NCBI GenBank assembly: GCA_015060765.1
Contig: SUXW01000001.1
Location: 62,001-126,000, forward strand
DNA length: 64,000 nt
Direction: 5' to 3'
Origin: Bacteroides sp.
GTDB lineage: Bacteria; Bacteroidota; Bacteroidia; Bacteroidales; Bacteroidaceae
Shown here one piece after another: positions 1 to 64,000 of the stretch. The notes under the pieces are model-generated. The model was not told the origin of the DNA and did not search any database. It saw only the letters and a list, made by a program, of their open reading frames with translations. The translations under genes were made by a program, and so were the position numbers. Positions within the stretch are counted from its first letter, which is position 1. The number at the start of each line of letters is the position of its first letter.

Positions 1-2159
1 CCCCAAATATGTGGACGATAAGGAACACCATAAGGCGTTTCTTTTACTTGCTCCTGCAAACCCTTTTCTGCTTCTACTAAAGCTGCGCGGAAAGCTTTCG
101 AGAATGCTTTGGCTTTCTTTCCTTTCATTTGAGCAATTAGTTTTTCTACGCGGGCTGTATACCAAGCTGTTTGGCCTATTTGTTTGGTAATTAATTCTTG
201 ATTGGCAAACAAATAATCCAAATAGGATTGTTCCTTTGTAGAAAGATAAAGTTCTACTGCTGCCTGTATCTTTGCAAAAGCAATTCTTGGGTTGTCTTTG
301 CCTGTGTGTTCGAATATTTCACGAGCAATATTGAGACAATGAGTACTTAATGTATCGTTGAATCCTTTCAATACACGTGAAGTGGCTGCTAATTGGGCTG
401 CTGTAGACATCTCACGCATTGGATTGTCTTCGGTGAAAATCCATCGATCGTCATCATTACCAATTTCCCCATCTGTCATGGCAGATGCATCTCCCAATAA
501 GACGTATTGGCGAAGACTGTTACAAATGATACCTCTATAAAGACGACCTAAAGCCAAATAGGAATTGACTACGCTGAGTGCACCATTTTCTACTTGTTGG
601 AGCAAGTCATTCTTTCCATCGGCTTGATGAATTTCAGTAATACGATTGATTTGGTCTATGGAAGTAACATCCAATTCTGGCTGGAAAGCTTCGTAAGCTA
701 AAGCTAAAATATAGCATTCACCTGCCTGTGATTCAATACGTAAATCGAAATCACCGGCATCGTGCCAACCTCCGATATTCACGCCTTCTACAATTTCACC
801 GGGTTGGTATTTGGACAGACCTCCCTTCTGGTCGTATCCATCGATGTGGTTATGTGCCGGAGCCATTTGAGCATCATCCATATGACAAGCATCATGCCAT
901 ACTCTATATTTTTCGTTCACTCGCATGTGACACATTTGTACTGGTAAGAAATATTCTAAAACGGGTTGCCATACACCACGTTCGTATATGTTGTTGTCTA
1001 TACGGAAGATAGGGGATATCGATTCACCGTATTTAATTTGATATACTCCAGAATCTTTGATATCCGAGAAATCGACCTTGACATAATTGTAGCGTAAGAA
1101 TTTTCCCCATTCTACAGGCTTGATGGTTTTTATAGTTTTTATTTCGTCGGCATCCATTCGGATCAGTTGTGCATCGTGTAGTTGGGTATCACGAATGTCA
1201 AGCTCGATGATAGCTTCTTTGTTTTGTGCCGGATGATAACCTACTTGAGATGTTTGGATAACTGGTTTGTACATCCAATCCTCTTCAATATTAGGAGTGA
1301 TAATCCATTTTACAGCACCTTTAGTTGTGTTAGGTTGAATGTTGCTGCGTAATACAAACCAACCATTGTTGTGGTTCATACGGCCATCAAACAATTGTAA
1401 ATCGCCAGTCAAGGATTCGATGGTTACTTTATTGTAAGGATCATCAGGACGAGAGGTGAATTTTTTACCTATAGCGTAAGGCTCACTGATAATGTCATCG
1501 GCCACAATAGGACTGTAACCTTTACCAATCAAATGATCCATATCTGCCAAAGGGCTTTTTCCGTTGTGATAATTTCCCGTATGCAAATGATTTGGATTGG
1601 TTGTCATCAATGGCGAATTAGGTTGTTGTGGATAAATACCACTTTGGTTATCCATTAACCAAGGTTTGCCAAAATGAGAACCAGGGAAGAATTCCAAATT
1701 AAATCCCACTTTCCCTAAAAAATGTTCGGGAATGGGACGGTCTAAATCGACAGTTACTTCAATTTGTTTGCCTTTGGCTTCTACCTTAACAGTGTATACT
1801 AAGTTCAATTCCGGATAAATCATCGGATTAAACCCTGTTAGATGGCGTGAAGAATCCGGATAGCACATGGTTGCAATAATACTGTTCCCTTCTATCTTTC
1901 TATTCAATTGCTTGGGAACAGGTTGCCATTGACCTGGAGTCGCTTCCAATCGGATGTCACCGTTGGTGGCTATACGATTACCGTTCATAATGATACATAC
2001 CCCACCTTGGTGTCCTTCAGGGTAGATGTCGTCGAAAGCCATGACATCTACTCCTTGATTTTTGAAATAACCGGATGAGGTCAGTTGGAATTCCTGGGCA
2101 TTTATGCCCTCAGTTAGGATGAAACCTATAACTGAAACGAGTAATAATAATTTTTTCAT
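1..2159 (-). CDS. Glycoside hydrolase family 9 endo-beta-glucanase, 3' end cut off by the window
   Basis: The frame is open from an ATG at 2159 to the window edge (719 full codons), so the C-terminus is missing. The protein starts with a signal peptide ending near NAQ, then an N-terminal beta-rich region of about 400 residues that fits the Ig-like domains of many GH9 enzymes. The catalytic-domain signature WHDAGDFD follows, with D467 and D470 as the expected base pair of this inverting family. GH9 enzymes cleave beta-1,4 links in cellulose, mixed-linkage glucan or xyloglucan. The general-acid Glu should lie in the missing part. Only 2 bp separate it from the GH30-like gene, so the two are translated from one message. 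The exact substrate is not visible. Confidence 0.85.
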   Translation of the reverse strand, partial: MKKLLLLVSVIGFILTEGINAQEFQLTSSGYFKNQGVDVMAFDDIYPEGHQGGVCIIMNGNRIATNGDIRLEATPGQWQPVPKQLNRKIEGNSIIATMCYPDSSRHLTGFNPMIYPELNLVYTVKVEAKGKQIEVTVDLDRPIPEHFLGKVGFNLEFFPGSHFGKPWLMDNQSGIYPQQPNSPLMTTNPNHLHTGNYHNGKSPLADMDHLIGKGYSPIVADDIISEPYAIGKKFTSRPDDPYNKVTIESLTGDLQLFDGRMNHNNGWFVLRSNIQPNTTKGAVKWIITPNIEEDWMYKPVIQTSQVGYHPAQNKEAIIELDIRDTQLHDAQLIRMDADEIKTIKTIKPVEWGKFLRYNYVKVDFSDIKDSGVYQIKYGESISPIFRIDNNIYERGVWQPVLEYFLPVQMCHMRVNEKYRVWHDACHMDDAQMAPAHNHIDGYDQKGGLSKYQPGEIVEGVNIGGWHDAGDFDLRIESQAGECYILALAYEAFQPELDVTSIDQINRITEIHQADGKNDLLQQVENGALSVVNSYLALGRLYRGIICNSLRQYVLLGDASAMTDGEIGNDDDRWIFTEDNPMREMSTAAQLAATSRVLKGFNDTLSTHCLNIAREIFEHTGKDNPRIAFAKIQAAVELYLSTKEQSYLDYLFANQELITKQIGQTAWYTARVEKLIAQMKGKKAKAFSKAFRAALVEAEKGLQEQVKETPYGVPYRPHIW

Positions 2160-2161
2160 AA

Positions 2162-4048
2162 TTAATAATTATAAATTGGTTTTTCTGTAATAATGGTGAT
2201 AAAACTGATGGCCGGCAAATGTACTTGGACCTTACCATCCTTAACTGTTACGGTGGATGGGGTCATGGAGTCTTTAGTGTTGGTAATGAAAACTGTTGCC
2301 GTTTGTATATCTTTAGGTAAACCGGTAATCGTTGCATTGCAATCGGCACCATTGTTAACCAAATGTATGGCATATTCCCCACGAACAACATTCCCGAATG
2401 CAGCTGCATTTATATTCTTTTTACTACTTGTGACAGGGATGGATAATGCTTCTTCTGGGGTGGATGCTAACTGTTTCATATTCCAGAAACGTTGGGTGGG
2501 TCGGAGGGGACCTTGTGAACGGTATATACCGTCTCCCCAAAGGAGCGAATAGTCGGACGTAAGTTGCCATTGCAAGATTGATAAAGGTTGACAAATGGCA
2601 CATATACGTGTATACAGATTAATCTCATAAAGAGCGAAAGTTGATTCATTGAAAATCTCTGCGTATCTGTGTGCAGCAGCATCGGTACTTCCTTCTCCGA
2701 TAATGAGAGGTACGTTCAATTGTTTGGCGGCTTCTCCCCATTTGGCAAGTGTGGCATCGTCACAACCTCTCCATGAATGGAATGATATGGCGCCAATGTA
2801 TTTATGAGTCGAATTGTCTTTCATCGCTGGAAGAATGAAATCGAAGGTGGTAGCATCAGAATTGTCTCCTAATAACATCTTGGTTGGTAGATTTAGCTTG
2901 GCAAGATATTCTCCGAACTCTTTAATAAATTCTGCATGCTGTTGTGGAGTATGAAGGACATCTATACCTATATCGGATTCATTGAAAGAAAACATTGCAA
3001 TTTCTACACCATAGTTTTTTTTCAAATAGACGAGATAGTCTGCAATGGATTTATATATTTTCTCTTTTTTCTGTGGATTCAAGCGATAGGCTACTACTCC
3101 ACTTCCCTGTTTATAGTCTTCTGGTTTTCCGTCGATGGCCCAAAAAGGAGGGAACCATCCGCTTAATATAACAGGCAAACCGATCTCTTTCAACCTTTTA
3201 GCCATCAGCATACTCTTTTCTACATGTACAGGTAAACCATTTTGTTGGGCATGTTCAACCGGATCCATGTTTTCTTCGGGATGCCAGATACGCCAAGGAA
3301 ACTCTACACGCCCATAAGCAACTCGAAGATTCTTTAAACAATAGTCTATCACTTTAGGGTCGTTTTTGGGGTTTTGGAGACGGAAGTTACCACCGAATCC
3401 GACAAACAAATTTCCCGGTTCCTTTATGTTCAGTGCAATATTTGCATCAGAATGATCAATGGTACCTGTTGCATATAAATCTATCTCTACTTTTTTGCTT
3501 GTTCCTTTTTGTAAAGTAGGCATTAATACCATATAAATAACCCGATTCCCTTCTTCCTCTTTGACAATTGTCTTTAAAGGCTTGTCTGAATCTAACTTTA
3601 TTTGTCGGTTTGCAGAAGTAATTGTAATTTTTTTGTTTCTAACTCTGATTTTGGCATCAGAATAATTTTCGGGAGTCAGAGTGATACAAAAATAGGCAGC
3701 TTGGCTCATCGTAGTATCAGATTGGGCTTCTATCGTGATATGAGTGTGGCTCTTGGCTATATCTGTTACCTTTTGTGTGAACCTGACTTTTCGGATGTTG
3801 GTTCGAACTTCCTGGGTATTCCCTTCTCGATGATATAGCGGGCGTTGCCATTCTTTTTTGGATGGCTCTGCGTATGTATTGAAATCACCGACTCGTAAAG
3901 AGGATTCAAAATCGATTAATTCACCATCTACGCGTACGCCTGTAATGTTGCTCCAGGCCATGACTTCTGTTTGCGCGAATATGGTTTGAAGGTGAAAATT
4001 TGTTAGTAATAAGCCGATTACTAATAATACTCTTTTGTTTTTTTTCAT
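2162..4048 (-). CDS. GH30-like clan GH-A glycoside hydrolase, secreted
   Basis: The 628-residue protein has a signal peptide (about residues 1-26), an N-terminal beta domain to about residue 205 and a TIM-barrel region. In the barrel, the FNESDIG motif at E357 fits the acid/base Glu and the IIGEGS motif at E452 fits the nucleophile of retaining clan GH-A enzymes. The overall layout, with flanking beta-sandwich parts, is most like GH30. Known GH30 activities include beta-glucosidase, beta-1,6-glucanase and xylanase, and the sequence alone does not choose between them. It lies 12 bp after the regulator gene and 2 bp before the GH9 gene, which implies one transcription unit acting on a common plant or microbial beta-glycan. 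Confidence 0.75.
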   Translation of the reverse strand: MKKNKRVLLVIGLLLTNFHLQTIFAQTEVMAWSNITGVRVDGELIDFESSLRVGDFNTYAEPSKKEWQRPLYHREGNTQEVRTNIRKVRFTQKVTDIAKSHTHITIEAQSDTTMSQAAYFCITLTPENYSDAKIRVRNKKITITSANRQIKLDSDKPLKTIVKEEEGNRVIYMVLMPTLQKGTSKKVEIDLYATGTIDHSDANIALNIKEPGNLFVGFGGNFRLQNPKNDPKVIDYCLKNLRVAYGRVEFPWRIWHPEENMDPVEHAQQNGLPVHVEKSMLMAKRLKEIGLPVILSGWFPPFWAIDGKPEDYKQGSGVVAYRLNPQKKEKIYKSIADYLVYLKKNYGVEIAMFSFNESDIGIDVLHTPQQHAEFIKEFGEYLAKLNLPTKMLLGDNSDATTFDFILPAMKDNSTHKYIGAISFHSWRGCDDATLAKWGEAAKQLNVPLIIGEGSTDAAAHRYAEIFNESTFALYEINLYTRICAICQPLSILQWQLTSDYSLLWGDGIYRSQGPLRPTQRFWNMKQLASTPEEALSIPVTSSKKNINAAAFGNVVRGEYAIHLVNNGADCNATITGLPKDIQTATVFITNTKDSMTPSTVTVKDGKVQVHLPAISFITIITEKPIYNY

Positions 4049-4060
4049 GAGGTATGATTT

Positions 4061-7000
4061 TTAATGTTGTTTCTTAAAATTAGAAGGACTGATGTTGAAT
4101 TCTTCCTTAAAATGTTTTGAGAATATTTTAGGTGAATTATAACCTAACATATATGCTATTTCCGCTACTTGCATCTGACTTTCAGCTAGTAATTGTTTGG
4201 CTCTCTTCATACGTATAGTTCGAATGAATTCTATCGGTTTCTTTCCGGTAATCTTTATCATTTTTTTGTAGAAATAACTGCGTGATAGGTTGAGTTCCGT
4301 AGCCAATTCTTCTACAGAGAACTCGGATTGACAGATATGGTCTTCTACAATCTTGATGGCCTTTTCAACTAGTTGCTGGTCTAAGGGAGTAATGGCAATT
4401 TTACTGGGCTCTATGTTGATTTCATTGTTGAATATCTCAATTCGTTTGGTGTTCATTTCGATTATTTTATTGATTCGGAGTTTCAGAATTTCCATGTTGA
4501 ACGGTTTGGTGATGTAATCATCTGCTCCTACACTTAATCCTTCCAGAAGATGTTCTTCACTGGATTTGGCTGTTAATAGAATGATTGAGATGTGCGAATA
4601 TCTGATGTCGTTTTTGATTGCTGTACATAATTCTAATCCATCCATTTCTGGCATCATGATATCGCTTACTATTAAATCAACATCTTCCTTATCAATCACT
4701 TCTAAAGCTTGTTTCCCGTTTGAAGCTTTAAAAATTTGATAATGTTTAGAAAGACTTTCAGAAAGAAAGGTTAAAAAATCGTTGTTGTCGTCTACTAGCA
4801 GAATGGAAAATTGGCATTCCTTTTGTTCGTTGGCTTCAATGGAATTTTCTGTAAGGGACTGATTGTTTTCTTGTTCTATATTTTGGTGTATTGGCAATTT
4901 GATCTGGACAATACAGCCCGTCGGTGTATTGTCTTTTATCTCAATCTCCCCTTGGTGCATTTTGACATATTCTGATACAATGTGGAGCCCGATACCGCTT
5001 CCTCCTCCTGTCTTGTCTTTGTTGAATTGATAAAAGCGCTGGAATACTTTTTCCTTGGCTTCATCTTCAATTCCACATCCAGTATCCATAAAAGATAATA
5101 TCAAATGTGAAGAAACAACTTCTAAATGGAGGGAAATACTACCATTATTGGGAGTGAATTTGAAAGCGTTGGATAAAATATTAGTTGTAATTTTTCTTAT
5201 TTTGTCATAATCAAAATCCATGTAAATGGATGGTTGATTGTGCACAAATGTATAATTGATATGCCTACTCTTTGCTGTAGATTCAAATGAATGAAAAATG
5301 TCACTTAAAATAATGAGAATATTGTCGTGGTTGCAATTCAATTTTTCCATACTAGCGTCCAATTTCCTGAAATCTAAAAGCTGATTGATTAGTTCGAGCA
5401 GATAAGTGGCATTCTTTTTGACAATGTCAAGTAAACCTTGTCGATGTTCCGGATATTTATCAAAGAATTCTTCCAAAGGATTGATGATTAATGAGAGTGG
5501 AGTACGCAATTCATGGCTGATATTGGCAAAGAACTGAAGTTTCATGTCGCTAAGTTGTTTCTGTCTCTCGTTTTCTTCTTCAATGGAAAGGAACAACTGT
5601 TCTTGTTCTTTCTTTTTTTGTATTTGCCTTAATACCAATGCTATAATACAAATACATATACAGAAATAGATGAAATATGCAAAAATAGAACGATACCAGG
5701 GAGGTAGGATGTTCAGTTGGATGGTCTTGACGTTTTCGCTCCAATTACCTTGGGAATTGCAGACCTTCACAAATAATTGATGTTTCCCTATTGGTAGCAT
5801 GGACAGGTTGATCTTGTTGTTGTCAGCATTTATCCAATAATTGTTCTTGTCTCCCAATTTGTATGCATACTTTATTTTGTCGGATTCAATCAAATCTAAA
5901 GCAGAAAAAGACAATGTCAAAGTGTTGTTGTTTTCTTTGAGAGTGATGTTTTCCAAACATTCAATGGATTGGCCCCCTAAAATGTTTTCCAGATCATCGG
6001 AATGAGCTAATTTGATGTCGGTTAAATGAATGTTTGCTTTGTAATCATTGACAATTATCTCTTGTGGTACAATTGTATGATAACCTTTAGGTGTGCCAAT
6101 AAGGATGTTCCCATTGTTTAATTTTAAGGTGGCATGCACATTGGCATCATTACATATAAGACCGTCGTTGACTGAATAGTTTACTATCGAGAATCCTTTG
6201 GCGTTGATTTGAATACGTGAAGCACCATTACCCGTTCCAATCCACATCTGACCATAATCGTCTTCAATAATGGTTTTGATAAAATTGGCCGTTAATCCTT
6301 TGCTGGAATCAATGAAGGTTATTGAATCGTTTTGTGGATTCCATACACTCAATCCATGTGAATGACCGGCCCAAACCAAACCTCTACTGTCTTTATAAAC
6401 TGTCAATATTTCATCTTCTTTGAACCCGTCCGTGTGATCGAAGAATTGGTACGCATTTGTTTCGATATTAATGCGTATAAGTCCTTCACTGGTAGCTGCA
6501 TAGATGGTATTGTCATCGTAATGCATGTCGCTGATCTTGAATTCTTCTGAATGATGTATGATTGTTTCAAACTGATTGGTCGAAGGGTCGTACCGTTGTA
6601 TGTATCCTTTCAATGTTCCAATCCAAATACGACCGTATTTGTCAATTTCCAAATCGTAAATGTCATTGTCTAGAATTTGACTGTTTTCGGTAGTGTATTT
6701 TTTCGTTTTTCCTTTTTCGTAGCAAAGTAAACCGTTGCGATAACTACCAATCCATAACCGTTTATCTTTGTCCATTACTAAATCTACAATGACGTTAGCT
6801 GGTATATCCAGTACTTTTATGATGTCACTGCCTAGATATTGTTGGATGACTCCATCTCCATCGGTTCCATAATATATACATTGTGCATTTTCATCTTTAC
6901 AGAATGAAAGGATGTCGTAGCTTAAAGTATGGTTGTTTAATATAATGGGTAAAATAGGACTATGGTATGAAATACCATGTTTGAAACTCCCTATCCATAT

Positions 7001-7963
7001 GTTACCGGCTTGGTCGAGATGTACAGACGTTAGATTGTTGCTGCAAATTGTGTGTCTTTTTTGAGAGTTATGAGTGAGGTTGAATATAGCTTGGTTGTTC
7101 TTGTTATATATGAACAATCCCATATGGCTGGTAAGAATACAAATGTTTCCATTCCCTATGTCAAGAATTTGATGAATACGGTTAAAAGGTATTTGGTTCT
7201 TGGGGAATAATTCTATTTTTTCCCATTGGCTTTTTTGATTCTTTTTATATAACAAACAACTGTTCTGAAATGTATAGACCCATATGCCTTCGTTGTTGTC
7301 TGTATAGATGCTTGGTTCTTTGTTTATAATTTCAGAAATGTAATTTTGAGGGATAAATATTCTCTTTGTCTCGGATGTTTGTCGGTTGGTATGTAGTATT
7401 TCTCCATTGTTGTAAATTGAATATATGTGATGAGGACTGATCGAGATTTTGGATAAATCAGGCACCTTGATTGGATATGTCTTAATATTTTGGGGATTAA
7501 CGATATATATTTTGGCTGCATCATATGCCCAAAATTCATTGTTTGTACAACCAACTTTAAGAATGTGTTGGCTCGGAATATTCAATTTGTCGAGAAATTG
7601 AGCGTAATTGTTGTCAAATTTTCCAGTTTGATAGTTGTATACACTATATCCTTGTAATAATCTTATCCAAATGTTTTGGTTGGGATCTTCAAAAATTTCA
7701 GCAATGTAGTCATCAGGCAATTCGGAATTGTCCTTGTTGTATTGCTTGAATGAATGTCCGTTGTATTGGTTGAGTCCGGATGGAGTCCCGATCCAAAGGT
7801 AACCTTTATTATCTTTATATATATGTCGGATATTATTGTCTGAAAGACCATTCTCTATAGAAAGGTGTTTGAACATGAAAGAAGAAGTGTTATATGTAGC
7901 ATAGGATGATGCAACATAAAACATAAAAGATAAAAAGATGAACCCCAAAAATCGTTTTTTCAT
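4061..7963 (-). CDS. Hybrid two-component system sensor/regulator (one-protein HTCS)
   Basis: The 1300-residue protein has, in order, a signal peptide, two seven-bladed propeller-type sensor domains built of WIGT/GLxxY repeats (to about 670), a Y_Y_Y domain (about 690-755), one membrane helix (about 770-790), a HisKA domain with H817 in ISHELRTP, an HATPase domain with GxGIGL, a receiver with D1101 in SDIMMPEMDG, and an AraC-type DNA-binding domain over the last 100 residues. Such proteins bind oligosaccharides in the periplasm and switch on the neighbouring glycan-use genes. The start at 7963 gives a clean signal peptide. A longer frame to 8029 is rejected because that ATG lies on the -33 element of the likely promoter. 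Confidence 0.95.
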   Translation of the reverse strand: MKKRFLGFIFLSFMFYVASSYATYNTSSFMFKHLSIENGLSDNNIRHIYKDNKGYLWIGTPSGLNQYNGHSFKQYNKDNSELPDDYIAEIFEDPNQNIWIRLLQGYSVYNYQTGKFDNNYAQFLDKLNIPSQHILKVGCTNNEFWAYDAAKIYIVNPQNIKTYPIKVPDLSKISISPHHIYSIYNNGEILHTNRQTSETKRIFIPQNYISEIINKEPSIYTDNNEGIWVYTFQNSCLLYKKNQKSQWEKIELFPKNQIPFNRIHQILDIGNGNICILTSHMGLFIYNKNNQAIFNLTHNSQKRHTICSNNLTSVHLDQAGNIWIGSFKHGISYHSPILPIILNNHTLSYDILSFCKDENAQCIYYGTDGDGVIQQYLGSDIIKVLDIPANVIVDLVMDKDKRLWIGSYRNGLLCYEKGKTKKYTTENSQILDNDIYDLEIDKYGRIWIGTLKGYIQRYDPSTNQFETIIHHSEEFKISDMHYDDNTIYAATSEGLIRINIETNAYQFFDHTDGFKEDEILTVYKDSRGLVWAGHSHGLSVWNPQNDSITFIDSSKGLTANFIKTIIEDDYGQMWIGTGNGASRIQINAKGFSIVNYSVNDGLICNDANVHATLKLNNGNILIGTPKGYHTIVPQEIIVNDYKANIHLTDIKLAHSDDLENILGGQSIECLENITLKENNNTLTLSFSALDLIESDKIKYAYKLGDKNNYWINADNNKINLSMLPIGKHQLFVKVCNSQGNWSENVKTIQLNILPPWYRSIFAYFIYFCICICIIALVLRQIQKKKEQEQLFLSIEEENERQKQLSDMKLQFFANISHELRTPLSLIINPLEEFFDKYPEHRQGLLDIVKKNATYLLELINQLLDFRKLDASMEKLNCNHDNILIILSDIFHSFESTAKSRHINYTFVHNQPSIYMDFDYDKIRKITTNILSNAFKFTPNNGSISLHLEVVSSHLILSFMDTGCGIEDEAKEKVFQRFYQFNKDKTGGGSGIGLHIVSEYVKMHQGEIEIKDNTPTGCIVQIKLPIHQNIEQENNQSLTENSIEANEQKECQFSILLVDDNNDFLTFLSESLSKHYQIFKASNGKQALEVIDKEDVDLIVSDIMMPEMDGLELCTAIKNDIRYSHISIILLTAKSSEEHLLEGLSVGADDYITKPFNMEILKLRINKIIEMNTKRIEIFNNEINIEPSKIAITPLDQQLVEKAIKIVEDHICQSEFSVEELATELNLSRSYFYKKMIKITGKKPIEFIRTIRMKRAKQLLAESQMQVAEIAYMLGYNSPKIFSKHFKEEFNISPSNFKKQH

Positions 7964-7998
7964 GATAATGATTATGTTGATGCCGAACATTAATTTTA

Positions 7999-8029
7999 CA
8001 AACTTACAGATAATCTTTAAAATAGTCAA
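7999..8029 (-). promoter_or_regulatory. Promoter of the HTCS-GH30-GH9 unit
   Basis: Read on the minus strand there is a TTG (8029-8027), a 20-bp gap and TAAGTTTG (8006-7999), matching the Bacteroides -33/-7 promoter pattern. It lies 36 bp ahead of the chosen HTCS start. Its position means the regulator and the two hydrolases behind it probably share one transcript. Confidence 0.6.
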
Positions 8030-8050
8030 GTACTATAGACATGAAGTTAG

Positions 8051-8075
8051 CATCAAATGAGGGGTCTTTTTGATG
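8051..8075. promoter_or_regulatory. Inverted repeat in the divergent regulator region
   Basis: CATCAAA at 8051-8057 and TTTGATG at 8069-8075 form a perfect 7-bp inverted repeat with an 11-bp spacer. It sits between the HTCS promoter and the divergent gene at 8211. It could be an operator for the AraC domain of the HTCS, but nothing else in the window confirms this. Confidence 0.3.
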
Positions 8076-8210
8076 TAAAAAGAGGTTTTTTTTGTTTCGT
8101 GCTAAAATATGTTTGTTAAAAGAAACAAGTGAGGGTGAAAATGGATTCATTTGACGGTTTCGCATATTGAGCAAATGTTGTATTTTTATAAAAAATTAAA
8201 TACAGTCAAT

Positions 8211-10100
8211 ATGAAAGGTATAGGACAAAAATTGATGCTCGCATTTATTTTATTGAGCACTTTGGGATGTATGACCATGAAAGCGGGTGCATACAAAAGT
8301 TTTAAAGTTTCTATTTATGTGCGTGCTTATGAAGTGGATAAGATGAAGGATATTCACTGGTTAGATTCTACATGGAGTGTAATCTCCAGTCAGTTGGATG
8401 TGGATAAAATTTATTTGGAGACTCATCGTGATCTGTTGATCGTTGATGATAATACATTGAATCAAGCAAAAGAATTCTTTCATGCAAAAGGGATAGAAAC
8501 GGCAGGGGGTATAACTTATACAATTGATGAAAGTAATAGTTTTGAAACCTTTTGCTATTCTAATCCGGAACACCGCAAGACTGTTCAGGAAATAGCAGAA
8601 CATACGGCTAAACATTTTGATGAATTTATTTTGGATGATTTCTTTTTTACCAGTTGTAAATCTGATATTGAAATAAAGGCCAAGGGTGATATGAGCTGGA
8701 CGGACTATCGCCTGAAATTGATGACTGAGGCCGGGCGTAATTTAGTGTTGAAACCATCAAAGAAAGTAAATCCGAAAGTAAAAGTCATCATCAAATACCC
8801 GAATTGGTATGACCATTTCCAAGGACTTGGTTTTAATTTGGAAGAGGGACCGCAATTGTTTGATGGAGTTTGGACCGGAACGGAAACCAGAGATCCTGCT
8901 GGCAATCAGCATTTGCAGAATTATTTGAGTTATAATATAATTCGGTATTTTCATAATCTCCGTCCTGGATATAATGGTGGAGGATGGGTAGATTCTGGAG
9001 GTATACAAATGGGAATGGATCGTTATGCAGAGCAATTGCATCTGACGATGTTGAGTAAAACACCGGAAATCATATTGTTTGCATATAATCAACTATTGGG
9101 AGTGAAATTGTCGGATTCATTCCGGACACCTTGGCAAGGAATGAATACCAGCTTTAATTATGATGAAATGACCAAGCCGTTCCTAAGTAAGGAGGGGACG
9201 ACTATACAACCTACAACGATGGCTCGAATAGCCGATGTTGTATTAAAACAGACCGATCGTTTGACTGCGCAATTAGGAACTCCGATTGGCATCAAATCGT
9301 ATAAGCCTTTTCATGCCGAAGGCGAAGATTTCTTGCAAAATTACTTGGGGATGATAGGACTGCCTATGGATATGTATTCTTCATTTCCTGAAGATCAGAA
9401 AGTTATATTGCTAACAGCCCAAGCTGCGAAAGATGTGAATATAATGAAGAATATTAAAAAACAGTTGCAGAATGGACGTGAAGTGGTTATTACGAGTGGT
9501 TTGTTGAAGGCTATCCCTGATAAGATTGCGGAGGTGTGTGAATTACGTTGTACTGATTTGAAGGCGTTGGTAGATGATTTTGGACGTCATGGGAAATCTG
9601 GTAGGGAACTGCTGATACCTCAAGTTTTGTATTATACCAATGATGCCTGGGAAATGGTCAGTGCGGGTCGTCCGTTAACTGGAGGCGTTTCCGGATATCC
9701 TATTGTCTTACGGGCACCTTATGCAACGGGTAATCTGTATGTGTTGACCATACCGGATGATATGGGGAATTTATACGACTATCCGTCAGGAGCGTTGAAT
9801 GAAATAAGACGCATGATGAGTAAGGATTTGGATGTATATTTGGAAGCTCCCTCTAAGGTTGGATTGTTTTTGTATGACAACCGGACTTTAGTTGTCGAAA
9901 ACTTTAATGATGAACCTGTGGATATTTATGTTGTTGGTAATCCGGACAAGGTGAAAGAACTGAATGATTTGTTGGAAAAAGAATCCTTGAAGCCTGTACA
10001 GATAGCAACAACTCCCGTTCGATGGGGACGCTCATTAGAACCGAAAAACCGATTTAGAATTACATTGATGCCACATTCATATAAAGCATACAAATATTAG
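8211..10100 (+). CDS. Unrecognised secreted protein with a likely TIM-barrel hydrolase fold
   Basis: I do not recognise a named family. From the ATG at 8211 the protein has 629 residues and a hydrophobic N-terminal signal ending near AGA; a Cys in LSTLGC could also be a relaxed lipobox. Residues about 30-330 look like alternating beta strands and helices. The strand EFILDDFFF places D142 and D143 where barrel glycosidases often keep catalytic acids, and a second acidic stretch, VWTGTETRDP, follows. The last 100 residues look like a beta-sandwich. The frame extends upstream only through a TTG at 8151, which would spoil the signal peptide. It is divergent from the HTCS and ends convergent to tolC. 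A glycosidase or glycan-binding role is an inference from this context. Confidence 0.6.
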   Translation: MKGIGQKLMLAFILLSTLGCMTMKAGAYKSFKVSIYVRAYEVDKMKDIHWLDSTWSVISSQLDVDKIYLETHRDLLIVDDNTLNQAKEFFHAKGIETAGGITYTIDESNSFETFCYSNPEHRKTVQEIAEHTAKHFDEFILDDFFFTSCKSDIEIKAKGDMSWTDYRLKLMTEAGRNLVLKPSKKVNPKVKVIIKYPNWYDHFQGLGFNLEEGPQLFDGVWTGTETRDPAGNQHLQNYLSYNIIRYFHNLRPGYNGGGWVDSGGIQMGMDRYAEQLHLTMLSKTPEIILFAYNQLLGVKLSDSFRTPWQGMNTSFNYDEMTKPFLSKEGTTIQPTTMARIADVVLKQTDRLTAQLGTPIGIKSYKPFHAEGEDFLQNYLGMIGLPMDMYSSFPEDQKVILLTAQAAKDVNIMKNIKKQLQNGREVVITSGLLKAIPDKIAEVCELRCTDLKALVDDFGRHGKSGRELLIPQVLYYTNDAWEMVSAGRPLTGGVSGYPIVLRAPYATGNLYVLTIPDDMGNLYDYPSGALNEIRRMMSKDLDVYLEAPSKVGLFLYDNRTLVVENFNDEPVDIYVVGNPDKVKELNDLLEKESLKPVQIATTPVRWGRSLEPKNRFRITLMPHSYKAYKY

Positions 10101-10129
10101 TTTAGGTAGATGGAATAGGGTAATGACAA

Positions 10130-10158
10130 GAAAGGATGCCTGTTGGGGCATCCTTTTC
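10130..10158. terminator. Bidirectional terminator hairpin
   Basis: GAAAGGATGCC at 10130-10140 pairs with GGCATCCTTT at 10147-10156 around a 6-base loop, with T-rich sequence after it on the plus strand. It lies between two converging genes and can end both transcripts. Confidence 0.75.
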
Positions 10159-10164
10159 TTTGTG

Positions 10165-11481
10165 TTAATGCAAGTATTGGGTAATTCCTCCACTGATTTG
10201 TAGAAGGGATATCTCGCAAATCTTGGTATCGTATTCAGCGGATAAGATGCGTTCTTCTGCATCTAATAGACTTTTCTGTGCTTCCCGCATCTCGATACCG
10301 GACAGATTGCCCAACATATATCTTTCGCTGGCTATTTCATGATTCTCTATGGCGGCAATCAGGTTTTCCCGTTCTAATTTCAGCATGTTGATGTTGTTTT
10401 GATAAGCATGCCATAACGTACTTAAGTCGGCTTGTAAAGCTTGCGTAAGTTCTTCTTGCTTTAATTGGGCATTTTCGATGGCAATACGTGCATTCTTGAT
10501 TTCTCTTCTTCGGTTTCCGTCGAATAAATTGATGCCTATAGTCAAGCCTACATTCAAACCAAGATTGTTTCTTTTACTGGTGGGCGATATGTCGTATTTG
10601 TTGAAAGTATATCCATATCCGGTATTTAATCTTAGATAGGGATAGTTGCGTGACTTGATTGTTTTCATGTCCAAAGTTGCCAATGTCTTGTTTTGTGCCG
10701 ATTTTAACAAAGTGGCATTATTGTTTAGGGTTGCTTCCCATAATTGCTCGTATGATAATACTGTATTCAAATCAATGATAGAATCGGATATTTGTACGGA
10801 TTGGTTCATGTCCGGATTGGCCATCAATTCATTCAGACGAATGCGTGAAGTTTCTACCGATTCTTGTTGTTTCATGTATTGAGCCCGATCGGCATTGTAA
10901 TCCACTCGTGCTTGTTGTAGATCGAGACGGGAGAAATTGCCCACAATGTATCTTTCTTCTACAATCCGCAGGCGTTCTTTGGATAAAGACATGGCATATC
11001 GGAAGTTTTTCAAGCGAATCTGTTGTTGGATATAGTTATAATATTCGGCAGTGAGTTCTGCTATGAAGTCCTCGATGGCCAATCGGGTTGTGGTTTCTCC
11101 CTGGCGTTCCAACTCTTTTAACCGTTTGTAATTTGCTTGAATCTTGAATCCGTCAAAGAGTGTCCAATTCAGGTTCAAACCGGCATTGAGTGTCTGATCG
11201 TATACACCTTTTGTCCGGCTTTTTTCCCCTGTATCGCGTGCTTGGGTTTCTGTATCGTTGAGGCTGCCATTATATCCTGCCGACAAATCCAATGTGGGTA
11301 GGTAACCGGCATTCCCTAACGTAACGTTGTTTTTGCTGACTTGCTCTTCGTTTCGAATCATTCGGATGGAATAGTTCTGTTCCAATCCTATTTCCAAACA
11401 TGATTTTAATGTATAGGATTGCTGTGCAGATACACCGTAAATGACAACACAGCCAATGAAAGTCATTATTGTTCTTTTCAT
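10165..11481 (-). CDS. TolC-family outer-membrane efflux channel
   Basis: The 438-residue protein has a signal peptide (ends SAQ) and two repeats of the outer-membrane-factor family: long amphipathic helices with conserved QARVDYNADRAQ- and NARIAIENAQLK-type stretches, separated by short beta strands. It forms the outer-membrane duct of a tripartite pump. Its ATG overlaps the stop of the RND gene by 4 bp (ATGA), so the two are translationally coupled. It is the last gene of an MFP-RND-TolC operon. Substrates cannot be told from sequence. Confidence 0.93.
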   Translation of the reverse strand: MKRTIMTFIGCVVIYGVSAQQSYTLKSCLEIGLEQNYSIRMIRNEEQVSKNNVTLGNAGYLPTLDLSAGYNGSLNDTETQARDTGEKSRTKGVYDQTLNAGLNLNWTLFDGFKIQANYKRLKELERQGETTTRLAIEDFIAELTAEYYNYIQQQIRLKNFRYAMSLSKERLRIVEERYIVGNFSRLDLQQARVDYNADRAQYMKQQESVETSRIRLNELMANPDMNQSVQISDSIIDLNTVLSYEQLWEATLNNNATLLKSAQNKTLATLDMKTIKSRNYPYLRLNTGYGYTFNKYDISPTSKRNNLGLNVGLTIGINLFDGNRRREIKNARIAIENAQLKQEELTQALQADLSTLWHAYQNNINMLKLERENLIAAIENHEIASERYMLGNLSGIEMREAQKSLLDAEERILSAEYDTKICEISLLQISGGITQYLH

Positions 11482-14400
11482 GCTTTTTCTTCGTTAATTC
11501 GGTTGGTTGAAATGTATGAATAGACTGCTGGTACGATGAACATGGTCAGTATAGTGGAAATAAGCATTCCTCCTACAACAGATATACCCATCGCAATACG
11601 TCCGTTGGCTCCTTCTCCGGTAGCAAAGGCAAGAGGGAGAAGACCTAATATGGTTGATACACTGGTCATGAGAATAGGACGAAGCCGTTGGATGGAAGCT
11701 TCACGAATAGCGCTCATCTTGTCGGTACCCGATTCTTGTTTTTGATTGGCAAATTCAACAATCAAGATACCATTTTTAGCTACTAATCCTATAAGCATAA
11801 TGATACCAATCTGACTGTAGATGTTCATAGTCTGTCCGGTGAAATGCATAAATATCAAAGCTCCGGCAACGGCCAAGGGTACAGAAAGCATAATGATGAT
11901 AGGATCCTTGAAACTTTCAAACTGGGCTGCCAATATCAAATAAATAAGAACCAATGCCAATATGAATGCAAACATCAGGCTGGACGAACTTTCTCTATAT
12001 TCTTTTGATTCTCCACTCAAGGCAGTACGGAAGGTGTCATCCAATACTTCAGTGGCTATCTTGTCCATTTCGTCCAATCCTTCACCAATCGTTTTTCCGT
12101 CGGAAAGACCTGCTGATACGGTAGCTGCTACAAAACGGTTATAACGGTACAATTGTGGAGGAGCGATACCTTCCAATAATTCAATGAGATTGTCCATTTG
12201 AATCATTTCGCCATTGTTACTACGGATATAGATGGACTTCAAATCGACAGGCTTGTTGCGTTGTTGGCGATTGATTTCACCTAAAATTTCGTATTGTTTG
12301 CCATTCATGTAAAAATATCCCATACGTTGACCGCTTAATCCGTATTGAAGGGTTTGGGCTATATCGCGGGTGCTTACTCCCATAACGTTGGCTTTGTCTC
12401 GATTGATGGAAATTCGAGCTTCCGGTTTGCTGAATTTCAAATTTACGTCTGCCATTTGGAAGGTAGGATTTTCATACACCTTGGCCATGAAAACGGGTAA
12501 AACCTTTTGGAGTTTTTCTATGTTGGTCGCTTGAATGACATATTGTATTGGCATTCCTCCCCGTCGTCCTCCAAAGGTGCTTTGTTGCTGTACAAATGCG
12601 CGTGCCTTGGTTTGGGTCTGTACGGCTTTCGATAATTGCTCGGCAACATCCATCTGGGAATAATTACGTTCACTTAAATCCTTTAAAGTTATTTGAACAT
12701 TACCACTTCCGCTAAATACGCGTGCTGTTATAGCTTGGGCATCGGGCATAATGGAGTCTGCCAGTGAATAGATGTTTTCCGTATAATCGCGCATGTATTC
12801 GTAAGTTACTCCTTCGGGTCCCATGGTACGCACGGTGATACGGGAACGGTCTTCCAACGGGGCCATTTCTGCAGGAATGGTATTCCATAAGAATAAGATA
12901 GCCAGCAAGGTGATAGCGGTGATGGGCCATGCCCATTTCCGTTTCTTTAGAAAAGCTCTCAATAATTTATCATATCCTTGATTCAAGGCTTCAAAGAATG
13001 GCTCCGTTTTTTGATAAAACCAATTCTTTTTCTGTTGCTTGACCAATAATTTGGTGGCAAGCATAGGAGTGAAGGTTAGGGCTGCAAATGAAGAAATGAT
13101 AACACAACCCGAAACAACAATACTGAATTCGCGGAATAGTCTGCCGGTTGTTCCTTCCATGAATACGATGGGGAAGAAAACGGCAACAAGCGTTACGGTG
13201 GTAGAGATTACGGCAAAAAAGATTTCTTTGCTTCCTTCTATCCCTGCTTCCTTGGGTGACATCCCTCGCTCTATTCGGATATAGATGTTTTCTGTCATTA
13301 CAATGGCATCATCTACTACCAATCCTACTGCGAGAACAATTGCCAACATGGAAAGTACGTTGATGGAAAAACCAGCCAAATACATTACGAAAAAGGCTCC
13401 AATCAGTGATACTGGAATTACAGCACATGGAATCAAAGTTACACGCCAATCTCGCAAGAACAAGAATATGATGATAATTACCAAAACGAATGCCTCGTAC
13501 ACCGTATTCTTTACTTCGTCGATGGAGGCACGGATAAATCGGGTGTTGTCGAAGCTGTAGCTATAGTGCACGTCGTCAGGAAGATCCTTTTCCATCGTTT
13601 TCATACGCTTGTAAACTTCGTCGGCAATCTCTATGTGATTGGCTCCCGGCTGAGGTATAACTACTACTCCAATCATGGGAACACCGTTCATTTTCATGTA
13701 ACTCTTCAAATCACGTGCTTCCAATTCGGCTCGTCCGATATCGCTAAATCTAACGATTCGATTGTCTTCTTCTTTGATAATCAGATTGTTGAATTCTTCT
13801 GCTGTGTGCATTAGCCCAAGAGTACGGATACTTAATTCCATGTAGTCACCTTCTATACTACCAGAAGGTAATTCCACGTTTTCACGATCGACGGCATTTT
13901 TTACATCCATGGGAGTGACACCATATCCCGACATCTTGATAGGATCCAACCAAAGACGCATGGAGTATTTCTTTTCTCCCCAGATTTCTACACTACTTAC
14001 ATCCGGGATGGTCTGTAATTGTTCCTTTACGGTGAGATCGGCTATTTCGCTAATTTCCAATAAAGAACGTTTGTCACTTTGGATAGCCACCATCAGAATT
14101 GGGGTGGCGTCAGCATCTGCTTTGGAAACGGTAGGAGGGTCGCAGTCTCTTGGCAAATAGCGCTGGGCTCGGGAAACTTTATCTCGAACATCGTTTGCTG
14201 CGGTTTCCAGGTCGACGGAAAGTTCAAATTCTACGGTAATACGACTGGAACCTTGACTACTGACACTGGATAGAGAACGGATGCCCGGAATCCCGTTGAT
14301 ATTCTGTTCCAGAGGCTCGGTTATTTGGTTCTCAATAACATCGGCATTGGCACCCGGATATGAGCAGTTGACTGAAATGATGGGATTGTCGACGGATGGA

Positions 14401-14510
14401 TATTCGCGTACTCCTAGACTGGTATAACCGATAGCTCCAAACAATAATATGATTAACGTCAATACTGTAGAAAGTACCGGACGACGTATGCTTAATTCAG
14501 ATATATTCAT
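11478..14510 (-). CDS. RND-family inner-membrane efflux pump (AcrB/MexB type)
   Basis: The 1010-residue protein has the standard RND plan: one membrane helix near residues 12-30, a large periplasmic porter loop, a cluster of helices from about 340, a second loop and a final helix cluster. The proton-relay aspartates of helix 4 are present as D400 and D401 in GLVVDDAIV, and the matching Lys of helix 10 is in VAKNGILI. The pump uses proton flow to export drugs, bile salts or other amphiphiles. It lies 12 bp after the membrane-fusion gene and overlaps tolC. The hydrophobic-amphiphilic export type is clear; the substrate is not. Confidence 0.95.
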   Translation of the reverse strand: MNISELSIRRPVLSTVLTLIILLFGAIGYTSLGVREYPSVDNPIISVNCSYPGANADVIENQITEPLEQNINGIPGIRSLSSVSSQGSSRITVEFELSVDLETAANDVRDKVSRAQRYLPRDCDPPTVSKADADATPILMVAIQSDKRSLLEISEIADLTVKEQLQTIPDVSSVEIWGEKKYSMRLWLDPIKMSGYGVTPMDVKNAVDRENVELPSGSIEGDYMELSIRTLGLMHTAEEFNNLIIKEEDNRIVRFSDIGRAELEARDLKSYMKMNGVPMIGVVVIPQPGANHIEIADEVYKRMKTMEKDLPDDVHYSYSFDNTRFIRASIDEVKNTVYEAFVLVIIIIFLFLRDWRVTLIPCAVIPVSLIGAFFVMYLAGFSINVLSMLAIVLAVGLVVDDAIVMTENIYIRIERGMSPKEAGIEGSKEIFFAVISTTVTLVAVFFPIVFMEGTTGRLFREFSIVVSGCVIISSFAALTFTPMLATKLLVKQQKKNWFYQKTEPFFEALNQGYDKLLRAFLKKRKWAWPITAITLLAILFLWNTIPAEMAPLEDRSRITVRTMGPEGVTYEYMRDYTENIYSLADSIMPDAQAITARVFSGSGNVQITLKDLSERNYSQMDVAEQLSKAVQTQTKARAFVQQQSTFGGRRGGMPIQYVIQATNIEKLQKVLPVFMAKVYENPTFQMADVNLKFSKPEARISINRDKANVMGVSTRDIAQTLQYGLSGQRMGYFYMNGKQYEILGEINRQQRNKPVDLKSIYIRSNNGEMIQMDNLIELLEGIAPPQLYRYNRFVAATVSAGLSDGKTIGEGLDEMDKIATEVLDDTFRTALSGESKEYRESSSSLMFAFILALVLIYLILAAQFESFKDPIIIMLSVPLAVAGALIFMHFTGQTMNIYSQIGIIMLIGLVAKNGILIVEFANQKQESGTDKMSAIREASIQRLRPILMTSVSTILGLLPLAFATGEGANGRIAMGISVVGGMLISTILTMFIVPAVYSYISTNRINEEKA

Positions 14511-14522
14511 AGTTCTAGAGGC

Positions 14523-15602
14523 TTATTGGGCTATATAGTCTAATGTCACATTCAATCCAGTGCGTAATTGTAACGTTCCTGAAGTGATGATGGTGTCTCC
14601 TACATTCAAACCTTGCAAAACCTGTACTCTGGACTCGGTACGGATTCCTTTGGTGATGGTAACGGGTTCGGCCTTGCCTGATTTGTATAAGAAGACTTTG
14701 TCTATTCCCATTTCGGGGACAATGGCTTCCGAAGGAATGGCAATAGCGTTATTGACTTCCTGTGTACGCAAGTTGACACTGGCATAACGTCCAGGGAGAA
14801 GTTGGCCTTTCTCATTGGGATATAAGGCACGCATGGAAAATGTGTGTGTCGTAATATCGACATGCGATTCTGTTGCGTATACTTTTGCATAATGAGGATG
14901 AAGGTGACCTTCTACCATAAATTGCAGGTTGGTACCGTTCTTGATAATTCCAGCATACCGTTCGGGTACAGCAAATTCTATTTTTAAAGGAGATATTTTG
15001 GTTAATGTGGCTACAATAGTGGATGGAGTGGCATATGCACCTTCACTGACTTGTCGTAAACCGATGATACCATCGAAGGGTGCCCGCAGCTCGGTCAAGT
15101 CGATATTGGCCTTTACCATATCGATTTCGGCTTTCAACATGGCAAGGTCGGTTTGTACTTGTTCGTATGCTTCTTTACTTACCGCTTCCTTTTCCAACAA
15201 TGCGTTCTGACGAAATACGCGGTCTTCGGCCAATTTTAATTGCACTTCCAATTTGCGGAGTTGGGCCTGTAATTGTGCGTCATTTACTTTGGCAAGCAAT
15301 TGTCCTTCTTTTACATGTGTACCTTCTGTAAAATTGATAGAGGTAATCTTGCCTGAAGTTTCAAAGGAAAGGGATACTTCTTCATCCGGAAGTAGCAGGC
15401 CGCTGATGGATATCCCGTCGGATATAGGCGCTTCTTTTATAATTTCAGCATTGACGTTCAATACTCTTCTTTTTGTTGTATTTGCAGATTTGGGGGCTTC
15501 TGCCAACTCTTTGTTTTCATGTGGAATAAATGCCCGTATAGCCAAAACGGCTAATCCGACACCTATAACCGATACAATTCCCCATTTTATTTTTTTATTC
15601 AT
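14523..15602 (-). CDS. Periplasmic membrane-fusion protein of the RND pump
   Basis: The 359-residue protein has an N-terminal membrane anchor (about residues 7-25), a split lipoyl domain around a helical hairpin (about 70-180, with the ELRAPFDGIIG second half), a beta-barrel and a membrane-proximal domain. This is the HlyD/AcrA adaptor that joins the RND pump to the TolC channel. It is the first gene of the operon. No lipobox Cys is seen, so it is held by its helix rather than by lipid. Confidence 0.93.
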   Translation of the reverse strand: MNKKIKWGIVSVIGVGLAVLAIRAFIPHENKELAEAPKSANTTKRRVLNVNAEIIKEAPISDGISISGLLLPDEEVSLSFETSGKITSINFTEGTHVKEGQLLAKVNDAQLQAQLRKLEVQLKLAEDRVFRQNALLEKEAVSKEAYEQVQTDLAMLKAEIDMVKANIDLTELRAPFDGIIGLRQVSEGAYATPSTIVATLTKISPLKIEFAVPERYAGIIKNGTNLQFMVEGHLHPHYAKVYATESHVDITTHTFSMRALYPNEKGQLLPGRYASVNLRTQEVNNAIAIPSEAIVPEMGIDKVFLYKSGKAEPVTITKGIRTESRVQVLQGLNVGDTIITSGTLQLRTGLNVTLDYIAQ

Positions 15603-15640
15603 GAGTAGTTTAAGTTAGAATTAATATTTTCTTTTAGATG

Positions 15641-15669
15641 AAAAAAGCAGTATTTCGTTTATACTGCTT
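15641..15669 (-). terminator. Terminator after rsgA
   Basis: AAGCAGTAT at 15645-15653 pairs with ATACTGCTT at 15661-15669. On the minus strand the stem is followed by a run of Ts. It sits just after the rsgA stop and separates the frr-rsgA unit from the efflux operon. Confidence 0.7.
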
Positions 15670-15677
15670 AAGAACTT

Positions 15678-16610
15678 TTAATAACCGCTTCGATACTTTC
15701 CTTCATCTTTATCCTCCAGCATATTTAAATAGGATGTATATCGCGATTCACTGATGAGATGTTGCTTGACAGCTTCGCGTACAGCACATCCCGGTTCATT
15801 ACGATGGGTGCAATTACTGTATTTGCATTGGGCGGAATGCTGGAAGATTTCTTTAAAGTAATGTCCAACTTCTTCTTCTTCCATGTCGAAAGTGCCGAAT
15901 CCTTTAATTCCTGGAGTGTCTATCAAATATCCACCTTGAGGTAATGGGAACATTTCAGAAAAAGTAGTAGTATGCATTCCTTTGTTATGATAGTCGGATA
16001 TTTCTCCCGTTTTCACTGAATAGTCGGGTAGAATGGCATTAATAAGTGTTGATTTCCCAACTCCTGAATTTCCAGAAAGCAAAGTAACTTTCCCTTCAAG
16101 ATCTTTTTTGATTTCATCTATACCAACCTCGTTCAATGCGGATATTCTAAAGCAAGGATATCCGATGTAGGTATATAGGTCAATCAATGCATTCATGTAA
16201 CGGGTTTCGTCTTCGTTACACCTGTCTATCTTATTGAATATAAGTTTGACGGGAATGCGATACGCTTCAGCGGTTGCCAAGAAACGATCGATGAAGATGG
16301 TGGAGGTTTCAGGATAATTGATAGTGATAATCAGCATACACTGGTCGAGATTGGCGGCCAGTATATGCGATTGTTTGGAAAGATTGGACGCGCGTCGGAT
16401 GATGTAGTTCTTGCGGTCTTCTATCTCATTGATGAAAGCGGTGCCTTCGTTGTTTACGATAATCTGCACATAATCGCCCACCGCTATAGGATTGGTACTC
16501 CGGATACCTTTCAAACGGAAATTCCCTTTGATTTTGCAATCAACTAATTGCCCGTCGTCGGTCTTGACCTGATACCAACTTCCTGTGTTTTTAATGACTA
16601 ATCCGCGCAC
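15678..16610 (-). CDS. rsgA: Ribosome small-subunit-dependent GTPase RsgA
   Basis: The 310-residue protein shows an N-terminal OB-fold, a circularly permuted GTPase with NKID (G4) ahead of the P-loop GNSGVGKS (residues 180-187) and DTPG (G3), and a C-terminal zinc knuckle with the CKYSNCTH and GC ligands. RsgA helps the late maturation of the 30S subunit and is a cytosolic GTPase. It follows frr by 9 bp, so two ribosome-related genes share a message. Confidence 0.95.
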
Positions 16611-16619
16611 GTTCCCTTT

Positions 16620-17180
16620 TTATACGGTCATAATTTCTTTTTCCTTGGCAGCAAACAAGTCTTCAATAGTTTTGATGTACTTGTCATGCAACTTCTGAAG
16701 TTTTTCTTCACCATTCTTCTGTTCGTCTTCTGGTAGACCGTCCTTTACGGCTTTCTTCAGTTTGTCTACGCCATCACGACGTGCATTACGTACACTAACT
16801 TTTGCATTTTCAGCTTCACCTTTGCATTGCTTGGCCAGTTGCTTACGACGTTCTTCGGTCAATGGCGGGATACCGATACGGATAATTTCTCCGTTGTTTT
16901 CGGGCATAATACCCAAATCGGAATCAATGATGGCCTTTTCAATTACACGGAACATGCTTTTATCCCAAGGCTTGATGGCGATACTGCGTGCATCGGGAGT
17001 AGTTACGGATGCTACGTTGTTGATGGGAACCATGCTTCCGTAGGAGTCTACACGGATACCGTCCAACAAACGTGTGTCGGCTTTGCCGGCACGGATGTGT
17101 GCCAATGATTCTTCCAAATACATGGTGGCCATATCCATCTTGTCCTGCGCCTCATTGAGGCAAGTCTTTACGTCTGTCAT
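16620..17180 (-). CDS. frr: Ribosome recycling factor
   Basis: The 186-residue length and the sequence, with the conserved [13 protein letters not shown] region, fit RRF throughout: a three-helix bundle with an inserted beta domain. With EF-G it splits the post-termination ribosome. The promoter ahead of it is well formed, and rsgA follows in the same unit. Confidence 0.97.
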
Positions 17181-17225
17181 ATCTTTAGTTTTTAAAGTTT
17201 ATTCCAATGATTTTTTTCATTGAAA

Positions 17226-17256
17226 CAAAAGTAAGTTATTTTTTCAATCTATGCAA
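17226..17256 (-). promoter_or_regulatory. Promoter of frr-rsgA
   Basis: On the minus strand a TTG (17256-17254), a 20-bp gap and TACTTTTG (17233-17226) match the Bacteroides promoter pattern, 45 bp ahead of the frr start. Confidence 0.6.
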
Positions 17257-17359
17257 TAATTCCGTACATCATTTCATCAAAGATGCTAATATTATATCTT
17301 AAAACTAAGTATAAACTTTATCTCGTGACGATTTATCTGAGAGATTTTTACGGATATAT

Positions 17360-18406
17360 TTATTCTTGATTGGCATGATGGGCTGTATAGACAGCTGTAT
17401 AGATGTTTTCAATCGGTGCAGACGAAACAGTACATTCGGCCCCAATCATGATTCTGCCCTTAGGTGCATCGGCTATCGCTTTCTGTACAACGGCCTTTAC
17501 ATCGTTGGTCGTTCCGCTGATGATTTCTTTTTTGCGGTTCAATCCACCTAATACAGGGCGCTTGAAAAGTTTTTCGCCATCGGATACGCTGAAGGGTGTT
17601 CCGTTAAGATCCAAAGGAGTGTTTACAATATCACCGGGATAGTCTACATAGCGGGTCAAGTCATCATAGGTGCCTTCCCAATCGCAAATGTGAAGGATGG
17701 TGAGTTTGGAATCCTTTTGGCACAAGTTCATGATTCGAAGGTCGAAGGGCTTGATTTGTTCTTCGAAGAATTCGGGGATGGAGTAATATTTCATTTCACC
17801 GCCTTGGGTGGTCATGTAGAAACCTTCAATACCTATTTCTTTGCAGGCATTTACATACCATTCCAATGCTTTGGCGTAGTAACCTAATACACGTTTGAGG
17901 TCGGCAGGACGATCTACGGCAGCTTTGGCAATGTTTTCGTCACCTAAAGACTGACGGGCCACTTGGTATGGAGAATAGATGGTTGGTAAAATGTATACAT
18001 CCTTACCTACATATTCTTGTAGTTTCTGTACCACTTCAAAAGTCGGGCGATAAAAATCCTCGGGCATTTCGGGGATGTTGTCCCAAGTTTCCTGCTTGTC
18101 CAGTCCTTCGATAAAGTCGGGACGTTGTTCAAATTGTACTTTCAGTACGTCTGCATTGGTTTGTAGCAGATAGTTGAGGTGGCTTCTGATGGCTCCTTCA
18201 CCTACTTTACTATCATCTCCTGGGAAATGAATGAAGAAGGCAGCCGGTACGTAAGATTGGGGGAGTGTACCTGCCACAAAAGCATCCATAATCTCTTTCT
18301 TGTTGGTAGGGAACTCGGTCTTGACTTCCGGTTTACAACAAGTGAATGCAAACATCCCTGCTATAACAAGGCCGATAAGTCTTGAAAAATGATTCATTGT
18401 TTTCAT
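17360..18406 (-). CDS. Exported uroporphyrinogen-decarboxylase-family protein, probable lipoprotein
   Basis: The 348-residue protein begins with a membrane-type signal (LIGLVIAGMFAFTCC) followed by a charged region, so it is probably lipidated on one of the two Cys residues, although the lipobox is poor. The rest resembles the URO-D/corrinoid methyltransferase superfamily: a barrel with FFIHFPGDD, KVQFEQRPDF, MTTQGGEM and the late LGGLNRKKEIISGT and IGAECTVSS stretches. Family members either make haem or move methyl groups in the cytosol, so an exported copy is unusual. A second ATG at 18397 is possible. It is a single-gene unit with its own promoter. Substrate and reaction are unknown. Confidence 0.75.
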   Translation of the reverse strand: MKTMNHFSRLIGLVIAGMFAFTCCKPEVKTEFPTNKKEIMDAFVAGTLPQSYVPAAFFIHFPGDDSKVGEGAIRSHLNYLLQTNADVLKVQFEQRPDFIEGLDKQETWDNIPEMPEDFYRPTFEVVQKLQEYVGKDVYILPTIYSPYQVARQSLGDENIAKAAVDRPADLKRVLGYYAKALEWYVNACKEIGIEGFYMTTQGGEMKYYSIPEFFEEQIKPFDLRIMNLCQKDSKLTILHICDWEGTYDDLTRYVDYPGDIVNTPLDLNGTPFSVSDGEKLFKRPVLGGLNRKKEIISGTTNDVKAVVQKAIADAPKGRIMIGAECTVSSAPIENIYTAVYTAHHANQE

Positions 18407-18434
18407 AATAGTAGTTAGCTTTTAATTCTTCCAA

Positions 18435-18466
18435 CAAAGTTAGTCTTTTTCAATTGAAATAACAAA
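18435..18466 (-). promoter_or_regulatory. Promoter of the URO-D-like lipoprotein gene
   Basis: On the minus strand TTTG (18466-18463), a 20-bp gap and TAACTTTG (18442-18435) form a full Bacteroides-type promoter, 28 bp ahead of the start. Confidence 0.65.
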
Positions 18467-18492
18467 GGAAGTTGTACGTGTCAATTAGACAA

Positions 18493-18520
18493 AACTATGT
18501 TTTAAGACAAAAACATAGTT
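18493..18520. promoter_or_regulatory. Operator-like palindrome upstream of the URO-D-like gene
   Basis: AACTATGTTTT at 18493-18503 and AAAACATAGTT at 18510-18520 are a perfect 11-bp inverted repeat with a 6-bp spacer. It ends 27 bp upstream of the -33 element, a fitting place for an activator or repressor dimer. No regulator is encoded next to it. Confidence 0.4.
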
Positions 18521-18544
18521 CTATGAAGTGTATAACTATATTTA

Positions 18545-18593
18545 ATGTCAGCCCTCTGTGCTTTAGATAGAGTAAGCGACAGAAGGCTGACAT
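18545..18593 (-). terminator. Terminator-type hairpin after pyrH
   Basis: ATGTCAGCC at 18545-18553 pairs with GGCTGACAT at 18585-18593. The stem continues inward through TCTGT and ACAGA with mismatches. It lies 19 bp past the pyrH stop. The U-run is weak, so it may be a processing or 3'-protecting stem rather than a classic terminator. Confidence 0.55.
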
Positions 18594-18611
18594 CAATTAT
18601 TTAAACCTTTT

Positions 18612-19322
18612 TCAATTGTGTACTAACGTACCAATGTTTTCTCCGCTTATGACTTTTTTAAGGTTACCTACGGTATCCATGTCGAATACAATGATGGGCA
18701 AGTTGTTTTCCTTACACATGCAAGTGGCAGTAAGGTCCATTACTTTCAAACCGCGATCTAATATTTCATCATAAGTGATGTCGTCGAATTTGGTAGCAGT
18801 CGGATCTTTCTCAGGGTCGGCCGTATAGATGCCGTCTACACGAGTGCCTTTCATCATGACATCGGCTTCAATTTCAATACCACGTAATGAAGAACCGGTG
18901 TCGGTAGTGAAGAATGGATTGCCTGTTCCGGCCGACATGATAACCACTTCGCCATTTTCCATCGCTTCAATAGCTTTCCATTTGCTATAGAATTCACCGA
19001 TAGGTTCCATACGGATAGCGGTCAGTACACGAGCCTTCACTCCGGCAACACCCAATGCGCTGCTCAAACCAAGGCTATTGATAACGGTTGCCAACATACC
19101 CATTTGGTCTCCTTTTACGCGGTCGAACCCTTTGGATGCACCGCTCAATCCACGGAAGATGTTTCCTCCACCAATCACAATGCCGATTTGGACACCCATA
19201 TCGTGGATTTCCTTGATTTGTTGGGCGTATTCTCCCAAGCGTTTTTCGTCAATACCGTATTGCTTTTCTCCCATGAGGCTTTCGCCACTTAATTTCAAAA
19301 GGATTCTTTTAAATCTTGCCAT
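18612..19322 (-). CDS. pyrH: UMP kinase
   Basis: From the ATG at 19322 the protein has 236 residues, the usual length, and starts ARFKRILLKLSGES as in other PyrH proteins. GGGNIFRG and the MSAGTGNPFFTTDT stretch are family marks of this hexameric amino-acid-kinase fold. It makes UDP from UMP in the cytosol. A frame extending up to 19439 is rejected because it runs into the MATE gene and adds unrelated residues. It lies 11 bp after the MATE gene. Confidence 0.97.
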   Translation of the reverse strand: MARFKRILLKLSGESLMGEKQYGIDEKRLGEYAQQIKEIHDMGVQIGIVIGGGNIFRGLSGASKGFDRVKGDQMGMLATVINSLGLSSALGVAGVKARVLTAIRMEPIGEFYSKWKAIEAMENGEVVIMSAGTGNPFFTTDTGSSLRGIEIEADVMMKGTRVDGIYTADPEKDPTATKFDDITYDEILDRGLKVMDLTATCMCKENNLPIIVFDMDTVGNLKKVISGENIGTLVHN

Positions 19323-19333
19323 AATAGTAAATG

Positions 19334-20638
19334 TTAGTTTTTGCAAAGATAAATATTTCTTCCTAAATATCCCTGTATGATACCTCTTAATAATAAATAG
19401 GTGATAAAAGCAAGCCATAAAGCGTGGTTGCCTATCCATTCCTTACATCCAAAATAAATGAGGAAAAAAGTGACGGAGGCTATCAGCATGGCGCGTAACA
19501 TCATGTGGGTAGCGGTGGCGCCGATAAAGATACCGTCGAACAGGAAAGCTGCAAATCCGGCCAACGGGATGGCGAGCACCCAGTAAAAATAAGTGTCTGC
19601 TGCTTGAATGACATCGCTTTCGTCGGTGAGTAGTCTTAAGAAATCTTCTCCACCGATGCCGTAAAGAAGAGTGAATGCCAATGATAAGATTATTCCCCAA
19701 CCAAACAGTTGTTTGACTACTTGGCGTAAAGTCTTGAAATTATTGGCACCGATGTATTTGCCGGTTAGGGCTTCTCCGGCATACGCAAATCCGTCCATGA
19801 TGTAGGAGAAGAGGGTGAACAATTGCATGAGTAAGGTGTTGACCGCCAATATCACTTCGCCTTGTGATGCACCGGCAGAAGTGAAAAATACAGTGACTGC
19901 TACCAGACAGATGGTCCGGAAGAAAATATCGCGGTTTATAAGGAAAAAGCGCATCATGGCTTCTCGGGTTAGGAAAGAGCGGTAATTGGCTTCCTTGCGT
20001 AGCCGACCGTAATACCATAGCCATAGGCCGATAGCTATCATGAATCCTGTATATTGGGCGATAAGTGTTCCCCATGCCACTCCTTCTATTTTCATATTCA
20101 TTCCATATACAAACATGAAACTGGCAAGGATATTGACGATGTTTTGAACGATGGCGATATACATTGGGAAACGTGAATTTTGCATTCCGATGAACCATCC
20201 GGAGAAGCTATATAGTCCTAATACAGCTGGAGCGCCCCAAATACAGATGTAAAAATAGGTTCGGGCCAACTGCTCTATCTCGGGCGTAGTGTCAATCAAG
20301 GCAAAAGCAATACGTTCAATAGGATATTGTAACACAATCAATGTCAAGGAAATCAAGAGGCCTACCGTTATTGAACGCATCAAAAGTCGTATGGACTCAT
20401 CCCAATCGTTAGCTCCATATGCTTGTGACGTCATACCTCCAGTCCCCATCCGTAAGAATCCGAAAAGCCAATAGATGATATTGAAAAGCATGCCTCCAAT
20501 GGCTATGGCACCGATATAGGAAGTTGCTCCAAGGTGTCCTGCAATAGCTACATCGACTAACCCCAATAGGGGAACGGTGATGTTGGACACAATGGAGGGG
20601 AGGGCGATAGCCAATATCTCTTTGTTACCTTTATTCAT
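19334..20638 (-). CDS. MATE-family multidrug/metabolite exporter (DinF/NorM type)
   Basis: The 434-residue protein has about twelve membrane helices in two six-helix halves, with the family features IALPSIVSNITVPLLGLVD near the start and the AYGANDWDE loop after helix 2. MATE proteins export cations or drugs using sodium or proton gradients. Its start overlaps the birA stop by 8 bp, so it is in the yraN-birA-MATE-pyrH unit. Confidence 0.92.
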   Translation of the reverse strand: MNKGNKEILAIALPSIVSNITVPLLGLVDVAIAGHLGATSYIGAIAIGGMLFNIIYWLFGFLRMGTGGMTSQAYGANDWDESIRLLMRSITVGLLISLTLIVLQYPIERIAFALIDTTPEIEQLARTYFYICIWGAPAVLGLYSFSGWFIGMQNSRFPMYIAIVQNIVNILASFMFVYGMNMKIEGVAWGTLIAQYTGFMIAIGLWLWYYGRLRKEANYRSFLTREAMMRFFLINRDIFFRTICLVAVTVFFTSAGASQGEVILAVNTLLMQLFTLFSYIMDGFAYAGEALTGKYIGANNFKTLRQVVKQLFGWGIILSLAFTLLYGIGGEDFLRLLTDESDVIQAADTYFYWVLAIPLAGFAAFLFDGIFIGATATHMMLRAMLIASVTFFLIYFGCKEWIGNHALWLAFITYLLLRGIIQGYLGRNIYLCKN

Positions 20639-21407
20639 GTGGCTCGTCGAGGATGTATTCTACTTCTTTGAATGCATATCGTCGGATTTTACCTTGCTCG
20701 TCTCGGAGATAAAGGTGTCCGTCGGTGTCCATATCCTCATATTGTGCACTGAATGTTCCTTGTGCATCTCGATATAGATGGTAACCATTCTTGCGATACA
20801 GACTCTTTAAATATTGCTTGTTGATGCTGGGCATAATCTTTTCGGAATGTTCTTCCAAACCTAGATAGCCTCCTATAATGGTATTAAGGAGTTTCTCGAA
20901 TAGTTCTTTCCGGTCAATTTCAACTCCTAGTATTTGTTTTAAAGAAATGGGGTTGGGTATGGATGAATGGAATATTTCTTGGTTGACATTCAAACCTATT
21001 CCCACGATGCTTTGCATAACATAGTTTCCTTCCAACTCATTCTCAATTAGAATGCCGGCAATTTTTTTGTCATTCCAATAGATATCGTTCGGCCATTTGA
21101 CGCTGAATCCTTTCGTGTAGTTGTTGAGTGCGTAAACAACGGCGGTGGAAACAAGCATGGATAAATAGAACTGTTGTCGCGCTTTGAGAACAGTCGGGTA
21201 TAGAACTATGCTGAATGTCAAATTCTTGCCGGGCTCGGATTCCCAACTGTTACCTCGTTGGCCTCTACCGGCTGTCTGGCGTTCAGCCCATACAGTATAG
21301 AACTCTTTAGTCTCATTGTTCTTGCACAATTGACTGAGGTAGTCATTAGTAGATGTTACATCTTCTATCTTTTCTAAACCGATTTCGGTTTCTTTAGGGT
21401 ATTTCAT
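20631..21407 (-). CDS. birA: Biotin-[acetyl-CoA-carboxylase] ligase, short form without DNA-binding domain
   Basis: From the ATG at 21407 there are 258 residues. The biotin/AMP-binding motif GRGQRGNSW and the KWPNDIYW stretch (which includes the catalytic Lys region) are present, and a small C-terminal SH3-like domain follows. There is no N-terminal helix-turn-helix, so this is the enzyme-only type that attaches biotin to carboxylase carrier protein. An ATG at 21464 is in frame but would overlap yraN by 41 bp and add a non-conserved stretch. Confidence 0.92.
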   Translation of the reverse strand: MKYPKETEIGLEKIEDVTSTNDYLSQLCKNNETKEFYTVWAERQTAGRGQRGNSWESEPGKNLTFSIVLYPTVLKARQQFYLSMLVSTAVVYALNNYTKGFSVKWPNDIYWNDKKIAGILIENELEGNYVMQSIVGIGLNVNQEIFHSSIPNPISLKQILGVEIDRKELFEKLLNTIIGGYLGLEEHSEKIMPSINKQYLKSLYRKNGYHLYRDAQGTFSAQYEDMDTDGHLYLRDEQGKIRRYAFKEVEYILDEPHE

Positions 21408-21423
21408 ACTTTTCTTTTTTTTA

Positions 21424-21789
21424 TTACCAAATGGGAGGATAGAAAGCCTCTTCAATGTGTTCAATCTGGAAAGGAATGTCTGTTCCTGTCATCGTTATGA
21501 TGTCGAAACGTACAGGCAAATCAATCGCATACCTACGGATATACGCATCTGTAGATGAAACGATTTTTCTTATTTTTTGTCCGTTGACGGCATCTTCTGG
21601 GTTACCATAAAGTACATCTCTACGTGTCTTGACTTCGATAACTACCAGCGTGTTGTCGTATATGGCTACAATGTCCAATTCCTTTTTTCCGGAGCGCCAA
21701 TTGCGATGTAGGATACTGTACCCTTTTTGGATGAGATAGCGTACTGCTTCTTCTTCTCCTTTTTTTCCTAATTCATTATGGAGTGCCAT
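21424..21789 (-). CDS. yraN: YraN/UPF0102 family nuclease-like protein
   Basis: From the ATG at 21789 there are 121 residues. The protein matches the UPF0102 family: LGKKGEEEAVRYL, then GYSILHRNWR, ELDIVA and VIEVKTR, which form the PD-(D/E)XK nuclease core (E, D, ExK). The biological role of the family is not settled. It heads the yraN-birA-MATE-pyrH unit. Another ATG at 21810 is possible but lies on the likely -7 element. Confidence 0.9.
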   Translation of the reverse strand: MALHNELGKKGEEEAVRYLIQKGYSILHRNWRSGKKELDIVAIYDNTLVVIEVKTRRDVLYGNPEDAVNGQKIRKIVSSTDAYIRRYAIDLPVRFDIITMTGTDIPFQIEHIEEAFYPPIW

Positions 21790-21807
21790 GTTTTCTTCCT
21801 TTTGGGA

Positions 21808-21857
21808 CAAATTTACTCAATTAATCTTTTGTAATTACAGAAGTAAGGCTAAATTTG
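21808..21857. promoter_or_regulatory. Overlapping divergent promoters for yraN and the 21866 gene
   Basis: A TAAATTTG element points each way: 21850-21857 on the plus strand, with TTTG at 21828-21831 18 bp upstream, and 21815-21808 on the minus strand. The two RNA polymerase footprints overlap, so the two units probably compete. The plus-strand element is only 8 bp from the ATG, implying a very short leader. Confidence 0.5.
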
Positions 21858-21865
21858 CAAAATAA

Positions 21866-22099
21866 ATGGCAAATACCGTGAAAAAAAGAGACAAAGTACC
21901 AACTCAGTATACCCGACGTAAGCAACGTATGGTGTGTTTGATGAGTGAAGAAGAGGTACGTATTGTAGATGCTTATTTGAAGAAATATAAAATAAGCAAC
22001 AAGGCTCGTTGGCTGCGCGAAACGGTTTTGTCGTTTATTCATCAGAAGATGGAAGAAGATTATCCTACTTTGTTCAATGAACATGATATGAGACGATAA
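21866..22099 (+). CDS. Small basic protein, possibly ribbon-helix-helix-like
   Basis: The 77-residue protein is rich in Lys and Arg. Residues about 22-60 (RMVCLMSEEEVRIVDAYLKK and the helix after it) could form a beta strand and two helices, as in ribbon-helix-helix DNA-binding proteins. It is not a family I can name. Its stop is 1 bp before the tadA ATG, so the two are co-translated. Confidence 0.7.
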   Translation: MANTVKKRDKVPTQYTRRKQRMVCLMSEEEVRIVDAYLKKYKISNKARWLRETVLSFIHQKMEEDYPTLFNEHDMRR

Positions 22100-22100
22100 A

Positions 22101-22535
22101 ATGGCAGATGATTCGTTTTATATGCGACATGCTTTGGAGGAAGCAAAAAAGGCAGCAGCCAAAGGGGAAGTGCCGGTCGGAGCGGTTATAGTCTGCCGTG
22201 ATTATATCATTGCTCGGTCTCATAATTTGACAGAAACGTTGAATGATGTAACTGCTCATGCTGAAATGCAGGCTATTACTGCAGCTGCCAATTATTTGGG
22301 GGGTAAATATTTGAATGATTGTACGCTATATGTGACTGTAGAACCTTGTGTAATGTGCGCTGGGGCTATTGCTTGGTCACAAATGGGACGCTTAGTCTTT
22401 GGCGCATCCGATGAAAAACGAGGCTATCAACGGTATGCTCCTGATGCGCTTCATCCCAAAACGGTGGTTTTACAAGGAATCATGCAGGACGAATGTTCTC
22501 TGCTGATGAAGGAGTTTTTTAAAAAGAAACGTTGA
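22101..22535 (+). CDS. tadA: tRNA-specific adenosine deaminase TadA
   Basis: The 144-residue protein has the zinc deaminase motif H53-A-E55 and P82-C83-x-x-C86. TadA converts A34 to inosine in tRNA-Arg(ACG). The length and the downstream FGASDEKRGY stretch fit the family. It ends 6 bp from the converging DUF4834 gene. Confidence 0.95.
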   Translation: MADDSFYMRHALEEAKKAAAKGEVPVGAVIVCRDYIIARSHNLTETLNDVTAHAEMQAITAAANYLGGKYLNDCTLYVTVEPCVMCAGAIAWSQMGRLVFGASDEKRGYQRYAPDALHPKTVVLQGIMQDECSLLMKEFFKKKR

Positions 22536-22541
22536 TAAGCG

Positions 22542-22793
22542 TCATTCTATTTCTTCATATTCTACATATTCCCCGTCATCGTCATCAAAAATTTTCTTTT
22601 TTCCGGAAGTGGAAGCGGATGAAGTTGTTGATGTGTGGTTGTTGTTCGTTTGGTTTGTTTGTTGTTTATAATAACGGTTGGGAGTGCGTTTGCCCCATCC
22701 GAAGATATAACGAATGATGTTACTGATAAGAGCAAGACCTATCAGTAGAATGAACAAAATGAACAGTAATATAAATCCCAAGATTCCAAACAT
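22542..22793 (-). CDS. DUF4834 small membrane protein
   Basis: The 83-residue protein has one long N-terminal hydrophobic helix (about residues 1-30), a polar Asn/Thr/Ser-rich linker and an acidic tail ending DDDDGEYVEYEEIE. This is the layout of DUF4834, a Bacteroidetes family of unknown role. It lies 52 bp after pssA and is probably in the psd-pssA unit. Confidence 0.8.
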   Translation of the reverse strand: MFGILGFILLFILFILLIGLALISNIIRYIFGWGKRTPNRYYKQQTNQTNNNHTSTTSSASTSGKKKIFDDDDGEYVEYEEIE

Positions 22794-22845
22794 GATTTTT
22801 TAGCTTTTTAGAATCCTATAACAAAAACTGTGCCAAAGTGTAAAA

Positions 22846-23553
22846 TTATGCCTTCTTTTTTGTAATGACTGACAAAAAGATATACCAAAGGATGATGGCC
22901 GCAAAACTACTTAACTTGAGAGATACCAACAAAGGTATGCATACGAAAAGGAATATGTAGCTGATTTTGTTGTCGCTCCATGCCAGATTTTTGAACTTAA
23001 GGGAGAACATGGGGATTTCTGCAACTAACAGATAGGACATGAGTAATACCAACAAGAATAAATAGATGGCATTGAAAGAATCAGAAATAAGAAAATCGTG
23101 TGCGCCGACTACCAATGACCCCCAAAATAGGGCATTAGCTGGGGTAGGAAGTCCAATAAAGGTTGTACTTTGACGAGTGTCAATATTGAATTTCCCTAAT
23201 CGCAAAGCCGAAAATGCTGCAATAATGAAAGCTGTATAGGGCATGTATTCGGAAACAGCCAATAGAAAATCAGGATAGTGTACTTCCTTGAATAAAGAAA
23301 ATACAATAGCTGAAGGTGCAAAGCCAAAAGTGATATCGTCAGCCAGCGAATCGAGTTCTTTTCCTAATGGTCCTGATACATTGAATAAGCGTGCTAACAT
23401 TCCGTCGAAGAAATCGAATACGGCTCCTAATATGATAAAAAGAATTGCTTTTTCATAGTCGCTTTGGAATGCCATATAAGCAGCGATACATCCACAAAAC
23501 AGATTACAACAAGTAACGGTATTGGGAATGTGGCGTGTAATACAGTTAGCCAT
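22846..23553 (-). CDS. pssA: CDP-diacylglycerol-serine O-phosphatidyltransferase
   Basis: The 235-residue membrane protein has the CDP-alcohol phosphatidyltransferase signature: DG, then AR two residues later, then G, D and D in the SGPLGKELDSLADD stretch. It makes phosphatidylserine from CDP-diacylglycerol and serine. It lies 9 bp after psd, so the two steps to phosphatidylethanolamine are one operon. Confidence 0.95.
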   Translation of the reverse strand: MANCITRHIPNTVTCCNLFCGCIAAYMAFQSDYEKAILFIILGAVFDFFDGMLARLFNVSGPLGKELDSLADDITFGFAPSAIVFSLFKEVHYPDFLLAVSEYMPYTAFIIAAFSALRLGKFNIDTRQSTTFIGLPTPANALFWGSLVVGAHDFLISDSFNAIYLFLLVLLMSYLLVAEIPMFSLKFKNLAWSDNKISYIFLFVCIPLLVSLKLSSFAAIILWYIFLSVITKKKA

Positions 23554-23562
23554 ATTTCAAAG

Positions 23563-24249
23563 TCATTTTAATTTGGCGATAACCGTTTCGTTACCAGTAG
23601 TCTTTTGTCCCATCTTTACACAAACTTCTGTGCCCAAAGGAAGATAAACATCTACTCGTGAACCGAATTTGATAAATCCCATGTGTTCGTCGATGTAACA
23701 ATCTTCACCAGCTTTGGCGTAGGTTACAATGCGGCGTGCTACTGCACCGGCTATTTGTCGAGCCATAACTGTATGTCCTTCAGGAGTTTCTATGATGACC
23801 ATGGAACGCTCGTTCTCTGTACTGGCTTTGGGAAGCCATGCTTTCATGAATTTTCCGTTTTGATGGCTTACATGTTTAACTGTTCCATCTACTGGATACC
23901 AATTGGCATGTACGTTCGTGATATTCATAAAAATGGAAATCATTAATCGCTTGTCATGAAAGTATTCATGTTCATCCACTTCCTCGATAACCACAATCTT
24001 TCCATCGGCAGGAGCAACCACGATTTTTTCGGTGTCTTGTTCAAATAGACGGATGGGACAACGGAAGAAGTTGACCATCAGCATATAGACAATTATTGAA
24101 GCGATGGCGATAATATAGAAAGGTAATTTATAGTCGGATACCACAAATACGAAAGCATTGATTCCAAGAAGCAAAAGGGCGCTTGCTATCAGGATTCCTG
24201 TACCTTCTCTGTGAATTCTGATTTTTTTCAATTTTTTTAGTCGATTCAT
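23563..24249 (-). CDS. psd: Phosphatidylserine decarboxylase proenzyme
   Basis: The 228-residue protein has two N-terminal membrane helices and the short archaeal-type (PSD-A) core. The self-cleavage site is G196-S197 in [11 protein letters not shown]; Ser197 becomes the pyruvoyl group. It converts phosphatidylserine to phosphatidylethanolamine, the main lipid of this group, and is the partner of the following pssA. Confidence 0.95.
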
Positions 24250-24275
24250 AATACTAGATGACTATGTAATTCGTG

Positions 24276-24307
24276 CAAAAATAAGTTTTATTTGGAAAAC
24301 TGCCAAA
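24276..24307 (-). promoter_or_regulatory. Promoter of psd-pssA
   Basis: On the minus strand TTTG (24307-24304), a 20-bp gap and TATTTTTG (24283-24276) match the Bacteroides promoter pattern, 26 bp ahead of psd. Confidence 0.6.
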
Positions 24308-24384
24308 TAAAATGCAAGGATAATGATAGGAATCGGATATTTTAAATAAAAAAAGGGCTTTGTTCATAACTTCTGCTTTTTCTT

Positions 24385-24416
24385 TTTGTTCGTTTTGTGA
24401 AAGCCGATTATCTTTA
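24385..24416 (+). promoter_or_regulatory. Promoter of dnaE
   Basis: TTTG at 24385-24388, a 20-bp gap and TATCTTTA at 24409-24416 (one mismatch to TAnnTTTG) lie 26 bp ahead of the dnaE start. Confidence 0.5.
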
Positions 24417-24442
24417 TCGGGAATTTATAGAAGATTTAGTCT

Positions 24443-27400
24443 ATGCAGGATTTTGTTCATTTACATGTACATACTCAATATTCCATACTGGATGGTCAGG
24501 CATCTATCTCTAAATTAGTAGATAAGGCAATTGCTGATGGTATGAAAGGAATTGCGGTTACCGATCATGGTGATATGTTCGGTATCAAGGAATTCTTCAA
24601 CTATGTCAACAAGAAGAACGGAAAAGTTAATGGTGAAATCAAGGATTTGAAGAAAAAAATTTCTGCTCTTGAAAAAGGAAAAATAGAATGTGAAAATCTT
24701 GAGGAGGAATTGGCAACTTCCAAATTGCAATTAGAGGAAACTAAAAAGAAACTCTTCAAACCTATATTTGGTTGCGAAATGTATGTGGCCCGACGCCGCA
24801 TGTTCAATAGGGATGGTAAGGCTGATCAAAGTGGGTATCACTTGGTCGTGCTTGCCAAAAATGAAAAAGGATATCATAATTTGATCAAATTGGTATCGAA
24901 AGCTTGGACGGAAGGGTTCTATTCCCGACCGCGTACAGATAGGGTAGAACTGGAAAAATACCACGAAGGGCTGATTGTTTGTTCGGCTTGTGTGGCCGGA
25001 GAAATTCCAAGAAAGATTATCCAAGGTAAATTCGATGAGGCCGAAGAGGCTATTCAATGGTACAAACGGGTGTTTGGTGATGATTTCTATTTGGAACTGC
25101 AACGTCATGAAGTGAAGGACCCGGCACAACGCGCCAATCGAGAAGCGTATGATTTACAGAAAATTGCTAATGCCAAACTGATTGAATACTCCAAAAAGTT
25201 TGGTGTAAAGTTGGTGTGTACCAATGATGTGCATTTTGTAGACGAAGAAAATGCAGAGGCTCATGACCGTTTGATTTGTTTGAGTACGGGTAAAGATTTG
25301 GATGATCCTACACGTATGTTGTATTCCAAACAGGAATGGATGAAGACAAAGGCGGAAATGAATGAAATTTTTGCGGATGTGCCAGAGGCTTTGTCGAATA
25401 CGGCAGATATTTGTGATCAGGTTGAATTCTATAGCATTGATCATGCTCCGATTATGCCGAATTTTGAAATACCAGAGGAGTTTGGAACGGAAGAAGAATA
25501 CCGAAATAAATATTCTGAAAAGGATTTATTTGATGAATTTACTCAAGATGAAAATGGGAATGTTGTTTTGAGTGAAGCGGATGCAGAGGCTAAGATTGAA
25601 AAGTTAGGAGGCTATGATAAACTTTATCGAATCAAATTGGAAGCTGACTATCTGAGAGAATTGGCTTTGATTGGTGCTAAAAAGAGGTATGGAGATGTGT
25701 TGGACGAAGAGACCAGTGAACGAATCAAGTTTGAACTTCATATCATGAAGACAATGGGGTTCCCTGGTTACTTCTTGATTGTACAGGACTTTATTCGTGC
25801 TGCTCGTGAAGATTTGGATGTGTCGGTGGGACCGGGACGTGGTTCTGCAGCAGGTTCTGCTGTAGCCTATTGCTTGGGAATCACACAGATAGACCCTATT
25901 AAATACGATTTGCTGTTTGAACGTTTTTTGAATCCGGACCGTATCTCGTTACCGGATATTGATGTGGATTTTGATGATGATGGTCGAGGACGTGTCTTGA
26001 ATTGGGTGACGGAGAAATATGGTCAAGAAAAGGTGGCACATATCATTACTTATGGTACCATGGCTACTAAACTTGCCATTAAGGATGTTGCCCGTGTACA
26101 GAAATTACCGTTGGCCGAATCCGATCGGTTGTGTAAGGCTATCCCTGATCGTTTGCCAAGTGGAAAGAAAATGAATTTACCGAATGCGATAGAGGATGTT
26201 CCTGAATTGCAGGCGGCTGAAGTCTCCACGGACCCTATTCTTCGTGATACCATCCGATATGCCAAAATGTTGGAAGGGAATGTACGTAATACAGGGGTAC
26301 ATGCATGTGGAACCATCATTTGTAGGGATGATATAACCGATTGGGTGCCAGTTAGTACAGCTGACGATAAGGAGACGGGAGAAAAAATGTTGGTAACTCA
26401 GTATGAAGGTTCTGTAATTGAAGATACGGGCTTAATTAAAATGGACTTTTTGGGATTGAAGACTTTGTCCATCATTAAGGAGGCTTTGGAAAATGTCAAG
26501 CGCAGTAAAGGTATAGTACTGAATATTGATGAAATTGACATCAACGATCCGTTGACTTATGAATTGTATTGCGAAGGAAGAACCATAGGTACTTTCCAAT
26601 TTGAATCTCCTGGCATGCAGAAATATTTAAGGGAATTGGAACCAAGTACTTTTGAAGACTTGATTGCAATGAATGCCTTGTATCGACCGGGACCGATGGA
26701 TTATATTCCGGATTTTATTGACCGAAAACAAGGACGAAAGCCGATAGAATACGATATCCCTATTATGGAAAAATACCTGAAAGATACATATGGTATTACG
26801 GTATATCAAGAACAGGTGATGTTATTGTCTCGTCTGCTCGCTGATTTTACCCGTGGAGAATCGGATGCTTTGCGTAAGGCGATGGGGAAAAAGTTAAGAG
26901 ATAAATTGGATCAGATGAAACCTAAATTTATCTTGGGGGGACAAAAGAATGGACATGATGCCAAAGTTCTGGAAAAAATATGGGCAGACTGGGAAAAGTT
27001 TGCATCGTATGCATTCAATAAGTCGCATGCCACTTGTTATTCTTGGGTCGCTTATCAGACTGCCTATTTGAAAGCAAACTATCCAGCCGAATATATGGCT
27101 GCAACTATGAGCCGGAATATCTCCAATATTACGGAAATAACCAAATTGATGGATGAGAGTAAGGCTACTGGCATTAAGACATTGGGACCGGATATCAATG
27201 AAAGTTATTTGAAATTTTCTGTGAATCGTAAAGGAGATATCCGTTTTGGACTTGGTGCTATCAAAGGAGTAGGTGAAGGTGCTGTGCAGAGTATATTGAA
27301 CGAGCGTGAAAAAAATGGTGTTTATAAAAATATTTTCGATTTTGTACAACGTGTAAATCTCTCGGCATGCAATCGGAAAAATATTGAAAATTTGGCGTTG

Positions 27401-28249
27401 GCGGGTGCTTTCGATGATTTCTCGGACATTAAACGCGAAGATTTTTTTGCTGTAAATGCAAAAGGGGAAACATTTACTGAAGTGTTGGTTCGTTACGGAA
27501 ATAAATATCAGTTGGATAAAGCTGCTGCCGTACATTCCTTGTTTGGTGGAGATAATATGGTTGAAGTGGCGACACCCGAAATCATATCAGCTCCGGCGTG
27601 GAGCGATTTGGAACGTTTGAATAGAGAACGTGAATTGGTCGGAATCTATTTGTCTGCCCATCCTTTGGATGAATATGCTGTAATTCTTCAGCATGTCTGT
27701 AATGTAAGGATGGCCGAACTGAATGATCTTACTCCTTTGCAGAATCAGGATTTGGTAATGGGAGGAATTGTTACAGGCGTTCGCGAGGGACAGACCAAAA
27801 AAGGTAATCCTTTTGGTATTGCAAAAGTGGAGGATTATTCAGGCTCTGCTGAATTTGCTTTTTTTGGCAGTGATTGGGTTGAAAAGAAAAGTTTTTTCAA
27901 TGTGGGTATGTTCTTGTTTATGAAAGGAAAGTGTCAACCCAAACAATGGCGCCAGGATGAGTTTGAAGTGAAATTGAATCAGGTTGAACTTTTGCCGGAA
28001 GTAAAAGACTCAATTATTGAAAAATTGACTATAACGGTACCGTTATCAGCCGTTAACGAAGAAATGATTGGTGAATTGCATGCGTTAATGAAAGCACATC
28101 CGGGAAATGCGGAATTATGTTTCAATATACAGGATGAAAAGGAGATGATGCATGTTAACCTGATGTCAAGGATATTGAAAATTACCGTTCATAAAGAGAT
28201 TATGGCATATTTAGAGGAACATCCTTTGTTTTCCTCCAAAATTAATTAG
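24443..28249 (+). CDS. dnaE: DNA polymerase III alpha subunit
   Basis: The 1268-residue protein has an N-terminal PHP domain (HVHTQYSILDG), the polymerase core with the metal-binding Asp residues D505 and D507 in PDIDVDFDDDGR, the VGPGRGSAAGS loop, a helix-hairpin-helix region and a C-terminal OB-fold. It is the replicative polymerase. Inside the PHP domain, residues about 60-105 are a highly charged Lys/Glu coiled-coil-like insert between the EFFNYVNKK helix and the FGCEMYVARR strand. Enterobacterial DnaE lacks this; I believe it is a lineage trait of Bacteroidales. Confidence 0.97.
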   Translation: MQDFVHLHVHTQYSILDGQASISKLVDKAIADGMKGIAVTDHGDMFGIKEFFNYVNKKNGKVNGEIKDLKKKISALEKGKIECENLEEELATSKLQLEETKKKLFKPIFGCEMYVARRRMFNRDGKADQSGYHLVVLAKNEKGYHNLIKLVSKAWTEGFYSRPRTDRVELEKYHEGLIVCSACVAGEIPRKIIQGKFDEAEEAIQWYKRVFGDDFYLELQRHEVKDPAQRANREAYDLQKIANAKLIEYSKKFGVKLVCTNDVHFVDEENAEAHDRLICLSTGKDLDDPTRMLYSKQEWMKTKAEMNEIFADVPEALSNTADICDQVEFYSIDHAPIMPNFEIPEEFGTEEEYRNKYSEKDLFDEFTQDENGNVVLSEADAEAKIEKLGGYDKLYRIKLEADYLRELALIGAKKRYGDVLDEETSERIKFELHIMKTMGFPGYFLIVQDFIRAAREDLDVSVGPGRGSAAGSAVAYCLGITQIDPIKYDLLFERFLNPDRISLPDIDVDFDDDGRGRVLNWVTEKYGQEKVAHIITYGTMATKLAIKDVARVQKLPLAESDRLCKAIPDRLPSGKKMNLPNAIEDVPELQAAEVSTDPILRDTIRYAKMLEGNVRNTGVHACGTIICRDDITDWVPVSTADDKETGEKMLVTQYEGSVIEDTGLIKMDFLGLKTLSIIKEALENVKRSKGIVLNIDEIDINDPLTYELYCEGRTIGTFQFESPGMQKYLRELEPSTFEDLIAMNALYRPGPMDYIPDFIDRKQGRKPIEYDIPIMEKYLKDTYGITVYQEQVMLLSRLLADFTRGESDALRKAMGKKLRDKLDQMKPKFILGGQKNGHDAKVLEKIWADWEKFASYAFNKSHATCYSWVAYQTAYLKANYPAEYMAATMSRNISNITEITKLMDESKATGIKTLGPDINESYLKFSVNRKGDIRFGLGAIKGVGEGAVQSILNEREKNGVYKNIFDFVQRVNLSACNRKNIENLALAGAFDDFSDIKREDFFAVNAKGETFTEVLVRYGNKYQLDKAAAVHSLFGGDNMVEVATPEIISAPAWSDLERLNRERELVGIYLSAHPLDEYAVILQHVCNVRMAELNDLTPLQNQDLVMGGIVTGVREGQTKKGNPFGIAKVEDYSGSAEFAFFGSDWVEKKSFFNVGMFLFMKGKCQPKQWRQDEFEVKLNQVELLPEVKDSIIEKLTITVPLSAVNEEMIGELHALMKAHPGNAELCFNIQDEKEMMHVNLMSRILKITVHKEIMAYLEEHPLFSSKIN

Positions 28250-28257
28250 TATCTTTG
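28225..28257 (+). promoter_or_regulatory. Promoter of trxA inside the end of dnaE
   Basis: TTTG at 28225-28228, a 21-bp gap and a perfect TATCTTTG at 28250-28257 lie 38 bp ahead of trxA and overlap the dnaE 3' end. trxA can be expressed apart from dnaE. Confidence 0.7.
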
Positions 28258-28295
28258 CGAAACAAGATTATAAACTTTAAAAAAGAAATACAATT

Positions 28296-28610
28296 ATGGC
28301 ATTAGAAATTAAAGATGGCAATTTTGAAGAATTGTTGGCAGAAGGCAAACCTGTAGTGATTGATTTTTGGGCTGAATGGTGTGGTCCATGTAAGAAAATA
28401 GGTCCGGATGTGGAAGCTTTGGCTGAAGAATATAAAGATCAAGTTATTATTGGTAAATGCGATGTGGATGAAAATGATGAATTGACCAGCAAATTTGGTG
28501 TCCGCAATATCCCAACTGTCCTTTTTATCAAGAATGGCGAAGTAAAGGATAAGACTGTTGGAGCTGTTACAAAAGCTCAATTGGAAGATAAGGTGAAGGC
28601 TTTATTGTAA
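28296..28610 (+). CDS. trxA: Thioredoxin
   Basis: The 104-residue protein is a full thioredoxin fold with the active site W28-C29-G-P-C32 and the cis-Pro stretch RNIPTVLFIKNG. There is no signal peptide, so it acts in the cytosol as a general disulfide reductant. Confidence 0.97.
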   Translation: MALEIKDGNFEELLAEGKPVVIDFWAEWCGPCKKIGPDVEALAEEYKDQVIIGKCDVDENDELTSKFGVRNIPTVLFIKNGEVKDKTVGAVTKAQLEDKVKALL

Positions 28611-28641
28611 TTAGTTGTTTTGTATTTAATAAAGAAGATTT

Positions 28642-28971
28642 ATGGGACAGGAAGATGATTTTCTGTTGGATGCTGAAAGTGATGCTCAGACAGTTGAATT
28701 TATCAAAAGTTACCTTCCTCAAGATTTGAAGGACAAGTTTACAGACGATGATTTGTATTATATAATCGATGTAATTGCTGAGTATTATACTTCAAGCGAA
28801 TGTCTGGAAGCGGAACCTGATGAAGAGGGCTATATTGATATTGACTTGGATAAAGTTGTAGACTATGTAGTGGAAGCCGCCAAAAAAGAAGGCATGGGAC
28901 CATACAATGCAGAAGATGTGTTCTTTGTTGTGCAGGGCGAAATGGAATATGGTGACAGCTTGGAAGAATAA
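28642..28971 (+). CDS. Small acidic protein of unknown function
   Basis: The 109-residue protein is strongly acidic (many Asp/Glu, for example DEEGYIDIDLDKVVDYV) with no signal or membrane helix. It follows trxA by 31 bp and ends before a strong terminator, so it is probably co-transcribed with trxA. I do not recognise a named domain. Confidence 0.8.
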   Translation: MGQEDDFLLDAESDAQTVEFIKSYLPQDLKDKFTDDDLYYIIDVIAEYYTSSECLEAEPDEEGYIDIDLDKVVDYVVEAAKKEGMGPYNAEDVFFVVQGEMEYGDSLEE

Positions 28972-28986
28972 GAAGTAAGTATATAA

Positions 28987-29030
28987 AGTAAAAAGGAGTA
29001 CCCTACAAGTACTCCTTTTTACTTTTATAT
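28987..29030. terminator. Strong bidirectional terminator
   Basis: AGTAAAAAGGAGTAC at 28987-29001 and its exact complement at 29009-29023 form a perfect 15-bp stem with a 7-base loop, with T-rich sequence inside and after the stem. It lies between converging genes. Confidence 0.9.
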
Positions 29031-29243
29031 TTTTTGTACTTCCATAAAAAAATAAATGGCTGTAACAATCATTAGTAATCCTAATATGAAATAAAAAACA
29101 CGGGATTTTCGGCGTCCTGCTTTTTTTACAACAAATAGGGTGTTTTGTGAGTTGAAAAACCAATCCCAATTGAATAGGGAAGCAATGATGGCCAATAATC
29201 CTACACCTACAAAGATACCTTGTATGATATAATGCATGGTCAT
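29025..29243 (-). CDS. Two-helix membrane protein, Imm17-like
   Basis: The 72-residue protein has two membrane helices (about 5-25 and 48-68) with FNWDWFF after the first and a basic RRKSR stretch before the second. This fits proteins named immunity 17 family in Bacteroides. No toxin gene is nearby; it follows tsaE by 11 bp at the end of an operon. The immunity role is only by family name. A second ATG at 29237 is possible. Confidence 0.65.
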   Translation of the reverse strand: MTMHYIIQGIFVGVGLLAIIASLFNWDWFFNSQNTLFVVKKAGRRKSRVFYFILGLLMIVTAIYFFMEVQKI

Positions 29244-29254
29244 GAAGAGGAGTG

Positions 29255-29677
29255 TTATAGGGATGTTGTACTGATTTGTCGGGTGCCGTCCTCCAATTCT
29301 TCAATATTTACTTTAACCGCATCTTCAGGCAATACTTCCTCAATTAGTTCCGGCCATTCAATAAAGCAAAGCGCACCGCTATAGAAGTAATCTTCGTATC
29401 CCATATCATACACTTCTTCAAGTTTTTTGATTCGGTAGAAGTCGAAGTGGTAGATTAATTCTCCAGTATCATCCGAACGGTACTCGTTGACAATAGCAAA
29501 AGTCGGAGAATTAATGACATCCGTTACACCCAATTCTTCACATACGGCTTTGATGAATGTTGTTTTTCCAGCTCCCATCTTTCCGTAAAAGGCAAAAACG
29601 GTATTGTCTTCCATGCTTGCAATGAATTGCTGGGCCGCTTGATGAATATCTTCTATTGAATTGATTTTAATCGTCAT
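29255..29677 (-). CDS. tsaE: tRNA threonylcarbamoyladenosine biosynthesis ATPase TsaE
   Basis: The 140-residue protein has the P-loop [10 protein letters not shown] and the HFDFYRI and FIEWPE motifs of TsaE. With TsaB and TsaD it makes t6A37 of ANN-decoding tRNAs. Its start overlaps the ABC permease stop by 4 bp. Confidence 0.95.
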
Positions 29678-30516
29678 AACTTATTGGATTTAGAATGATT
29701 GCAAATATAAAGGCTTTTTCCCATTTTGCAAAGGATATATAGTAGAATGGAGAAAAAGATGATGGAGGCTCCTGAAGGGACTTGAAGCTGATAAGATAAC
29801 AGCAATCCTCCTAAACAACTGATATATCCAAATACGATAGAAAGTACGATAATTCTTTTGAAACTATGTGTGAACAGGTTGGCTGTCATTTGGGGAAGCG
29901 TCAGCAAAGAAATGACCAATACGATACCTATCATTCTTAAACAAGATACGATTGTCAGTGCAATGAACATCATGAGCAGGTATTCGAAGGTTACAACAGG
30001 CAGATGTTGTGAACGGGCATATTCCCGATCGAAAGCAATATAGATAATGGGGTTTATGAATAAGGCAAAAAATAGAATCAAAAATATGGATAGCACAATC
30101 AGGATGATAATGTCTGTAGAGGTGATGGTCAGTATGTTGCCGAAAAGATAAGTAGAAAGGTCGGGAGTAAACCCAGGAGCGAGAAAACAACAAATGATTC
30201 CAATAGCCATCCCAAATGTCCAAAAGACCGCAATGGCGGAATCTTCACGCATGTCTTTTCGTTTGCTGAGCCATTCTACACCAAAAGCGGATAAGACTGA
30301 AAAGATTGCAGCAGCTAATATGGGAGAGAGCCCCGTATAAAGTCCGATACCAATTCCGCCAAACGAAGCATGGGTAATGCCTCCACTGATAAACACCAAT
30401 CGACGGGTAACGATATACGTACCAATGATGCCACACGCGATGCTGGCAAATAAACTTCCTAACAGCGCATGTTGGAAGAAGGTATATCCCATTAGTTCGA
30501 AAATCTCATTCATCAA
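29674..30516 (-). CDS. Metal ABC transporter permease (ZnuB/MntB family)
   Basis: The 280-residue protein has seven or eight membrane helices and the family features [34 protein letters not shown] and ARSQHLPV. Such permeases import zinc, manganese or iron with an ATPase and a binding protein. Neither partner lies in this window. It is embedded between a small membrane protein and tsaE with no gaps, and its metal cannot be told from sequence. Confidence 0.9.
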
Positions 30517-30939
30517 TCAATGTCTTGTTCTTCTTTCTCCTATGATTAGGAAAAGTTCATCTTTCAATTCGTCGGGTAGTTCAATACCTCGAAGTTGTAG
30601 ACTTCGGCACCAACCTGCCACTTCTTCGTCCTGGCAGGTAAACATTACTTCTCGAAACTCTTCCACTTCTTCACTTGTGTATTGCTCGGAAGTGCGTCCT
30701 CGGAAACGGTCTAATTCTTCGTCGTCGTAGTATTCTATACCTTTGCTTACTGCGGCCAATAAACTGTCTTTCTCGCAAGTCTCATGTTGCCCACAACATT
30801 CTTCATCCACTTCCATTACTGGCGGGATTTCCTGTAATTCGCCTTTTTCGATCTTTTTATTGATACGCCAATAGTATATTTTCCCTATTAGCATGGCAAT
30901 CAAGGTAATGATAAACAGACAAACAACCAAAAACCACAT
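30517..30939 (-). CDS. Single-helix membrane protein with an acidic cytosolic tail, unknown function
   Basis: The 140-residue protein has one N-terminal helix (about 1-22), then a basic stretch, an EECCGQHETC Cys/His cluster that could bind a metal, and an acidic helical C-terminus. I do not recognise a family. The stop codon abuts the ATG of the metal permease and its ATG is 5 bp after aroA. A link to metal uptake is an inference from the Cys/His cluster and the neighbour. Confidence 0.75.
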   Translation of the reverse strand: MWFLVVCLFIITLIAMLIGKIYYWRINKKIEKGELQEIPPVMEVDEECCGQHETCEKDSLLAAVSKGIEYYDDEELDRFRGRTSEQYTSEEVEEFREVMFTCQDEEVAGWCRSLQLRGIELPDELKDELFLIIGERRTRH

Positions 30940-30944
30940 AATGT

Positions 30945-32177
30945 TTATACCTCCTTAATGATGAATCCGGCAGCTTTCAAATCGTCCCAATAATGGGGGT
31001 ATGATTTACTAACAACTTGTGGGTTGTTGATGTTTATATGTGGCATGACAAGACAAGCCGGTGCAAAGGCCATAGCCATCCGATGGTCTTCGTAAGTATC
31101 GATTGCTTCATGAGTAGGAGTGCAACGTTCGCCTTCCCATGACAATATGGAACCTTCGCTTTCTTGCAATACATATCCTAATTTGCTCATTTCTTTGATG
31201 AGGGCAGCCATGCGGTCGGTTTCCTTGATTTTTAGACTTTGCAAGCCGCTGAAACGAAAGGGAATGCCTGATAAGGCACAAGTTACAACCAATGTCTGTG
31301 CCAAATCGGGTTGGTCGATGAAATTGTAATCCAATCGTTTTACGCTTTTATTTGTTTTAATTAAAGTGACAGTCTTGTCATGGTGCAAGGTTTCAATGCC
31401 TAATGATAAAAACAGATCTGCTACTTTGCTGTCTCCTTGATAACTGTATTGAAACAATCCGGGTAGCGTAATGTGTGCCTCTTTACTTAAGGCTGCTATT
31501 TGATACCAATAGGATGCTGCACTCCAATCGCTTTCCACATAAAAGGGAATGGATTGATAGGGGACGGCTTCCACTTTTAAAGTATGTTCATCAGTCCATC
31601 CAACTTTTGCACCAAAGTCTGTCATTAGCTTGAGAGTGAGGTCTATATAGGGACGGGAGATGATGTCGCCGGTTAAAGTGATGTCCAGTCCGCTTTTCAA
31701 AGTTGGCCCAATCATGAGCAGAGCTGAAATGTATTGGGAACTGACATTGCCAGGCAAACTGATGCATCCTTCATTCAAAGTTCTTCCCTTGATACGTAGA
31801 GGAGGGAACCCTTCATTTCCTATATATTCTATTTCGGCTCCTAAATGGCGAAGTGCATTGACTAATAGTTGGATAGGACGTTGTTGCATGCGTTCGGTAC
31901 CAGTAATGATACGATTACCGGGGGTAACCGCCAAATAGGCAGTAAGGAAACGCATGGCGGTACCGGCAGCCATAATATCAATCGTGTCATGCGGTTGGCT
32001 GTTGTCCAATGCACGAATCATTACCATGGTATCATCGCAGTCCGAAAGATTATCGGGAGTATATGTCCCGTTACCCAATGCGTTGATTATCAAAGCCCGA
32101 TTGCTGATGCTTTTGGAAGAAGGCAATTGGATAGTTGCTTCTATCCGTTCGGGAGCTGTAATTTGTATTTTTTTCAT
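30945..32177 (-). CDS. aroA: 3-phosphoshikimate 1-carboxyvinyltransferase (EPSP synthase)
   Basis: From the ATG at 32177 there are 410 residues. LPSSKSISNRAL with the substrate-binding Lys-Ser, GTAMRFLTA, and ETDRMAALIKEM with the late EDHRMAMAFA are EPSP-synthase motifs. It is the sixth step of the shikimate pathway. An alternative ATG at 32186 overlaps the GH53 stop (ATGA); the 32177 start fits the usual distance to SSKS better. The two genes are clearly co-translated. Confidence 0.95.
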   Translation of the reverse strand: MKKIQITAPERIEATIQLPSSKSISNRALIINALGNGTYTPDNLSDCDDTMVMIRALDNSQPHDTIDIMAAGTAMRFLTAYLAVTPGNRIITGTERMQQRPIQLLVNALRHLGAEIEYIGNEGFPPLRIKGRTLNEGCISLPGNVSSQYISALLMIGPTLKSGLDITLTGDIISRPYIDLTLKLMTDFGAKVGWTDEHTLKVEAVPYQSIPFYVESDWSAASYWYQIAALSKEAHITLPGLFQYSYQGDSKVADLFLSLGIETLHHDKTVTLIKTNKSVKRLDYNFIDQPDLAQTLVVTCALSGIPFRFSGLQSLKIKETDRMAALIKEMSKLGYVLQESEGSILSWEGERCTPTHEAIDTYEDHRMAMAFAPACLVMPHININNPQVVSKSYPHYWDDLKAAGFIIKEV

Positions 32178-32182
32178 GTATG

Positions 32183-33328
32183 TCAATCTTTGAAGGCATC
32201 CATTACTTTGCTTGGTTTACCCGCCGAAGTAAAGGCACCCATGTCGTAAGCATTCCATTTTAAAGTGGTATAATAAACCGGTTTCCAACCACCATATGCT
32301 TGAGGCTCCCAATAAAATATACCGGCACAGGCTTCAATTTTCTTGGCCTCGGTCATAAATTCTGATAAAACTTGTGCGGCTAACGTTTCGTTGGCTTGCG
32401 TTTTGACGCCTATTTCACAAATCATGACCTTGCATTTATAAGTGTTTGACAATGATTTAATGTGCTTCAGAGCTTCTTGGTTGACGGTTTGCCAAGTCTT
32501 GTCCGATTCGGATTGTGGATAATGTGACAAACCAATCATGTCGAATTTGCCACTGGCTGCCTTGAATTTCTTGAACCACCAATCTAAATCTTCCCAAGCA
32601 TTGTTCTGATGTACCATCACAATAGCATCGCCGAATACAGCCTTGGCTGCATCATATCCGGCATTGCTGAGATCGGCATAGTTCTTCCATCCGTTGGCTA
32701 TGTCACCGTTGCTTGTCCACAATTGTCCTTCGGGCCACAGCATGCCATTACGTGTTTCGTTGCCTATCTGGATCCATTTCGGGGTTACTCCGACCTCTTT
32801 GATGGCTTTCAATACAGTAGTGGTGTGGTCGGTAACGGCAGTTTTCAGTTCGGCCAACGACTTGCCTTCCCATGCTGCAGGCTTGGTTTGTCGGCTGGGG
32901 TCCGCAAAAAAATCACTGTAATGAAAATCTATCATCACTTCCATTCCGGCTTCTTTGGCACGTTTGGCCTTGGCTACTACATCGGCTTGGTTGCAATAAT
33001 CACCATAGGCTTTTTCCGGATTTACCCATACACGCAAACGGATGGCATTCATGCCGAGTCCTTTCATTAATTCGAAACAGCCCGTTTCCTTGCCCGAGGT
33101 GCTGTAGAACTTCTTGCCGTCTTTCTCCATTTCTGTAACCCAACTGATGTCAGCTCCTTTGTAAAAACTTACGGTGTTGTCTGGAGTTGGGTCAGGTGTT
33201 GGGCTTGGAGAAGGATTGGGGGTAGGAGTAGGCTCTGGAGTCGGTGCTTCAGGATCGTCGTTCCCTCCTCCACAGGCTGCCAAACCAAGGGAAAGGCATC
33301 CAACTATGAATAGGTTTATCAATTTCAT
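32183..33328 (-). CDS. GH53 endo-beta-1,4-galactanase lipoprotein
   Basis: The 381-residue protein has a lipobox ending at C19 (LAAC), a Pro/Thr-rich linker (about 26-50) with repeated PTP units, and a GH53 TIM barrel with FYKGADISW, RLRVWVNP and the catalytic pair E191 (GNET) and E305 (ICEIG). GH53 cleaves beta-1,4-galactan of pectic arabinogalactan I. The linker suggests it is held on the cell surface. It has its own promoter and overlaps or abuts aroA, so it leads a unit of otherwise housekeeping genes. Confidence 0.92.
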   Translation of the reverse strand: MKLINLFIVGCLSLGLAACGGGNDDPEAPTPEPTPTPNPSPSPTPDPTPDNTVSFYKGADISWVTEMEKDGKKFYSTSGKETGCFELMKGLGMNAIRLRVWVNPEKAYGDYCNQADVVAKAKRAKEAGMEVMIDFHYSDFFADPSRQTKPAAWEGKSLAELKTAVTDHTTTVLKAIKEVGVTPKWIQIGNETRNGMLWPEGQLWTSNGDIANGWKNYADLSNAGYDAAKAVFGDAIVMVHQNNAWEDLDWWFKKFKAASGKFDMIGLSHYPQSESDKTWQTVNQEALKHIKSLSNTYKCKVMICEIGVKTQANETLAAQVLSEFMTEAKKIEACAGIFYWEPQAYGGWKPVYYTTLKWNAYDMGAFTSAGKPSKVMDAFKD

Positions 33329-33370
33329 GGTTTTCTATCTACTCTGTTATTCTTATTTTAATATAACGTG

Positions 33371-33401
33371 CAAAAATACGAACTTTGTGGGAGTTGGACA
33401 A
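33371..33401 (-). promoter_or_regulatory. Promoter of the GH53-aroA operon
   Basis: On the minus strand TTG (33401-33399), a 20-bp gap and TATTTTTG (33378-33371) match the promoter pattern, 42 bp ahead of the GH53 start. No other promoter is clear before aroA. Confidence 0.6.
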
Positions 33402-33416
33402 TATTTTACTTGTAAA

Positions 33417-34514
33417 TTACCATTCGTGGAATTCCAATTCCAATTGTTTATAAAGTTGGGTGTGTTTGTTTGTTCCCTCTTGTTCTTCTTTGGGATGAGA
33501 GACCGTCAAGCCTATCAAACGGATGGGACGGATGGAATAATCCACTTCTTTCAATAGCTGCTTGGCCAATGGAAGAATGTCGTCCAAAGTGTGGAGGTCT
33601 TTTTCTTGCGTCAGGCTTCGAGTGATTTGTGTGAAGTCGTAAAACTTGATTTTTAATGTCAGTGTATTACCGTTAAAATGATTCCTTTTTAGCCTTTCTG
33701 TCAATTCTACCGCTACATGATACAGCTCGATGATAACAGAAGAAGGCTTGGTTATGTCTTTGTCGAGGGTACATTCGCAGCCCACTGATTTGCGGATGCG
33801 CTCACTCTCTACCGGTCGTAAATCTATTCCTCGTGCGAAATCGTAATACAGAAGACCTGCCTTCCCGAATAGGCGTACTAATGTTTCTTCGGTACATTGT
33901 TGCAGGTCATATCCTTTATGAATACCAATAGAGTGCATTTTTTGTGCAGTGACAGGACCTACTCCCCAAAAAGATTCGATGGGTAATTTGGCGATAAATT
34001 CCAAGGCTTGGTCAGGGTGTATGGTGCAAAGTCCATCTGGCTTTCGATAGTCGGATGCAATCTTGGCCAGAAATTTGTTGTAGGATACCCCAGCCGATGC
34101 AACCAAATGAAGTTCATCCCGTATCTTTTGTTTGATTTCTTTGGCTATGTCTACTGCTAACACTATATTGGGCTTGTTGATTGTAACGTCCAGAAAAGCT
34201 TCATCCAGTGATATGGGCTCGATAAGGTCGGTGTATTGGCGGAATATTTCATGTACTTGTTCGGAAACTTCCTTGTATACCTGCATCCTTCCCGGTACGA
34301 ATATTAATGAGGGACAGAGTTGTTTGGCTTTCAAGGACGACATGGCCGAGCGTACACCGTATTTTCGTGCTTCGTAGCTGGCGGCCGAAACGACTCCTCT
34401 TTTTTCAGCATGGCCTACAGCTATAGGTTTTCCACGCAACTCAGGAAAATCCCGTTGCTCTACCGATGCATAGAAAGCATCCATATCAATATGTATGATT
34501 TTCCGGTCGGTCAT
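33417..34514 (-). CDS. dinB: DNA polymerase IV (translesion, Y family)
   Basis: From the ATG at 34514 there are 365 residues. The palm motif HIDMDAFYASVE, the AASYEARKYGV stretch and SLDEAFLDVT hold the three catalytic carboxylates. The PIESFWGVGPVTAQKM helix-hairpin-helix and the little-finger domain follow. It copies past damaged bases. A frame starting at 34565 is rejected because it would begin upstream of the -7 element. The C-terminus does not carry an obvious clamp-binding box beyond the last 15 residues. Confidence 0.95.
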   Translation of the reverse strand: MTDRKIIHIDMDAFYASVEQRDFPELRGKPIAVGHAEKRGVVSAASYEARKYGVRSAMSSLKAKQLCPSLIFVPGRMQVYKEVSEQVHEIFRQYTDLIEPISLDEAFLDVTINKPNIVLAVDIAKEIKQKIRDELHLVASAGVSYNKFLAKIASDYRKPDGLCTIHPDQALEFIAKLPIESFWGVGPVTAQKMHSIGIHKGYDLQQCTEETLVRLFGKAGLLYYDFARGIDLRPVESERIRKSVGCECTLDKDITKPSSVIIELYHVAVELTERLKRNHFNGNTLTLKIKFYDFTQITRSLTQEKDLHTLDDILPLAKQLLKEVDYSIRPIRLIGLTVSHPKEEQEGTNKHTQLYKQLELEFHEW

Positions 34515-34518
34515 GTTG

Positions 34519-34526
34519 CAAAGATA
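34519..34526 (-). promoter_or_regulatory. -7 element of dinB, almost touching the start codon
   Basis: On the minus strand a perfect TATCTTTG lies only 4 bp before the chosen ATG. Transcription should start within a few bases of the ATG, giving a leaderless or nearly leaderless mRNA. A clear TTTG at -33 is missing. Confidence 0.45.
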
Positions 34527-34614
34527 GAATAAATTTCTCATTTGGTGAACCGAATCTTTTCCCACTTGTTATTTAGGGAAATCAGTCGATATATTAACTA
34601 AATTGAGATGACTT

Positions 34615-35748
34615 ATGAAAAAAACTATTCTATTGTCGGCATTGGCCATTGGTGCCCTGACATTAAATGCACAAACAATGGCCTTATCCAACGGTGGATT
34701 CTTTGAAAATTGGTCTATCGGCGTCAATGCAGGTGCAACGATGAAAATTGGGAACGGTTCTTATTTTAAGAGTGCGCGTCCTGTATTTGGACTGAGTGTC
34801 AACAAACAATGGACACCGGTATTGGGAATGGAAATACAGGGCCAGGGATTTGTCAACACCAGTCGGAGCAGTACTGCTTTTGATGCTTCCGATGTAAGCT
34901 TACTTGGAAAGATGAACCTGATGAATCTGTTTGGTGGCTATTGGGGCGAACCTCGTTTCATGGAAATTGAGACCGTAACAGGTATTGGTTGGATGCATAA
35001 CTATATGAATGGCGCAGGCGATAGTAATGACCTGACTTCGCGTGTAGGCTTGAATTTCAATTTTAATTTAGGGGAAAGCAAGGCATGGACATTGAGTTTC
35101 CGTACGGTTGTAGCCTATAACCTTACAGGTAATTCTCCAGAGAGTAAGGTTCAATATAACGCGAATCATGCTCGGGTGGAATCAACGCTTGGATTGATTT
35201 ATCATCTGCCTAATTCCGATGGTAATCATTATATGTCCATGTTGCCGGTGTGTGATCCTTTGCAAGTAGCTGCTATCAATGATGAAGTGAATGCGCTTCG
35301 CTTGTTGGTTGCGGAAAAGGATGCGGAATTGGTTGCAACGGCTGCTACTATTGCCGCATTGGAAGAGCAGATCAGCAATACTCCTACAGAAATTGATGTC
35401 AATGAAACGACGATTGTCTCTACATTGCCGGAAACCATCATAACCTTCCGTCAGGGAAGTGCTTCGGTAGAAAATTTGCAATTGCCCGATATCGAATATG
35501 TCGCCAATTACCTGAAAAACAATCCGAATGCCAAGATTACGGTTCAAGGATATGCATCTCCTGAAGGTGATTTGGAATTCAACCAGAAACTTTCACAACA
35601 TCGCGCTGATACGGTTAAAGACATGTTGGTAAATCAATATAAAATTGATGCCGACCGTATTACAGCCGAAGGCAAGGGCATTGGCGATGTATTCCCACAA
35701 CCCAATTGGAACCGCTTGACTATCTGTGTAATCAATACGGTAAAGTAA
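34615..35748 (+). CDS. OmpA-family outer-membrane protein
   Basis: The 377-residue protein has a signal peptide (ends LNAQ), an eight-strand-type barrel (about 25-205), a helical linker rich in Ala/Glu (about 215-255) and a C-terminal OmpA-like peptidoglycan-binding domain with ITVQGYASPEGDLEFNQKLS and the Asp/Arg pair of the family. It ties the outer membrane to the wall. It is a single-gene unit. Confidence 0.9.
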   Translation: MKKTILLSALAIGALTLNAQTMALSNGGFFENWSIGVNAGATMKIGNGSYFKSARPVFGLSVNKQWTPVLGMEIQGQGFVNTSRSSTAFDASDVSLLGKMNLMNLFGGYWGEPRFMEIETVTGIGWMHNYMNGAGDSNDLTSRVGLNFNFNLGESKAWTLSFRTVVAYNLTGNSPESKVQYNANHARVESTLGLIYHLPNSDGNHYMSMLPVCDPLQVAAINDEVNALRLLVAEKDAELVATAATIAALEEQISNTPTEIDVNETTIVSTLPETIITFRQGSASVENLQLPDIEYVANYLKNNPNAKITVQGYASPEGDLEFNQKLSQHRADTVKDMLVNQYKIDADRITAEGKGIGDVFPQPNWNRLTICVINTVK

Positions 35749-35770
35749 CATCGGAATAACTTTCTACTAT

Positions 35771-35845
35771 CTCCATTCCTTTCCTCCCCGAGATAACGAA
35801 TCTGTTTATAAGGGGTTAATGTTCAGGAAAGGGTGGAGTTTTTTT
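35771..35845 (+). terminator. Terminator after the OmpA-family gene
   Basis: CTCCATTCCTTTCCT at 35771-35785 pairs, with one bulge, with AGGAAAGGGTGGAG at 35825-35838, followed by seven Ts. An inner CCCC/GGGG pair extends the stem. Confidence 0.8.
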
Positions 35846-35894
35846 ATGTTGCCAAGGCGATAACTGAAAAATAGCATTATATGTCCTTTGTATT

Positions 35895-35975
35895 CCGTCG
35901 GAGTACAATAAAATCTCAACGTAGTACAATTACACTTCATTGGAGTACAATTGTACTACGTTGGTGTATAAATGA
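35895..35975. repeat. 21-bp-period direct repeats with an internal palindrome
   Basis: GGAGTACAAT, GTAGTACAAT and GGAGTACAAT start at 35900, 35921 and 35942, exactly 21 bp apart, with a decayed fourth copy (GGTGTATAAA) at 35963. In addition AACGTAGTACAATT (35918-35931) and its exact complement (35949-35962) form a 14-bp inverted repeat. Two helical turns between copies is a spacing suited to protein binding, but a dispersed genomic repeat is as likely. Confidence 0.75.
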
Positions 35976-36051
35976 TAAATCGTTGTATCTTGTTGATTAT
36001 AAGCTACTTTTTATTGTTTGGATGCTGATTCCGTTTCTTATTTATTGGGTA

Positions 36052-36102
36052 GTGTGTAGGTAATGTGTGTAAGTAACTTCCCTACACACGCTACCTACAC
36101 AC
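36052..36102. repeat. Long imperfect inverted repeat (GTGTGTA units)
   Basis: The 20-base arm at 36052-36071 matches the reverse complement of 36083-36102 at 18 of 20 positions, around an 11-base loop. Each arm itself holds two GTGTGTA units. There is no T-run, so it is not a typical terminator. Confidence 0.7.
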
Positions 36103-36265
36103 CTTAACCTATTGATACTCAGTAGTGAGTGTAAGATGCAAGTAAAAACGGAAAAAAGTTTTTTTGAAAGAGTTTTGTTTATTGCCTTAACGAAGGACAA
36201 AACATGCTTGTGTTTACATAATTATACAAATATTGCATAAAAAACGAAGGGAAATCGTTAAATGT

Positions 36266-36275
36266 TAAACGTTTA
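36266..36275. promoter_or_regulatory. Palindrome upstream of the operon promoter
   Basis: TAAACGTTTA is a perfect 10-bp palindrome, with another GTTAAA just before it, ending 45 bp upstream of the -7 element. It may be a regulator site; the evidence is only its symmetry and place. Confidence 0.3.
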
Positions 36276-36320
36276 GAAAGAAAATGTATAAACTAGAAAG
36301 TGATATTCCAAAAGTAGTTG

Positions 36321-36328
36321 TATCTTTG
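36321..36328 (+). promoter_or_regulatory. -7 element of the receptor-peptidase operon
   Basis: A perfect TATCTTTG lies 121 bp ahead of the receptor ATG. The expected TTTG at -33 is absent (AAAG there), so an activator may be needed. A second TAnnTTTG match (TACTTTTG, 36401-36408) lies closer but also lacks a -33 box. Confidence 0.5.
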
Positions 36329-36449
36329 CGAATTATAACTTAAGAGGGTGAAGTATAAAAATACCTAAAAGTAGGGATAGCTAAGAACCTAACTTTAATG
36401 TACTTTTGCAGTCTCTTAGCGAGGAGAATAATTACTAGTTATATATTAG

Positions 36450-39332
36450 ATGAAAAGAATGAGTGAAAATTGGCGAGTAAGGTGCGCTATAGCCTGCCTG
36501 CTCGTGTTTGTGGGTTTGGGAAGTGCGCTTCCTTCTTATTCACAAAACAATCAGAAAGTGAAGATTACAGGTACCGTTTATGAGTACGATGCGAACAATA
36601 AACGTGTGCCTTTGGGATTTGCTACCGTGTCCATTCCCGATGCTGCATTGGGAACTACTTCCAACGATCGTGGTAAATACGAATTGGATGGTATTACGGC
36701 CGGTAAAGTACGTTTGTCTATTCAGTATTTGGGTAAAGTGTCTATCGATACCTTGGTAAATGCCACTCGTGACTTGACACTGAACTTTACACTGAAGAAT
36801 GAAGACTTCCGTTTGAAGGAAGTGACTGTAACCGCTACCAACAGTCGTTCAGGTAAGTCTACAGCATCTCACATCTCACGTTCGGCTATGGACCACATGC
36901 AGGCTACCAGCTTGTACGACTTGATGGCTTTGATGCCTGGTGGTGTCAGCGAAAACCAGGATATGAGTAATGCCCAACAGATTAATATCCGTCAACTTTC
37001 TACCGGTGTGGGCCCAGAATCTCCGATGAACGCATTGGGTACAGCAGTTATCCGTGACGGTGCTCCTATTTCCAATAACGCCAATATGTCGGCCATGAAT
37101 TATACAGCTTTGGGCTCTTCGGAAAATGTGCCGACAGCAATGAACGGTTCTGGAGCTTCTCCTGCCGGTGGTACCGATGTGCGTAGCATTTCTACAGAAA
37201 ACATTGAATCGGTTCAGATTATCCGTGGTATTCCGTCGGTAGAATACGGTGACTTGACTTCGGGTGCTGTAATTATCAATACCAAGGCTGGGCGCGAACC
37301 GCTTCGTATAAAGGCTAAGGCCAATCCGCGTATTTATCAGGTCTCTATGGGTACTGGTTTTGAATTGGGTGAAAAGAAAGGTGCGTTAAATGTAAGTGCT
37401 GATTATGCCTACAATACCACCCAACCGACTGCTAGTTATCAGAACTATCAACGTGCTACCGCCAAGGTGCTCTATTCGAATACCTTCTTCGATAATAAGT
37501 TGCGTAGCAATACCAGTCTCGACTTTATCTATGGTCTTGACCTGCGCAAACGTAATCCGGATGATGAACAGACCAAGACTTCTTCCAGAGGAGAAGATGT
37601 AGGCTTCACTTTGAATACTAACGGTACTTGGAACATTAATAAAGGATGGTTGAAGACTGTTAAATATGTGTTGAGCGGTACGTATACCGACAAGCAAAGT
37701 TATTTTGAAAGCGTATTGGCATCGGCTAATAATCCTTACTCCATGACCTATACTGATGGAGCTGTGTTGAGCAATGTGGCAGGTAAGCATGTTTATGATG
37801 CCGATGGAAAGGAAATTACCAACTTTACAGGAGTGGATAATTCGAATTATGCATATTATTTGCCTGCAAGTTATTTGGCGCGTCGCGATATCGACAGTCG
37901 TGAAGTGAATGTGTTTGCCAAGTTGACTGCTACTTTATTCAAGCAGAGCGGTGATGTGAACAACCGTATCTTGATTGGTGCCGATTTCCGTAGCGATGGT
38001 AATGTGGGTAACGGCACGAAGTTCAATCCTACCACTCCTCCTCGCAGCAGCCAGTATGGACATAACTCATCTTACCGTCCACGTAGCTACAAGGACATTC
38101 CGTTTGTGAATCAGGTAGGAGCCTATATTGAAGACAATTTCAAGTGGTCGATCGGTGGTACACACGACTTCAATCTGCAGGCCGGTCTTCGTTACGACCA
38201 CGCTTCGGTTGTGGGCGGTATCGTATCTCCGCGTTTGAATGCTTCGTTAGATGTCATTCCAAATGTGTTCTCTATTCAAGGTGGTTATGGAATCGCTGCC
38301 AAAATGCCTTCATTGGTTTATCTCTATCCCGAAAATGCTTACTTTGAATATGTGAATATGAATGAATTAGCCAATGAAAAATTGCCGGAGGACGAACGAC
38401 TGTTCATTACTACTACCAAGGTACAGCAGATAGACAATTCAGACCTGAAGATAGCCCGTAACCATAAGGCTGAGGTAGGTTTCAACCTTCAGTTGGGCAA
38501 GGCTCGTCTGAATGTTACCGCTTATCAGGAGCGTTTGAAGAACGGTTATGCATTGGCACAGACCTTCGATACTTTTATTCCGTTCCTCTTTAATAAATAC
38601 GGGCGCAATGAAAATAATGAAATAGTGCTTACAGGTGCATATCCTGTACTGTCCACTTATAACAAACCCACTAATAACCTAAACGTGGAAACTAAGGGCG
38701 TGGAATTCGATTTGAACATTGGACGTATTGATGCTATCCGTACTGCTTTCCAAGTGAATGGATCGTGGATGCGTACCAAGAGCTGGCGTAGCGGTTACGA
38801 TTTCTATGATAGTGGCAATGATGAGGCTTCGGCCCGTAAACCTATCGGTGTGTTCTTGCAGGATGGCAATGCCAAGTACAGACAACAGTTTGTCACTACC
38901 CTCCGTGCCACTCACAATATTCCACGCATTGGTTTTGTAGTAACCATGACTGCTCAAGCCATCTGGAACCAATCCGATTGGCAGACTTATGGAAACGACT
39001 CTATCCCTATAGGATATTTGGCTTTGGAAGATGCTTCTTTCAATAAGTTCGAAGAAGGCAAATACACCACTGAAGACCAATTGAAGGCCGACGGATATGA
39101 CTATTTGATACAGAACGTGAGCCATAACAAAGGCATCAAGCAGTCTTATAGCCCTTATTTCTGTTTCAATTTGAATGTAACGAAAGAAATTAGCGATATG
39201 CTTCGTGTGTCCTTCTTTGCCAACAACATGTTCAGAAGTTATCCACGTAAGGATGACAAACGAAATCCGGGTAGCTTTGAACTGATGAATAACAGGTATT
39301 TCTTTGGATTGGAATTATCACTTACTTTATAA
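36450..39332 (+). CDS. TonB-dependent outer-membrane receptor, not of the SusC type
   Basis: The 960-residue protein has a signal peptide (ends SYSQ), a carboxypeptidase-regulatory-like domain (about 38-115), a plug domain with the IRQLSTGVGPES region and SVQIIRGIPSVEYGDLTSG (about 130-280), and a 22-strand-type barrel to the C-terminus. It imports a ligand across the outer membrane using TonB. There is no SusD partner; a DUF4876 lipoprotein and a DUF6850 barrel follow instead. It is the first gene of a six-gene operon with gaps of 2-40 bp. The ligand is unknown. Confidence 0.9.
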   Translation: MKRMSENWRVRCAIACLLVFVGLGSALPSYSQNNQKVKITGTVYEYDANNKRVPLGFATVSIPDAALGTTSNDRGKYELDGITAGKVRLSIQYLGKVSIDTLVNATRDLTLNFTLKNEDFRLKEVTVTATNSRSGKSTASHISRSAMDHMQATSLYDLMALMPGGVSENQDMSNAQQINIRQLSTGVGPESPMNALGTAVIRDGAPISNNANMSAMNYTALGSSENVPTAMNGSGASPAGGTDVRSISTENIESVQIIRGIPSVEYGDLTSGAVIINTKAGREPLRIKAKANPRIYQVSMGTGFELGEKKGALNVSADYAYNTTQPTASYQNYQRATAKVLYSNTFFDNKLRSNTSLDFIYGLDLRKRNPDDEQTKTSSRGEDVGFTLNTNGTWNINKGWLKTVKYVLSGTYTDKQSYFESVLASANNPYSMTYTDGAVLSNVAGKHVYDADGKEITNFTGVDNSNYAYYLPASYLARRDIDSREVNVFAKLTATLFKQSGDVNNRILIGADFRSDGNVGNGTKFNPTTPPRSSQYGHNSSYRPRSYKDIPFVNQVGAYIEDNFKWSIGGTHDFNLQAGLRYDHASVVGGIVSPRLNASLDVIPNVFSIQGGYGIAAKMPSLVYLYPENAYFEYVNMNELANEKLPEDERLFITTTKVQQIDNSDLKIARNHKAEVGFNLQLGKARLNVTAYQERLKNGYALAQTFDTFIPFLFNKYGRNENNEIVLTGAYPVLSTYNKPTNNLNVETKGVEFDLNIGRIDAIRTAFQVNGSWMRTKSWRSGYDFYDSGNDEASARKPIGVFLQDGNAKYRQQFVTTLRATHNIPRIGFVVTMTAQAIWNQSDWQTYGNDSIPIGYLALEDASFNKFEEGKYTTEDQLKADGYDYLIQNVSHNKGIKQSYSPYFCFNLNVTKEISDMLRVSFFANNMFRSYPRKDDKRNPGSFELMNNRYFFGLELSLTL

Positions 39333-39345
39333 TATATAGGCGCTT

Positions 39346-40620
39346 ATGAAAAGAAAATTAATATATTTATTTGCGTTGGTGTTCACTCCTTTGGTAGGAT
39401 GTGATACATTCAACGAACTGTCCGATGCCAAGGAGGTGGCACCCATTGCTGTGAATGTGGATTTGGACATTGCCGTAGAAAATTTGGCTTCGGTAAAAGG
39501 ATTGACTGTGAAATTTGATAATTACGATGAAGACTTGCACTATACCAAGGAAGTGTCCGGCGAAAGTGTGAGCATGGATGGCATTTTGCCCGGCATCTAT
39601 ACCGTTTCGGTGTCGGGTACCGCCATTGATTTGGAGAATAATGAATATTATGTGAACGGTAATGCAGTCAATGCACCTTTGTTCGAAGATGGTGTAGGAT
39701 TGGATATCAAGATAAAGGGCTTGAAGGTGAGTCCGTTGGTATTTAAGGAAATTTACTATTGCGGTAGTCGCCTTCCGACAGGAACTACCTACTTCCGCGA
39801 TCAGTTCTATGAAATCTACAACAATTCGGGTGATGTGCAATATTTGGACGGTATATGCATGGGACATCTGTATCCGGGAACGGCGACTACAACCTTGCCG
39901 GTGTGGCCGGAATCGGACGGTGATAACTATGCCTATGCAGAACGTGTGTGGAAGTTCCCTGGTAACGGTACCGACTATCCCTTGCAACCGGGTGAATCGG
40001 TGGTCATTTCTCAGTTTGCCGCCAATCACCAATTGGAACAGTACAATCCGTTAAGTCCTGTTAATGGTAGCAGTTCGGAATTTGAATTTAATATGAATAA
40101 TGCCAACTTCCCCGATCAACCGGCTTATGATATGGTGCACGTGTGTTATAACGGTTTGGCGGTTATGGGAACCGTTCCTCAGTATCTGACTTCGGTAAAT
40201 GGTGCAGCTTATGTTATTTTCCGTGTGCCCGAAGGCGAAACTTGGGATCCGGTGAACGATGAATCTTTGAAAGCTAAGGACCTCAATAAACCGAAAAGTA
40301 AGAATGTCTATGCTAAGATTCCTATCAAATATATACTCGATGCGGTGGAAGCAGTTCATAACGAAACGAAGGCCAATGCCAAACGCGTACCTGCTGTACT
40401 CGATGCAGGTATGACATGGGTAGGTAACACTTACTGTTCTTTGAGTGTAGTTCGTAAATTGTCTGTCGATGAAGAAGGCAATCCGATAGTACGCGAAGAA
40501 ACCGGTACCTATATCTATCAGGATACCAATAACAGTACCGATGATTTTGAACGCGGTGTTGAACCCCAAATGCGTCGTAATGGGGCTAAAATGCCGTCGT
40601 GGAACCATACATTGCAATAA
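39346..40620 (+). CDS. DUF4876 lipoprotein
   Basis: The 424-residue protein has a lipobox (LVGC, Cys19), an N-terminal beta-sandwich (about 30-130) and a second domain from about residue 130 whose FKEIYYCGS, FYEIYNNSG and YPLQPGESVVIS stretches look like the lamin-tail beta fold. This matches DUF4876 as I know it. It is probably surface-exposed and may be the ligand-binding partner of the receptor encoded 13 bp upstream, taking the place that SusD has in glycan systems. Confidence 0.75.
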   Translation: MKRKLIYLFALVFTPLVGCDTFNELSDAKEVAPIAVNVDLDIAVENLASVKGLTVKFDNYDEDLHYTKEVSGESVSMDGILPGIYTVSVSGTAIDLENNEYYVNGNAVNAPLFEDGVGLDIKIKGLKVSPLVFKEIYYCGSRLPTGTTYFRDQFYEIYNNSGDVQYLDGICMGHLYPGTATTTLPVWPESDGDNYAYAERVWKFPGNGTDYPLQPGESVVISQFAANHQLEQYNPLSPVNGSSSEFEFNMNNANFPDQPAYDMVHVCYNGLAVMGTVPQYLTSVNGAAYVIFRVPEGETWDPVNDESLKAKDLNKPKSKNVYAKIPIKYILDAVEAVHNETKANAKRVPAVLDAGMTWVGNTYCSLSVVRKLSVDEEGNPIVREETGTYIYQDTNNSTDDFERGVEPQMRRNGAKMPSWNHTLQ

Positions 40621-40639
40621 TATCTAAAAGAACAGAACA

Positions 40640-42202
40640 ATGAAAAGACAATATATACGATTTGTAAAAAGCGGCTTGTTGATGGTTGCATGCTTGATTG
40701 GCATGGAGACAGCAGCCCAAGGTTATTCACCTGCTGCTATGGAACAATTGAAAATGAAACGTCTGTGGTTCCAATCACAGAATGCGGCTGGTACAGTGTT
40801 TGACGATACACAGAACTATTCCAATGTAATCGTGGGATATGATTTGCAGGACGGTAATTTTGCCCGTCCACAAGATGGTGAGAAGGAATCTACTATCGGT
40901 GTGTCCAGTGAAGGTTTTATCAATTTGGGCAATGCATACGTTTGGGGCTCATTTAACTTTTTACAGGAAAATCTAACCGATGCCGGATATAATGCATCCG
41001 TAGCCGATCCATTCCGTAGAATGCCTTACTATGTAGCCGACTTGCATCACAGTGACTGGCGCAACCAATATTATGACTTGAAGTTCCGTGCTGCCACTCC
41101 GCTTATCGGCAATCATTGGGCATTCGGAATTGAAGGTAATTATGTGTCCATTTTGGCTGCCAAGCAACGGGATCCACGTGCGGATACTCGTTTCTACACT
41201 TTAGTACTGGCTCCGGGGGTAACATATAAATTCAACGATTCGCATCGATTGGGTGTGAATGTCAAATATACTTCCATCAAGGAAGATTCCCGAATTGAAT
41301 GTGTCAACACTTATGTAGATCAGGACTATTATATGATGTATGGTTTGGGTACTGCTATATACGGTTATGGTGACGGCCCTGAGACCAACTACATAGGAGA
41401 CCGTATCGGTGCAGCCTTGCAATACAATTTCAGTACTCCAAGTTTCAACTTGTTGTTCGAAGCCGGTTATGATGAACGTGCCGAAAAAGTGGAAAGTGCC
41501 TTTATGTCTAATCCGAAGAAGGTGTTTGGCGTGAAAGACAAGACTTTACAATTAGCCTTGACCGCTGTAAAAGAAACAGAAAACTTTACTAACTATGTAA
41601 AGGCTTCTTTTGTGAACCAGGATATGGATGGTATTCAGTATATTTCCCAACGTGACAATACAGAAAGCCAAAATGGATGGGTGGATTTGCATCAGAATAT
41701 CCGTTCTACATATCAAACCCAGAATATGGCATTCAACTATGCTTTGAGTAAGAATCGTGGCAATGAGTACAGTTGGAAAGCCGAAGTAGGTATGAACTAT
41801 ACCAAGCAAGATGATGAATACTTAATGCCTAATTCTGTACAGAATGCAGAGAACATTGAGTTCAATTTGGGCTTCAAGAAGAACTTTGCATTGGGTAACG
41901 AAATGAATCGTCGTCTGTTGGTGGATGTCCATGGTGCCTATAACAACAACATCGGTGGTGAATATGTATACGGTGGTAGTCATGCCGATTACATAACTGT
42001 AACAGAATTACACCAAGGATTGACCGATTATTATACCAGTGACTATTACCGCTTGGGTGCTTCGGTTACATACTCACAACAAGTAAAGGAAGACAAGCGT
42101 ATGAACTTGTTCGGTAAAGTAGCTTTCGACCGTGTGAATACTTCCGATTATGATTTCGACGGACGTTCATTCTTGTCTGTTAGCTTAGGATGTAATTTCT
42201 AA
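40640..42202 (+). CDS. DUF6850-type outer-membrane beta-barrel protein
   Basis: The 520-residue protein has a signal peptide (ends TAAQG) and then alternating strands typical of an outer-membrane barrel, ending in an aromatic residue (SLGCNF), as barrel-assembly signals do. The family name is from memory of the usual neighbour order with DUF4876. It could be a second channel or a secretion/anchoring partner for the peptidases that follow. It lies 19 bp after the lipoprotein gene. Confidence 0.7.
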   Translation: MKRQYIRFVKSGLLMVACLIGMETAAQGYSPAAMEQLKMKRLWFQSQNAAGTVFDDTQNYSNVIVGYDLQDGNFARPQDGEKESTIGVSSEGFINLGNAYVWGSFNFLQENLTDAGYNASVADPFRRMPYYVADLHHSDWRNQYYDLKFRAATPLIGNHWAFGIEGNYVSILAAKQRDPRADTRFYTLVLAPGVTYKFNDSHRLGVNVKYTSIKEDSRIECVNTYVDQDYYMMYGLGTAIYGYGDGPETNYIGDRIGAALQYNFSTPSFNLLFEAGYDERAEKVESAFMSNPKKVFGVKDKTLQLALTAVKETENFTNYVKASFVNQDMDGIQYISQRDNTESQNGWVDLHQNIRSTYQTQNMAFNYALSKNRGNEYSWKAEVGMNYTKQDDEYLMPNSVQNAENIEFNLGFKKNFALGNEMNRRLLVDVHGAYNNNIGGEYVYGGSHADYITVTELHQGLTDYYTSDYYRLGASVTYSQQVKEDKRMNLFGKVAFDRVNTSDYDFDGRSFLSVSLGCNF

Positions 42203-42242
42203 AATTTTAATAGCATCGTGTCATTTTCTTAAATCAAAAAAT

Positions 42243-44417
42243 ATGCGTAAACTAATTACAAGTGGTTTGTTGCTTTGCGGAGCTTTGGCTTTGCAGGCAC
42301 AGACTTTTGTAAAACCTACAATGAAGGTAAAAGAAACGTCATTTGCCGTCATTACTGATAAGGGAACGTATCAAGCCTGTGAAGCCGAATTCAAAGCTTA
42401 TCAGGAAATTTTGGGAGATGAGGGCTTACCTACGTTTATCGTGTATAACGATTGGAGGAAGCCCGAAGACGTAAAGAAAGTCATTGCCAAACTTTATAAG
42501 AAGAACAATCTGGAGGGTGTTGTTTTTGTAGGTAATGTGCCCATTGCCATGATACGCAAGGCACAACACATGACCTCTGCTTTCAAAATGGATGAAAGCA
42601 AATATCCATGGCGTGATTCATCGGTTCCTAGTGACCGTTTTTATGATGACTTCGACTTGCAATTCGATTACTTGAAGCAGGATAGTGCTGAAACCAATTT
42701 CTTCTATTACAATTTGGCTATAGAATCTCCACAGAAGATTCAATGCGACATCTATTCAGCCCGTATTAAGGCTATCGATAATGGTGAAGATCCTTATGCT
42801 CAAATCAGCCGTTACTTAAAGAAGGCAATTGCCGAACACAAATCGGGTAACAAGCTTGATCAGTTCTTCTCTTATACAGGCGATGGCTCTTATTCCAATT
42901 CGTTGGTGGCTTGGACTCCTGAAGTACATACCATCCGTGAACAGATGCCGAAAGTCTTTGATCGCGAAGGGCGTGCCCGTTTTATGCGTTATAACTTCAG
43001 CGACTATCCCAAGGATGATGTCATCAATATGTTGAAACGTGAAGATCTCGACCTCTCCATCTTCCACGAACATGGTTTGCCTGAACGCATGTATCTTTCA
43101 GGTTCTGCAGCTACTCAGACTTGGAATTCCCATATGGATGCCATGAAGTATTATTGGCGTGGGTTGGCCCGTCGTTACGAAAACCGTCCGAAGGACTTTA
43201 AGGATATGTTGGAACGTATGCACAACAAGTATGGTTTGGATTCTACATGGATTTCCGGATGGAACGATCCGAAAGTGATTGAAGAAGATTCTTTACGCAA
43301 TTTGCGTACAGGTATCATCTTGCCGGAAGTGACTCAAATGAAACCGAATAGCCGTATGGTTATCTTCGATGCTTGTTACAACGGTGATTTTCGCGAAAAA
43401 GATTACATCGCAGGACGTTTCATCATGTCTGAAGGTAAATGCGTAGTTACTTTTGCCAACTCTGTAAATGTGCTTCAAGACAAGATGGCTAATGAAATGT
43501 TGGGCTTGCTTGGTATGGGTGCCCGCGTAGGCCAATGGGCCAAGTTGACTAATATCCTTGAATCACATATTACAGGTGACCCCACTATCCGTTTCAAGTC
43601 TATCAACGAAGTGGATTGTGATGCGCTCCTTAAGGCTCCGTATAATGAAGCACAGATGTTGGAATTGATTAACTCTCCATACGCCGATGTACAGAACTTG
43701 GCTTTGCACCGTTTGTATCGTAACAAGTATGCTGGTATTTCTGACTTGTTGCGCAAGACTTACGAAACATCTCCGTATATGATGACTCGTTTCACCAGTT
43801 TGGCTTTGCTCGAAAAGTTGAACGATAAGAACTACCAGGAAGTATTATTGCTTTCTATCAATGATTCTTATGAATTCATCCGCCGTACAACTATTCGCAT
43901 GATGCAACATATTGGTCTGAATGAATACATATATCCGCAAATCAAAAACTATGTGGAAGACAATTTGTCGGAGCGTGTAGCGTTCAATGTAGAACTGGGC
44001 CTACATGTATTTGATGAAGCTGCTGTCAATGCCGCAATCGAAAAGGTGATGGCCGAAACTCATATTGCGATCGATAAGGACAAATTCCGCAAGGCATTGG
44101 AACGCTCGGGTAGAAACCGTAGCATGCAGAAAGAATTGGTGGACAAGAATACCGCTGAACGTTGGAGATTGACTTACTGCAATAGCTTGAAGAATTATAT
44201 GGCTCATGCCGGTGTAGATGGATTCATCAATATTCTGAAGGACAATACAGAAAGTGATCAACTCCGTATCCGTCTGTTGCAGGCTTTGGCATGGTTTACC
44301 CATTCTTATCGCAAGGCCGATATCATGCAGACCTGTGACCAATTGGCAAAAGACAAAAAGTTGTCTGCCGAACTCCGTGAAGAAGCAAAACGTACGTATT
44401 ACAGACTTAAAGACTAA
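42243..44417 (+). CDS. Clan CD (gingipain/C25-like) cysteine peptidase with helical-repeat tail, copy 1
   Basis: The 724-residue protein has a signal peptide (ends LQAQ). The catalytic half shows SIFHEHG with H277 before Gly and IFDACYNGDF with C378, the His-Gly and Ala-Cys dyad of clan CD peptidases, then the GDPTIRF strand seen at the end of C25 domains. From about residue 460 to the end, repeated helical units (SPYADVQNLALHRLYRNKYA and similar) look like HEAT/armadillo repeats. It has no secretion tag beyond the signal peptide. It is the first of three tandem paralogues. Peptidase activity is inferred from motifs. Confidence 0.75.
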   Translation: MRKLITSGLLLCGALALQAQTFVKPTMKVKETSFAVITDKGTYQACEAEFKAYQEILGDEGLPTFIVYNDWRKPEDVKKVIAKLYKKNNLEGVVFVGNVPIAMIRKAQHMTSAFKMDESKYPWRDSSVPSDRFYDDFDLQFDYLKQDSAETNFFYYNLAIESPQKIQCDIYSARIKAIDNGEDPYAQISRYLKKAIAEHKSGNKLDQFFSYTGDGSYSNSLVAWTPEVHTIREQMPKVFDREGRARFMRYNFSDYPKDDVINMLKREDLDLSIFHEHGLPERMYLSGSAATQTWNSHMDAMKYYWRGLARRYENRPKDFKDMLERMHNKYGLDSTWISGWNDPKVIEEDSLRNLRTGIILPEVTQMKPNSRMVIFDACYNGDFREKDYIAGRFIMSEGKCVVTFANSVNVLQDKMANEMLGLLGMGARVGQWAKLTNILESHITGDPTIRFKSINEVDCDALLKAPYNEAQMLELINSPYADVQNLALHRLYRNKYAGISDLLRKTYETSPYMMTRFTSLALLEKLNDKNYQEVLLLSINDSYEFIRRTTIRMMQHIGLNEYIYPQIKNYVEDNLSERVAFNVELGLHVFDEAAVNAAIEKVMAETHIAIDKDKFRKALERSGRNRSMQKELVDKNTAERWRLTYCNSLKNYMAHAGVDGFINILKDNTESDQLRIRLLQALAWFTHSYRKADIMQTCDQLAKDKKLSAELREEAKRTYYRLKD

Positions 44418-44423
44418 TTGGCC

Positions 44424-46625
44424 ATGATGAAGAAATTAATTTATCTGTCATTCCTCCTGCCATTGGTCGGGAATGCTCAAACTACAATCATAAAGCCTTC
44501 GGTAAAACATCCAACAGCTTTTGCCATTGTAACAGATAATCAAACTTATGCCAATACCAAGGAAGCCATGCATCTGTATAAGGATGCCGTGGAAGCTGAT
44601 GGATTGGCCACTTATTTGATTAGCGGTAACTTCAAGAATCCGGATGACGTAAAGCTGGAAATTGTAAAGGTATATCATGAATGTCCTACTCTCGAAGGTA
44701 TAGTGTTGGTAGGAGATATTCCTATAGCTTTGGTGCGCAATGCCCAACACATGACCACTGCTTTCAAAATGAATGAAAAGTCATTCCCTTGGCCGGAATC
44801 ATCTGTCCCGACCGACCGCTTCTACGATGACTTGCACTTGAAGTTTGAATACTTGAAGCAAGATTCTGTCAATCCGCAGCATCATTATTATAAGCTGACA
44901 GAAGACAGCCCTCAACACTTGAATCCGACTTTCTACTCGGCACGTATCAAGTATCCGGAAAAGAAGGGTGGTGACAAGTACCAGGCTATTGCCGCTTATT
45001 TAAAGAAGGCTGCTGCAGCTAAAGCTGATAAAAGTAATAAGCTTGACCAGGTATTCTCGTTCAACGGTGGTTCCTATAATTCCGATTGCTTGCTTGTATG
45101 GATGGACGAGGAAAAAGCTTATATGGAAAACTTCCCTTTGGCTTTTGGTCGTGAAATGGGTTTCAAGCATTGGAATTTCCGTATGCGTCACCCCATGAAA
45201 TACCGTTTGTTTGATGAATTGAGTCGTGACGACATCGATGTGTTCATGTTCCATGAACATGGTATGCCTACCGGTCAGTTGATTAACGACGAATTGGCTT
45301 GTACCTCACTTGACAGCCGTTACAAAATGTTGAAAAGTACGTTTTATAATGCGGTGGTGGACCATGCTAGAAAAGAACAAAGTACTGATAGGGTGCGTTT
45401 GCAGATGCAGGAAAAACGTCACCTGACCGATGTGTTCTTCAAGGATTTGGATAATAGGGAATGGTGGGCTGCCGATTCTGCTCACTATGCCGATGAACGC
45501 ATCAATACCATCGATTTGATGAGCCGCAATCTCAAGACCAATCCTAAATTCATTATGTTCGATGCTTGCTACAATGGCTCTTTCCATGAAGAAGACTATA
45601 TTGCCGGACAATATATCTTCAACGATGGACATACCTTGGTAGCACAAGGTAATACCCGTAATGTATTGCAAGACCGTTGGACCATTGAAATGATTGGCTT
45701 GATGTCGCACGGTGTACGTGTCGGTCAGTATAACCGTATCATCGCTTCGTTGGAAGGCCATTTGTTTGGTGACCCAACTCTCCGCTTTGCTCCAATTGAG
45801 GAAAACACTTGGAGCGTGGATATGACCGTTCGTAAAACCGATAAGGCTTATTGGGAAAGCTTGCTTAACAGTAAGTATGCTGATATCCAGAGCTTGGCTA
45901 TGCGTATGTTGGCTGATTTGGATACCAATAAGACCCTGTCTGGCAAGTTTCTTGAAATATATCGTACCACTCCGTTCAATACCACCCGTATGGAGGCCAT
46001 CAAACTGTTGAGTCGCTATAAGGACGGTAGCTTTACCGAAGTGTTGAAGGAAGGTGTGAACGATGCTTACGAATTGGCTGCTCGTTTGAGTGCCAACTAT
46101 GCAGCATTCAATGGCGATGAATCCTTGATTCCTTATGTAGTCGATGCATTAGTGGAACATAATGAACGGTTGCGTGTACAGATGGGAGCCAAAAAAGCCT
46201 TGTCTCTCTTCCCGAAAGAAAAGGTACGTCGGGAAGTGGATGCCTTCTATGCTCGGAAGGACCGTCAGAACGAAGACGATGAAAAGAATCGTCTGCTTCG
46301 TGGATTGGAGGCTACATTTGCTAAAGATGCCAAAAATCATACCGTTGTTATGGATATGAATGCAAGTGAAAAAAAACGTATAGCGGCTATCCGTACGGTA
46401 CGTAACTTTACCTTTCATCCGTATGTAGAAGATTATCTCAATCTTATTCGTAACGAGTCCAATCCGTTGGAAGTACGTGTGGCAATGACTGAAGCTTTGG
46501 GCTGGTTTACTCAATCCGTGAAGAGTCCGTACATAGTAAGCGAATTGAAGAAGTACAACCATCCTTCTTTGCCGGAAGATTTGAGATTGGAAATTGAACA
46601 AACCATTAATCGATTAACTTTCTGA
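44424..46625 (+). CDS. Clan CD (gingipain/C25-like) cysteine peptidase with helical-repeat tail, copy 2
   Basis: The ATG at 44424 gives 733 residues and a signal peptide ending GNAQ; a further ATG at 44427 would serve as well, and the TTG at 44418 is not needed. H279 lies in MFHEHG and C382 in MFDACYNGSF, with GDPTLRF later. The C-terminal half again has HEAT-like units (SKYADIQSLAMRMLADLD). It starts 6 bp after copy 1 ends. Aligned by eye, the catalytic blocks are close to the other two copies, while the loop before the Cys differs, suggesting different cleavage preferences. Confidence 0.75.
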   Translation: MMKKLIYLSFLLPLVGNAQTTIIKPSVKHPTAFAIVTDNQTYANTKEAMHLYKDAVEADGLATYLISGNFKNPDDVKLEIVKVYHECPTLEGIVLVGDIPIALVRNAQHMTTAFKMNEKSFPWPESSVPTDRFYDDLHLKFEYLKQDSVNPQHHYYKLTEDSPQHLNPTFYSARIKYPEKKGGDKYQAIAAYLKKAAAAKADKSNKLDQVFSFNGGSYNSDCLLVWMDEEKAYMENFPLAFGREMGFKHWNFRMRHPMKYRLFDELSRDDIDVFMFHEHGMPTGQLINDELACTSLDSRYKMLKSTFYNAVVDHARKEQSTDRVRLQMQEKRHLTDVFFKDLDNREWWAADSAHYADERINTIDLMSRNLKTNPKFIMFDACYNGSFHEEDYIAGQYIFNDGHTLVAQGNTRNVLQDRWTIEMIGLMSHGVRVGQYNRIIASLEGHLFGDPTLRFAPIEENTWSVDMTVRKTDKAYWESLLNSKYADIQSLAMRMLADLDTNKTLSGKFLEIYRTTPFNTTRMEAIKLLSRYKDGSFTEVLKEGVNDAYELAARLSANYAAFNGDESLIPYVVDALVEHNERLRVQMGAKKALSLFPKEKVRREVDAFYARKDRQNEDDEKNRLLRGLEATFAKDAKNHTVVMDMNASEKKRIAAIRTVRNFTFHPYVEDYLNLIRNESNPLEVRVAMTEALGWFTQSVKSPYIVSELKKYNHPSLPEDLRLEIEQTINRLTF

Positions 46626-46627
46626 TT

Positions 46628-48826
46628 ATGAAGAAATATATTCTATTAGTAATGACAACTTTGTGTTTGTATGGTATGCAGGCACAAACGGTGGTAAAAC
46701 CGTCTGTAAAGACAAAAACTACATTTGCTATTGTAGTCGACCAGAAGAGCTACGATGCTGCTAAAGCAGAAATCGATGCTTATCGGGCCAGTGTGGAAAA
46801 CGAAGGTTTGGGTACTTACCTGTTAATTGATGATTGGAAGCGTCCTGAACCTATCCGCGAACAATTAATCAAGCTTCATGCCGACAAGAAAGCTCCGTTG
46901 GAAGGTTGTGTGTTGGTAGGTGATATTCCTATAGCTATGGTACGCGATGCCCATCATCTGTCTTCTGCCTTCAAAATGAATCCTAAAATGGATTGGAGGA
47001 GATCGAGTATTCCTTCCGACCGTTATTACGATGACTTCGGTTTGACTTTCGACTACATCAAGCAAGACAGTGTTATTGCTGACTATCACTACGTAAGTTT
47101 GCGTGCCGATGGTAAGCAGTACATTATGCCCGATATCTATTCGGCCCGTATCCGTCCGCTCAAGGTGGAAGGTATGGACAAGTACCAACAGATTCGTGAT
47201 TACTTGAAGAAGGTTGTTGCTGAAAAACAGAACCAAAATGTACTCGACCAACTGACTATGGCTCGTGGACACGGTTATAACTCTGAAGATTTGGTAGCAT
47301 GGAGCGGCGAACAACTTGCTTTGCGCGAACAGATGCCGCATTTGTTCAAGGCCGGTAATGTAGTGAAGTTCTACGACTTCGAAACCCAATATCCTGCCAA
47401 GTATGATTATTTGAATGAAGTCCAACGTGAAGGATTGGACATCATGTTGTTCCATCATCATGGTGCACCTACTACTCAATATCTGAACGGTTATGAAAAT
47501 GGTTCAGGTATCGAGTTGAGCATTGAGAATATCAAGCGGTTCTTGCGTAGCAAACTTCCGAGATTGGCTGAAAAGAATGGTAAAGAGGCTGCGATAGATA
47601 ATTATGTAAAGAAGTATAATGTACCTCGTGAATGGTGTGAAACCGCTTTCGATGAAGCTTGCTTGAAGGAAGATTCCCTTTACAATGCTACTATGGACAT
47701 TTATGCCGAAGATCTCCACAAACTTACTCCGAATGCTCGTTTTGTATTGTTGGATGCTTGCTATAACGGTTCGTTCCACATGGACGACAATATCGTTGGT
47801 TCCTATATCTTTGGTAAGGGTAAGACCATCGCTGCCATGGGATGTACCGTAAATACCATTCAGGACAAGTGGCCCGATGAATTCTTGGGTTTGATGGCCG
47901 AAGGTATGCGTATCGGTCAGTTCACCCGCTTTACTTGTTTCCTTGAAAACCATTTGGCAGGTGACCCTACTTTCCATTTCGTACCGAACGGTTCGTTGGA
48001 TATGGATGTGAACCAAGCTATTGTATTGCAGGAAGGTAATATCGGATTCTGGAAAAAGCAATTGAATTCTTCTTCTGTGGACATGCAGGCTATGGCTCTC
48101 CGTCAGTTGGAAATGGCCGACTATCCTGGTATTGTGAACTTGTTGAAGAAAAGCTATTTTGAGTCGGACAAGTTCGTGGTGCGCTTGGAAGCCATGCGTT
48201 TGTTGGCTTTGAACCATCCAACTACTGCCGAAAATCTGGAAGTATTACAAGTGGCTTTGAACGATACCTACGAATTGATTCGTCGTTTCGCTACGGAGTA
48301 TGTAGAACTTAACTGTTCGCCTGCTTTGACACCGGCATGGGCCGAAAGTTTCATGATGCGTGGTCATGAAAAACGTCATCGTTTCCGTGTGATGAGTGCC
48401 ATCGATACTTTTGTCTCTATCAATGGAAAGGAAGAGTTGGAAAAGTACGCATCGTTGTGGACTTGGTACAACCGCAATCGTGTGGATGATTTCATCAAGC
48501 GTTTTGACTCTTATAAGAAGAGTCAGGAAAAGGACCTTGCTTTCATTGTCAATCCTGAAACGACAGACAAGAAAGTGAGCAGTGAAATCAGAACATTCCG
48601 CAATAACCCGATTACTCCGGCCATTGAACCATTGTTGAGCATCCTCAAGAACGAGGCACGTGGTGAAGAACCTCGTATAGGGGCAGCCGAAACATTGGGC
48701 TGGTATGTTCAACATTACAATAAGGCCGAAATTATCAAGGCTTTGAAGTCGTTCAATACTTCCAATGAAAAAATTATGAACGAAGTGAAGAAGACCATCA
48801 ATCGTCTGGAAGGAAAGAACAGATAA
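46628..48826 (+). CDS. Clan CD (gingipain/C25-like) cysteine peptidase with helical-repeat tail, copy 3
   Basis: The 732-residue protein has a signal peptide ending MQAQ. The catalytic pair is H278 in LFHHHG (three His in a row) and C378 in LLDACYNGSF, followed by GDPTFHF. The helical-repeat tail is kept (SSSVDMQAMALRQLEMAD and later units). It starts 2 bp after copy 2 ends and is the last gene before a strong terminator. All three copies keep the dyad, so none looks dead. Confidence 0.75.
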   Translation: MKKYILLVMTTLCLYGMQAQTVVKPSVKTKTTFAIVVDQKSYDAAKAEIDAYRASVENEGLGTYLLIDDWKRPEPIREQLIKLHADKKAPLEGCVLVGDIPIAMVRDAHHLSSAFKMNPKMDWRRSSIPSDRYYDDFGLTFDYIKQDSVIADYHYVSLRADGKQYIMPDIYSARIRPLKVEGMDKYQQIRDYLKKVVAEKQNQNVLDQLTMARGHGYNSEDLVAWSGEQLALREQMPHLFKAGNVVKFYDFETQYPAKYDYLNEVQREGLDIMLFHHHGAPTTQYLNGYENGSGIELSIENIKRFLRSKLPRLAEKNGKEAAIDNYVKKYNVPREWCETAFDEACLKEDSLYNATMDIYAEDLHKLTPNARFVLLDACYNGSFHMDDNIVGSYIFGKGKTIAAMGCTVNTIQDKWPDEFLGLMAEGMRIGQFTRFTCFLENHLAGDPTFHFVPNGSLDMDVNQAIVLQEGNIGFWKKQLNSSSVDMQAMALRQLEMADYPGIVNLLKKSYFESDKFVVRLEAMRLLALNHPTTAENLEVLQVALNDTYELIRRFATEYVELNCSPALTPAWAESFMMRGHEKRHRFRVMSAIDTFVSINGKEELEKYASLWTWYNRNRVDDFIKRFDSYKKSQEKDLAFIVNPETTDKKVSSEIRTFRNNPITPAIEPLLSILKNEARGEEPRIGAAETLGWYVQHYNKAEIIKALKSFNTSNEKIMNEVKKTINRLEGKNR

Positions 48827-48846
48827 ACTTATTGTTTATACAGAAA

Positions 48847-48888
48847 GAACCGCCGGTTTGTCATCTACAAACCGGCGGTTCCTTTTTT
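48847..48888 (+). terminator. Terminator of the receptor-peptidase operon
   Basis: GAACCGCCGGTTTGT at 48847-48861 and its exact complement at 48867-48881 form a perfect GC-rich 15-bp stem with a 5-base loop, followed by six Ts. Confidence 0.93.
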
Positions 48889-48987
48889 GTCAAGTACTTT
48901 CTTGTATTTTGTTTTTATAATTTGTTTACGAGAATTTGCAAGTGTACTAATATTTGACGATTTTTGCAGAACTAAATATTATGAACT

Positions 48988-49872
48988 ATGAGAATAAATG
49001 TTTTTTTGCTGCTTGTAGCAGTTTCTTTAGGTGGGCTCTCACTCTCTGCCCAAACCATTACTAATCAAGGGAATGGAAAATACAGTCTTAACGTAGGACA
49101 TGTTACAATGACGGTAGATGCTTCGAGAGGAGGGAAGATTGTTTCGTACAAATACGATGACAAGGAAGTCCTTTCTCAGACCAGAATGCCCAATTCGTTT
49201 GGAAGTACCTTCTGGACGAGTCCTCAATCGGAATGGAACTGGCCTCCGGTTCCTGAATACGATTCCAAACCGTTTGATGTCCAAGCAACGGATGCAACTT
49301 TGCTGCTTACGGGAGAAAAATCAAAAAGATTCGGTTATCGTGTTCGTAAAGAATTTACTACTGATGTTAAGAAGAATGCAATTATAATAACCTATACTAT
49401 TGTCAACGAGTCGGACGAGACACGCAAGGTGGCTCCGTGGGAAATCTCGCGCGTACCCAATGGGGGTATCCTTTTCTTCGATGCTAAAGAGGCCACTCCG
49501 GCCAACAACATGAAAGGTCTTCCGTTCGAATATAAAAAGAAGGCGGCCTGGTATGTTTTGGATGAAGCTCGTGATCATCGTAAAATCAATGCCGATGGTA
49601 AAGGATGGCTTGCCTTTTACGACAATGGTTTGCTCTTTGTGAAGAAATTTCCCGACCTCAAACCATCCGAGCCCGCACCTGCCGAAGCTGAAATACAGAT
49701 CTATGCCAATCCAGGAAAGACTTTCGTTGAAATCGAAGAACAGGGTGCCTATACAACATTGAAGCCCGGTGAGGAACTCAGTTGGACGGTATGTTGGTAC
49801 CTTACACCCACCGATTTACCGGCAGAACCTTCCAAAGCCCTTTTGAAGAAAGCGCTTTCTATGATTAAATAA
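48988..49872 (+). CDS. DUF4380-type secreted protein with galactose-mutarotase-like fold
   Basis: The 294-residue protein has a signal peptide (ends LSAQ) and a beta-rich body with DASRGGKIVSYKYDDKEVL and FGSTFWTSPQSEWNWPP, as in DUF4380, related to aldose-1-epimerase-like carbohydrate-binding folds. The role is unknown. Its stop overlaps a possible start of the following lipoprotein gene (TAATG), so the two are linked. Confidence 0.75.
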   Translation: MRINVFLLLVAVSLGGLSLSAQTITNQGNGKYSLNVGHVTMTVDASRGGKIVSYKYDDKEVLSQTRMPNSFGSTFWTSPQSEWNWPPVPEYDSKPFDVQATDATLLLTGEKSKRFGYRVRKEFTTDVKKNAIIITYTIVNESDETRKVAPWEISRVPNGGILFFDAKEATPANNMKGLPFEYKKKAAWYVLDEARDHRKINADGKGWLAFYDNGLLFVKKFPDLKPSEPAPAEAEIQIYANPGKTFVEIEEQGAYTTLKPGEELSWTVCWYLTPTDLPAEPSKALLKKALSMIK

Positions 49873-49898
49873 TGATTCATTTCAATCTTTCATCTATT

Positions 49899-51602
49899 AT
49901 GTGCAAGCATCTATATTTATCCATTGTTGTCATTGTTATGGCATTTCTGACTGCATGCAATGGTCGGAATCAAAGTGTGGAAGTGGGGCCTTATACCATT
50001 TCAACCATCGATCCCCATGTGTATCACATCCAAGATTATAATTCCAACTATCCTGGTGGAGAATTGTTTGACGAACAAGGGAAACTGACTTATTTCAATA
50101 ACTGCTCGGATATCTATTTGATTGTAGGAGAGGAAAAGGCTCTCCTTATTGACCTCTCCAATCAAATTACATGGGCAGATAGCGCAGAGGTTTATTTAAG
50201 ACAAATAGTAGAAGAACGCATTGACGGCAAGCCTTTGACTATCACCTTCACTCATAATCATGGAGACCATTTGGGAATGCTTCCGGCTTTTGTCGATACC
50301 GATGTGCACTTTGCCCTTCCACAAAAGGATTTTGCTGACTTGAAGTCTCATTTCCCCGAAAATAAATGTAGCCTTTATGACGAGGGAGAACGTTTTGAAC
50401 TTGGAGGAATAATCGTTGAGGCCATTGCCGTTCCCGGTCATACCGCCGGTTCCATGGTATTTTATATGCATGGCAGAGACATTCTCTTTACTGGCGACGC
50501 AATCGGATCAGGTCATGGCGTTTGGATTTTCAACGAAACCTGTTTCGACAACTATCTATCAGCCGTGCCTCACCTCATCGCATGGCTGAAGAATCCCGAG
50601 CATCAAGTAAACTTGGATAAGTTACGCATCTATGGCGGTCATTATTGGCAAAGAGATTGGCTTACTGAACTTGGAGACAAAGAACTGGGTATGGACTATC
50701 TGTATGATATGCAACACTTGTTGAATGAGATGGAGAAAGGTACCGCCCAAACTACTCCGTCGGGATTGAATCACCCGGTGCTCGATACCTATTTCCGTTT
50801 CGGTAGTGCCATTTTGGTATGGAATGCCGAGCAGGCTGAGCAATATCGCAATGCTTATCCTGAAACTTTTGTATACCGTGATGAAGATGTGGTGTTCAGA
50901 CAGATTGATGAACATACATGGGTAGGTAACGGACATTTGGTTTACAACGAATCAATCTATCTCATTGAAGGTGAAGAACGTGCATTGCTTATCGATGCCG
51001 GAACAGTAATGCCTAACTTGGATAAGGCGGTAGCCACATTGACAGACAAACCGATAATGCTTGCACTGACTCATATCCATGGTGACCATGCCGGTGGAGT
51101 TTCCTGTTTCCCGGAAATATGGATAAATCCAGCTGATACAGTTTTGCTTGCCGGACAAAATCCCTATAAAGGGACCATTAACTATTTGTCGGATGGCGAA
51201 ATAATCGATTTGGGCGGCCGGCAGATTGAAGTAATGTTCACTCCAGCCCATTCACCGGGTTCGACCACTTTCTTCGATAAGGAACGTCGTTACGGATTTA
51301 GTGGTGATGCCTTTGGCTCCACGAATCTTTTGCTCTTTACGGGTACTTTCAAGGAATTGATAACAACCACGACTCGTACATCCGAGTACATGCAGAAGCA
51401 TGGAATCGGGAAACTCTATCCAGGGCACTATCGTGGTAATCCTGAAACCCTTCAACGAATTCTTGATGAGAAAAAGATGGCCGAGGAAGTGTTGTCGGGC
51501 AAACGGAAAGGTATAAAAGAAAATGGCAATTCCGGACTTAATAGTTATATATACGATTATGGAGTATATATACGCTATAACGATCCGGAAGCGTTACGGT
51601 AA
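49899..51602 (+). CDS. Lipoprotein with two tandem metallo-beta-lactamase-fold domains
   Basis: From the ATG at 49899 there are 567 residues with a good lipobox (FLTACNG). An ATG at 49872 overlapping the previous stop is also possible but gives a poor signal peptide. Two complete MBL domains follow: the first with THNHGDHLG, VPGHTAGS and FTGDA, the second with THIHGDHAGG, AHSPGS and FSGDA. Both keep the metal-binding His/Asp set, so both may be active hydrolases at the cell envelope. The substrate is unknown; a link with the DUF4380 partner, perhaps on sugar esters or lactones, is a guess. Confidence 0.8.
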   Translation: MCKHLYLSIVVIVMAFLTACNGRNQSVEVGPYTISTIDPHVYHIQDYNSNYPGGELFDEQGKLTYFNNCSDIYLIVGEEKALLIDLSNQITWADSAEVYLRQIVEERIDGKPLTITFTHNHGDHLGMLPAFVDTDVHFALPQKDFADLKSHFPENKCSLYDEGERFELGGIIVEAIAVPGHTAGSMVFYMHGRDILFTGDAIGSGHGVWIFNETCFDNYLSAVPHLIAWLKNPEHQVNLDKLRIYGGHYWQRDWLTELGDKELGMDYLYDMQHLLNEMEKGTAQTTPSGLNHPVLDTYFRFGSAILVWNAEQAEQYRNAYPETFVYRDEDVVFRQIDEHTWVGNGHLVYNESIYLIEGEERALLIDAGTVMPNLDKAVATLTDKPIMLALTHIHGDHAGGVSCFPEIWINPADTVLLAGQNPYKGTINYLSDGEIIDLGGRQIEVMFTPAHSPGSTTFFDKERRYGFSGDAFGSTNLLLFTGTFKELITTTTRTSEYMQKHGIGKLYPGHYRGNPETLQRILDEKKMAEEVLSGKRKGIKENGNSGLNSYIYDYGVYIRYNDPEALR

Positions 51603-51651
51603 TGTTTTTTATGCTAACCAATTCCCAGAAGAAAGCAGATAATAAAAGAAA

Positions 51652-51757
51652 GGCGTGGGAACTTTTAACTTATTATTGCTATGTGGCTCTGGACTGCCAA
51701 ACCGTATATAATAAGCAAAGCCCACGCCAAATGATATAATATGCCCCTTAAGGGTAT
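51652..51757. repeat. Nested inverted repeats, possible structured RNA or dispersed repeat
   Basis: GGCGTGGG (51652-51659) pairs with CCCACGCC (51721-51728). Inside it CTTATTAT (51669-51676) pairs with ATAATAAG (51708-51715). Just after comes the palindrome CCCTTAAGGG (51745-51754). On the minus strand the outer stem is followed by a T-rich stretch. The two nested stems at regular spacing suggest a folded RNA or an extragenic repeat; the strand is not certain. Confidence 0.5.
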
Positions 51758-52043
51758 ATAAATACCACAGACGTGGACGTTTCATACTCATTATCCATAC
51801 GGTCAGAATTGTCCAGATTCCATAGCAGGATAATATCGCTAAACGCCCTTTTACTAATATGTCACGTTCATAAGAACGCAACAAATGTAATTAAAAGCAT
51901 TTAAATGAGCAAGAAACAACTTTGCAAATTATATATCAGAAGCTCAAGCAATCGTATGTTTGTAGAATCTTTTCTTGTTTCAATCCCAAATATCTCTTGG
52001 TATAGTTACACTTTTTATATAATTCTGTTATTTGTAAAACAAA

Positions 52044-52075
52044 GAAAGGACACCTAACTTAATAGATGTCCTTTC
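52044..52075 (-). terminator. Terminator of the yefM-yoeB operon
   Basis: GAAAGGACA at 52044-52052 pairs with TGTCCTTTC at 52067-52075, and on the minus strand T-rich sequence follows. Confidence 0.75.
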
Positions 52076-52094
52076 TTCTATAATTTTGATAATG

Positions 52095-52367
52095 TCATTT
52101 CTTGGAGTAATGGTATCTCATAGAGAACACATAAACCGTTATGATATTCTCATTTACAGAATATATCAAGCGATGTTCAGTATTGATTCTTCTTGACCAT
52201 TTACCTGCTAAATCATATTTTAACGGCTCTGGTTTCCCGATTCCTGTATATGGATGTTCCATTATATCTTTCAACAAAGCGGTAATTCTGTTCATTATGG
52301 CTTTGTTTCCCGATTTCTTCCAATAGTCACGGTCTTTTTGAGCCTGTTCCAACAAAATTATTTCCAT
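52095..52367 (-). CDS. yoeB: YoeB-family mRNA interferase toxin
   Basis: The 90-residue protein has the RelE-fold catalytic set of YoeB: E47, R66, H86 and Y87, which line up with Glu46, Arg65, His83 and Tyr84 of the E. coli protein. YoeB binds the ribosome and cuts mRNA in the A site. Its start overlaps the antitoxin gene by 10 bp, the usual arrangement. Confidence 0.95.
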   Translation of the reverse strand: MEIILLEQAQKDRDYWKKSGNKAIMNRITALLKDIMEHPYTGIGKPEPLKYDLAGKWSRRINTEHRLIYSVNENIITVYVFSMRYHYSKK

Positions 52368-52618
52368 AAGTCGTCAATTTCAACTTTGATTCCTCTGCCA
52401 TTTTTAATATCTTCATCACCCTTACGAATAGCTTCCATCGTTTCGGGAGAAGACATGATATATTCTGTTTCTTTCAAAGAATTGTATTCTTCCAAAGAAA
52501 TCAGCACCACACCTGTATCGTTACCACGATTGATAATAACTGTATCACAATCATCAATTACGGCATCCATATAGGTTTTCAAATTAGCTCTGAAATCTGT
52601 GTAATTAGCTGTTCTCAT
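52358..52618 (-). CDS. yefM: YefM-family antitoxin
   Basis: The 86-residue protein has the Phd/YefM fold: TANYTDFRANLKTYMDAV, then INRG and VVLISLEEYNSLKET, and a flexible toxin-binding tail ending DLWK. It neutralises YoeB and represses the operon. Promoter and candidate operator lie directly upstream. Confidence 0.95.
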   Translation of the reverse strand: MRTANYTDFRANLKTYMDAVIDDCDTVIINRGNDTGVVLISLEEYNSLKETEYIMSSPETMEAIRKGDEDIKNGRGIKVEIDDLWK

Positions 52619-52641
52619 ATTACTTCCTTTTTAACCTGTTG

Positions 52642-52673
52642 CAAATATAAGTACTTGTTTGCGTACTTCCAAA
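52642..52673 (-). promoter_or_regulatory. yefM-yoeB promoter with an operator-like repeat inside
   Basis: On the minus strand TTTG (52673-52670), a 20-bp gap and TATATTTG (52649-52642) form a promoter. Between the two elements AAGTAC (52649-52654) and GTACTT (52663-52668) form an inverted repeat with a GTAC core. E. coli YefM-YoeB binds palindromes with a TGTACA core, so this is a good operator candidate. Confidence 0.6.
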
Positions 52674-52758
52674 TGTTGTTAGTTAAAAATAGGACACCAA
52701 ATAAATGATATCCTCTGTTGGTTAATAACTAAGAATATTCGATGAAAAAGGTAAAAAA

Positions 52759-52804
52759 GAAGGAAAAGCATCGACAATCATCAGATTATCAACGCTTTTC
52801 CTTC
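52759..52804 (-). terminator. Terminator of the tRNA gene
   Basis: GAAGGAAAAGC at 52759-52769 and GCTTTTCCTTC at 52794-52804 are exact complements. On the minus strand the stem is followed by TTTTTT. It lies directly after the tRNA 3' end. Confidence 0.85.
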
Positions 52805-52806
52805 TG

Positions 52807-52881
52807 TCGGGATGACTGGATTCGAACCAGCGACCTCGCGCCCCCCAGACGTGTACTCTAACCGGACTGAGCTACATCCCG
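52807..52881 (-). tRNA. tRNA-Pro with anticodon GGG
   Basis: On the minus strand the 7-bp acceptor stem CGGGATG/CATCCCG, the D-arm GCTCAGTCCGGTTAGAGT, the anticodon loop CTGGGGG (anticodon GGG, reading CCC and CCU) and the T-arm CTGGTTCGAATCCAG are all present; 75 bases with the discriminator A. CCA is not encoded. One A-C mismatch appears in the anticodon stem. Confidence 0.95.
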
Positions 52882-52892
52882 AATTGCGAGTG

Positions 52893-52923
52893 CAAAAGTA
52901 CACTTTATTTTTGAAACTGCAAA
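52893..52923 (-). promoter_or_regulatory. Promoter of tRNA-Pro
   Basis: On the minus strand TTTG (52923-52920), a 19-bp gap and TACTTTTG (52900-52893) match the promoter pattern, 11 bp ahead of the tRNA 5' end. The -33 part lies just outside the end of aroB. Confidence 0.7.
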
Positions 52924-52940
52924 TTATTTTGTGGCTTTTC

Positions 52941-54002
52941 TTAGCAGCCCATCGATTCACGATAGAAGTCGAGCATCTCGAATATCTCTTCTTTGGTGGC
53001 CGACTGGTTGATTCGGATGTCGCCTATCTCACCCATCAAAGTAAAGTTGATGATGCCGGCATTGTTCTTCTTGTCATGCGTCATGAATTCATAAAGACGG
53101 TCGTATTGCTTGCAATCGAAGTTCATAACACCGTAATGGTCTTTGATGAACTGAATGGTTTGGCGCAATTTGTCTTTCGGGAAACCGACTTTGAGGTGTG
53201 AGAAATACAATTCGCATACCATGCCCCATGCCACGGCATATCCATGAAGAACCGGGTGGTGGGTTTCCAATGCCAAGCTCTCGAAGGCATGTCCTACGGT
53301 ATGTCCTAAGTTCAAGGCTTTGCGGATACCCTTTTCGAATGGGTCTTGCTCAACGATATTTTCTTTAATTTGTACCGATTGGGCTACCAATGCTTGTAGC
53401 ATTGAATAGTCGATGTGGTTCCAATCGAAATTCAATAATTCTGCCCAATGGGTGGTGGTACTGATAATGCCGTGTTTCAACATCTCAGCATATCCGGAAA
53501 GTAGGTTGTGTAAATCGAGCGATTTCAGGAATTCACTATCGATAAGTACAGATGAAGCGGGTGAGAATACACCGATTTCATTTTTCAATCCATTGAAATT
53601 GATGCCTGTCTTCCCACCTACAGAGGCGTCTACCATGGCCAAAAGGGTGGTAGGAATGTTAATGTAGGATATTCCTCGTTTGAAAGTGGATGCGGCGAAT
53701 CCGCCCAAATCGGTTACCATTCCTCCTCCTAAATTGATCATTAAGGAATGTCGGGTGGCTCCTTTGTCGCCCAATGCTTTCCATACGGAAGCCAGAGTTT
53801 CCAATGTTTTATTTATATCTTCGGCACCGATGCATATTTCGATGGCATCTTTCATGCAATCCAGTCCGGCAATTATCGGCAGGCATAACGAGCGGGTGTG
53901 TTCGTCGGTCAGGACAAACAACTTGTCGTGCGGGCATCGGTTGATGGCGGCACTTAAATCTTCGTTCAGATTTTGACAAATGATGACTTCTTGCTTGTTC
54001 AT
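52941..54002 (-). CDS. aroB: 3-dehydroquinate synthase
   Basis: From the ATG at 54002 there are 353 residues. NLGGGMVTDLGGFAASTFKRGI is the NAD-binding region, followed by the DASVGGKTGIN active-site loop and LNLGHTVGHAFE metal ligands. It is the second step of the shikimate pathway. The in-frame extension to 54257 is not conserved-looking and runs through the -7 element, so it is rejected. Confidence 0.96.
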   Translation of the reverse strand: MNKQEVIICQNLNEDLSAAINRCPHDKLFVLTDEHTRSLCLPIIAGLDCMKDAIEICIGAEDINKTLETLASVWKALGDKGATRHSLMINLGGGMVTDLGGFAASTFKRGISYINIPTTLLAMVDASVGGKTGINFNGLKNEIGVFSPASSVLIDSEFLKSLDLHNLLSGYAEMLKHGIISTTTHWAELLNFDWNHIDYSMLQALVAQSVQIKENIVEQDPFEKGIRKALNLGHTVGHAFESLALETHHPVLHGYAVAWGMVCELYFSHLKVGFPKDKLRQTIQFIKDHYGVMNFDCKQYDRLYEFMTHDKKNNAGIINFTLMGEIGDIRINQSATKEEIFEMLDFYRESMGC

Positions 54003-54019
54003 AGATTTGTATTTGGCTG

Positions 54020-54027
54020 CAAATTTA
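54020..54027 (-). promoter_or_regulatory. -7 element of aroB
   Basis: A perfect TAAATTTG on the minus strand lies 17 bp ahead of the aroB ATG. The -33 element is not clear. Confidence 0.45.
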
Positions 54028-54208
54028 CTAAAAATGTAAAAAAGATTCCTATGGAATATGAATTTATAGCTAATTTCGCGGCTGAATTTGAAAGTCTTGT
54101 CGATAAATGCAAAATAAAATGCTTTTTCATTTAAACTTTTAAAGGTGGGATGTGTCCAAAAGACATTGAACAAAATTTGATAATTGGTAAAAAGAATATA
54201 AATTGAAA

Positions 54209-57157
54209 ATGAAGAAACTTTTGTTTTTTGTGTTGCTGATAGGTATTGGTTCAGCATACTCGTTCGCCCAACAGGGGCAGATTTCAGTGAATGGTACAGT
54301 TGTCGATAAAGAGGACAACTCGCCGGTTATGCAAGCTACAGTACAATTACTTTCTTTGCCCGATAGTACAATGGTGGTAGGTAATGTAACCAATAATAAT
54401 GGTGCTTTCAGTTTGTCGGCAAAAGCAGGCAAATATGCATTGAAAGTTTCGTTTGTAGGATATGTACCTTATGTAAAGGATTTGCAGTTGTCTTCATCCA
54501 AATCGACGGTGAATGTAGGTAAAATCGTTTTGTCGTCGGATGCCGTTCTGTTGAATGAAGCGGTAGTTACGGCTGAAGCACCGCAGGTAACTGTATCGGG
54601 CGATACATTGGGTTACAACGCTTCGGCGTATCGTACTCCCGAAGGTGCCATGCTGGAAGAACTGGTAAAGAAATTGCCGGGTGCCGAAGTGGATGATGAC
54701 GGTAATGTGAAGATTAACGGAAAGTCCATCTCGAAAATTATGGTGGATGGCAAGGAGTTCTTTGGCGGAGATGTCAAGACGGGTTTGCAGAACTTGCCGG
54801 TAAATATGATTGAAAAGCTTAGTGCTTACGATAGACAATCGGACAATGCCCGTATTACAGGTATTGACGATGGTGAAGAAGAAACCGTGCTCGATTTGAC
54901 GGTAAAGAAAGGGATGAACCAAGGATGGTTTGGTAACATCGATGGTGGCGTCGGTACAGAAGACCGCTATTCGGCCAATGCCAATGTGAACCGTTTCAAT
55001 AGTCATGGTGAACAAGGGTATCAGATTTCTTTTATCGGTAGAACCAACAATGTGAACGATATGCGTTTCGGCGGTGGCGGCGGTCCTCGTTGGAGAAGAA
55101 ACAATGGTTTGACTTCCAATAAGGAAATTGGTATGAGTTTCGCTTCGGAAACCGAAAAGTTCGAAATAGGTGGTAGCGTGCGTTATAACTATCGCGATAA
55201 TGATGCACAAAGTATTGGACAGATGGAAAACTTCCTCCTTTCGGGCGGTAGTTCTTTCAGTAATTCGAATAGCAAAAATCGCAACAAGAACCAGAACGTG
55301 AATGGGGATATCCGTTTGGAATGGAGACCCGACAGTATGACTACTTTCTTCATGCGTGGTAATCTGTCATGGGGAAAGAGTGACAGCTATAGCAGTTCAT
55401 TGTCTTCTACTTTCAATGAAGATCCTTATACAATCGTTGCAGATCCCAATATGTACCTGGAATTTGATGGACAGCAAAATGCGGAATTGGATAAAATCCG
55501 TGTCAATGCATCCAATAGCGGTTCTTTGTCGGATGGTAATTCCTTATCGGCTAATGCCAACATGCAACTTACACGCAAATTGAATAATGAAGGCCGTAAT
55601 ATTACCTTGCGTTTGATTGGACGTTACGGTGATAATGAAAGCGACCGTTTTTCCAATAACTTGACCCGCTACTATGGAGGCGACGGTATTCCTACCTTCA
55701 ATGAAGATACTATCCGTCGTTATATAACCACTCCAACCAATAACTATACGTTGGGTACGGAAATCAGCTATAGCGAACCTTTGGCCGACCGTGTGTATTT
55801 GCAGTTCAGCTATCGTTTCCAATATGGATATAACGAAAGTGACAACTCTACTTTCAATATGCCTTTCGGATGGGCGCTGAATGATGGATTGCCAGGACAA
55901 TTCTCGCAACATGCAAGCGAATGGTTGGATCCGGAACAGAGTAAGTATGCCGAATACAAGAACTTCGATCATGATGCCCGTGTCACTTTCCGTGTCAATC
56001 GTGAAACATGGCGCTTGTCAGCCGGTTTGGCCTTCAGACCGCAGAACTCCAAACTTTCTTATAAGAAGGGTGAATATCAGGTAGATACTACGCGTAATGT
56101 GTTTAATTTTTCTCCGGAAGTTGACTTCCGTTATCAGCCACAAAGACAGACTCAGTTGCGCTTTACTTATCGCGGACGTAGCAGCTCGCCAAGTATGGAG
56201 AACTTGTTGCCGATAACAGACGACTCTAATCCGTTGAACATCCGTACCGGTAATCCGGGCTTGAAACCTTCGTTCTCGCATAACATAGGTTTGAACTTCA
56301 ATACGTTCAATATGGAAACACAAACCGGTATCTTCTCTAATTTCAATGCATCGTTTACTCAGAACTCCATAAGCAGTATCCGTAAGTATAATGAGTCAAC
56401 CGGTGGATGGACTACCATGCCCGAGAATATCAATGGTAACTGGAACATGTTTGGTATGTTTGGTATCAACTCGGCCTTGAAGAGCAATCCGAAATTTACT
56501 TTCGGTACCTTTACCAATGCAAGTTATGCCAATAATGTAGGTTATCTTACAATGGGTACCATGAAAGATGCCCAGAAGAACACAACGACTGATCTTACTT
56601 TGGGTGAACGTGTAAATGGTGCCTATAGAAATGATTGGTTGGAAATAGGATTCAATGCAGGTATCAATTATACATTTGAAAAGGATAAGTTGAATCCACA
56701 GAACAATCAGGAACCTTATACATTCTCATACGGCGGTAACCTGCAGTTCTATACTCCATGGAATACAACCATTTCTACGAATATCACCAATCAGGCTCGT
56801 CGTGGTTACTCGGATTCCAGTATGAATCGTAATGAGTTGATTTGGAATGCTCAGGTGGCTCAGAGTTTCTTGAAGGGTTCATTGACAGTCAGCTTGGAAT
56901 GGAATGATATCTTGAAGGAACAGAGCAACATTACCCGTACATTGAATTCCAACGGTCGTTCGGTATATACTTATAATGGGGTAAATAGCTACGGTATGGT
57001 ACGTGTCATTTATCGTTTGAACATTTTTGGTAGCAAGGAAGCTCGTCAAGGTATGCGTGGACGCGGTGGATTTGGTGGACCCGGTATGGGTGGTCCTGGC
57101 ATGGGTGGTCCTGGCATGCGTATGGGTGGCCGTGGCATGGGCGGTGGCCGATTCTAA
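54209..57157 (+). CDS. TonB-receptor-like outer-membrane beta-barrel protein with Gly/Met-rich tail
   Basis: From the ATG at 54209 (a TTG at 54203 is in frame but unnecessary) there are 982 residues: signal peptide (ends SFAQ), carboxypeptidase-regulatory-like domain (about 23-110), a plug-like region with EELVKKLPGAEVDDDGNVKI and a long barrel (outer-membrane beta-barrel family type). After the last strand a tail of about 35 residues is almost all Gly, Met, Pro and Arg (repeats of GGPGM) and ends in Phe. A similar acidic GGGGG stretch is inside the barrel near residue 290. It is a single gene; its cargo is unknown. Confidence 0.88.
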   Translation: MKKLLFFVLLIGIGSAYSFAQQGQISVNGTVVDKEDNSPVMQATVQLLSLPDSTMVVGNVTNNNGAFSLSAKAGKYALKVSFVGYVPYVKDLQLSSSKSTVNVGKIVLSSDAVLLNEAVVTAEAPQVTVSGDTLGYNASAYRTPEGAMLEELVKKLPGAEVDDDGNVKINGKSISKIMVDGKEFFGGDVKTGLQNLPVNMIEKLSAYDRQSDNARITGIDDGEEETVLDLTVKKGMNQGWFGNIDGGVGTEDRYSANANVNRFNSHGEQGYQISFIGRTNNVNDMRFGGGGGPRWRRNNGLTSNKEIGMSFASETEKFEIGGSVRYNYRDNDAQSIGQMENFLLSGGSSFSNSNSKNRNKNQNVNGDIRLEWRPDSMTTFFMRGNLSWGKSDSYSSSLSSTFNEDPYTIVADPNMYLEFDGQQNAELDKIRVNASNSGSLSDGNSLSANANMQLTRKLNNEGRNITLRLIGRYGDNESDRFSNNLTRYYGGDGIPTFNEDTIRRYITTPTNNYTLGTEISYSEPLADRVYLQFSYRFQYGYNESDNSTFNMPFGWALNDGLPGQFSQHASEWLDPEQSKYAEYKNFDHDARVTFRVNRETWRLSAGLAFRPQNSKLSYKKGEYQVDTTRNVFNFSPEVDFRYQPQRQTQLRFTYRGRSSSPSMENLLPITDDSNPLNIRTGNPGLKPSFSHNIGLNFNTFNMETQTGIFSNFNASFTQNSISSIRKYNESTGGWTTMPENINGNWNMFGMFGINSALKSNPKFTFGTFTNASYANNVGYLTMGTMKDAQKNTTTDLTLGERVNGAYRNDWLEIGFNAGINYTFEKDKLNPQNNQEPYTFSYGGNLQFYTPWNTTISTNITNQARRGYSDSSMNRNELIWNAQVAQSFLKGSLTVSLEWNDILKEQSNITRTLNSNGRSVYTYNGVNSYGMVRVIYRLNIFGSKEARQGMRGRGGFGGPGMGGPGMGGPGMRMGGRGMGGGRF

Positions 57158-57178
57158 TCTCTCCAAACAATAAACTTT

Positions 57179-57214
57179 TCCCAACCTGTATTGTTATAGG
57201 TTGGGATTTTTTTT
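57179..57214 (+). terminator. Terminator after the barrel gene
   Basis: TCCCAACCT at 57179-57187 pairs with AGGTTGGGA at 57198-57206, followed by a run of Ts. Confidence 0.9.
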
Positions 57215-57247
57215 ATATGTTTGTCTGTCATTAAATAATAAGGGTTT

Positions 57248-58684
57248 ATGTTGGGATGGGGACTATTCGAAAATCTGTTTACATCCGTTGTCGGATTACT
57301 TTATATAGGGGCTGTGGTTACTACCATAGCTGTAGTAATCTTGGATAACAGAAACCCTGTAAAGACTTTGTCGTGGGTATTGATTCTAGCCTTTCTTCCT
57401 TTGGTTGGCTTGGTATTATATTTCTTTTTGGGACGTGACAAACGGAAAGAGAAGCTGATCAGTCGTAAGGGGTACCAACGCCTTACCAAACATCCGATGG
57501 CAGAATACCAACAGCAACATGCTTGTCTGCAATTGGATAATCATCATTCCTTGATGCAGTTTTTTATGAATGTGAATGGCTCTTTGCCATTCGCAGGGAA
57601 CGCTGTAGAGGTTTATGATACGGGGTACGATTGGGTGCATGATCTCCTGAAAGTGATAGCTTCGGCTAAACATCATATCCATATAGAATTTTATATCTAT
57701 GAAGAGGATGCGTTGGGACGTTTGTTGCGTGATGCCTTGATTGATAAAGCTAAAGAAGGTGTGATAGTCCGTTTTATTTATGATGACGTTGGCAGCTGGG
57801 AACTTTCTCACGATTTTGTAGAAACCATGCGGGGAGAGGGAATAGAAACGCGTAGCTTCTTGAAAGTGCGCTTCCCACAGTTTGCCAGTCATGTAAACTA
57901 TCGGAATCATCGTAAGATTGTGGTAGTGGATGGCCGTATCGGTTTTGTGGGAGGCATGAATGTAGCCATGCGTTATCTGAAAGGTGTGCCTTGGGGAAAT
58001 TGGCGTGATTTACATATAAAAGTGGAGGGGAAGGCGGTATATGGACTGCAAACTGCTTTTTTGACGGATTGGTATGCGGTAGACCGTTCCTTGATTACTT
58101 CTTCAAGTTATTTCCCTGAAATGCCGGAATGTGGAAATGCTGTTATGCAGATTGTGACATCCGATCCGATTGGCGAGTGGAGGGACATTATGCAGGGATT
58201 GTTGATAGCCATAACAAATGCACAGAAGTATTGCTTTATCCAGACTCCTTATTTATTGCCTACCGAACCGATTCTTTGGGCTTTGAAGACGGCTGCTTTG
58301 GCGGGAGTGGATGTACGTATTATGCTATCGGCAAGGACTGATTCCAAAATTACCCATTTAGGCTCGTTATCGTATCTGACAGAACTGATGGAAGCGGGTG
58401 TATCCATTTATCTGTATGAAAAGGGATTTCTTCATTCCAAAATGCTGGTATGCGATGATACTTTGGCAACGGTTGGTTCTGCCAATATGGATTTCCGCAG
58501 CTTTGAACATAATTTTGAAGTGAATGCTTTCATGTATGATTATCATTCGGCATTGGCGGTGAAAAATCGTTTCCTGCGCGATCAGAAGGACGCCGTCTGT
58601 TTGTCCTTGAAAACGTGGAAAAGGCGTCCTTGGTATCAGAAAGTTGCAGAATCTGTTATTCGTCTGTTTGCTCCTTTGCTCTAA
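57248..58684 (+). CDS. cls: Cardiolipin synthase
   Basis: The 478-residue protein has two N-terminal membrane helices (about 10-30 and 38-58) and two phospholipase-D HKD motifs, H221-x-K223 (NHRKIVVVD) and H396-x-K398 (LHSKMLVCDD), each followed by GSANMD/GGMN. It joins two phosphatidylglycerols into cardiolipin in the inner membrane. Its 3' end overlaps the converging rsmD gene by 29 bp. Confidence 0.95.
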   Translation: MLGWGLFENLFTSVVGLLYIGAVVTTIAVVILDNRNPVKTLSWVLILAFLPLVGLVLYFFLGRDKRKEKLISRKGYQRLTKHPMAEYQQQHACLQLDNHHSLMQFFMNVNGSLPFAGNAVEVYDTGYDWVHDLLKVIASAKHHIHIEFYIYEEDALGRLLRDALIDKAKEGVIVRFIYDDVGSWELSHDFVETMRGEGIETRSFLKVRFPQFASHVNYRNHRKIVVVDGRIGFVGGMNVAMRYLKGVPWGNWRDLHIKVEGKAVYGLQTAFLTDWYAVDRSLITSSSYFPEMPECGNAVMQIVTSDPIGEWRDIMQGLLIAITNAQKYCFIQTPYLLPTEPILWALKTAALAGVDVRIMLSARTDSKITHLGSLSYLTELMEAGVSIYLYEKGFLHSKMLVCDDTLATVGSANMDFRSFEHNFEVNAFMYDYHSALAVKNRFLRDQKDAVCLSLKTWKRRPWYQKVAESVIRLFAPLL

Positions 58685-59213
58685 AGAAGGAGAAGTTTAC
58701 ACTGCCATATACACGGTGGTCGATGAAGTGTGGATCTTCTTCAAAGTGGTTGTCTTTGCCATGTTCCAAAACGAAAATTCCATCTTCTTTCAGTAATTTT
58801 TTCTCGAAGATACGTGAAGGGATACTTTCCAAATCTTTCAAGGCATAAGGAGGATCGGCAAAGATAAAATCGAATTGTTCGTTACATTTATCTATATATC
58901 GGAATACATCGGCACGTATGGGAAAGCATTTGTCGGTCTTGACTTCTTTCATGATTTGGTTGATAAAGGCCAAATGTTGAGGGTCTTTTTCTACGGAAAT
59001 GACTCGGTCGCAACCTCGTGACACCAGTTCTATACTGATGCTCCCGGTTCCGGCAAAAAGATCGAGAGCTGTAATACCGTCCTCAAAGTCAATGTAGTTA
59101 TTGGTTAATACATTGAATAAATTTTCTTTGGCAAAATCGGTCGTAGGACGTGCCTTGAATGAATGTGGCACATCAAATCTGCGCCTTTTGTATATTCCGC
59201 TGATTACTCGCAT
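58656..59213 (-). CDS. rsmD: 16S rRNA (guanine966-N2)-methyltransferase
   Basis: The 185-residue protein has the RsmD start MRVISGIYKRR, the ARPTTDFAKENLFN stretch, the SAM-binding ALDLFAGTGSISIE loop and the catalytic DPPY. It methylates G966 of 16S rRNA. It overlaps the end of the DUF3822 gene by 10 bp and the end of cls by 29 bp in opposite orientation. Confidence 0.95.
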   Translation of the reverse strand: MRVISGIYKRRRFDVPHSFKARPTTDFAKENLFNVLTNNYIDFEDGITALDLFAGTGSISIELVSRGCDRVISVEKDPQHLAFINQIMKEVKTDKCFPIRADVFRYIDKCNEQFDFIFADPPYALKDLESIPSRIFEKKLLKEDGIFVLEHGKDNHFEEDPHFIDHRVYGSVNFSFFRAKEQTDE

Positions 59214-59989
59214 GTCAGTAACGTTTGTATGTCAAAGGGGATTTCGGATGAAGAAACAGGAATGGTATCCACTTGCCTTATGAATTTGCGAAGTTCTGAA
59301 TCAAGAAGTCCTTGATGTTCATTATTACCGAGCAAGAACAATTGGTCGTTTTCTTGATGGAATCCTAATTGTTGCCAAATATAAAGCAAATAGTAAACCT
59401 GATCGGATACCTGCTTGCACGAGAATGTATTGATGAACAGAAGTTTTCCTCTGTCGAAAGCAAATATTTCAATGGTATCTTTTTTGAGATGGGCATACAA
59501 CTTCCGACAATTTCCTTGGCGGCTCTCCTGAGTGAAATGTTCTGTCAGCGGACTGACGCTTGCATAGATTCGGGCAGATGGGAAATGTTCGTCCAATAAG
59601 GAACGGGCATGCTTGTCCATTCCAAATAGAATGACGCTATTGCTTTTCCCTAAGATGTTGCATAAAACAATCTCGTTGTCCTTTGCGGAAAAATTCTGAT
59701 AGAATAGATTCTCTTGTTGCTCGTCTTCAAACAAGTCGAAAGGTACAGGTGTAAACCGGATGGTATCCGTCAATATGTTTACCTTCTTGTATGTATACTT
59801 CAAAGCCTCTTGGCTTGCAATCATTTCTTTCAGATTGGCTGTCATTGAATAAGAGGCATTGACAGGGTAGGGTACATAAAGGCATATCTCACCGGTATGG
59901 GGGTGATGAATGGAAAAAGAAAATCCATCCGCACTCAGGCGGATGGATAATATGTGTTGTTCAGATTGATTAAAATCAAATCCAGTCAT
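59204..59989 (-). CDS. DUF3822 family protein
   Basis: From the ATG at 59989 there are 261 residues. The protein fits DUF3822, a Bacteroidetes family with an actin/hexokinase-like ATPase fold, as seen from its regular strand pattern (HILSIRLSADGFSFSIHHP, IEIFAFDRGKLLFINTFSCK). Its role is unknown; it is typically next to rsmD, as here. An ATG at 60037 is in frame but would overlap the previous gene. Confidence 0.8.
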   Translation of the reverse strand: MTGFDFNQSEQHILSIRLSADGFSFSIHHPHTGEICLYVPYPVNASYSMTANLKEMIASQEALKYTYKKVNILTDTIRFTPVPFDLFEDEQQENLFYQNFSAKDNEIVLCNILGKSNSVILFGMDKHARSLLDEHFPSARIYASVSPLTEHFTQESRQGNCRKLYAHLKKDTIEIFAFDRGKLLFINTFSCKQVSDQVYYLLYIWQQLGFHQENDQLFLLGNNEHQGLLDSELRKFIRQVDTIPVSSSEIPFDIQTLLTCE

Positions 59990-59993
59990 TCTT

Positions 59994-60680
59994 TTATTCC
60001 CAGTTACCTGCGTTGTTGTTCGGTTGTTCGATATCACCTACTCTTAAACCGCAGTATTTGCCTAATTTGGTTTGAACATCCTTCAAATTGATAATTTGTT
60101 GCTTGTTCAAATCACCGATATAGCTTTCGTATGGAGTCTGAGCTTGGAACAAGTTCAAAGGAGCACCCGATTTGGTCGTGTCGCTACGAGTAACCATTTC
60201 GAATACCTTACCATCGCTGAATGGTACATATTTCATTGAATCAGGATTGAAACCTTTAGGATAAATGGTATCCAATACAGCAACCCACATGGTATCACGC
60301 TTGAAGTTCATCAAACCTTCTTTTTCAACTTCTTTCCAATTTCCAGTTTTCTTGGCCTTTTCGATAAGTCTCATAGCCTTCTTTTCTGTCATACCGGCTT
60401 CCAATTGAGCGTCTGTCAAAGAACCTTCTTTCATTACGAACGGCAACTTGGCTGTTTTTACGAATTCAATCAAACTGTCAAAGTCAGCAGTGTATTTACC
60501 TTCGTGCAATTGACGCCACTCTACCTGTGCCTTACGGATGTCAATTAAACGAGCAATAACTTCTTTTTCTCTGGCCTTTCTGACATTGTCAAATTCGATA
60601 GGACCCATGATACTGCCATAGCATACATAAGCTAAAGCGATAGCGCAAATGGCCAATACAATATTAAAAACTGTTTTCAT
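59994..60680 (-). CDS. Pseudopilin-like single-helix protein of unknown function
   Basis: The 228-residue protein has an N-terminal hydrophobic helix (about 4-27), then a long charged helix (NVRKAREKEVIARLIDIRK) and a globular domain with QLHEGKYTADFDSLIEFVKT, the layout of type II pseudopilins but without a prepilin peptidase site. It is probably exported with its helix as anchor. It lies 4 bp before the DUF3822 gene, so the rsmD unit begins here. Confidence 0.7.
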   Translation of the reverse strand: MKTVFNIVLAICAIALAYVCYGSIMGPIEFDNVRKAREKEVIARLIDIRKAQVEWRQLHEGKYTADFDSLIEFVKTAKLPFVMKEGSLTDAQLEAGMTEKKAMRLIEKAKKTGNWKEVEKEGLMNFKRDTMWVAVLDTIYPKGFNPDSMKYVPFSDGKVFEMVTRSDTTKSGAPLNLFQAQTPYESYIGDLNKQQIINLKDVQTKLGKYCGLRVGDIEQPNNNAGNWE

Positions 60681-60717
60681 GATAATATTTGTTATTTTTT
60701 AGTTTATATTCGCATCG

Positions 60718-60725
60718 CAAAAATA
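60718..60725 (-). promoter_or_regulatory. -7 element of the pseudopilin-like-DUF3822-rsmD unit
   Basis: TATTTTTG on the minus strand lies 37 bp ahead of the 60680 start. No clear -33 TTTG is seen. Confidence 0.4.
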
Positions 60726-60777
60726 AGATAAATAAATCTAATTACACACAGTTCTTCGAACTTTTTAATACGAAAAA

Positions 60778-62196
60778 ATGATTAATAATTATTTAGAGCA
60801 GCAAATTAAGGCAAATTTTTCATATAAACCAACTTTCGAACAAGAAAAAGCTGTTAAAAAGTTGGCACAGTTCTTGTTTTGTCCCCAAAACGATGAAGTT
60901 TTCTTGTTGAAGGGCTATGCAGGGACGGGAAAGACTTCGTTGGTAGGGGCATTGGTGAAAACGCTATATCAATTGGAACAGAAGTGTGTCTTGTTGGCTC
61001 CAACCGGACGGGCAGCCAAAGTTTTTTCTCATTATGCAGGTTATCCGGCTTACACGGTTCATAAGAAAATATATCGGCAACGGAGCTTTTCCAATGAAAC
61101 GGATAATTTTTCAGTGAATGATAATTTGCATCAACATACCCTCTTTATTGTCGATGAGGCTTCGATGATTGCTAATGAGGGCTTGTCGGGTTCCATGTTT
61201 GGTACGGGACGTTTGTTGGATGACTTGATTCAATATGTATATGCAGGTATAGGGTGTAGATTATTGTTGATTGGCGATACGGCACAGTTGCCGCCGGTAG
61301 GCGAGGAGGAGAGTCCGGCTCTTTCGGTTGATGCTTTAAAAGGCTATGGATTGGAAGTGCACGAAGCTTTGCTGACCGAGGTTGTCCGCCAGATGAATAA
61401 TTCAGGTATTTTGTGGAATGCGACCGAACTTCGTCGCTACATTGCTGAAGAGGATTATTTTACTTTACCACCCATTCGGATAGAAGGATTCCCTGATGTT
61501 AAAGTAGTGAATGGTAACGAATTGATAGAGGCGATAAGTGAATGTTATGATAAGGTTGGTTTGGATGAAACTATTGTGGTATGTCGTTCCAACAAACGGG
61601 CCAATATATATAATAAAGGTATCCGAAATACGATTCTTTATCGGGAAGAGGAATTGGAGTCGGGCGATTTGTTGATGGTGGCCAAGAACAATTACTTTTG
61701 GTCGGAACAATGTAAGGAGATGGACTTTATAGCCAATGGCGATATTGCGGTGGTGCGTAGGGTGCGTCGCGAACGGGAAATGTATGGATTCCGTTTTGTG
61801 GATGTTCTGCTTGCTTTTCCTGATTACAATGATGTGGAGCTGGAGGTGAAACTGATGCTTGATACATTGCATACCGATACTCCGGCATTACCCAAGGAGA
61901 TGAATGATAAGCTCTTTTATTCTGTATTGGAGGACTATGTGGATATCACCACGAAACGCGAGCGGATGAAGAAAATGAAGGCCGATCCTTATTACAATGC
62001 ACTTCAAGTGAAGTATGCATACGCCGTAACTTGTCACAAGGCGCAAGGCGGACAATGGAAGCGGGTATTCCTCGATCAGGGCTATATGACAGAGGATATG
62101 CTTTCACCCGATTACTTCCGATGGCTATACACCGCCTTTACCCGTGCCACGGAAACACTTTATTTAGTGAATTGGCCGAAGGAACAGACGGAGTAA
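60778..62196 (+). CDS. RecD-like ATP-dependent DNA helicase
   Basis: The 472-residue protein is a superfamily 1B helicase: Walker A GYAGTGKTS (about 46-54), Walker B IVDEASM, the GDTAQLPPVG motif III, and the C-terminal AVTCHKAQGGQW and YTAFTRA motifs. It is shorter than RecD or RecD2 and has no N-terminal extension. It is likely a DNA repair or recombination helicase acting alone. Confidence 0.92.
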   Translation: MINNYLEQQIKANFSYKPTFEQEKAVKKLAQFLFCPQNDEVFLLKGYAGTGKTSLVGALVKTLYQLEQKCVLLAPTGRAAKVFSHYAGYPAYTVHKKIYRQRSFSNETDNFSVNDNLHQHTLFIVDEASMIANEGLSGSMFGTGRLLDDLIQYVYAGIGCRLLLIGDTAQLPPVGEEESPALSVDALKGYGLEVHEALLTEVVRQMNNSGILWNATELRRYIAEEDYFTLPPIRIEGFPDVKVVNGNELIEAISECYDKVGLDETIVVCRSNKRANIYNKGIRNTILYREEELESGDLLMVAKNNYFWSEQCKEMDFIANGDIAVVRRVRREREMYGFRFVDVLLAFPDYNDVELEVKLMLDTLHTDTPALPKEMNDKLFYSVLEDYVDITTKRERMKKMKADPYYNALQVKYAYAVTCHKAQGGQWKRVFLDQGYMTEDMLSPDYFRWLYTAFTRATETLYLVNWPKEQTE

Positions 62197-62201
62197 ATAT
62201 T

Positions 62202-62240
62202 AAATAGGGACTGTACTTTTAAATTGTACAGTCCCTATTT
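62202..62240. terminator. Bidirectional terminator between the helicase gene and alaS
   Basis: AAATAGGGACTGTAC at 62202-62216 and its exact complement at 62226-62240 form a perfect 15-bp stem with a 9-base loop, with A/T runs at both ends. Confidence 0.9.
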
Positions 62241-62260
62241 ATGTATGGTAAATGAATGAA

Positions 62261-64000
62261 TTACAATCCTGCCAATTCAATTACTTTGTCAACAGCTGAA
62301 AGCAAACCTTCGGGGTTCTTACCACCGGCTGTTGCGAAGTGAAGAGCACCACCGCCACCACCTTGAATCAGCTTGGCAGCTTCCTTCACAAGGTTACCGG
62401 CCTTCAAGCCGCCCTTCACGAGGTCTTCGCTCAACATCACGGTTAGCATCGGCTTGCCGTTTTCTACGCTACCGATAACTACCAACAGGCTACCGGCTAC
62501 TTCGCCCTTCAATTGGAAGGCGATGTCCTTGGCAACATCGGCACTAATAGGAGCAACGGTCTTGATGACCTTTACACCACCCATTTCCTTGGCATTGGCT
62601 ATCAGGTCGGCCTTCAATGAGGCAGCTTTTTCCTTCATGAATTCTTCCAGTTGCTTCTTCAAGCCAGCATTTTCGTCGATGGCCTTGCGGATAGCAGACT
62701 TCAAGTCGGGCACGTTGTTGAACAATGCCTTGAGGTCGGCCATGGTATCCTGGAACTTGTCAATCATCATTTCCACCTTTTCGCCGGTGATGGCTTCGAT
62801 ACGACGGACACCGGCAGCTACAGAGCTTTCGCTGAGGATGCGTACCATACCAATCTTACCGGTAGCCTGTACGTGGGTACCGCCACAGAATTCGATGGAG
62901 TTGCCGAACTGGATAACACGTACTTCGTCGCCATACTTTTCGCCGAAGAGGGCGATAGCACCGAGTTCCTTGGCCTTTTCAATCGGCAAGTTGCGGTATT
63001 CTTGCAAAGGTACATTTTCGCGAATCTTGGCATTGACCAAGTGTTCTACCTGACGGATTTCTTCATCGGTCACCTTCTGGAAGTGAGAGAAGTCGAAACG
63101 CAATGAATCCGGTGTTACCAACGAACCCTTCTGTTCTACGTGAGTGCCGAGCACTTCGCGGAGCGCTTCGTCCAACAAGTGAGTACAAGAGTGGTTGGCA
63201 GCACAAGCGGCACGCTTTTCAGTATCCACACAAGCCATCATAGGTGCATCCGGATGTTCGGGCAACTTCTTGGCAATGTGGATAGGAAGGTTGTTTTCCT
63301 TCTTGGTATCGATGATTTCGATGGTTTCGAATTCGCTGCAAATTACACCGGTATCACCTACCTGACCACCGCTTTCGGCATAGAACGGAGTGTCGCTCAA
63401 TACGATTTGGTAGAGAGTCTGGTTCTTCTGCTTTACCTGACGGTAGCGGAGGATAGAGGTTTCGTATTCTGTATAGTCGTAGCCCACGAAGTTGGTTTCG
63501 CCTTCGTTCAATACAATCCAGTCGCCTGTTTCTACGGCTGCTGCGTTGCGGGCACGTTCCTTCTGCTTCTGCATTTCGGCCTTGAATTCCTCTTCGTTTA
63601 CGGTCATGCCGTTTTCACGGAGAATCAGTTCGGTCAAGTCGAGCGGGAAACCGAATGTATCATAAAGTGTAAAGCCGTCTACACCGCTGATTTCCTTCTT
63701 GCCGGCTGCCTTGGCTTCGTTCATGGTCTTGTCCAACAAGCGGATACCGGTTTCGAGGGTGCGGAGGAAGGAATCTTCTTCTTCCTTGATGACCTTTTCT
63801 ATCAATGTCTGTTGAGCCTTCAGTTCCGGATAAGCTTCGCCCATGTTGTCAATCAACACCGGCAACAACTTGTACATGAATGCCTGCTTCTGATTGAGGA
63901 ACGTATAACCGTAACGAACGGCACGACGGAGGATACGACGAATCACGTAACCGGCCTTGGCGTTGCTTGGCAACTGACCGTCGGTGATGGAGAAGGCAAT
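62261..64000 (-). CDS. alaS: Alanyl-tRNA synthetase, 5' part outside the window
   Basis: 580 codons of the C-terminal part are present and the frame stays open to the window end, so the catalytic N-terminus is missing. The [20 protein letters not shown] stretch is in the tRNA-recognition domain. The editing domain has zinc ligands in HSCTHLL and CGGTH, and the C-terminal oligomerisation region ends [19 protein letters not shown]. It charges tRNA-Ala and clears mischarged Ser and Gly. Confidence 0.97.

Follow-up and report, generated by a model that had tools for sequence, protein, structure and literature searches.

The acquisition of iron from proteins is poorly understood in gut Bacteroidota. 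The nearest described systems include the Fus system of Proteobacteria, where FusC cuts ferredoxin imported by FusA; the SusCD systems, in which a TonB receptor with a carboxypeptidase-like N-terminal extension is found beside a lipoprotein; and the C25 cysteine peptidases, to which the gingipains and the type IX sortase PorU belong. Both Fus (FusA/FusC) and YddB/PqqL are iron-responsive and encode the receptor in one operon with a protease predicted to be periplasmic, according to the available passages of a published account (PMC6793856).

Closer counterparts can be recognized by name in a published transcriptome, where the accessible passages describe BT1933-39 of B. thetaiotaomicron and PG1019-22 of P. 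gingivalis as an iron-regulated "outer membrane transport system locus" that is up a modest 3.5-7.4-fold and 20.8-214.5-fold, respectively, in the absence of iron, with BT3625-33 also strongly induced without iron (PMC10434189). BT1933-39 shares the product names HEAT repeat, DUF4876, and TonB receptor with the operon described here and is equated with it by these names rather than by sequence; the named products of PG1019-22 are only DUF4876, a receptor, and hypothetical proteins, and the same passages neither call the HEAT proteins of the counterparts peptidases nor give them a function. The literature searched, mostly outside subscription papers, contained no functional description of the six-gene set. 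An earlier note on this DNA, made from its sequence alone, had known of no described function for the set, which is fair for the peptidases but overlooks the already published iron response of the named counterparts (PMC10434189).

Here we analyze the operon within a 64,000-nucleotide window, the whole stretch of Bacteroides sp. DNA under study. Its features are as follows:

36321..36408, + strand, promoter region: two TAnnTTTG boxes (36321-36328, 36401-36408) and an inverted repeat
36450..39332, + strand, TonB-dependent receptor, 960 aa: CarbopepD_reg_2 and Plug (Pfam)
39346..40620, + strand, DUF4876 lipoprotein, 424 aa, lipobox Cys19 (Pfam 1.2e-51)
40640..42202, + strand, DUF6850 predicted outer-membrane barrel, 520 aa (Pfam 2.8e-113)
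42243..44417, + strand, PepA, 724 aa: C25-like cysteine peptidase domain with His277 and Cys378, C-terminal HEAT repeats
44424..46625, + strand, PepB, second C25-like/HEAT peptidase, 733 aa, from ATG 44424
46628..48826, + strand, PepC, third C25-like/HEAT peptidase, 732 aa
48847..48888, + strand, intrinsic terminator: perfect 15-bp stem, T-rich tail

Results

ORF calling on the window places the six same-strand genes across 36450-48826, and with ATG 44424 taken as the PepB start (the alternative ORF, 44418-46625, begins at TTG and encodes 735 aa) the intergenic gaps are 13, 19, 40, 6, and 2 bp, reproducing exactly the co-directional layout given in the earlier note. The perfect terminator proposed there is likewise borne out by a terminator-like hairpin of 15 pairs (48847-48881) with a T-rich tail after it; the other plus-strand hairpins listed within the operon have 5-7 pairs each, and terminator-like hairpins number 16 compared with 11.4 in shuffles. 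The single promoter, on the other hand, has to give way to two TAnnTTTG boxes.

TAnnTTTG is the Bacteroidota-type promoter box, and 34 of 64 regions (the window's own included, 62 of them different) have one no more than 330 bp upstream, as opposed to 9.5 in letter shuffles, while sigma-70-like sites stay at chance level (36 vs. 35.0). Between the two boxes sits an operator-like inverted repeat, AATACCT-N6-AGGgATa (36360-36379), which recurs with at least 11 of 14 matching positions in 17 of the 64 upstream regions against about 1.7 in shuffles, the consensus having been fitted on the same rows. Genome-wide the repeat is not specific, with 23 sites versus 19 for a control, and AATACCT-N6-AGGTATT, suggestive as it is upstream, was therefore rejected as a defined iron operator.

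The operon had been likened to SusCD systems, with peptidases in the place of glycosidases. Glycosidases are indeed absent among the six genes, and a receptor with a CarboxypepD_reg-like N-terminal extension and plug lies beside a lipoprotein, but the NCBIfam scan finds no SusC/RagA match to the receptor, and for the lipoprotein no SusD model is matched, Pfam giving DUF4876 only and NCBIfam nothing. The Pfam/NCBIfam libraries contain SusC and SusD models, and SusCD membership was rejected on the strength of these scans. In profile searches of the PDB, the receptor is instead nearest to ferric-enterobactin receptors (3.5e-14); the single sequence finds no solved receptor at E 0.001, and the NCBIfam scan returns only TIGR01783 (siderophore receptor, 31 bits for a cut-off of 223) and PRK13483, both far under cut-off. 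A FusA structure is present in the PDB, and neither the single sequence nor the profile matches FusA among solved structures at E 0.001. Ferric-enterobactin-type receptors carry small siderophores, not proteins, and this cargo, like the missing FusA match, counts against protein import. The lipoprotein has a solved relative in 4q1z (6.5e-173, profile search) and its lipobox Cys19 is invariant in 39/39 sequences; for DUF6850 no solved relative was found, and one relative appears in a public record under the name "DUF6850 family outer membrane beta-barrel protein".

The receptor matches bring in a first alternative, the uptake of xenosiderophores or metallopeptides, where the outer-membrane proteins would take up a small iron chelate that includes a peptide, the peptidases only opening that peptide part or else destroying Trojan-horse peptide antibiotics that use the receptor. 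It would account for a profile closest to ferric-enterobactin/catecholate receptors, for the far-below-cut-off TIGR01783 match, and for the many related loci that have no protease (see below), and the passages available from PMC9291397 discuss FusC in the context of uptake of, and resistance to, antimicrobial peptides. Three large HEAT peptidases and their exchange for large M16 proteases, mostly FusC/PqqL-like, nevertheless seem excessive for a small chelate, and we regard this alternative as unlikely.

In the three peptidases Pfam recognizes at useful scores only HEAT_2, in the C-terminal half (0.018, 1.7e-6, and 1.8e-5), and their good structure matches span the HEAT half as well, being mostly designed repeat proteins; no convincing solved relative of the catalytic domain was found by sequence. 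Aligning the three with 199 of 209 relatives (the 10 outside 600-830 aa omitted), we find His277 and Cys378 in 202/202 peptidases, in keeping with the H-G ... C motif of C25/clan CD, and the His-Gly, Cys, and final GDP motifs follow the same order as in C25. The Pfam Peptidase_C25 model, by contrast, matches only 2 of 24 members (best 6e-5) and misses 22, the HEAT repeats set the window proteins further apart, and hhalign against 18 C25 proteins gives P = 0.0025 and a probability of only 12%; several motifs keep their order in this alignment, Cys and GDP being paired and His-Gly left unpaired. The earlier assignment to clan CD agrees with the His/Cys motifs and rests on a similarity to C25 that is weak at the profile level; the alignment establishes the catalytic dyad, and a predicted caspase-like/C25 fold appears weakly supported at this level of comparison.

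Read by eye, the N-termini of the operon products show the signal peptides that the earlier note gave for all six, and those of the peptidases show no lipobox by the same reading; a T9SS tail is absent from all three in Pfam and NCBIfam scans, in further distinction from C25, and no C25 (PorU-type) match is found in the host genome, which is 84% complete. The ordinary signal peptides of the peptidases, together with the missing T9SS tail and PorU-type match, make import first and periplasmic cutting second the likely sequence of events, which would parallel Fus. Attack at the cell surface would reverse that sequence: the peptidases would remove iron or haem from proteins of host or dietary origin and the receptor would import only the freed cofactor, similar to gingipains with Hmu. 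The similarity of the peptidases to C25, as in gingipains, and a sub-threshold HmuY match in one papain-type locus would fit such a scheme, but proteins showing neither a T9SS tail in Pfam or NCBIfam nor a lipobox by eye, in an 84% complete genome with no C25/PorU-type match, fit it poorly, and we consider it quite unlikely.

Across 393 genomes of the order the peptidase is found in 16, DUF4876 in 71, and DUF6850 in 84; DUF4876 and DUF6850 each accompany the peptidase in 16/16 genomes, and 70 of the 71 DUF4876 genomes also have DUF6850 (Fisher, 2.8e-13 and 4e-62). Peptidase and DUF4876 genes lie about 6 kb or less apart in 15 of the 16. Separate occurrence of the families, which the earlier note had named as evidence against its proposal, is therefore seen in one direction only: in these genomes both DUF4876 and DUF6850 are present wherever the peptidase is, whereas DUF4876 is often found without the peptidase (55/71 genomes). 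From 528 loci retrieved, the best 80 make up the named set, and 68 of these keep the order receptor-DUF4876-DUF6850-peptidase; a six-frame recount over the 80 gives 72 receptors, 73 DUF4876, and 76 DUF6850 genes. The other 12 comprise three with peptidases ahead of the core, one split DUF4876, seven short pieces whose start falls within the operon, and L088, which has five peptidases but lacks a core within 22 kb. The peptidase set is a conserved, co-inherited unit.

The receptor-DUF4876-DUF6850 core, in turn, has interchangeable partners, a finding that is new here. Among 79 DUF4876 loci, which are not a random sample as some were fetched because a peptidase was present, 28 have an ABC module as partner, seven have an M16 protease gene in the same run, and 33 have no module by the rule used, a class that includes L110 (a peptidase lies close by but is not part of the run), L112 (a peptidase fragment sits on a different contig), L121, L169, and contig-end pieces. 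Eight further loci were left out as being without DUF4876, although L123, L124, and L155 do have it, masked by longer antisense ORFs. For M16 about 0.4 loci would be expected, a rough figure that rests on counts merged by hand from seven genomes picked because they carry an M16 within or close to a locus of this kind and on a 6-kb one-strand window, the large M16 of L166 lying further away.

All seven M16 partners carry HxxEH. Structure comparison took in four of them, with L102, L135, and L166 outside it, and three (L019, L172, and L151) match PqqL (9e-61, 3e-69, and 1e-65) and FusC (6e-49, 4e-53, and 9e-41), other M16 types being far poorer and the top PDB match being 9ldy, "Peptidase, M16 family". 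The fourth, L167, belongs to a different M16 type (PqqL 6e-15 and FusC 3e-12 vs. a best match of 4e-40). On a quick DUF4876 tree (94 rows, 92 different, L121 and L169 hand-labelled ABC) the M16 label is scattered, with at least five changes forced for six rows, a scatter that equals chance, as 500/500 shuffles were as low.

Papain-type proteins are added in two loci, both supported by Pfam, the label among the 79 loci resting on two seeds that each match themselves; one of the two loci holds the HmuY match mentioned above. In the ABC-type loci, Pfam confirms PepSY, ABC, and DUF4857 proteins on examples. These loci share their core, made up of receptor, DUF4876, and a DUF6850-like barrel, with BT3625-33-type loci (receptor, DUF4876, PepSY, ABC, DUF4857), with which they are equated by product names, and carry an ABC transporter, permease, and PepSY proteins where the window operon has peptidases. 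Most core loci are without any protease, so cutting is not required for the core to work. That most core loci lack one, that the M16 of L167 is of another type, and that L088 has peptidases without a core are observations against protein import.

The partners also bear on general peptide scavenging, according to which the locus would be a protein-utilization operon with no iron role. One operon does join a TonB-dependent receptor to three peptidases, as such an operon would, but the receptor is nearest to siderophore receptors, further partners of the core are PepSY/ABC modules with names like those of the strongly iron-responsive BT3625-33, and the counterparts respond to iron in the passages available (PMC10434189), which together make scavenging very unlikely.

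Discussion

Fus and PqqL are among the known systems closest to the operon. The sister loci of its core hold M16 proteases, three of four tested being FusC/PqqL-like, while the operon itself has three C25-like/HEAT cysteine peptidases and no M16, two added components in the DUF4876 lipoprotein and the DUF6850 barrel, and a receptor that does not match the FusA family at E 0.001. The earlier proposal, capture of a protein or protein-bound cofactor, is still the best idea; co-inheritance of the set is borne out, the SusCD frame is not. We give an even chance to the import of an iron-bearing protein or peptide followed by cutting in the periplasm.

Low iron would turn on a single six-gene transcript, as reported for the named counterparts; the DUF4876 surface lipoprotein and the receptor would then capture a protein or large peptide that bears iron, the DUF6850 barrel being, to judge by co-inheritance, a probable third subunit in the outer membrane. 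By analogy with FusA, TonB-driven import could bring the cargo into the periplasm whole or as a chain, where the three putative C25-like cysteine peptidases, their HEAT repeats perhaps holding the substrate, would cut it and free iron or haem. In other lineages the M16 protease encoded in the same operon may do the cutting. Two observations on the other side are the modest induction of BT1933-39 and the weak profile relationship to C25.

More tentatively, and with somewhat less than even confidence, we propose that these loci are iron-protein importers of the Bacteroidota's own, in which a fixed receptor-DUF4876-DUF6850 core without a FusA match has repeatedly had C25-like/HEAT, FusC/PqqL-type M16, and papain-type proteases plugged in, such that whole-protein iron import would have arisen at least twice. 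If import followed by periplasmic cutting is right, a genetically tractable commensal of the gut would take in and digest an iron protein through an iron-regulated operon, protease-associated import would reach past the M16 systems known from Proteobacteria, and the two "unknown function" families DUF4876 and DUF6850 would gain a defined role.

The cofactor might instead be a protein-bound corrinoid (vitamin B12), with the peptidases digesting a B12-binding protein, since a related B. finegoldii copy of the operon (NZ_OY725920.1, PepA 77.5% identical) lies on the same piece of DNA as a YncE-TonB-ABC cluster that has a cobalamin riboswitch at its head. The riboswitch is absent, however, from the window and six other operon loci, BtuB is only a marginal match of the receptor profile (9e-4), and the published counterparts respond to iron in the passages at hand, so that corrinoid capture seems very unlikely. 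The B. finegoldii "plasmid 18" was not taken to prove that the operon can be plasmid-borne: carB, trpS, and mutL are among its genes, and it may be a piece of chromosome that was circularized.

Layout and conservation of the operon

The layout described in the earlier note, six genes in one direction behind one promoter and ahead of one perfect terminator, was reproduced in its coordinates, gaps and terminator; promoter boxes are likewise present upstream, but there are two of them rather than the one claimed. By Pfam, genes one to three encode a TonB-dependent receptor (with a plug and, N-terminally, a carboxypeptidase-like extension), a DUF4876 protein and a DUF6850 protein, together referred to here as the core, while genes four to six (PepA, PepB and PepC) match HEAT repeats alone, in their C-terminal half.

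35899-35963 and 36052-36102: two repeat stretches between the OmpA-like gene and the operon
36321 and 36401: two Bacteroidota-type promoter boxes 5' of the operon
36450-48826, + strand: six-gene operon, open reading frames with gaps of 13, 19, 40, 6 and 2 bp, with the start of gene five set at the ATG at 44424
48847 (start): perfect 15-bp terminator-type hairpin with T-rich tail, after gene six
5' neighbour of the operon: OmpA-like gene
3' neighbour, beyond the terminator: DUF4380 gene

The two repeat stretches listed above consist of an inverted repeat with 23-nt arms, overlapped by three GGAGTACAAT-type units at 21-bp spacing, and of a second inverted repeat with 25-nt arms. Elsewhere in the window lie a single tRNA gene (52807-52881) and, at the window edge, a partial alanyl-tRNA synthetase gene (62261-63973). 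The source genome, 84% complete, amounts to 2.89 Mb spread over 42 contigs.

The six-gene set is a real conserved unit. Co-occurrence of the families in Bacteroidales, on which the earlier note had made its reading depend, is borne out across 393 genomes of the order, of which 16 carry the peptidase, 71 DUF4876 and 84 DUF6850. Both DUF families are present in all 16 peptidase genomes, and DUF6850 in 70 of the 71 with DUF4876 (Fisher 2.8e-13 and 4e-62); the 14 genomes with DUF6850 and without DUF4876 give weak matches throughout. In 15 of the 16, no more than about 6 kb separates the peptidase from DUF4876; the exception (G340) carries a peptidase fragment on a separate contig. Among the best 80 of 528 loci from named records, which span Bacteroides, Phocaeicola, Prevotella, Muribaculaceae, Odoribacter, Rikenellaceae and one Sphingobacterium, the order receptor-DUF4876-DUF6850-peptidase is kept in 68; the remainder have the peptidases ahead of the core (3), a split DUF4876 (1), contig-end pieces (7) or no core beside the peptidases (1, L088). 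In some lineages peptidases flank the core on both sides. Phylum-wide, a full-length peptidase occurs in 7 of 395 genomes, five of them outside the class. Four loci of distant phylum members (L100, L101, L102, L104) have a propeller-type (BNR/YCF48) protein between DUF6850 and the peptidase; scans of the L100 and L102 proteins detected a T9SS tail, and those of L101 and L104 were judged by eye.

The peptidases

PepA, PepB and PepC are about one third identical to one another. In an alignment of the window with the best 80 of 528 loci, made after 10 of the 209 relatives had been excluded for a length outside 600-830 aa, His277 (FHEHG) and Cys378 (DACYNG; PepA numbering), both in the N-terminal half, are kept in 202 of 202 members. 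Of 24 members scanned, Pfam Peptidase_C25 matches 2, with 6e-5 as the best E value. Profile-profile comparison with 18 C25 proteins returned a P of 0.0025 at a probability of 12%; the VGD, SDR-Y, R-I, C and GDP motifs stand in one shared order, and the His-Gly motif was left unpaired by the aligner. The previous designation of all three as clan CD peptidases finds support, weak at the profile level; with moderate confidence, we read them as active C25-like cysteine peptidases.

L088 carries five consecutive genes of this peptidase family (3046-14443), with receptor, DUF4876 and DUF6850 all absent within its 22 kb. In several lineages an apparently membrane-anchored small Cys/His-rich protein, whose L084 copy gave no match in a Pfam scan, lies immediately 5' of the upstream peptidase:

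L084 1584-2024; L066 1600-2043; L114 15895-16398: small Cys/His-rich protein

Interchangeable partners of one core

To the core, different lineages add different gene modules in the same run. After 60 more stretches had been added from the order-wide search, we classed 79 DUF4876 loci, excluding 8 loci without detected DUF4876; receptor and DUF6850 share the DUF4876 run in 67 of them. The partner is an ABC transporter together with a permease or a DUF4857-type protein in 28, frequently accompanied by PepSY and a small lipoprotein, a C25-like peptidase in 12 (one with an added M16 protease, one with a papain-type protein) and M16 without the C25-like peptidase in 6 (one with a papain-type protein), while 33 have no partner by the classing rule. 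Pfam confirms M16 in L019, L102, L135, L151, L166, L167 and L172, as well as DUF4857 in two example proteins and papain in two; the M16 proteins of all seven loci keep HxxEH, and a rough estimate of M16 neighbours expected by chance is about 0.4. One peptidase locus, L113, encodes an additional protein that matches papain and, below threshold, HmuY.

Four M16 partners were compared with the PDB. Those of L019, L172 and L151 have the M16 peptidase 9ldy as top match and also match PqqL (9e-61, 3e-69 and 1e-65) and FusC (6e-49, 4e-53 and 9e-41), both proteases of Proteobacterial import systems, with the remaining M16 structures at about 1e-17 to 1e-21. By the same matches the L167 partner, unlike these three, is not FusC/PqqL-like: its top hit, a different zinc protease, reaches 4e-40, against 6e-15 for PqqL and 3e-12 for FusC. 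In a quickly built DUF4876 tree (94 rows), the 6 rows labelled M16 require 6 changes, five of them forced by well-supported branches, a scatter equal to that of shuffled labels; the peptidase label clusters, needing 6 changes vs. 25 in shuffles.

Reported iron link and a proposed protease-associated import model

Iron regulation of named counterparts of the window operon is already known from the work of others. According to PMC10434189, absence of iron induces the B. thetaiotaomicron locus BT1933-39, whose product names (HEAT repeat, DUF4876 and TonB receptor) equate it with the window operon, 3.5-7.4-fold, BT3625-33 strongly, and the P. gingivalis locus PG1019-22, which encodes DUF4876, a TonB receptor and hypothetical proteins, 20.8-214.5-fold; in a hemin comparison, PMC10470040 gives a log2 fold change of -5.42 for the DUF4876 gene of P. 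gingivalis. The closest solved structures to the receptor profile are ferric-enterobactin receptors, with BtuB a marginal match, SusC matched solely via a short N-terminal domain and FusA unmatched at E 0.001.

In Pectobacterium, as described in PMC6793856, FusA imports ferredoxin, which the periplasmic M16 protease FusC then cuts. Here the receptor role would be taken not by FusA but by the receptor-DUF4876-DUF6850 core, and the protease slot by C25-like peptidases in the window lineage and M16 proteases in others. Set beside the observed genes, co-inheritance, catalytic dyad and partner exchange, the simplest common account of core plus protease, and one that could equally well prove right or wrong, is that an iron-bearing protein or peptide would be bound at the cell surface, imported as modelled on FusA, and cut by peptidases placed in the periplasm. 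Two facts weigh most heavily against such import followed by cutting: the majority of core loci have no protease, and the nearest solved receptors, by profile match, carry small siderophores. In the literature searched we found neither an account of the core pairing with C25-like, M16 and ABC modules nor a Fus-like hypothesis for it; what is new here is this pairing of one core with all three, and hence the hypothesis, under which the operon would be a variant protease-associated importer.

Probable movement between genera

An operon version 71% identical to that of the window is shared at 99.9% identity over >12 kb by Bacteroides bouchesdurhonensis, B. xylanisolvens, Phocaeicola faecicola and a Butyricimonas record (L021, L022, L023 and L038, whole operon plus flanks). 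A further copy lies in NZ_OY725920.1 (L220, L221), a B. finegoldii "plasmid" record with integrases, ParA, a group II intron and a YncE-TonB-ABC transport cluster headed by a cobalamin riboswitch; since it includes carB, trpS and mutL, this record may be a circularised chromosomal piece. Given the identity across genera and the copy beside integrases and ParA, the shared version probably moved recently between genera. A 1331-bp segment of L021 (18325-19655) has the opposite orientation in L023 and L038, which suggests an invertible stretch. The window and L020 are 82-85% identical over the operon and upstream flank, and their similarity ends where the operon ends. L043, from a record named Paenibacillus, carries an operon copy of typical Bacteroidota kind whose nearest neighbour on the DUF4876 tree is a Muribaculaceae record, and is probably a mislabelled metagenome bin.
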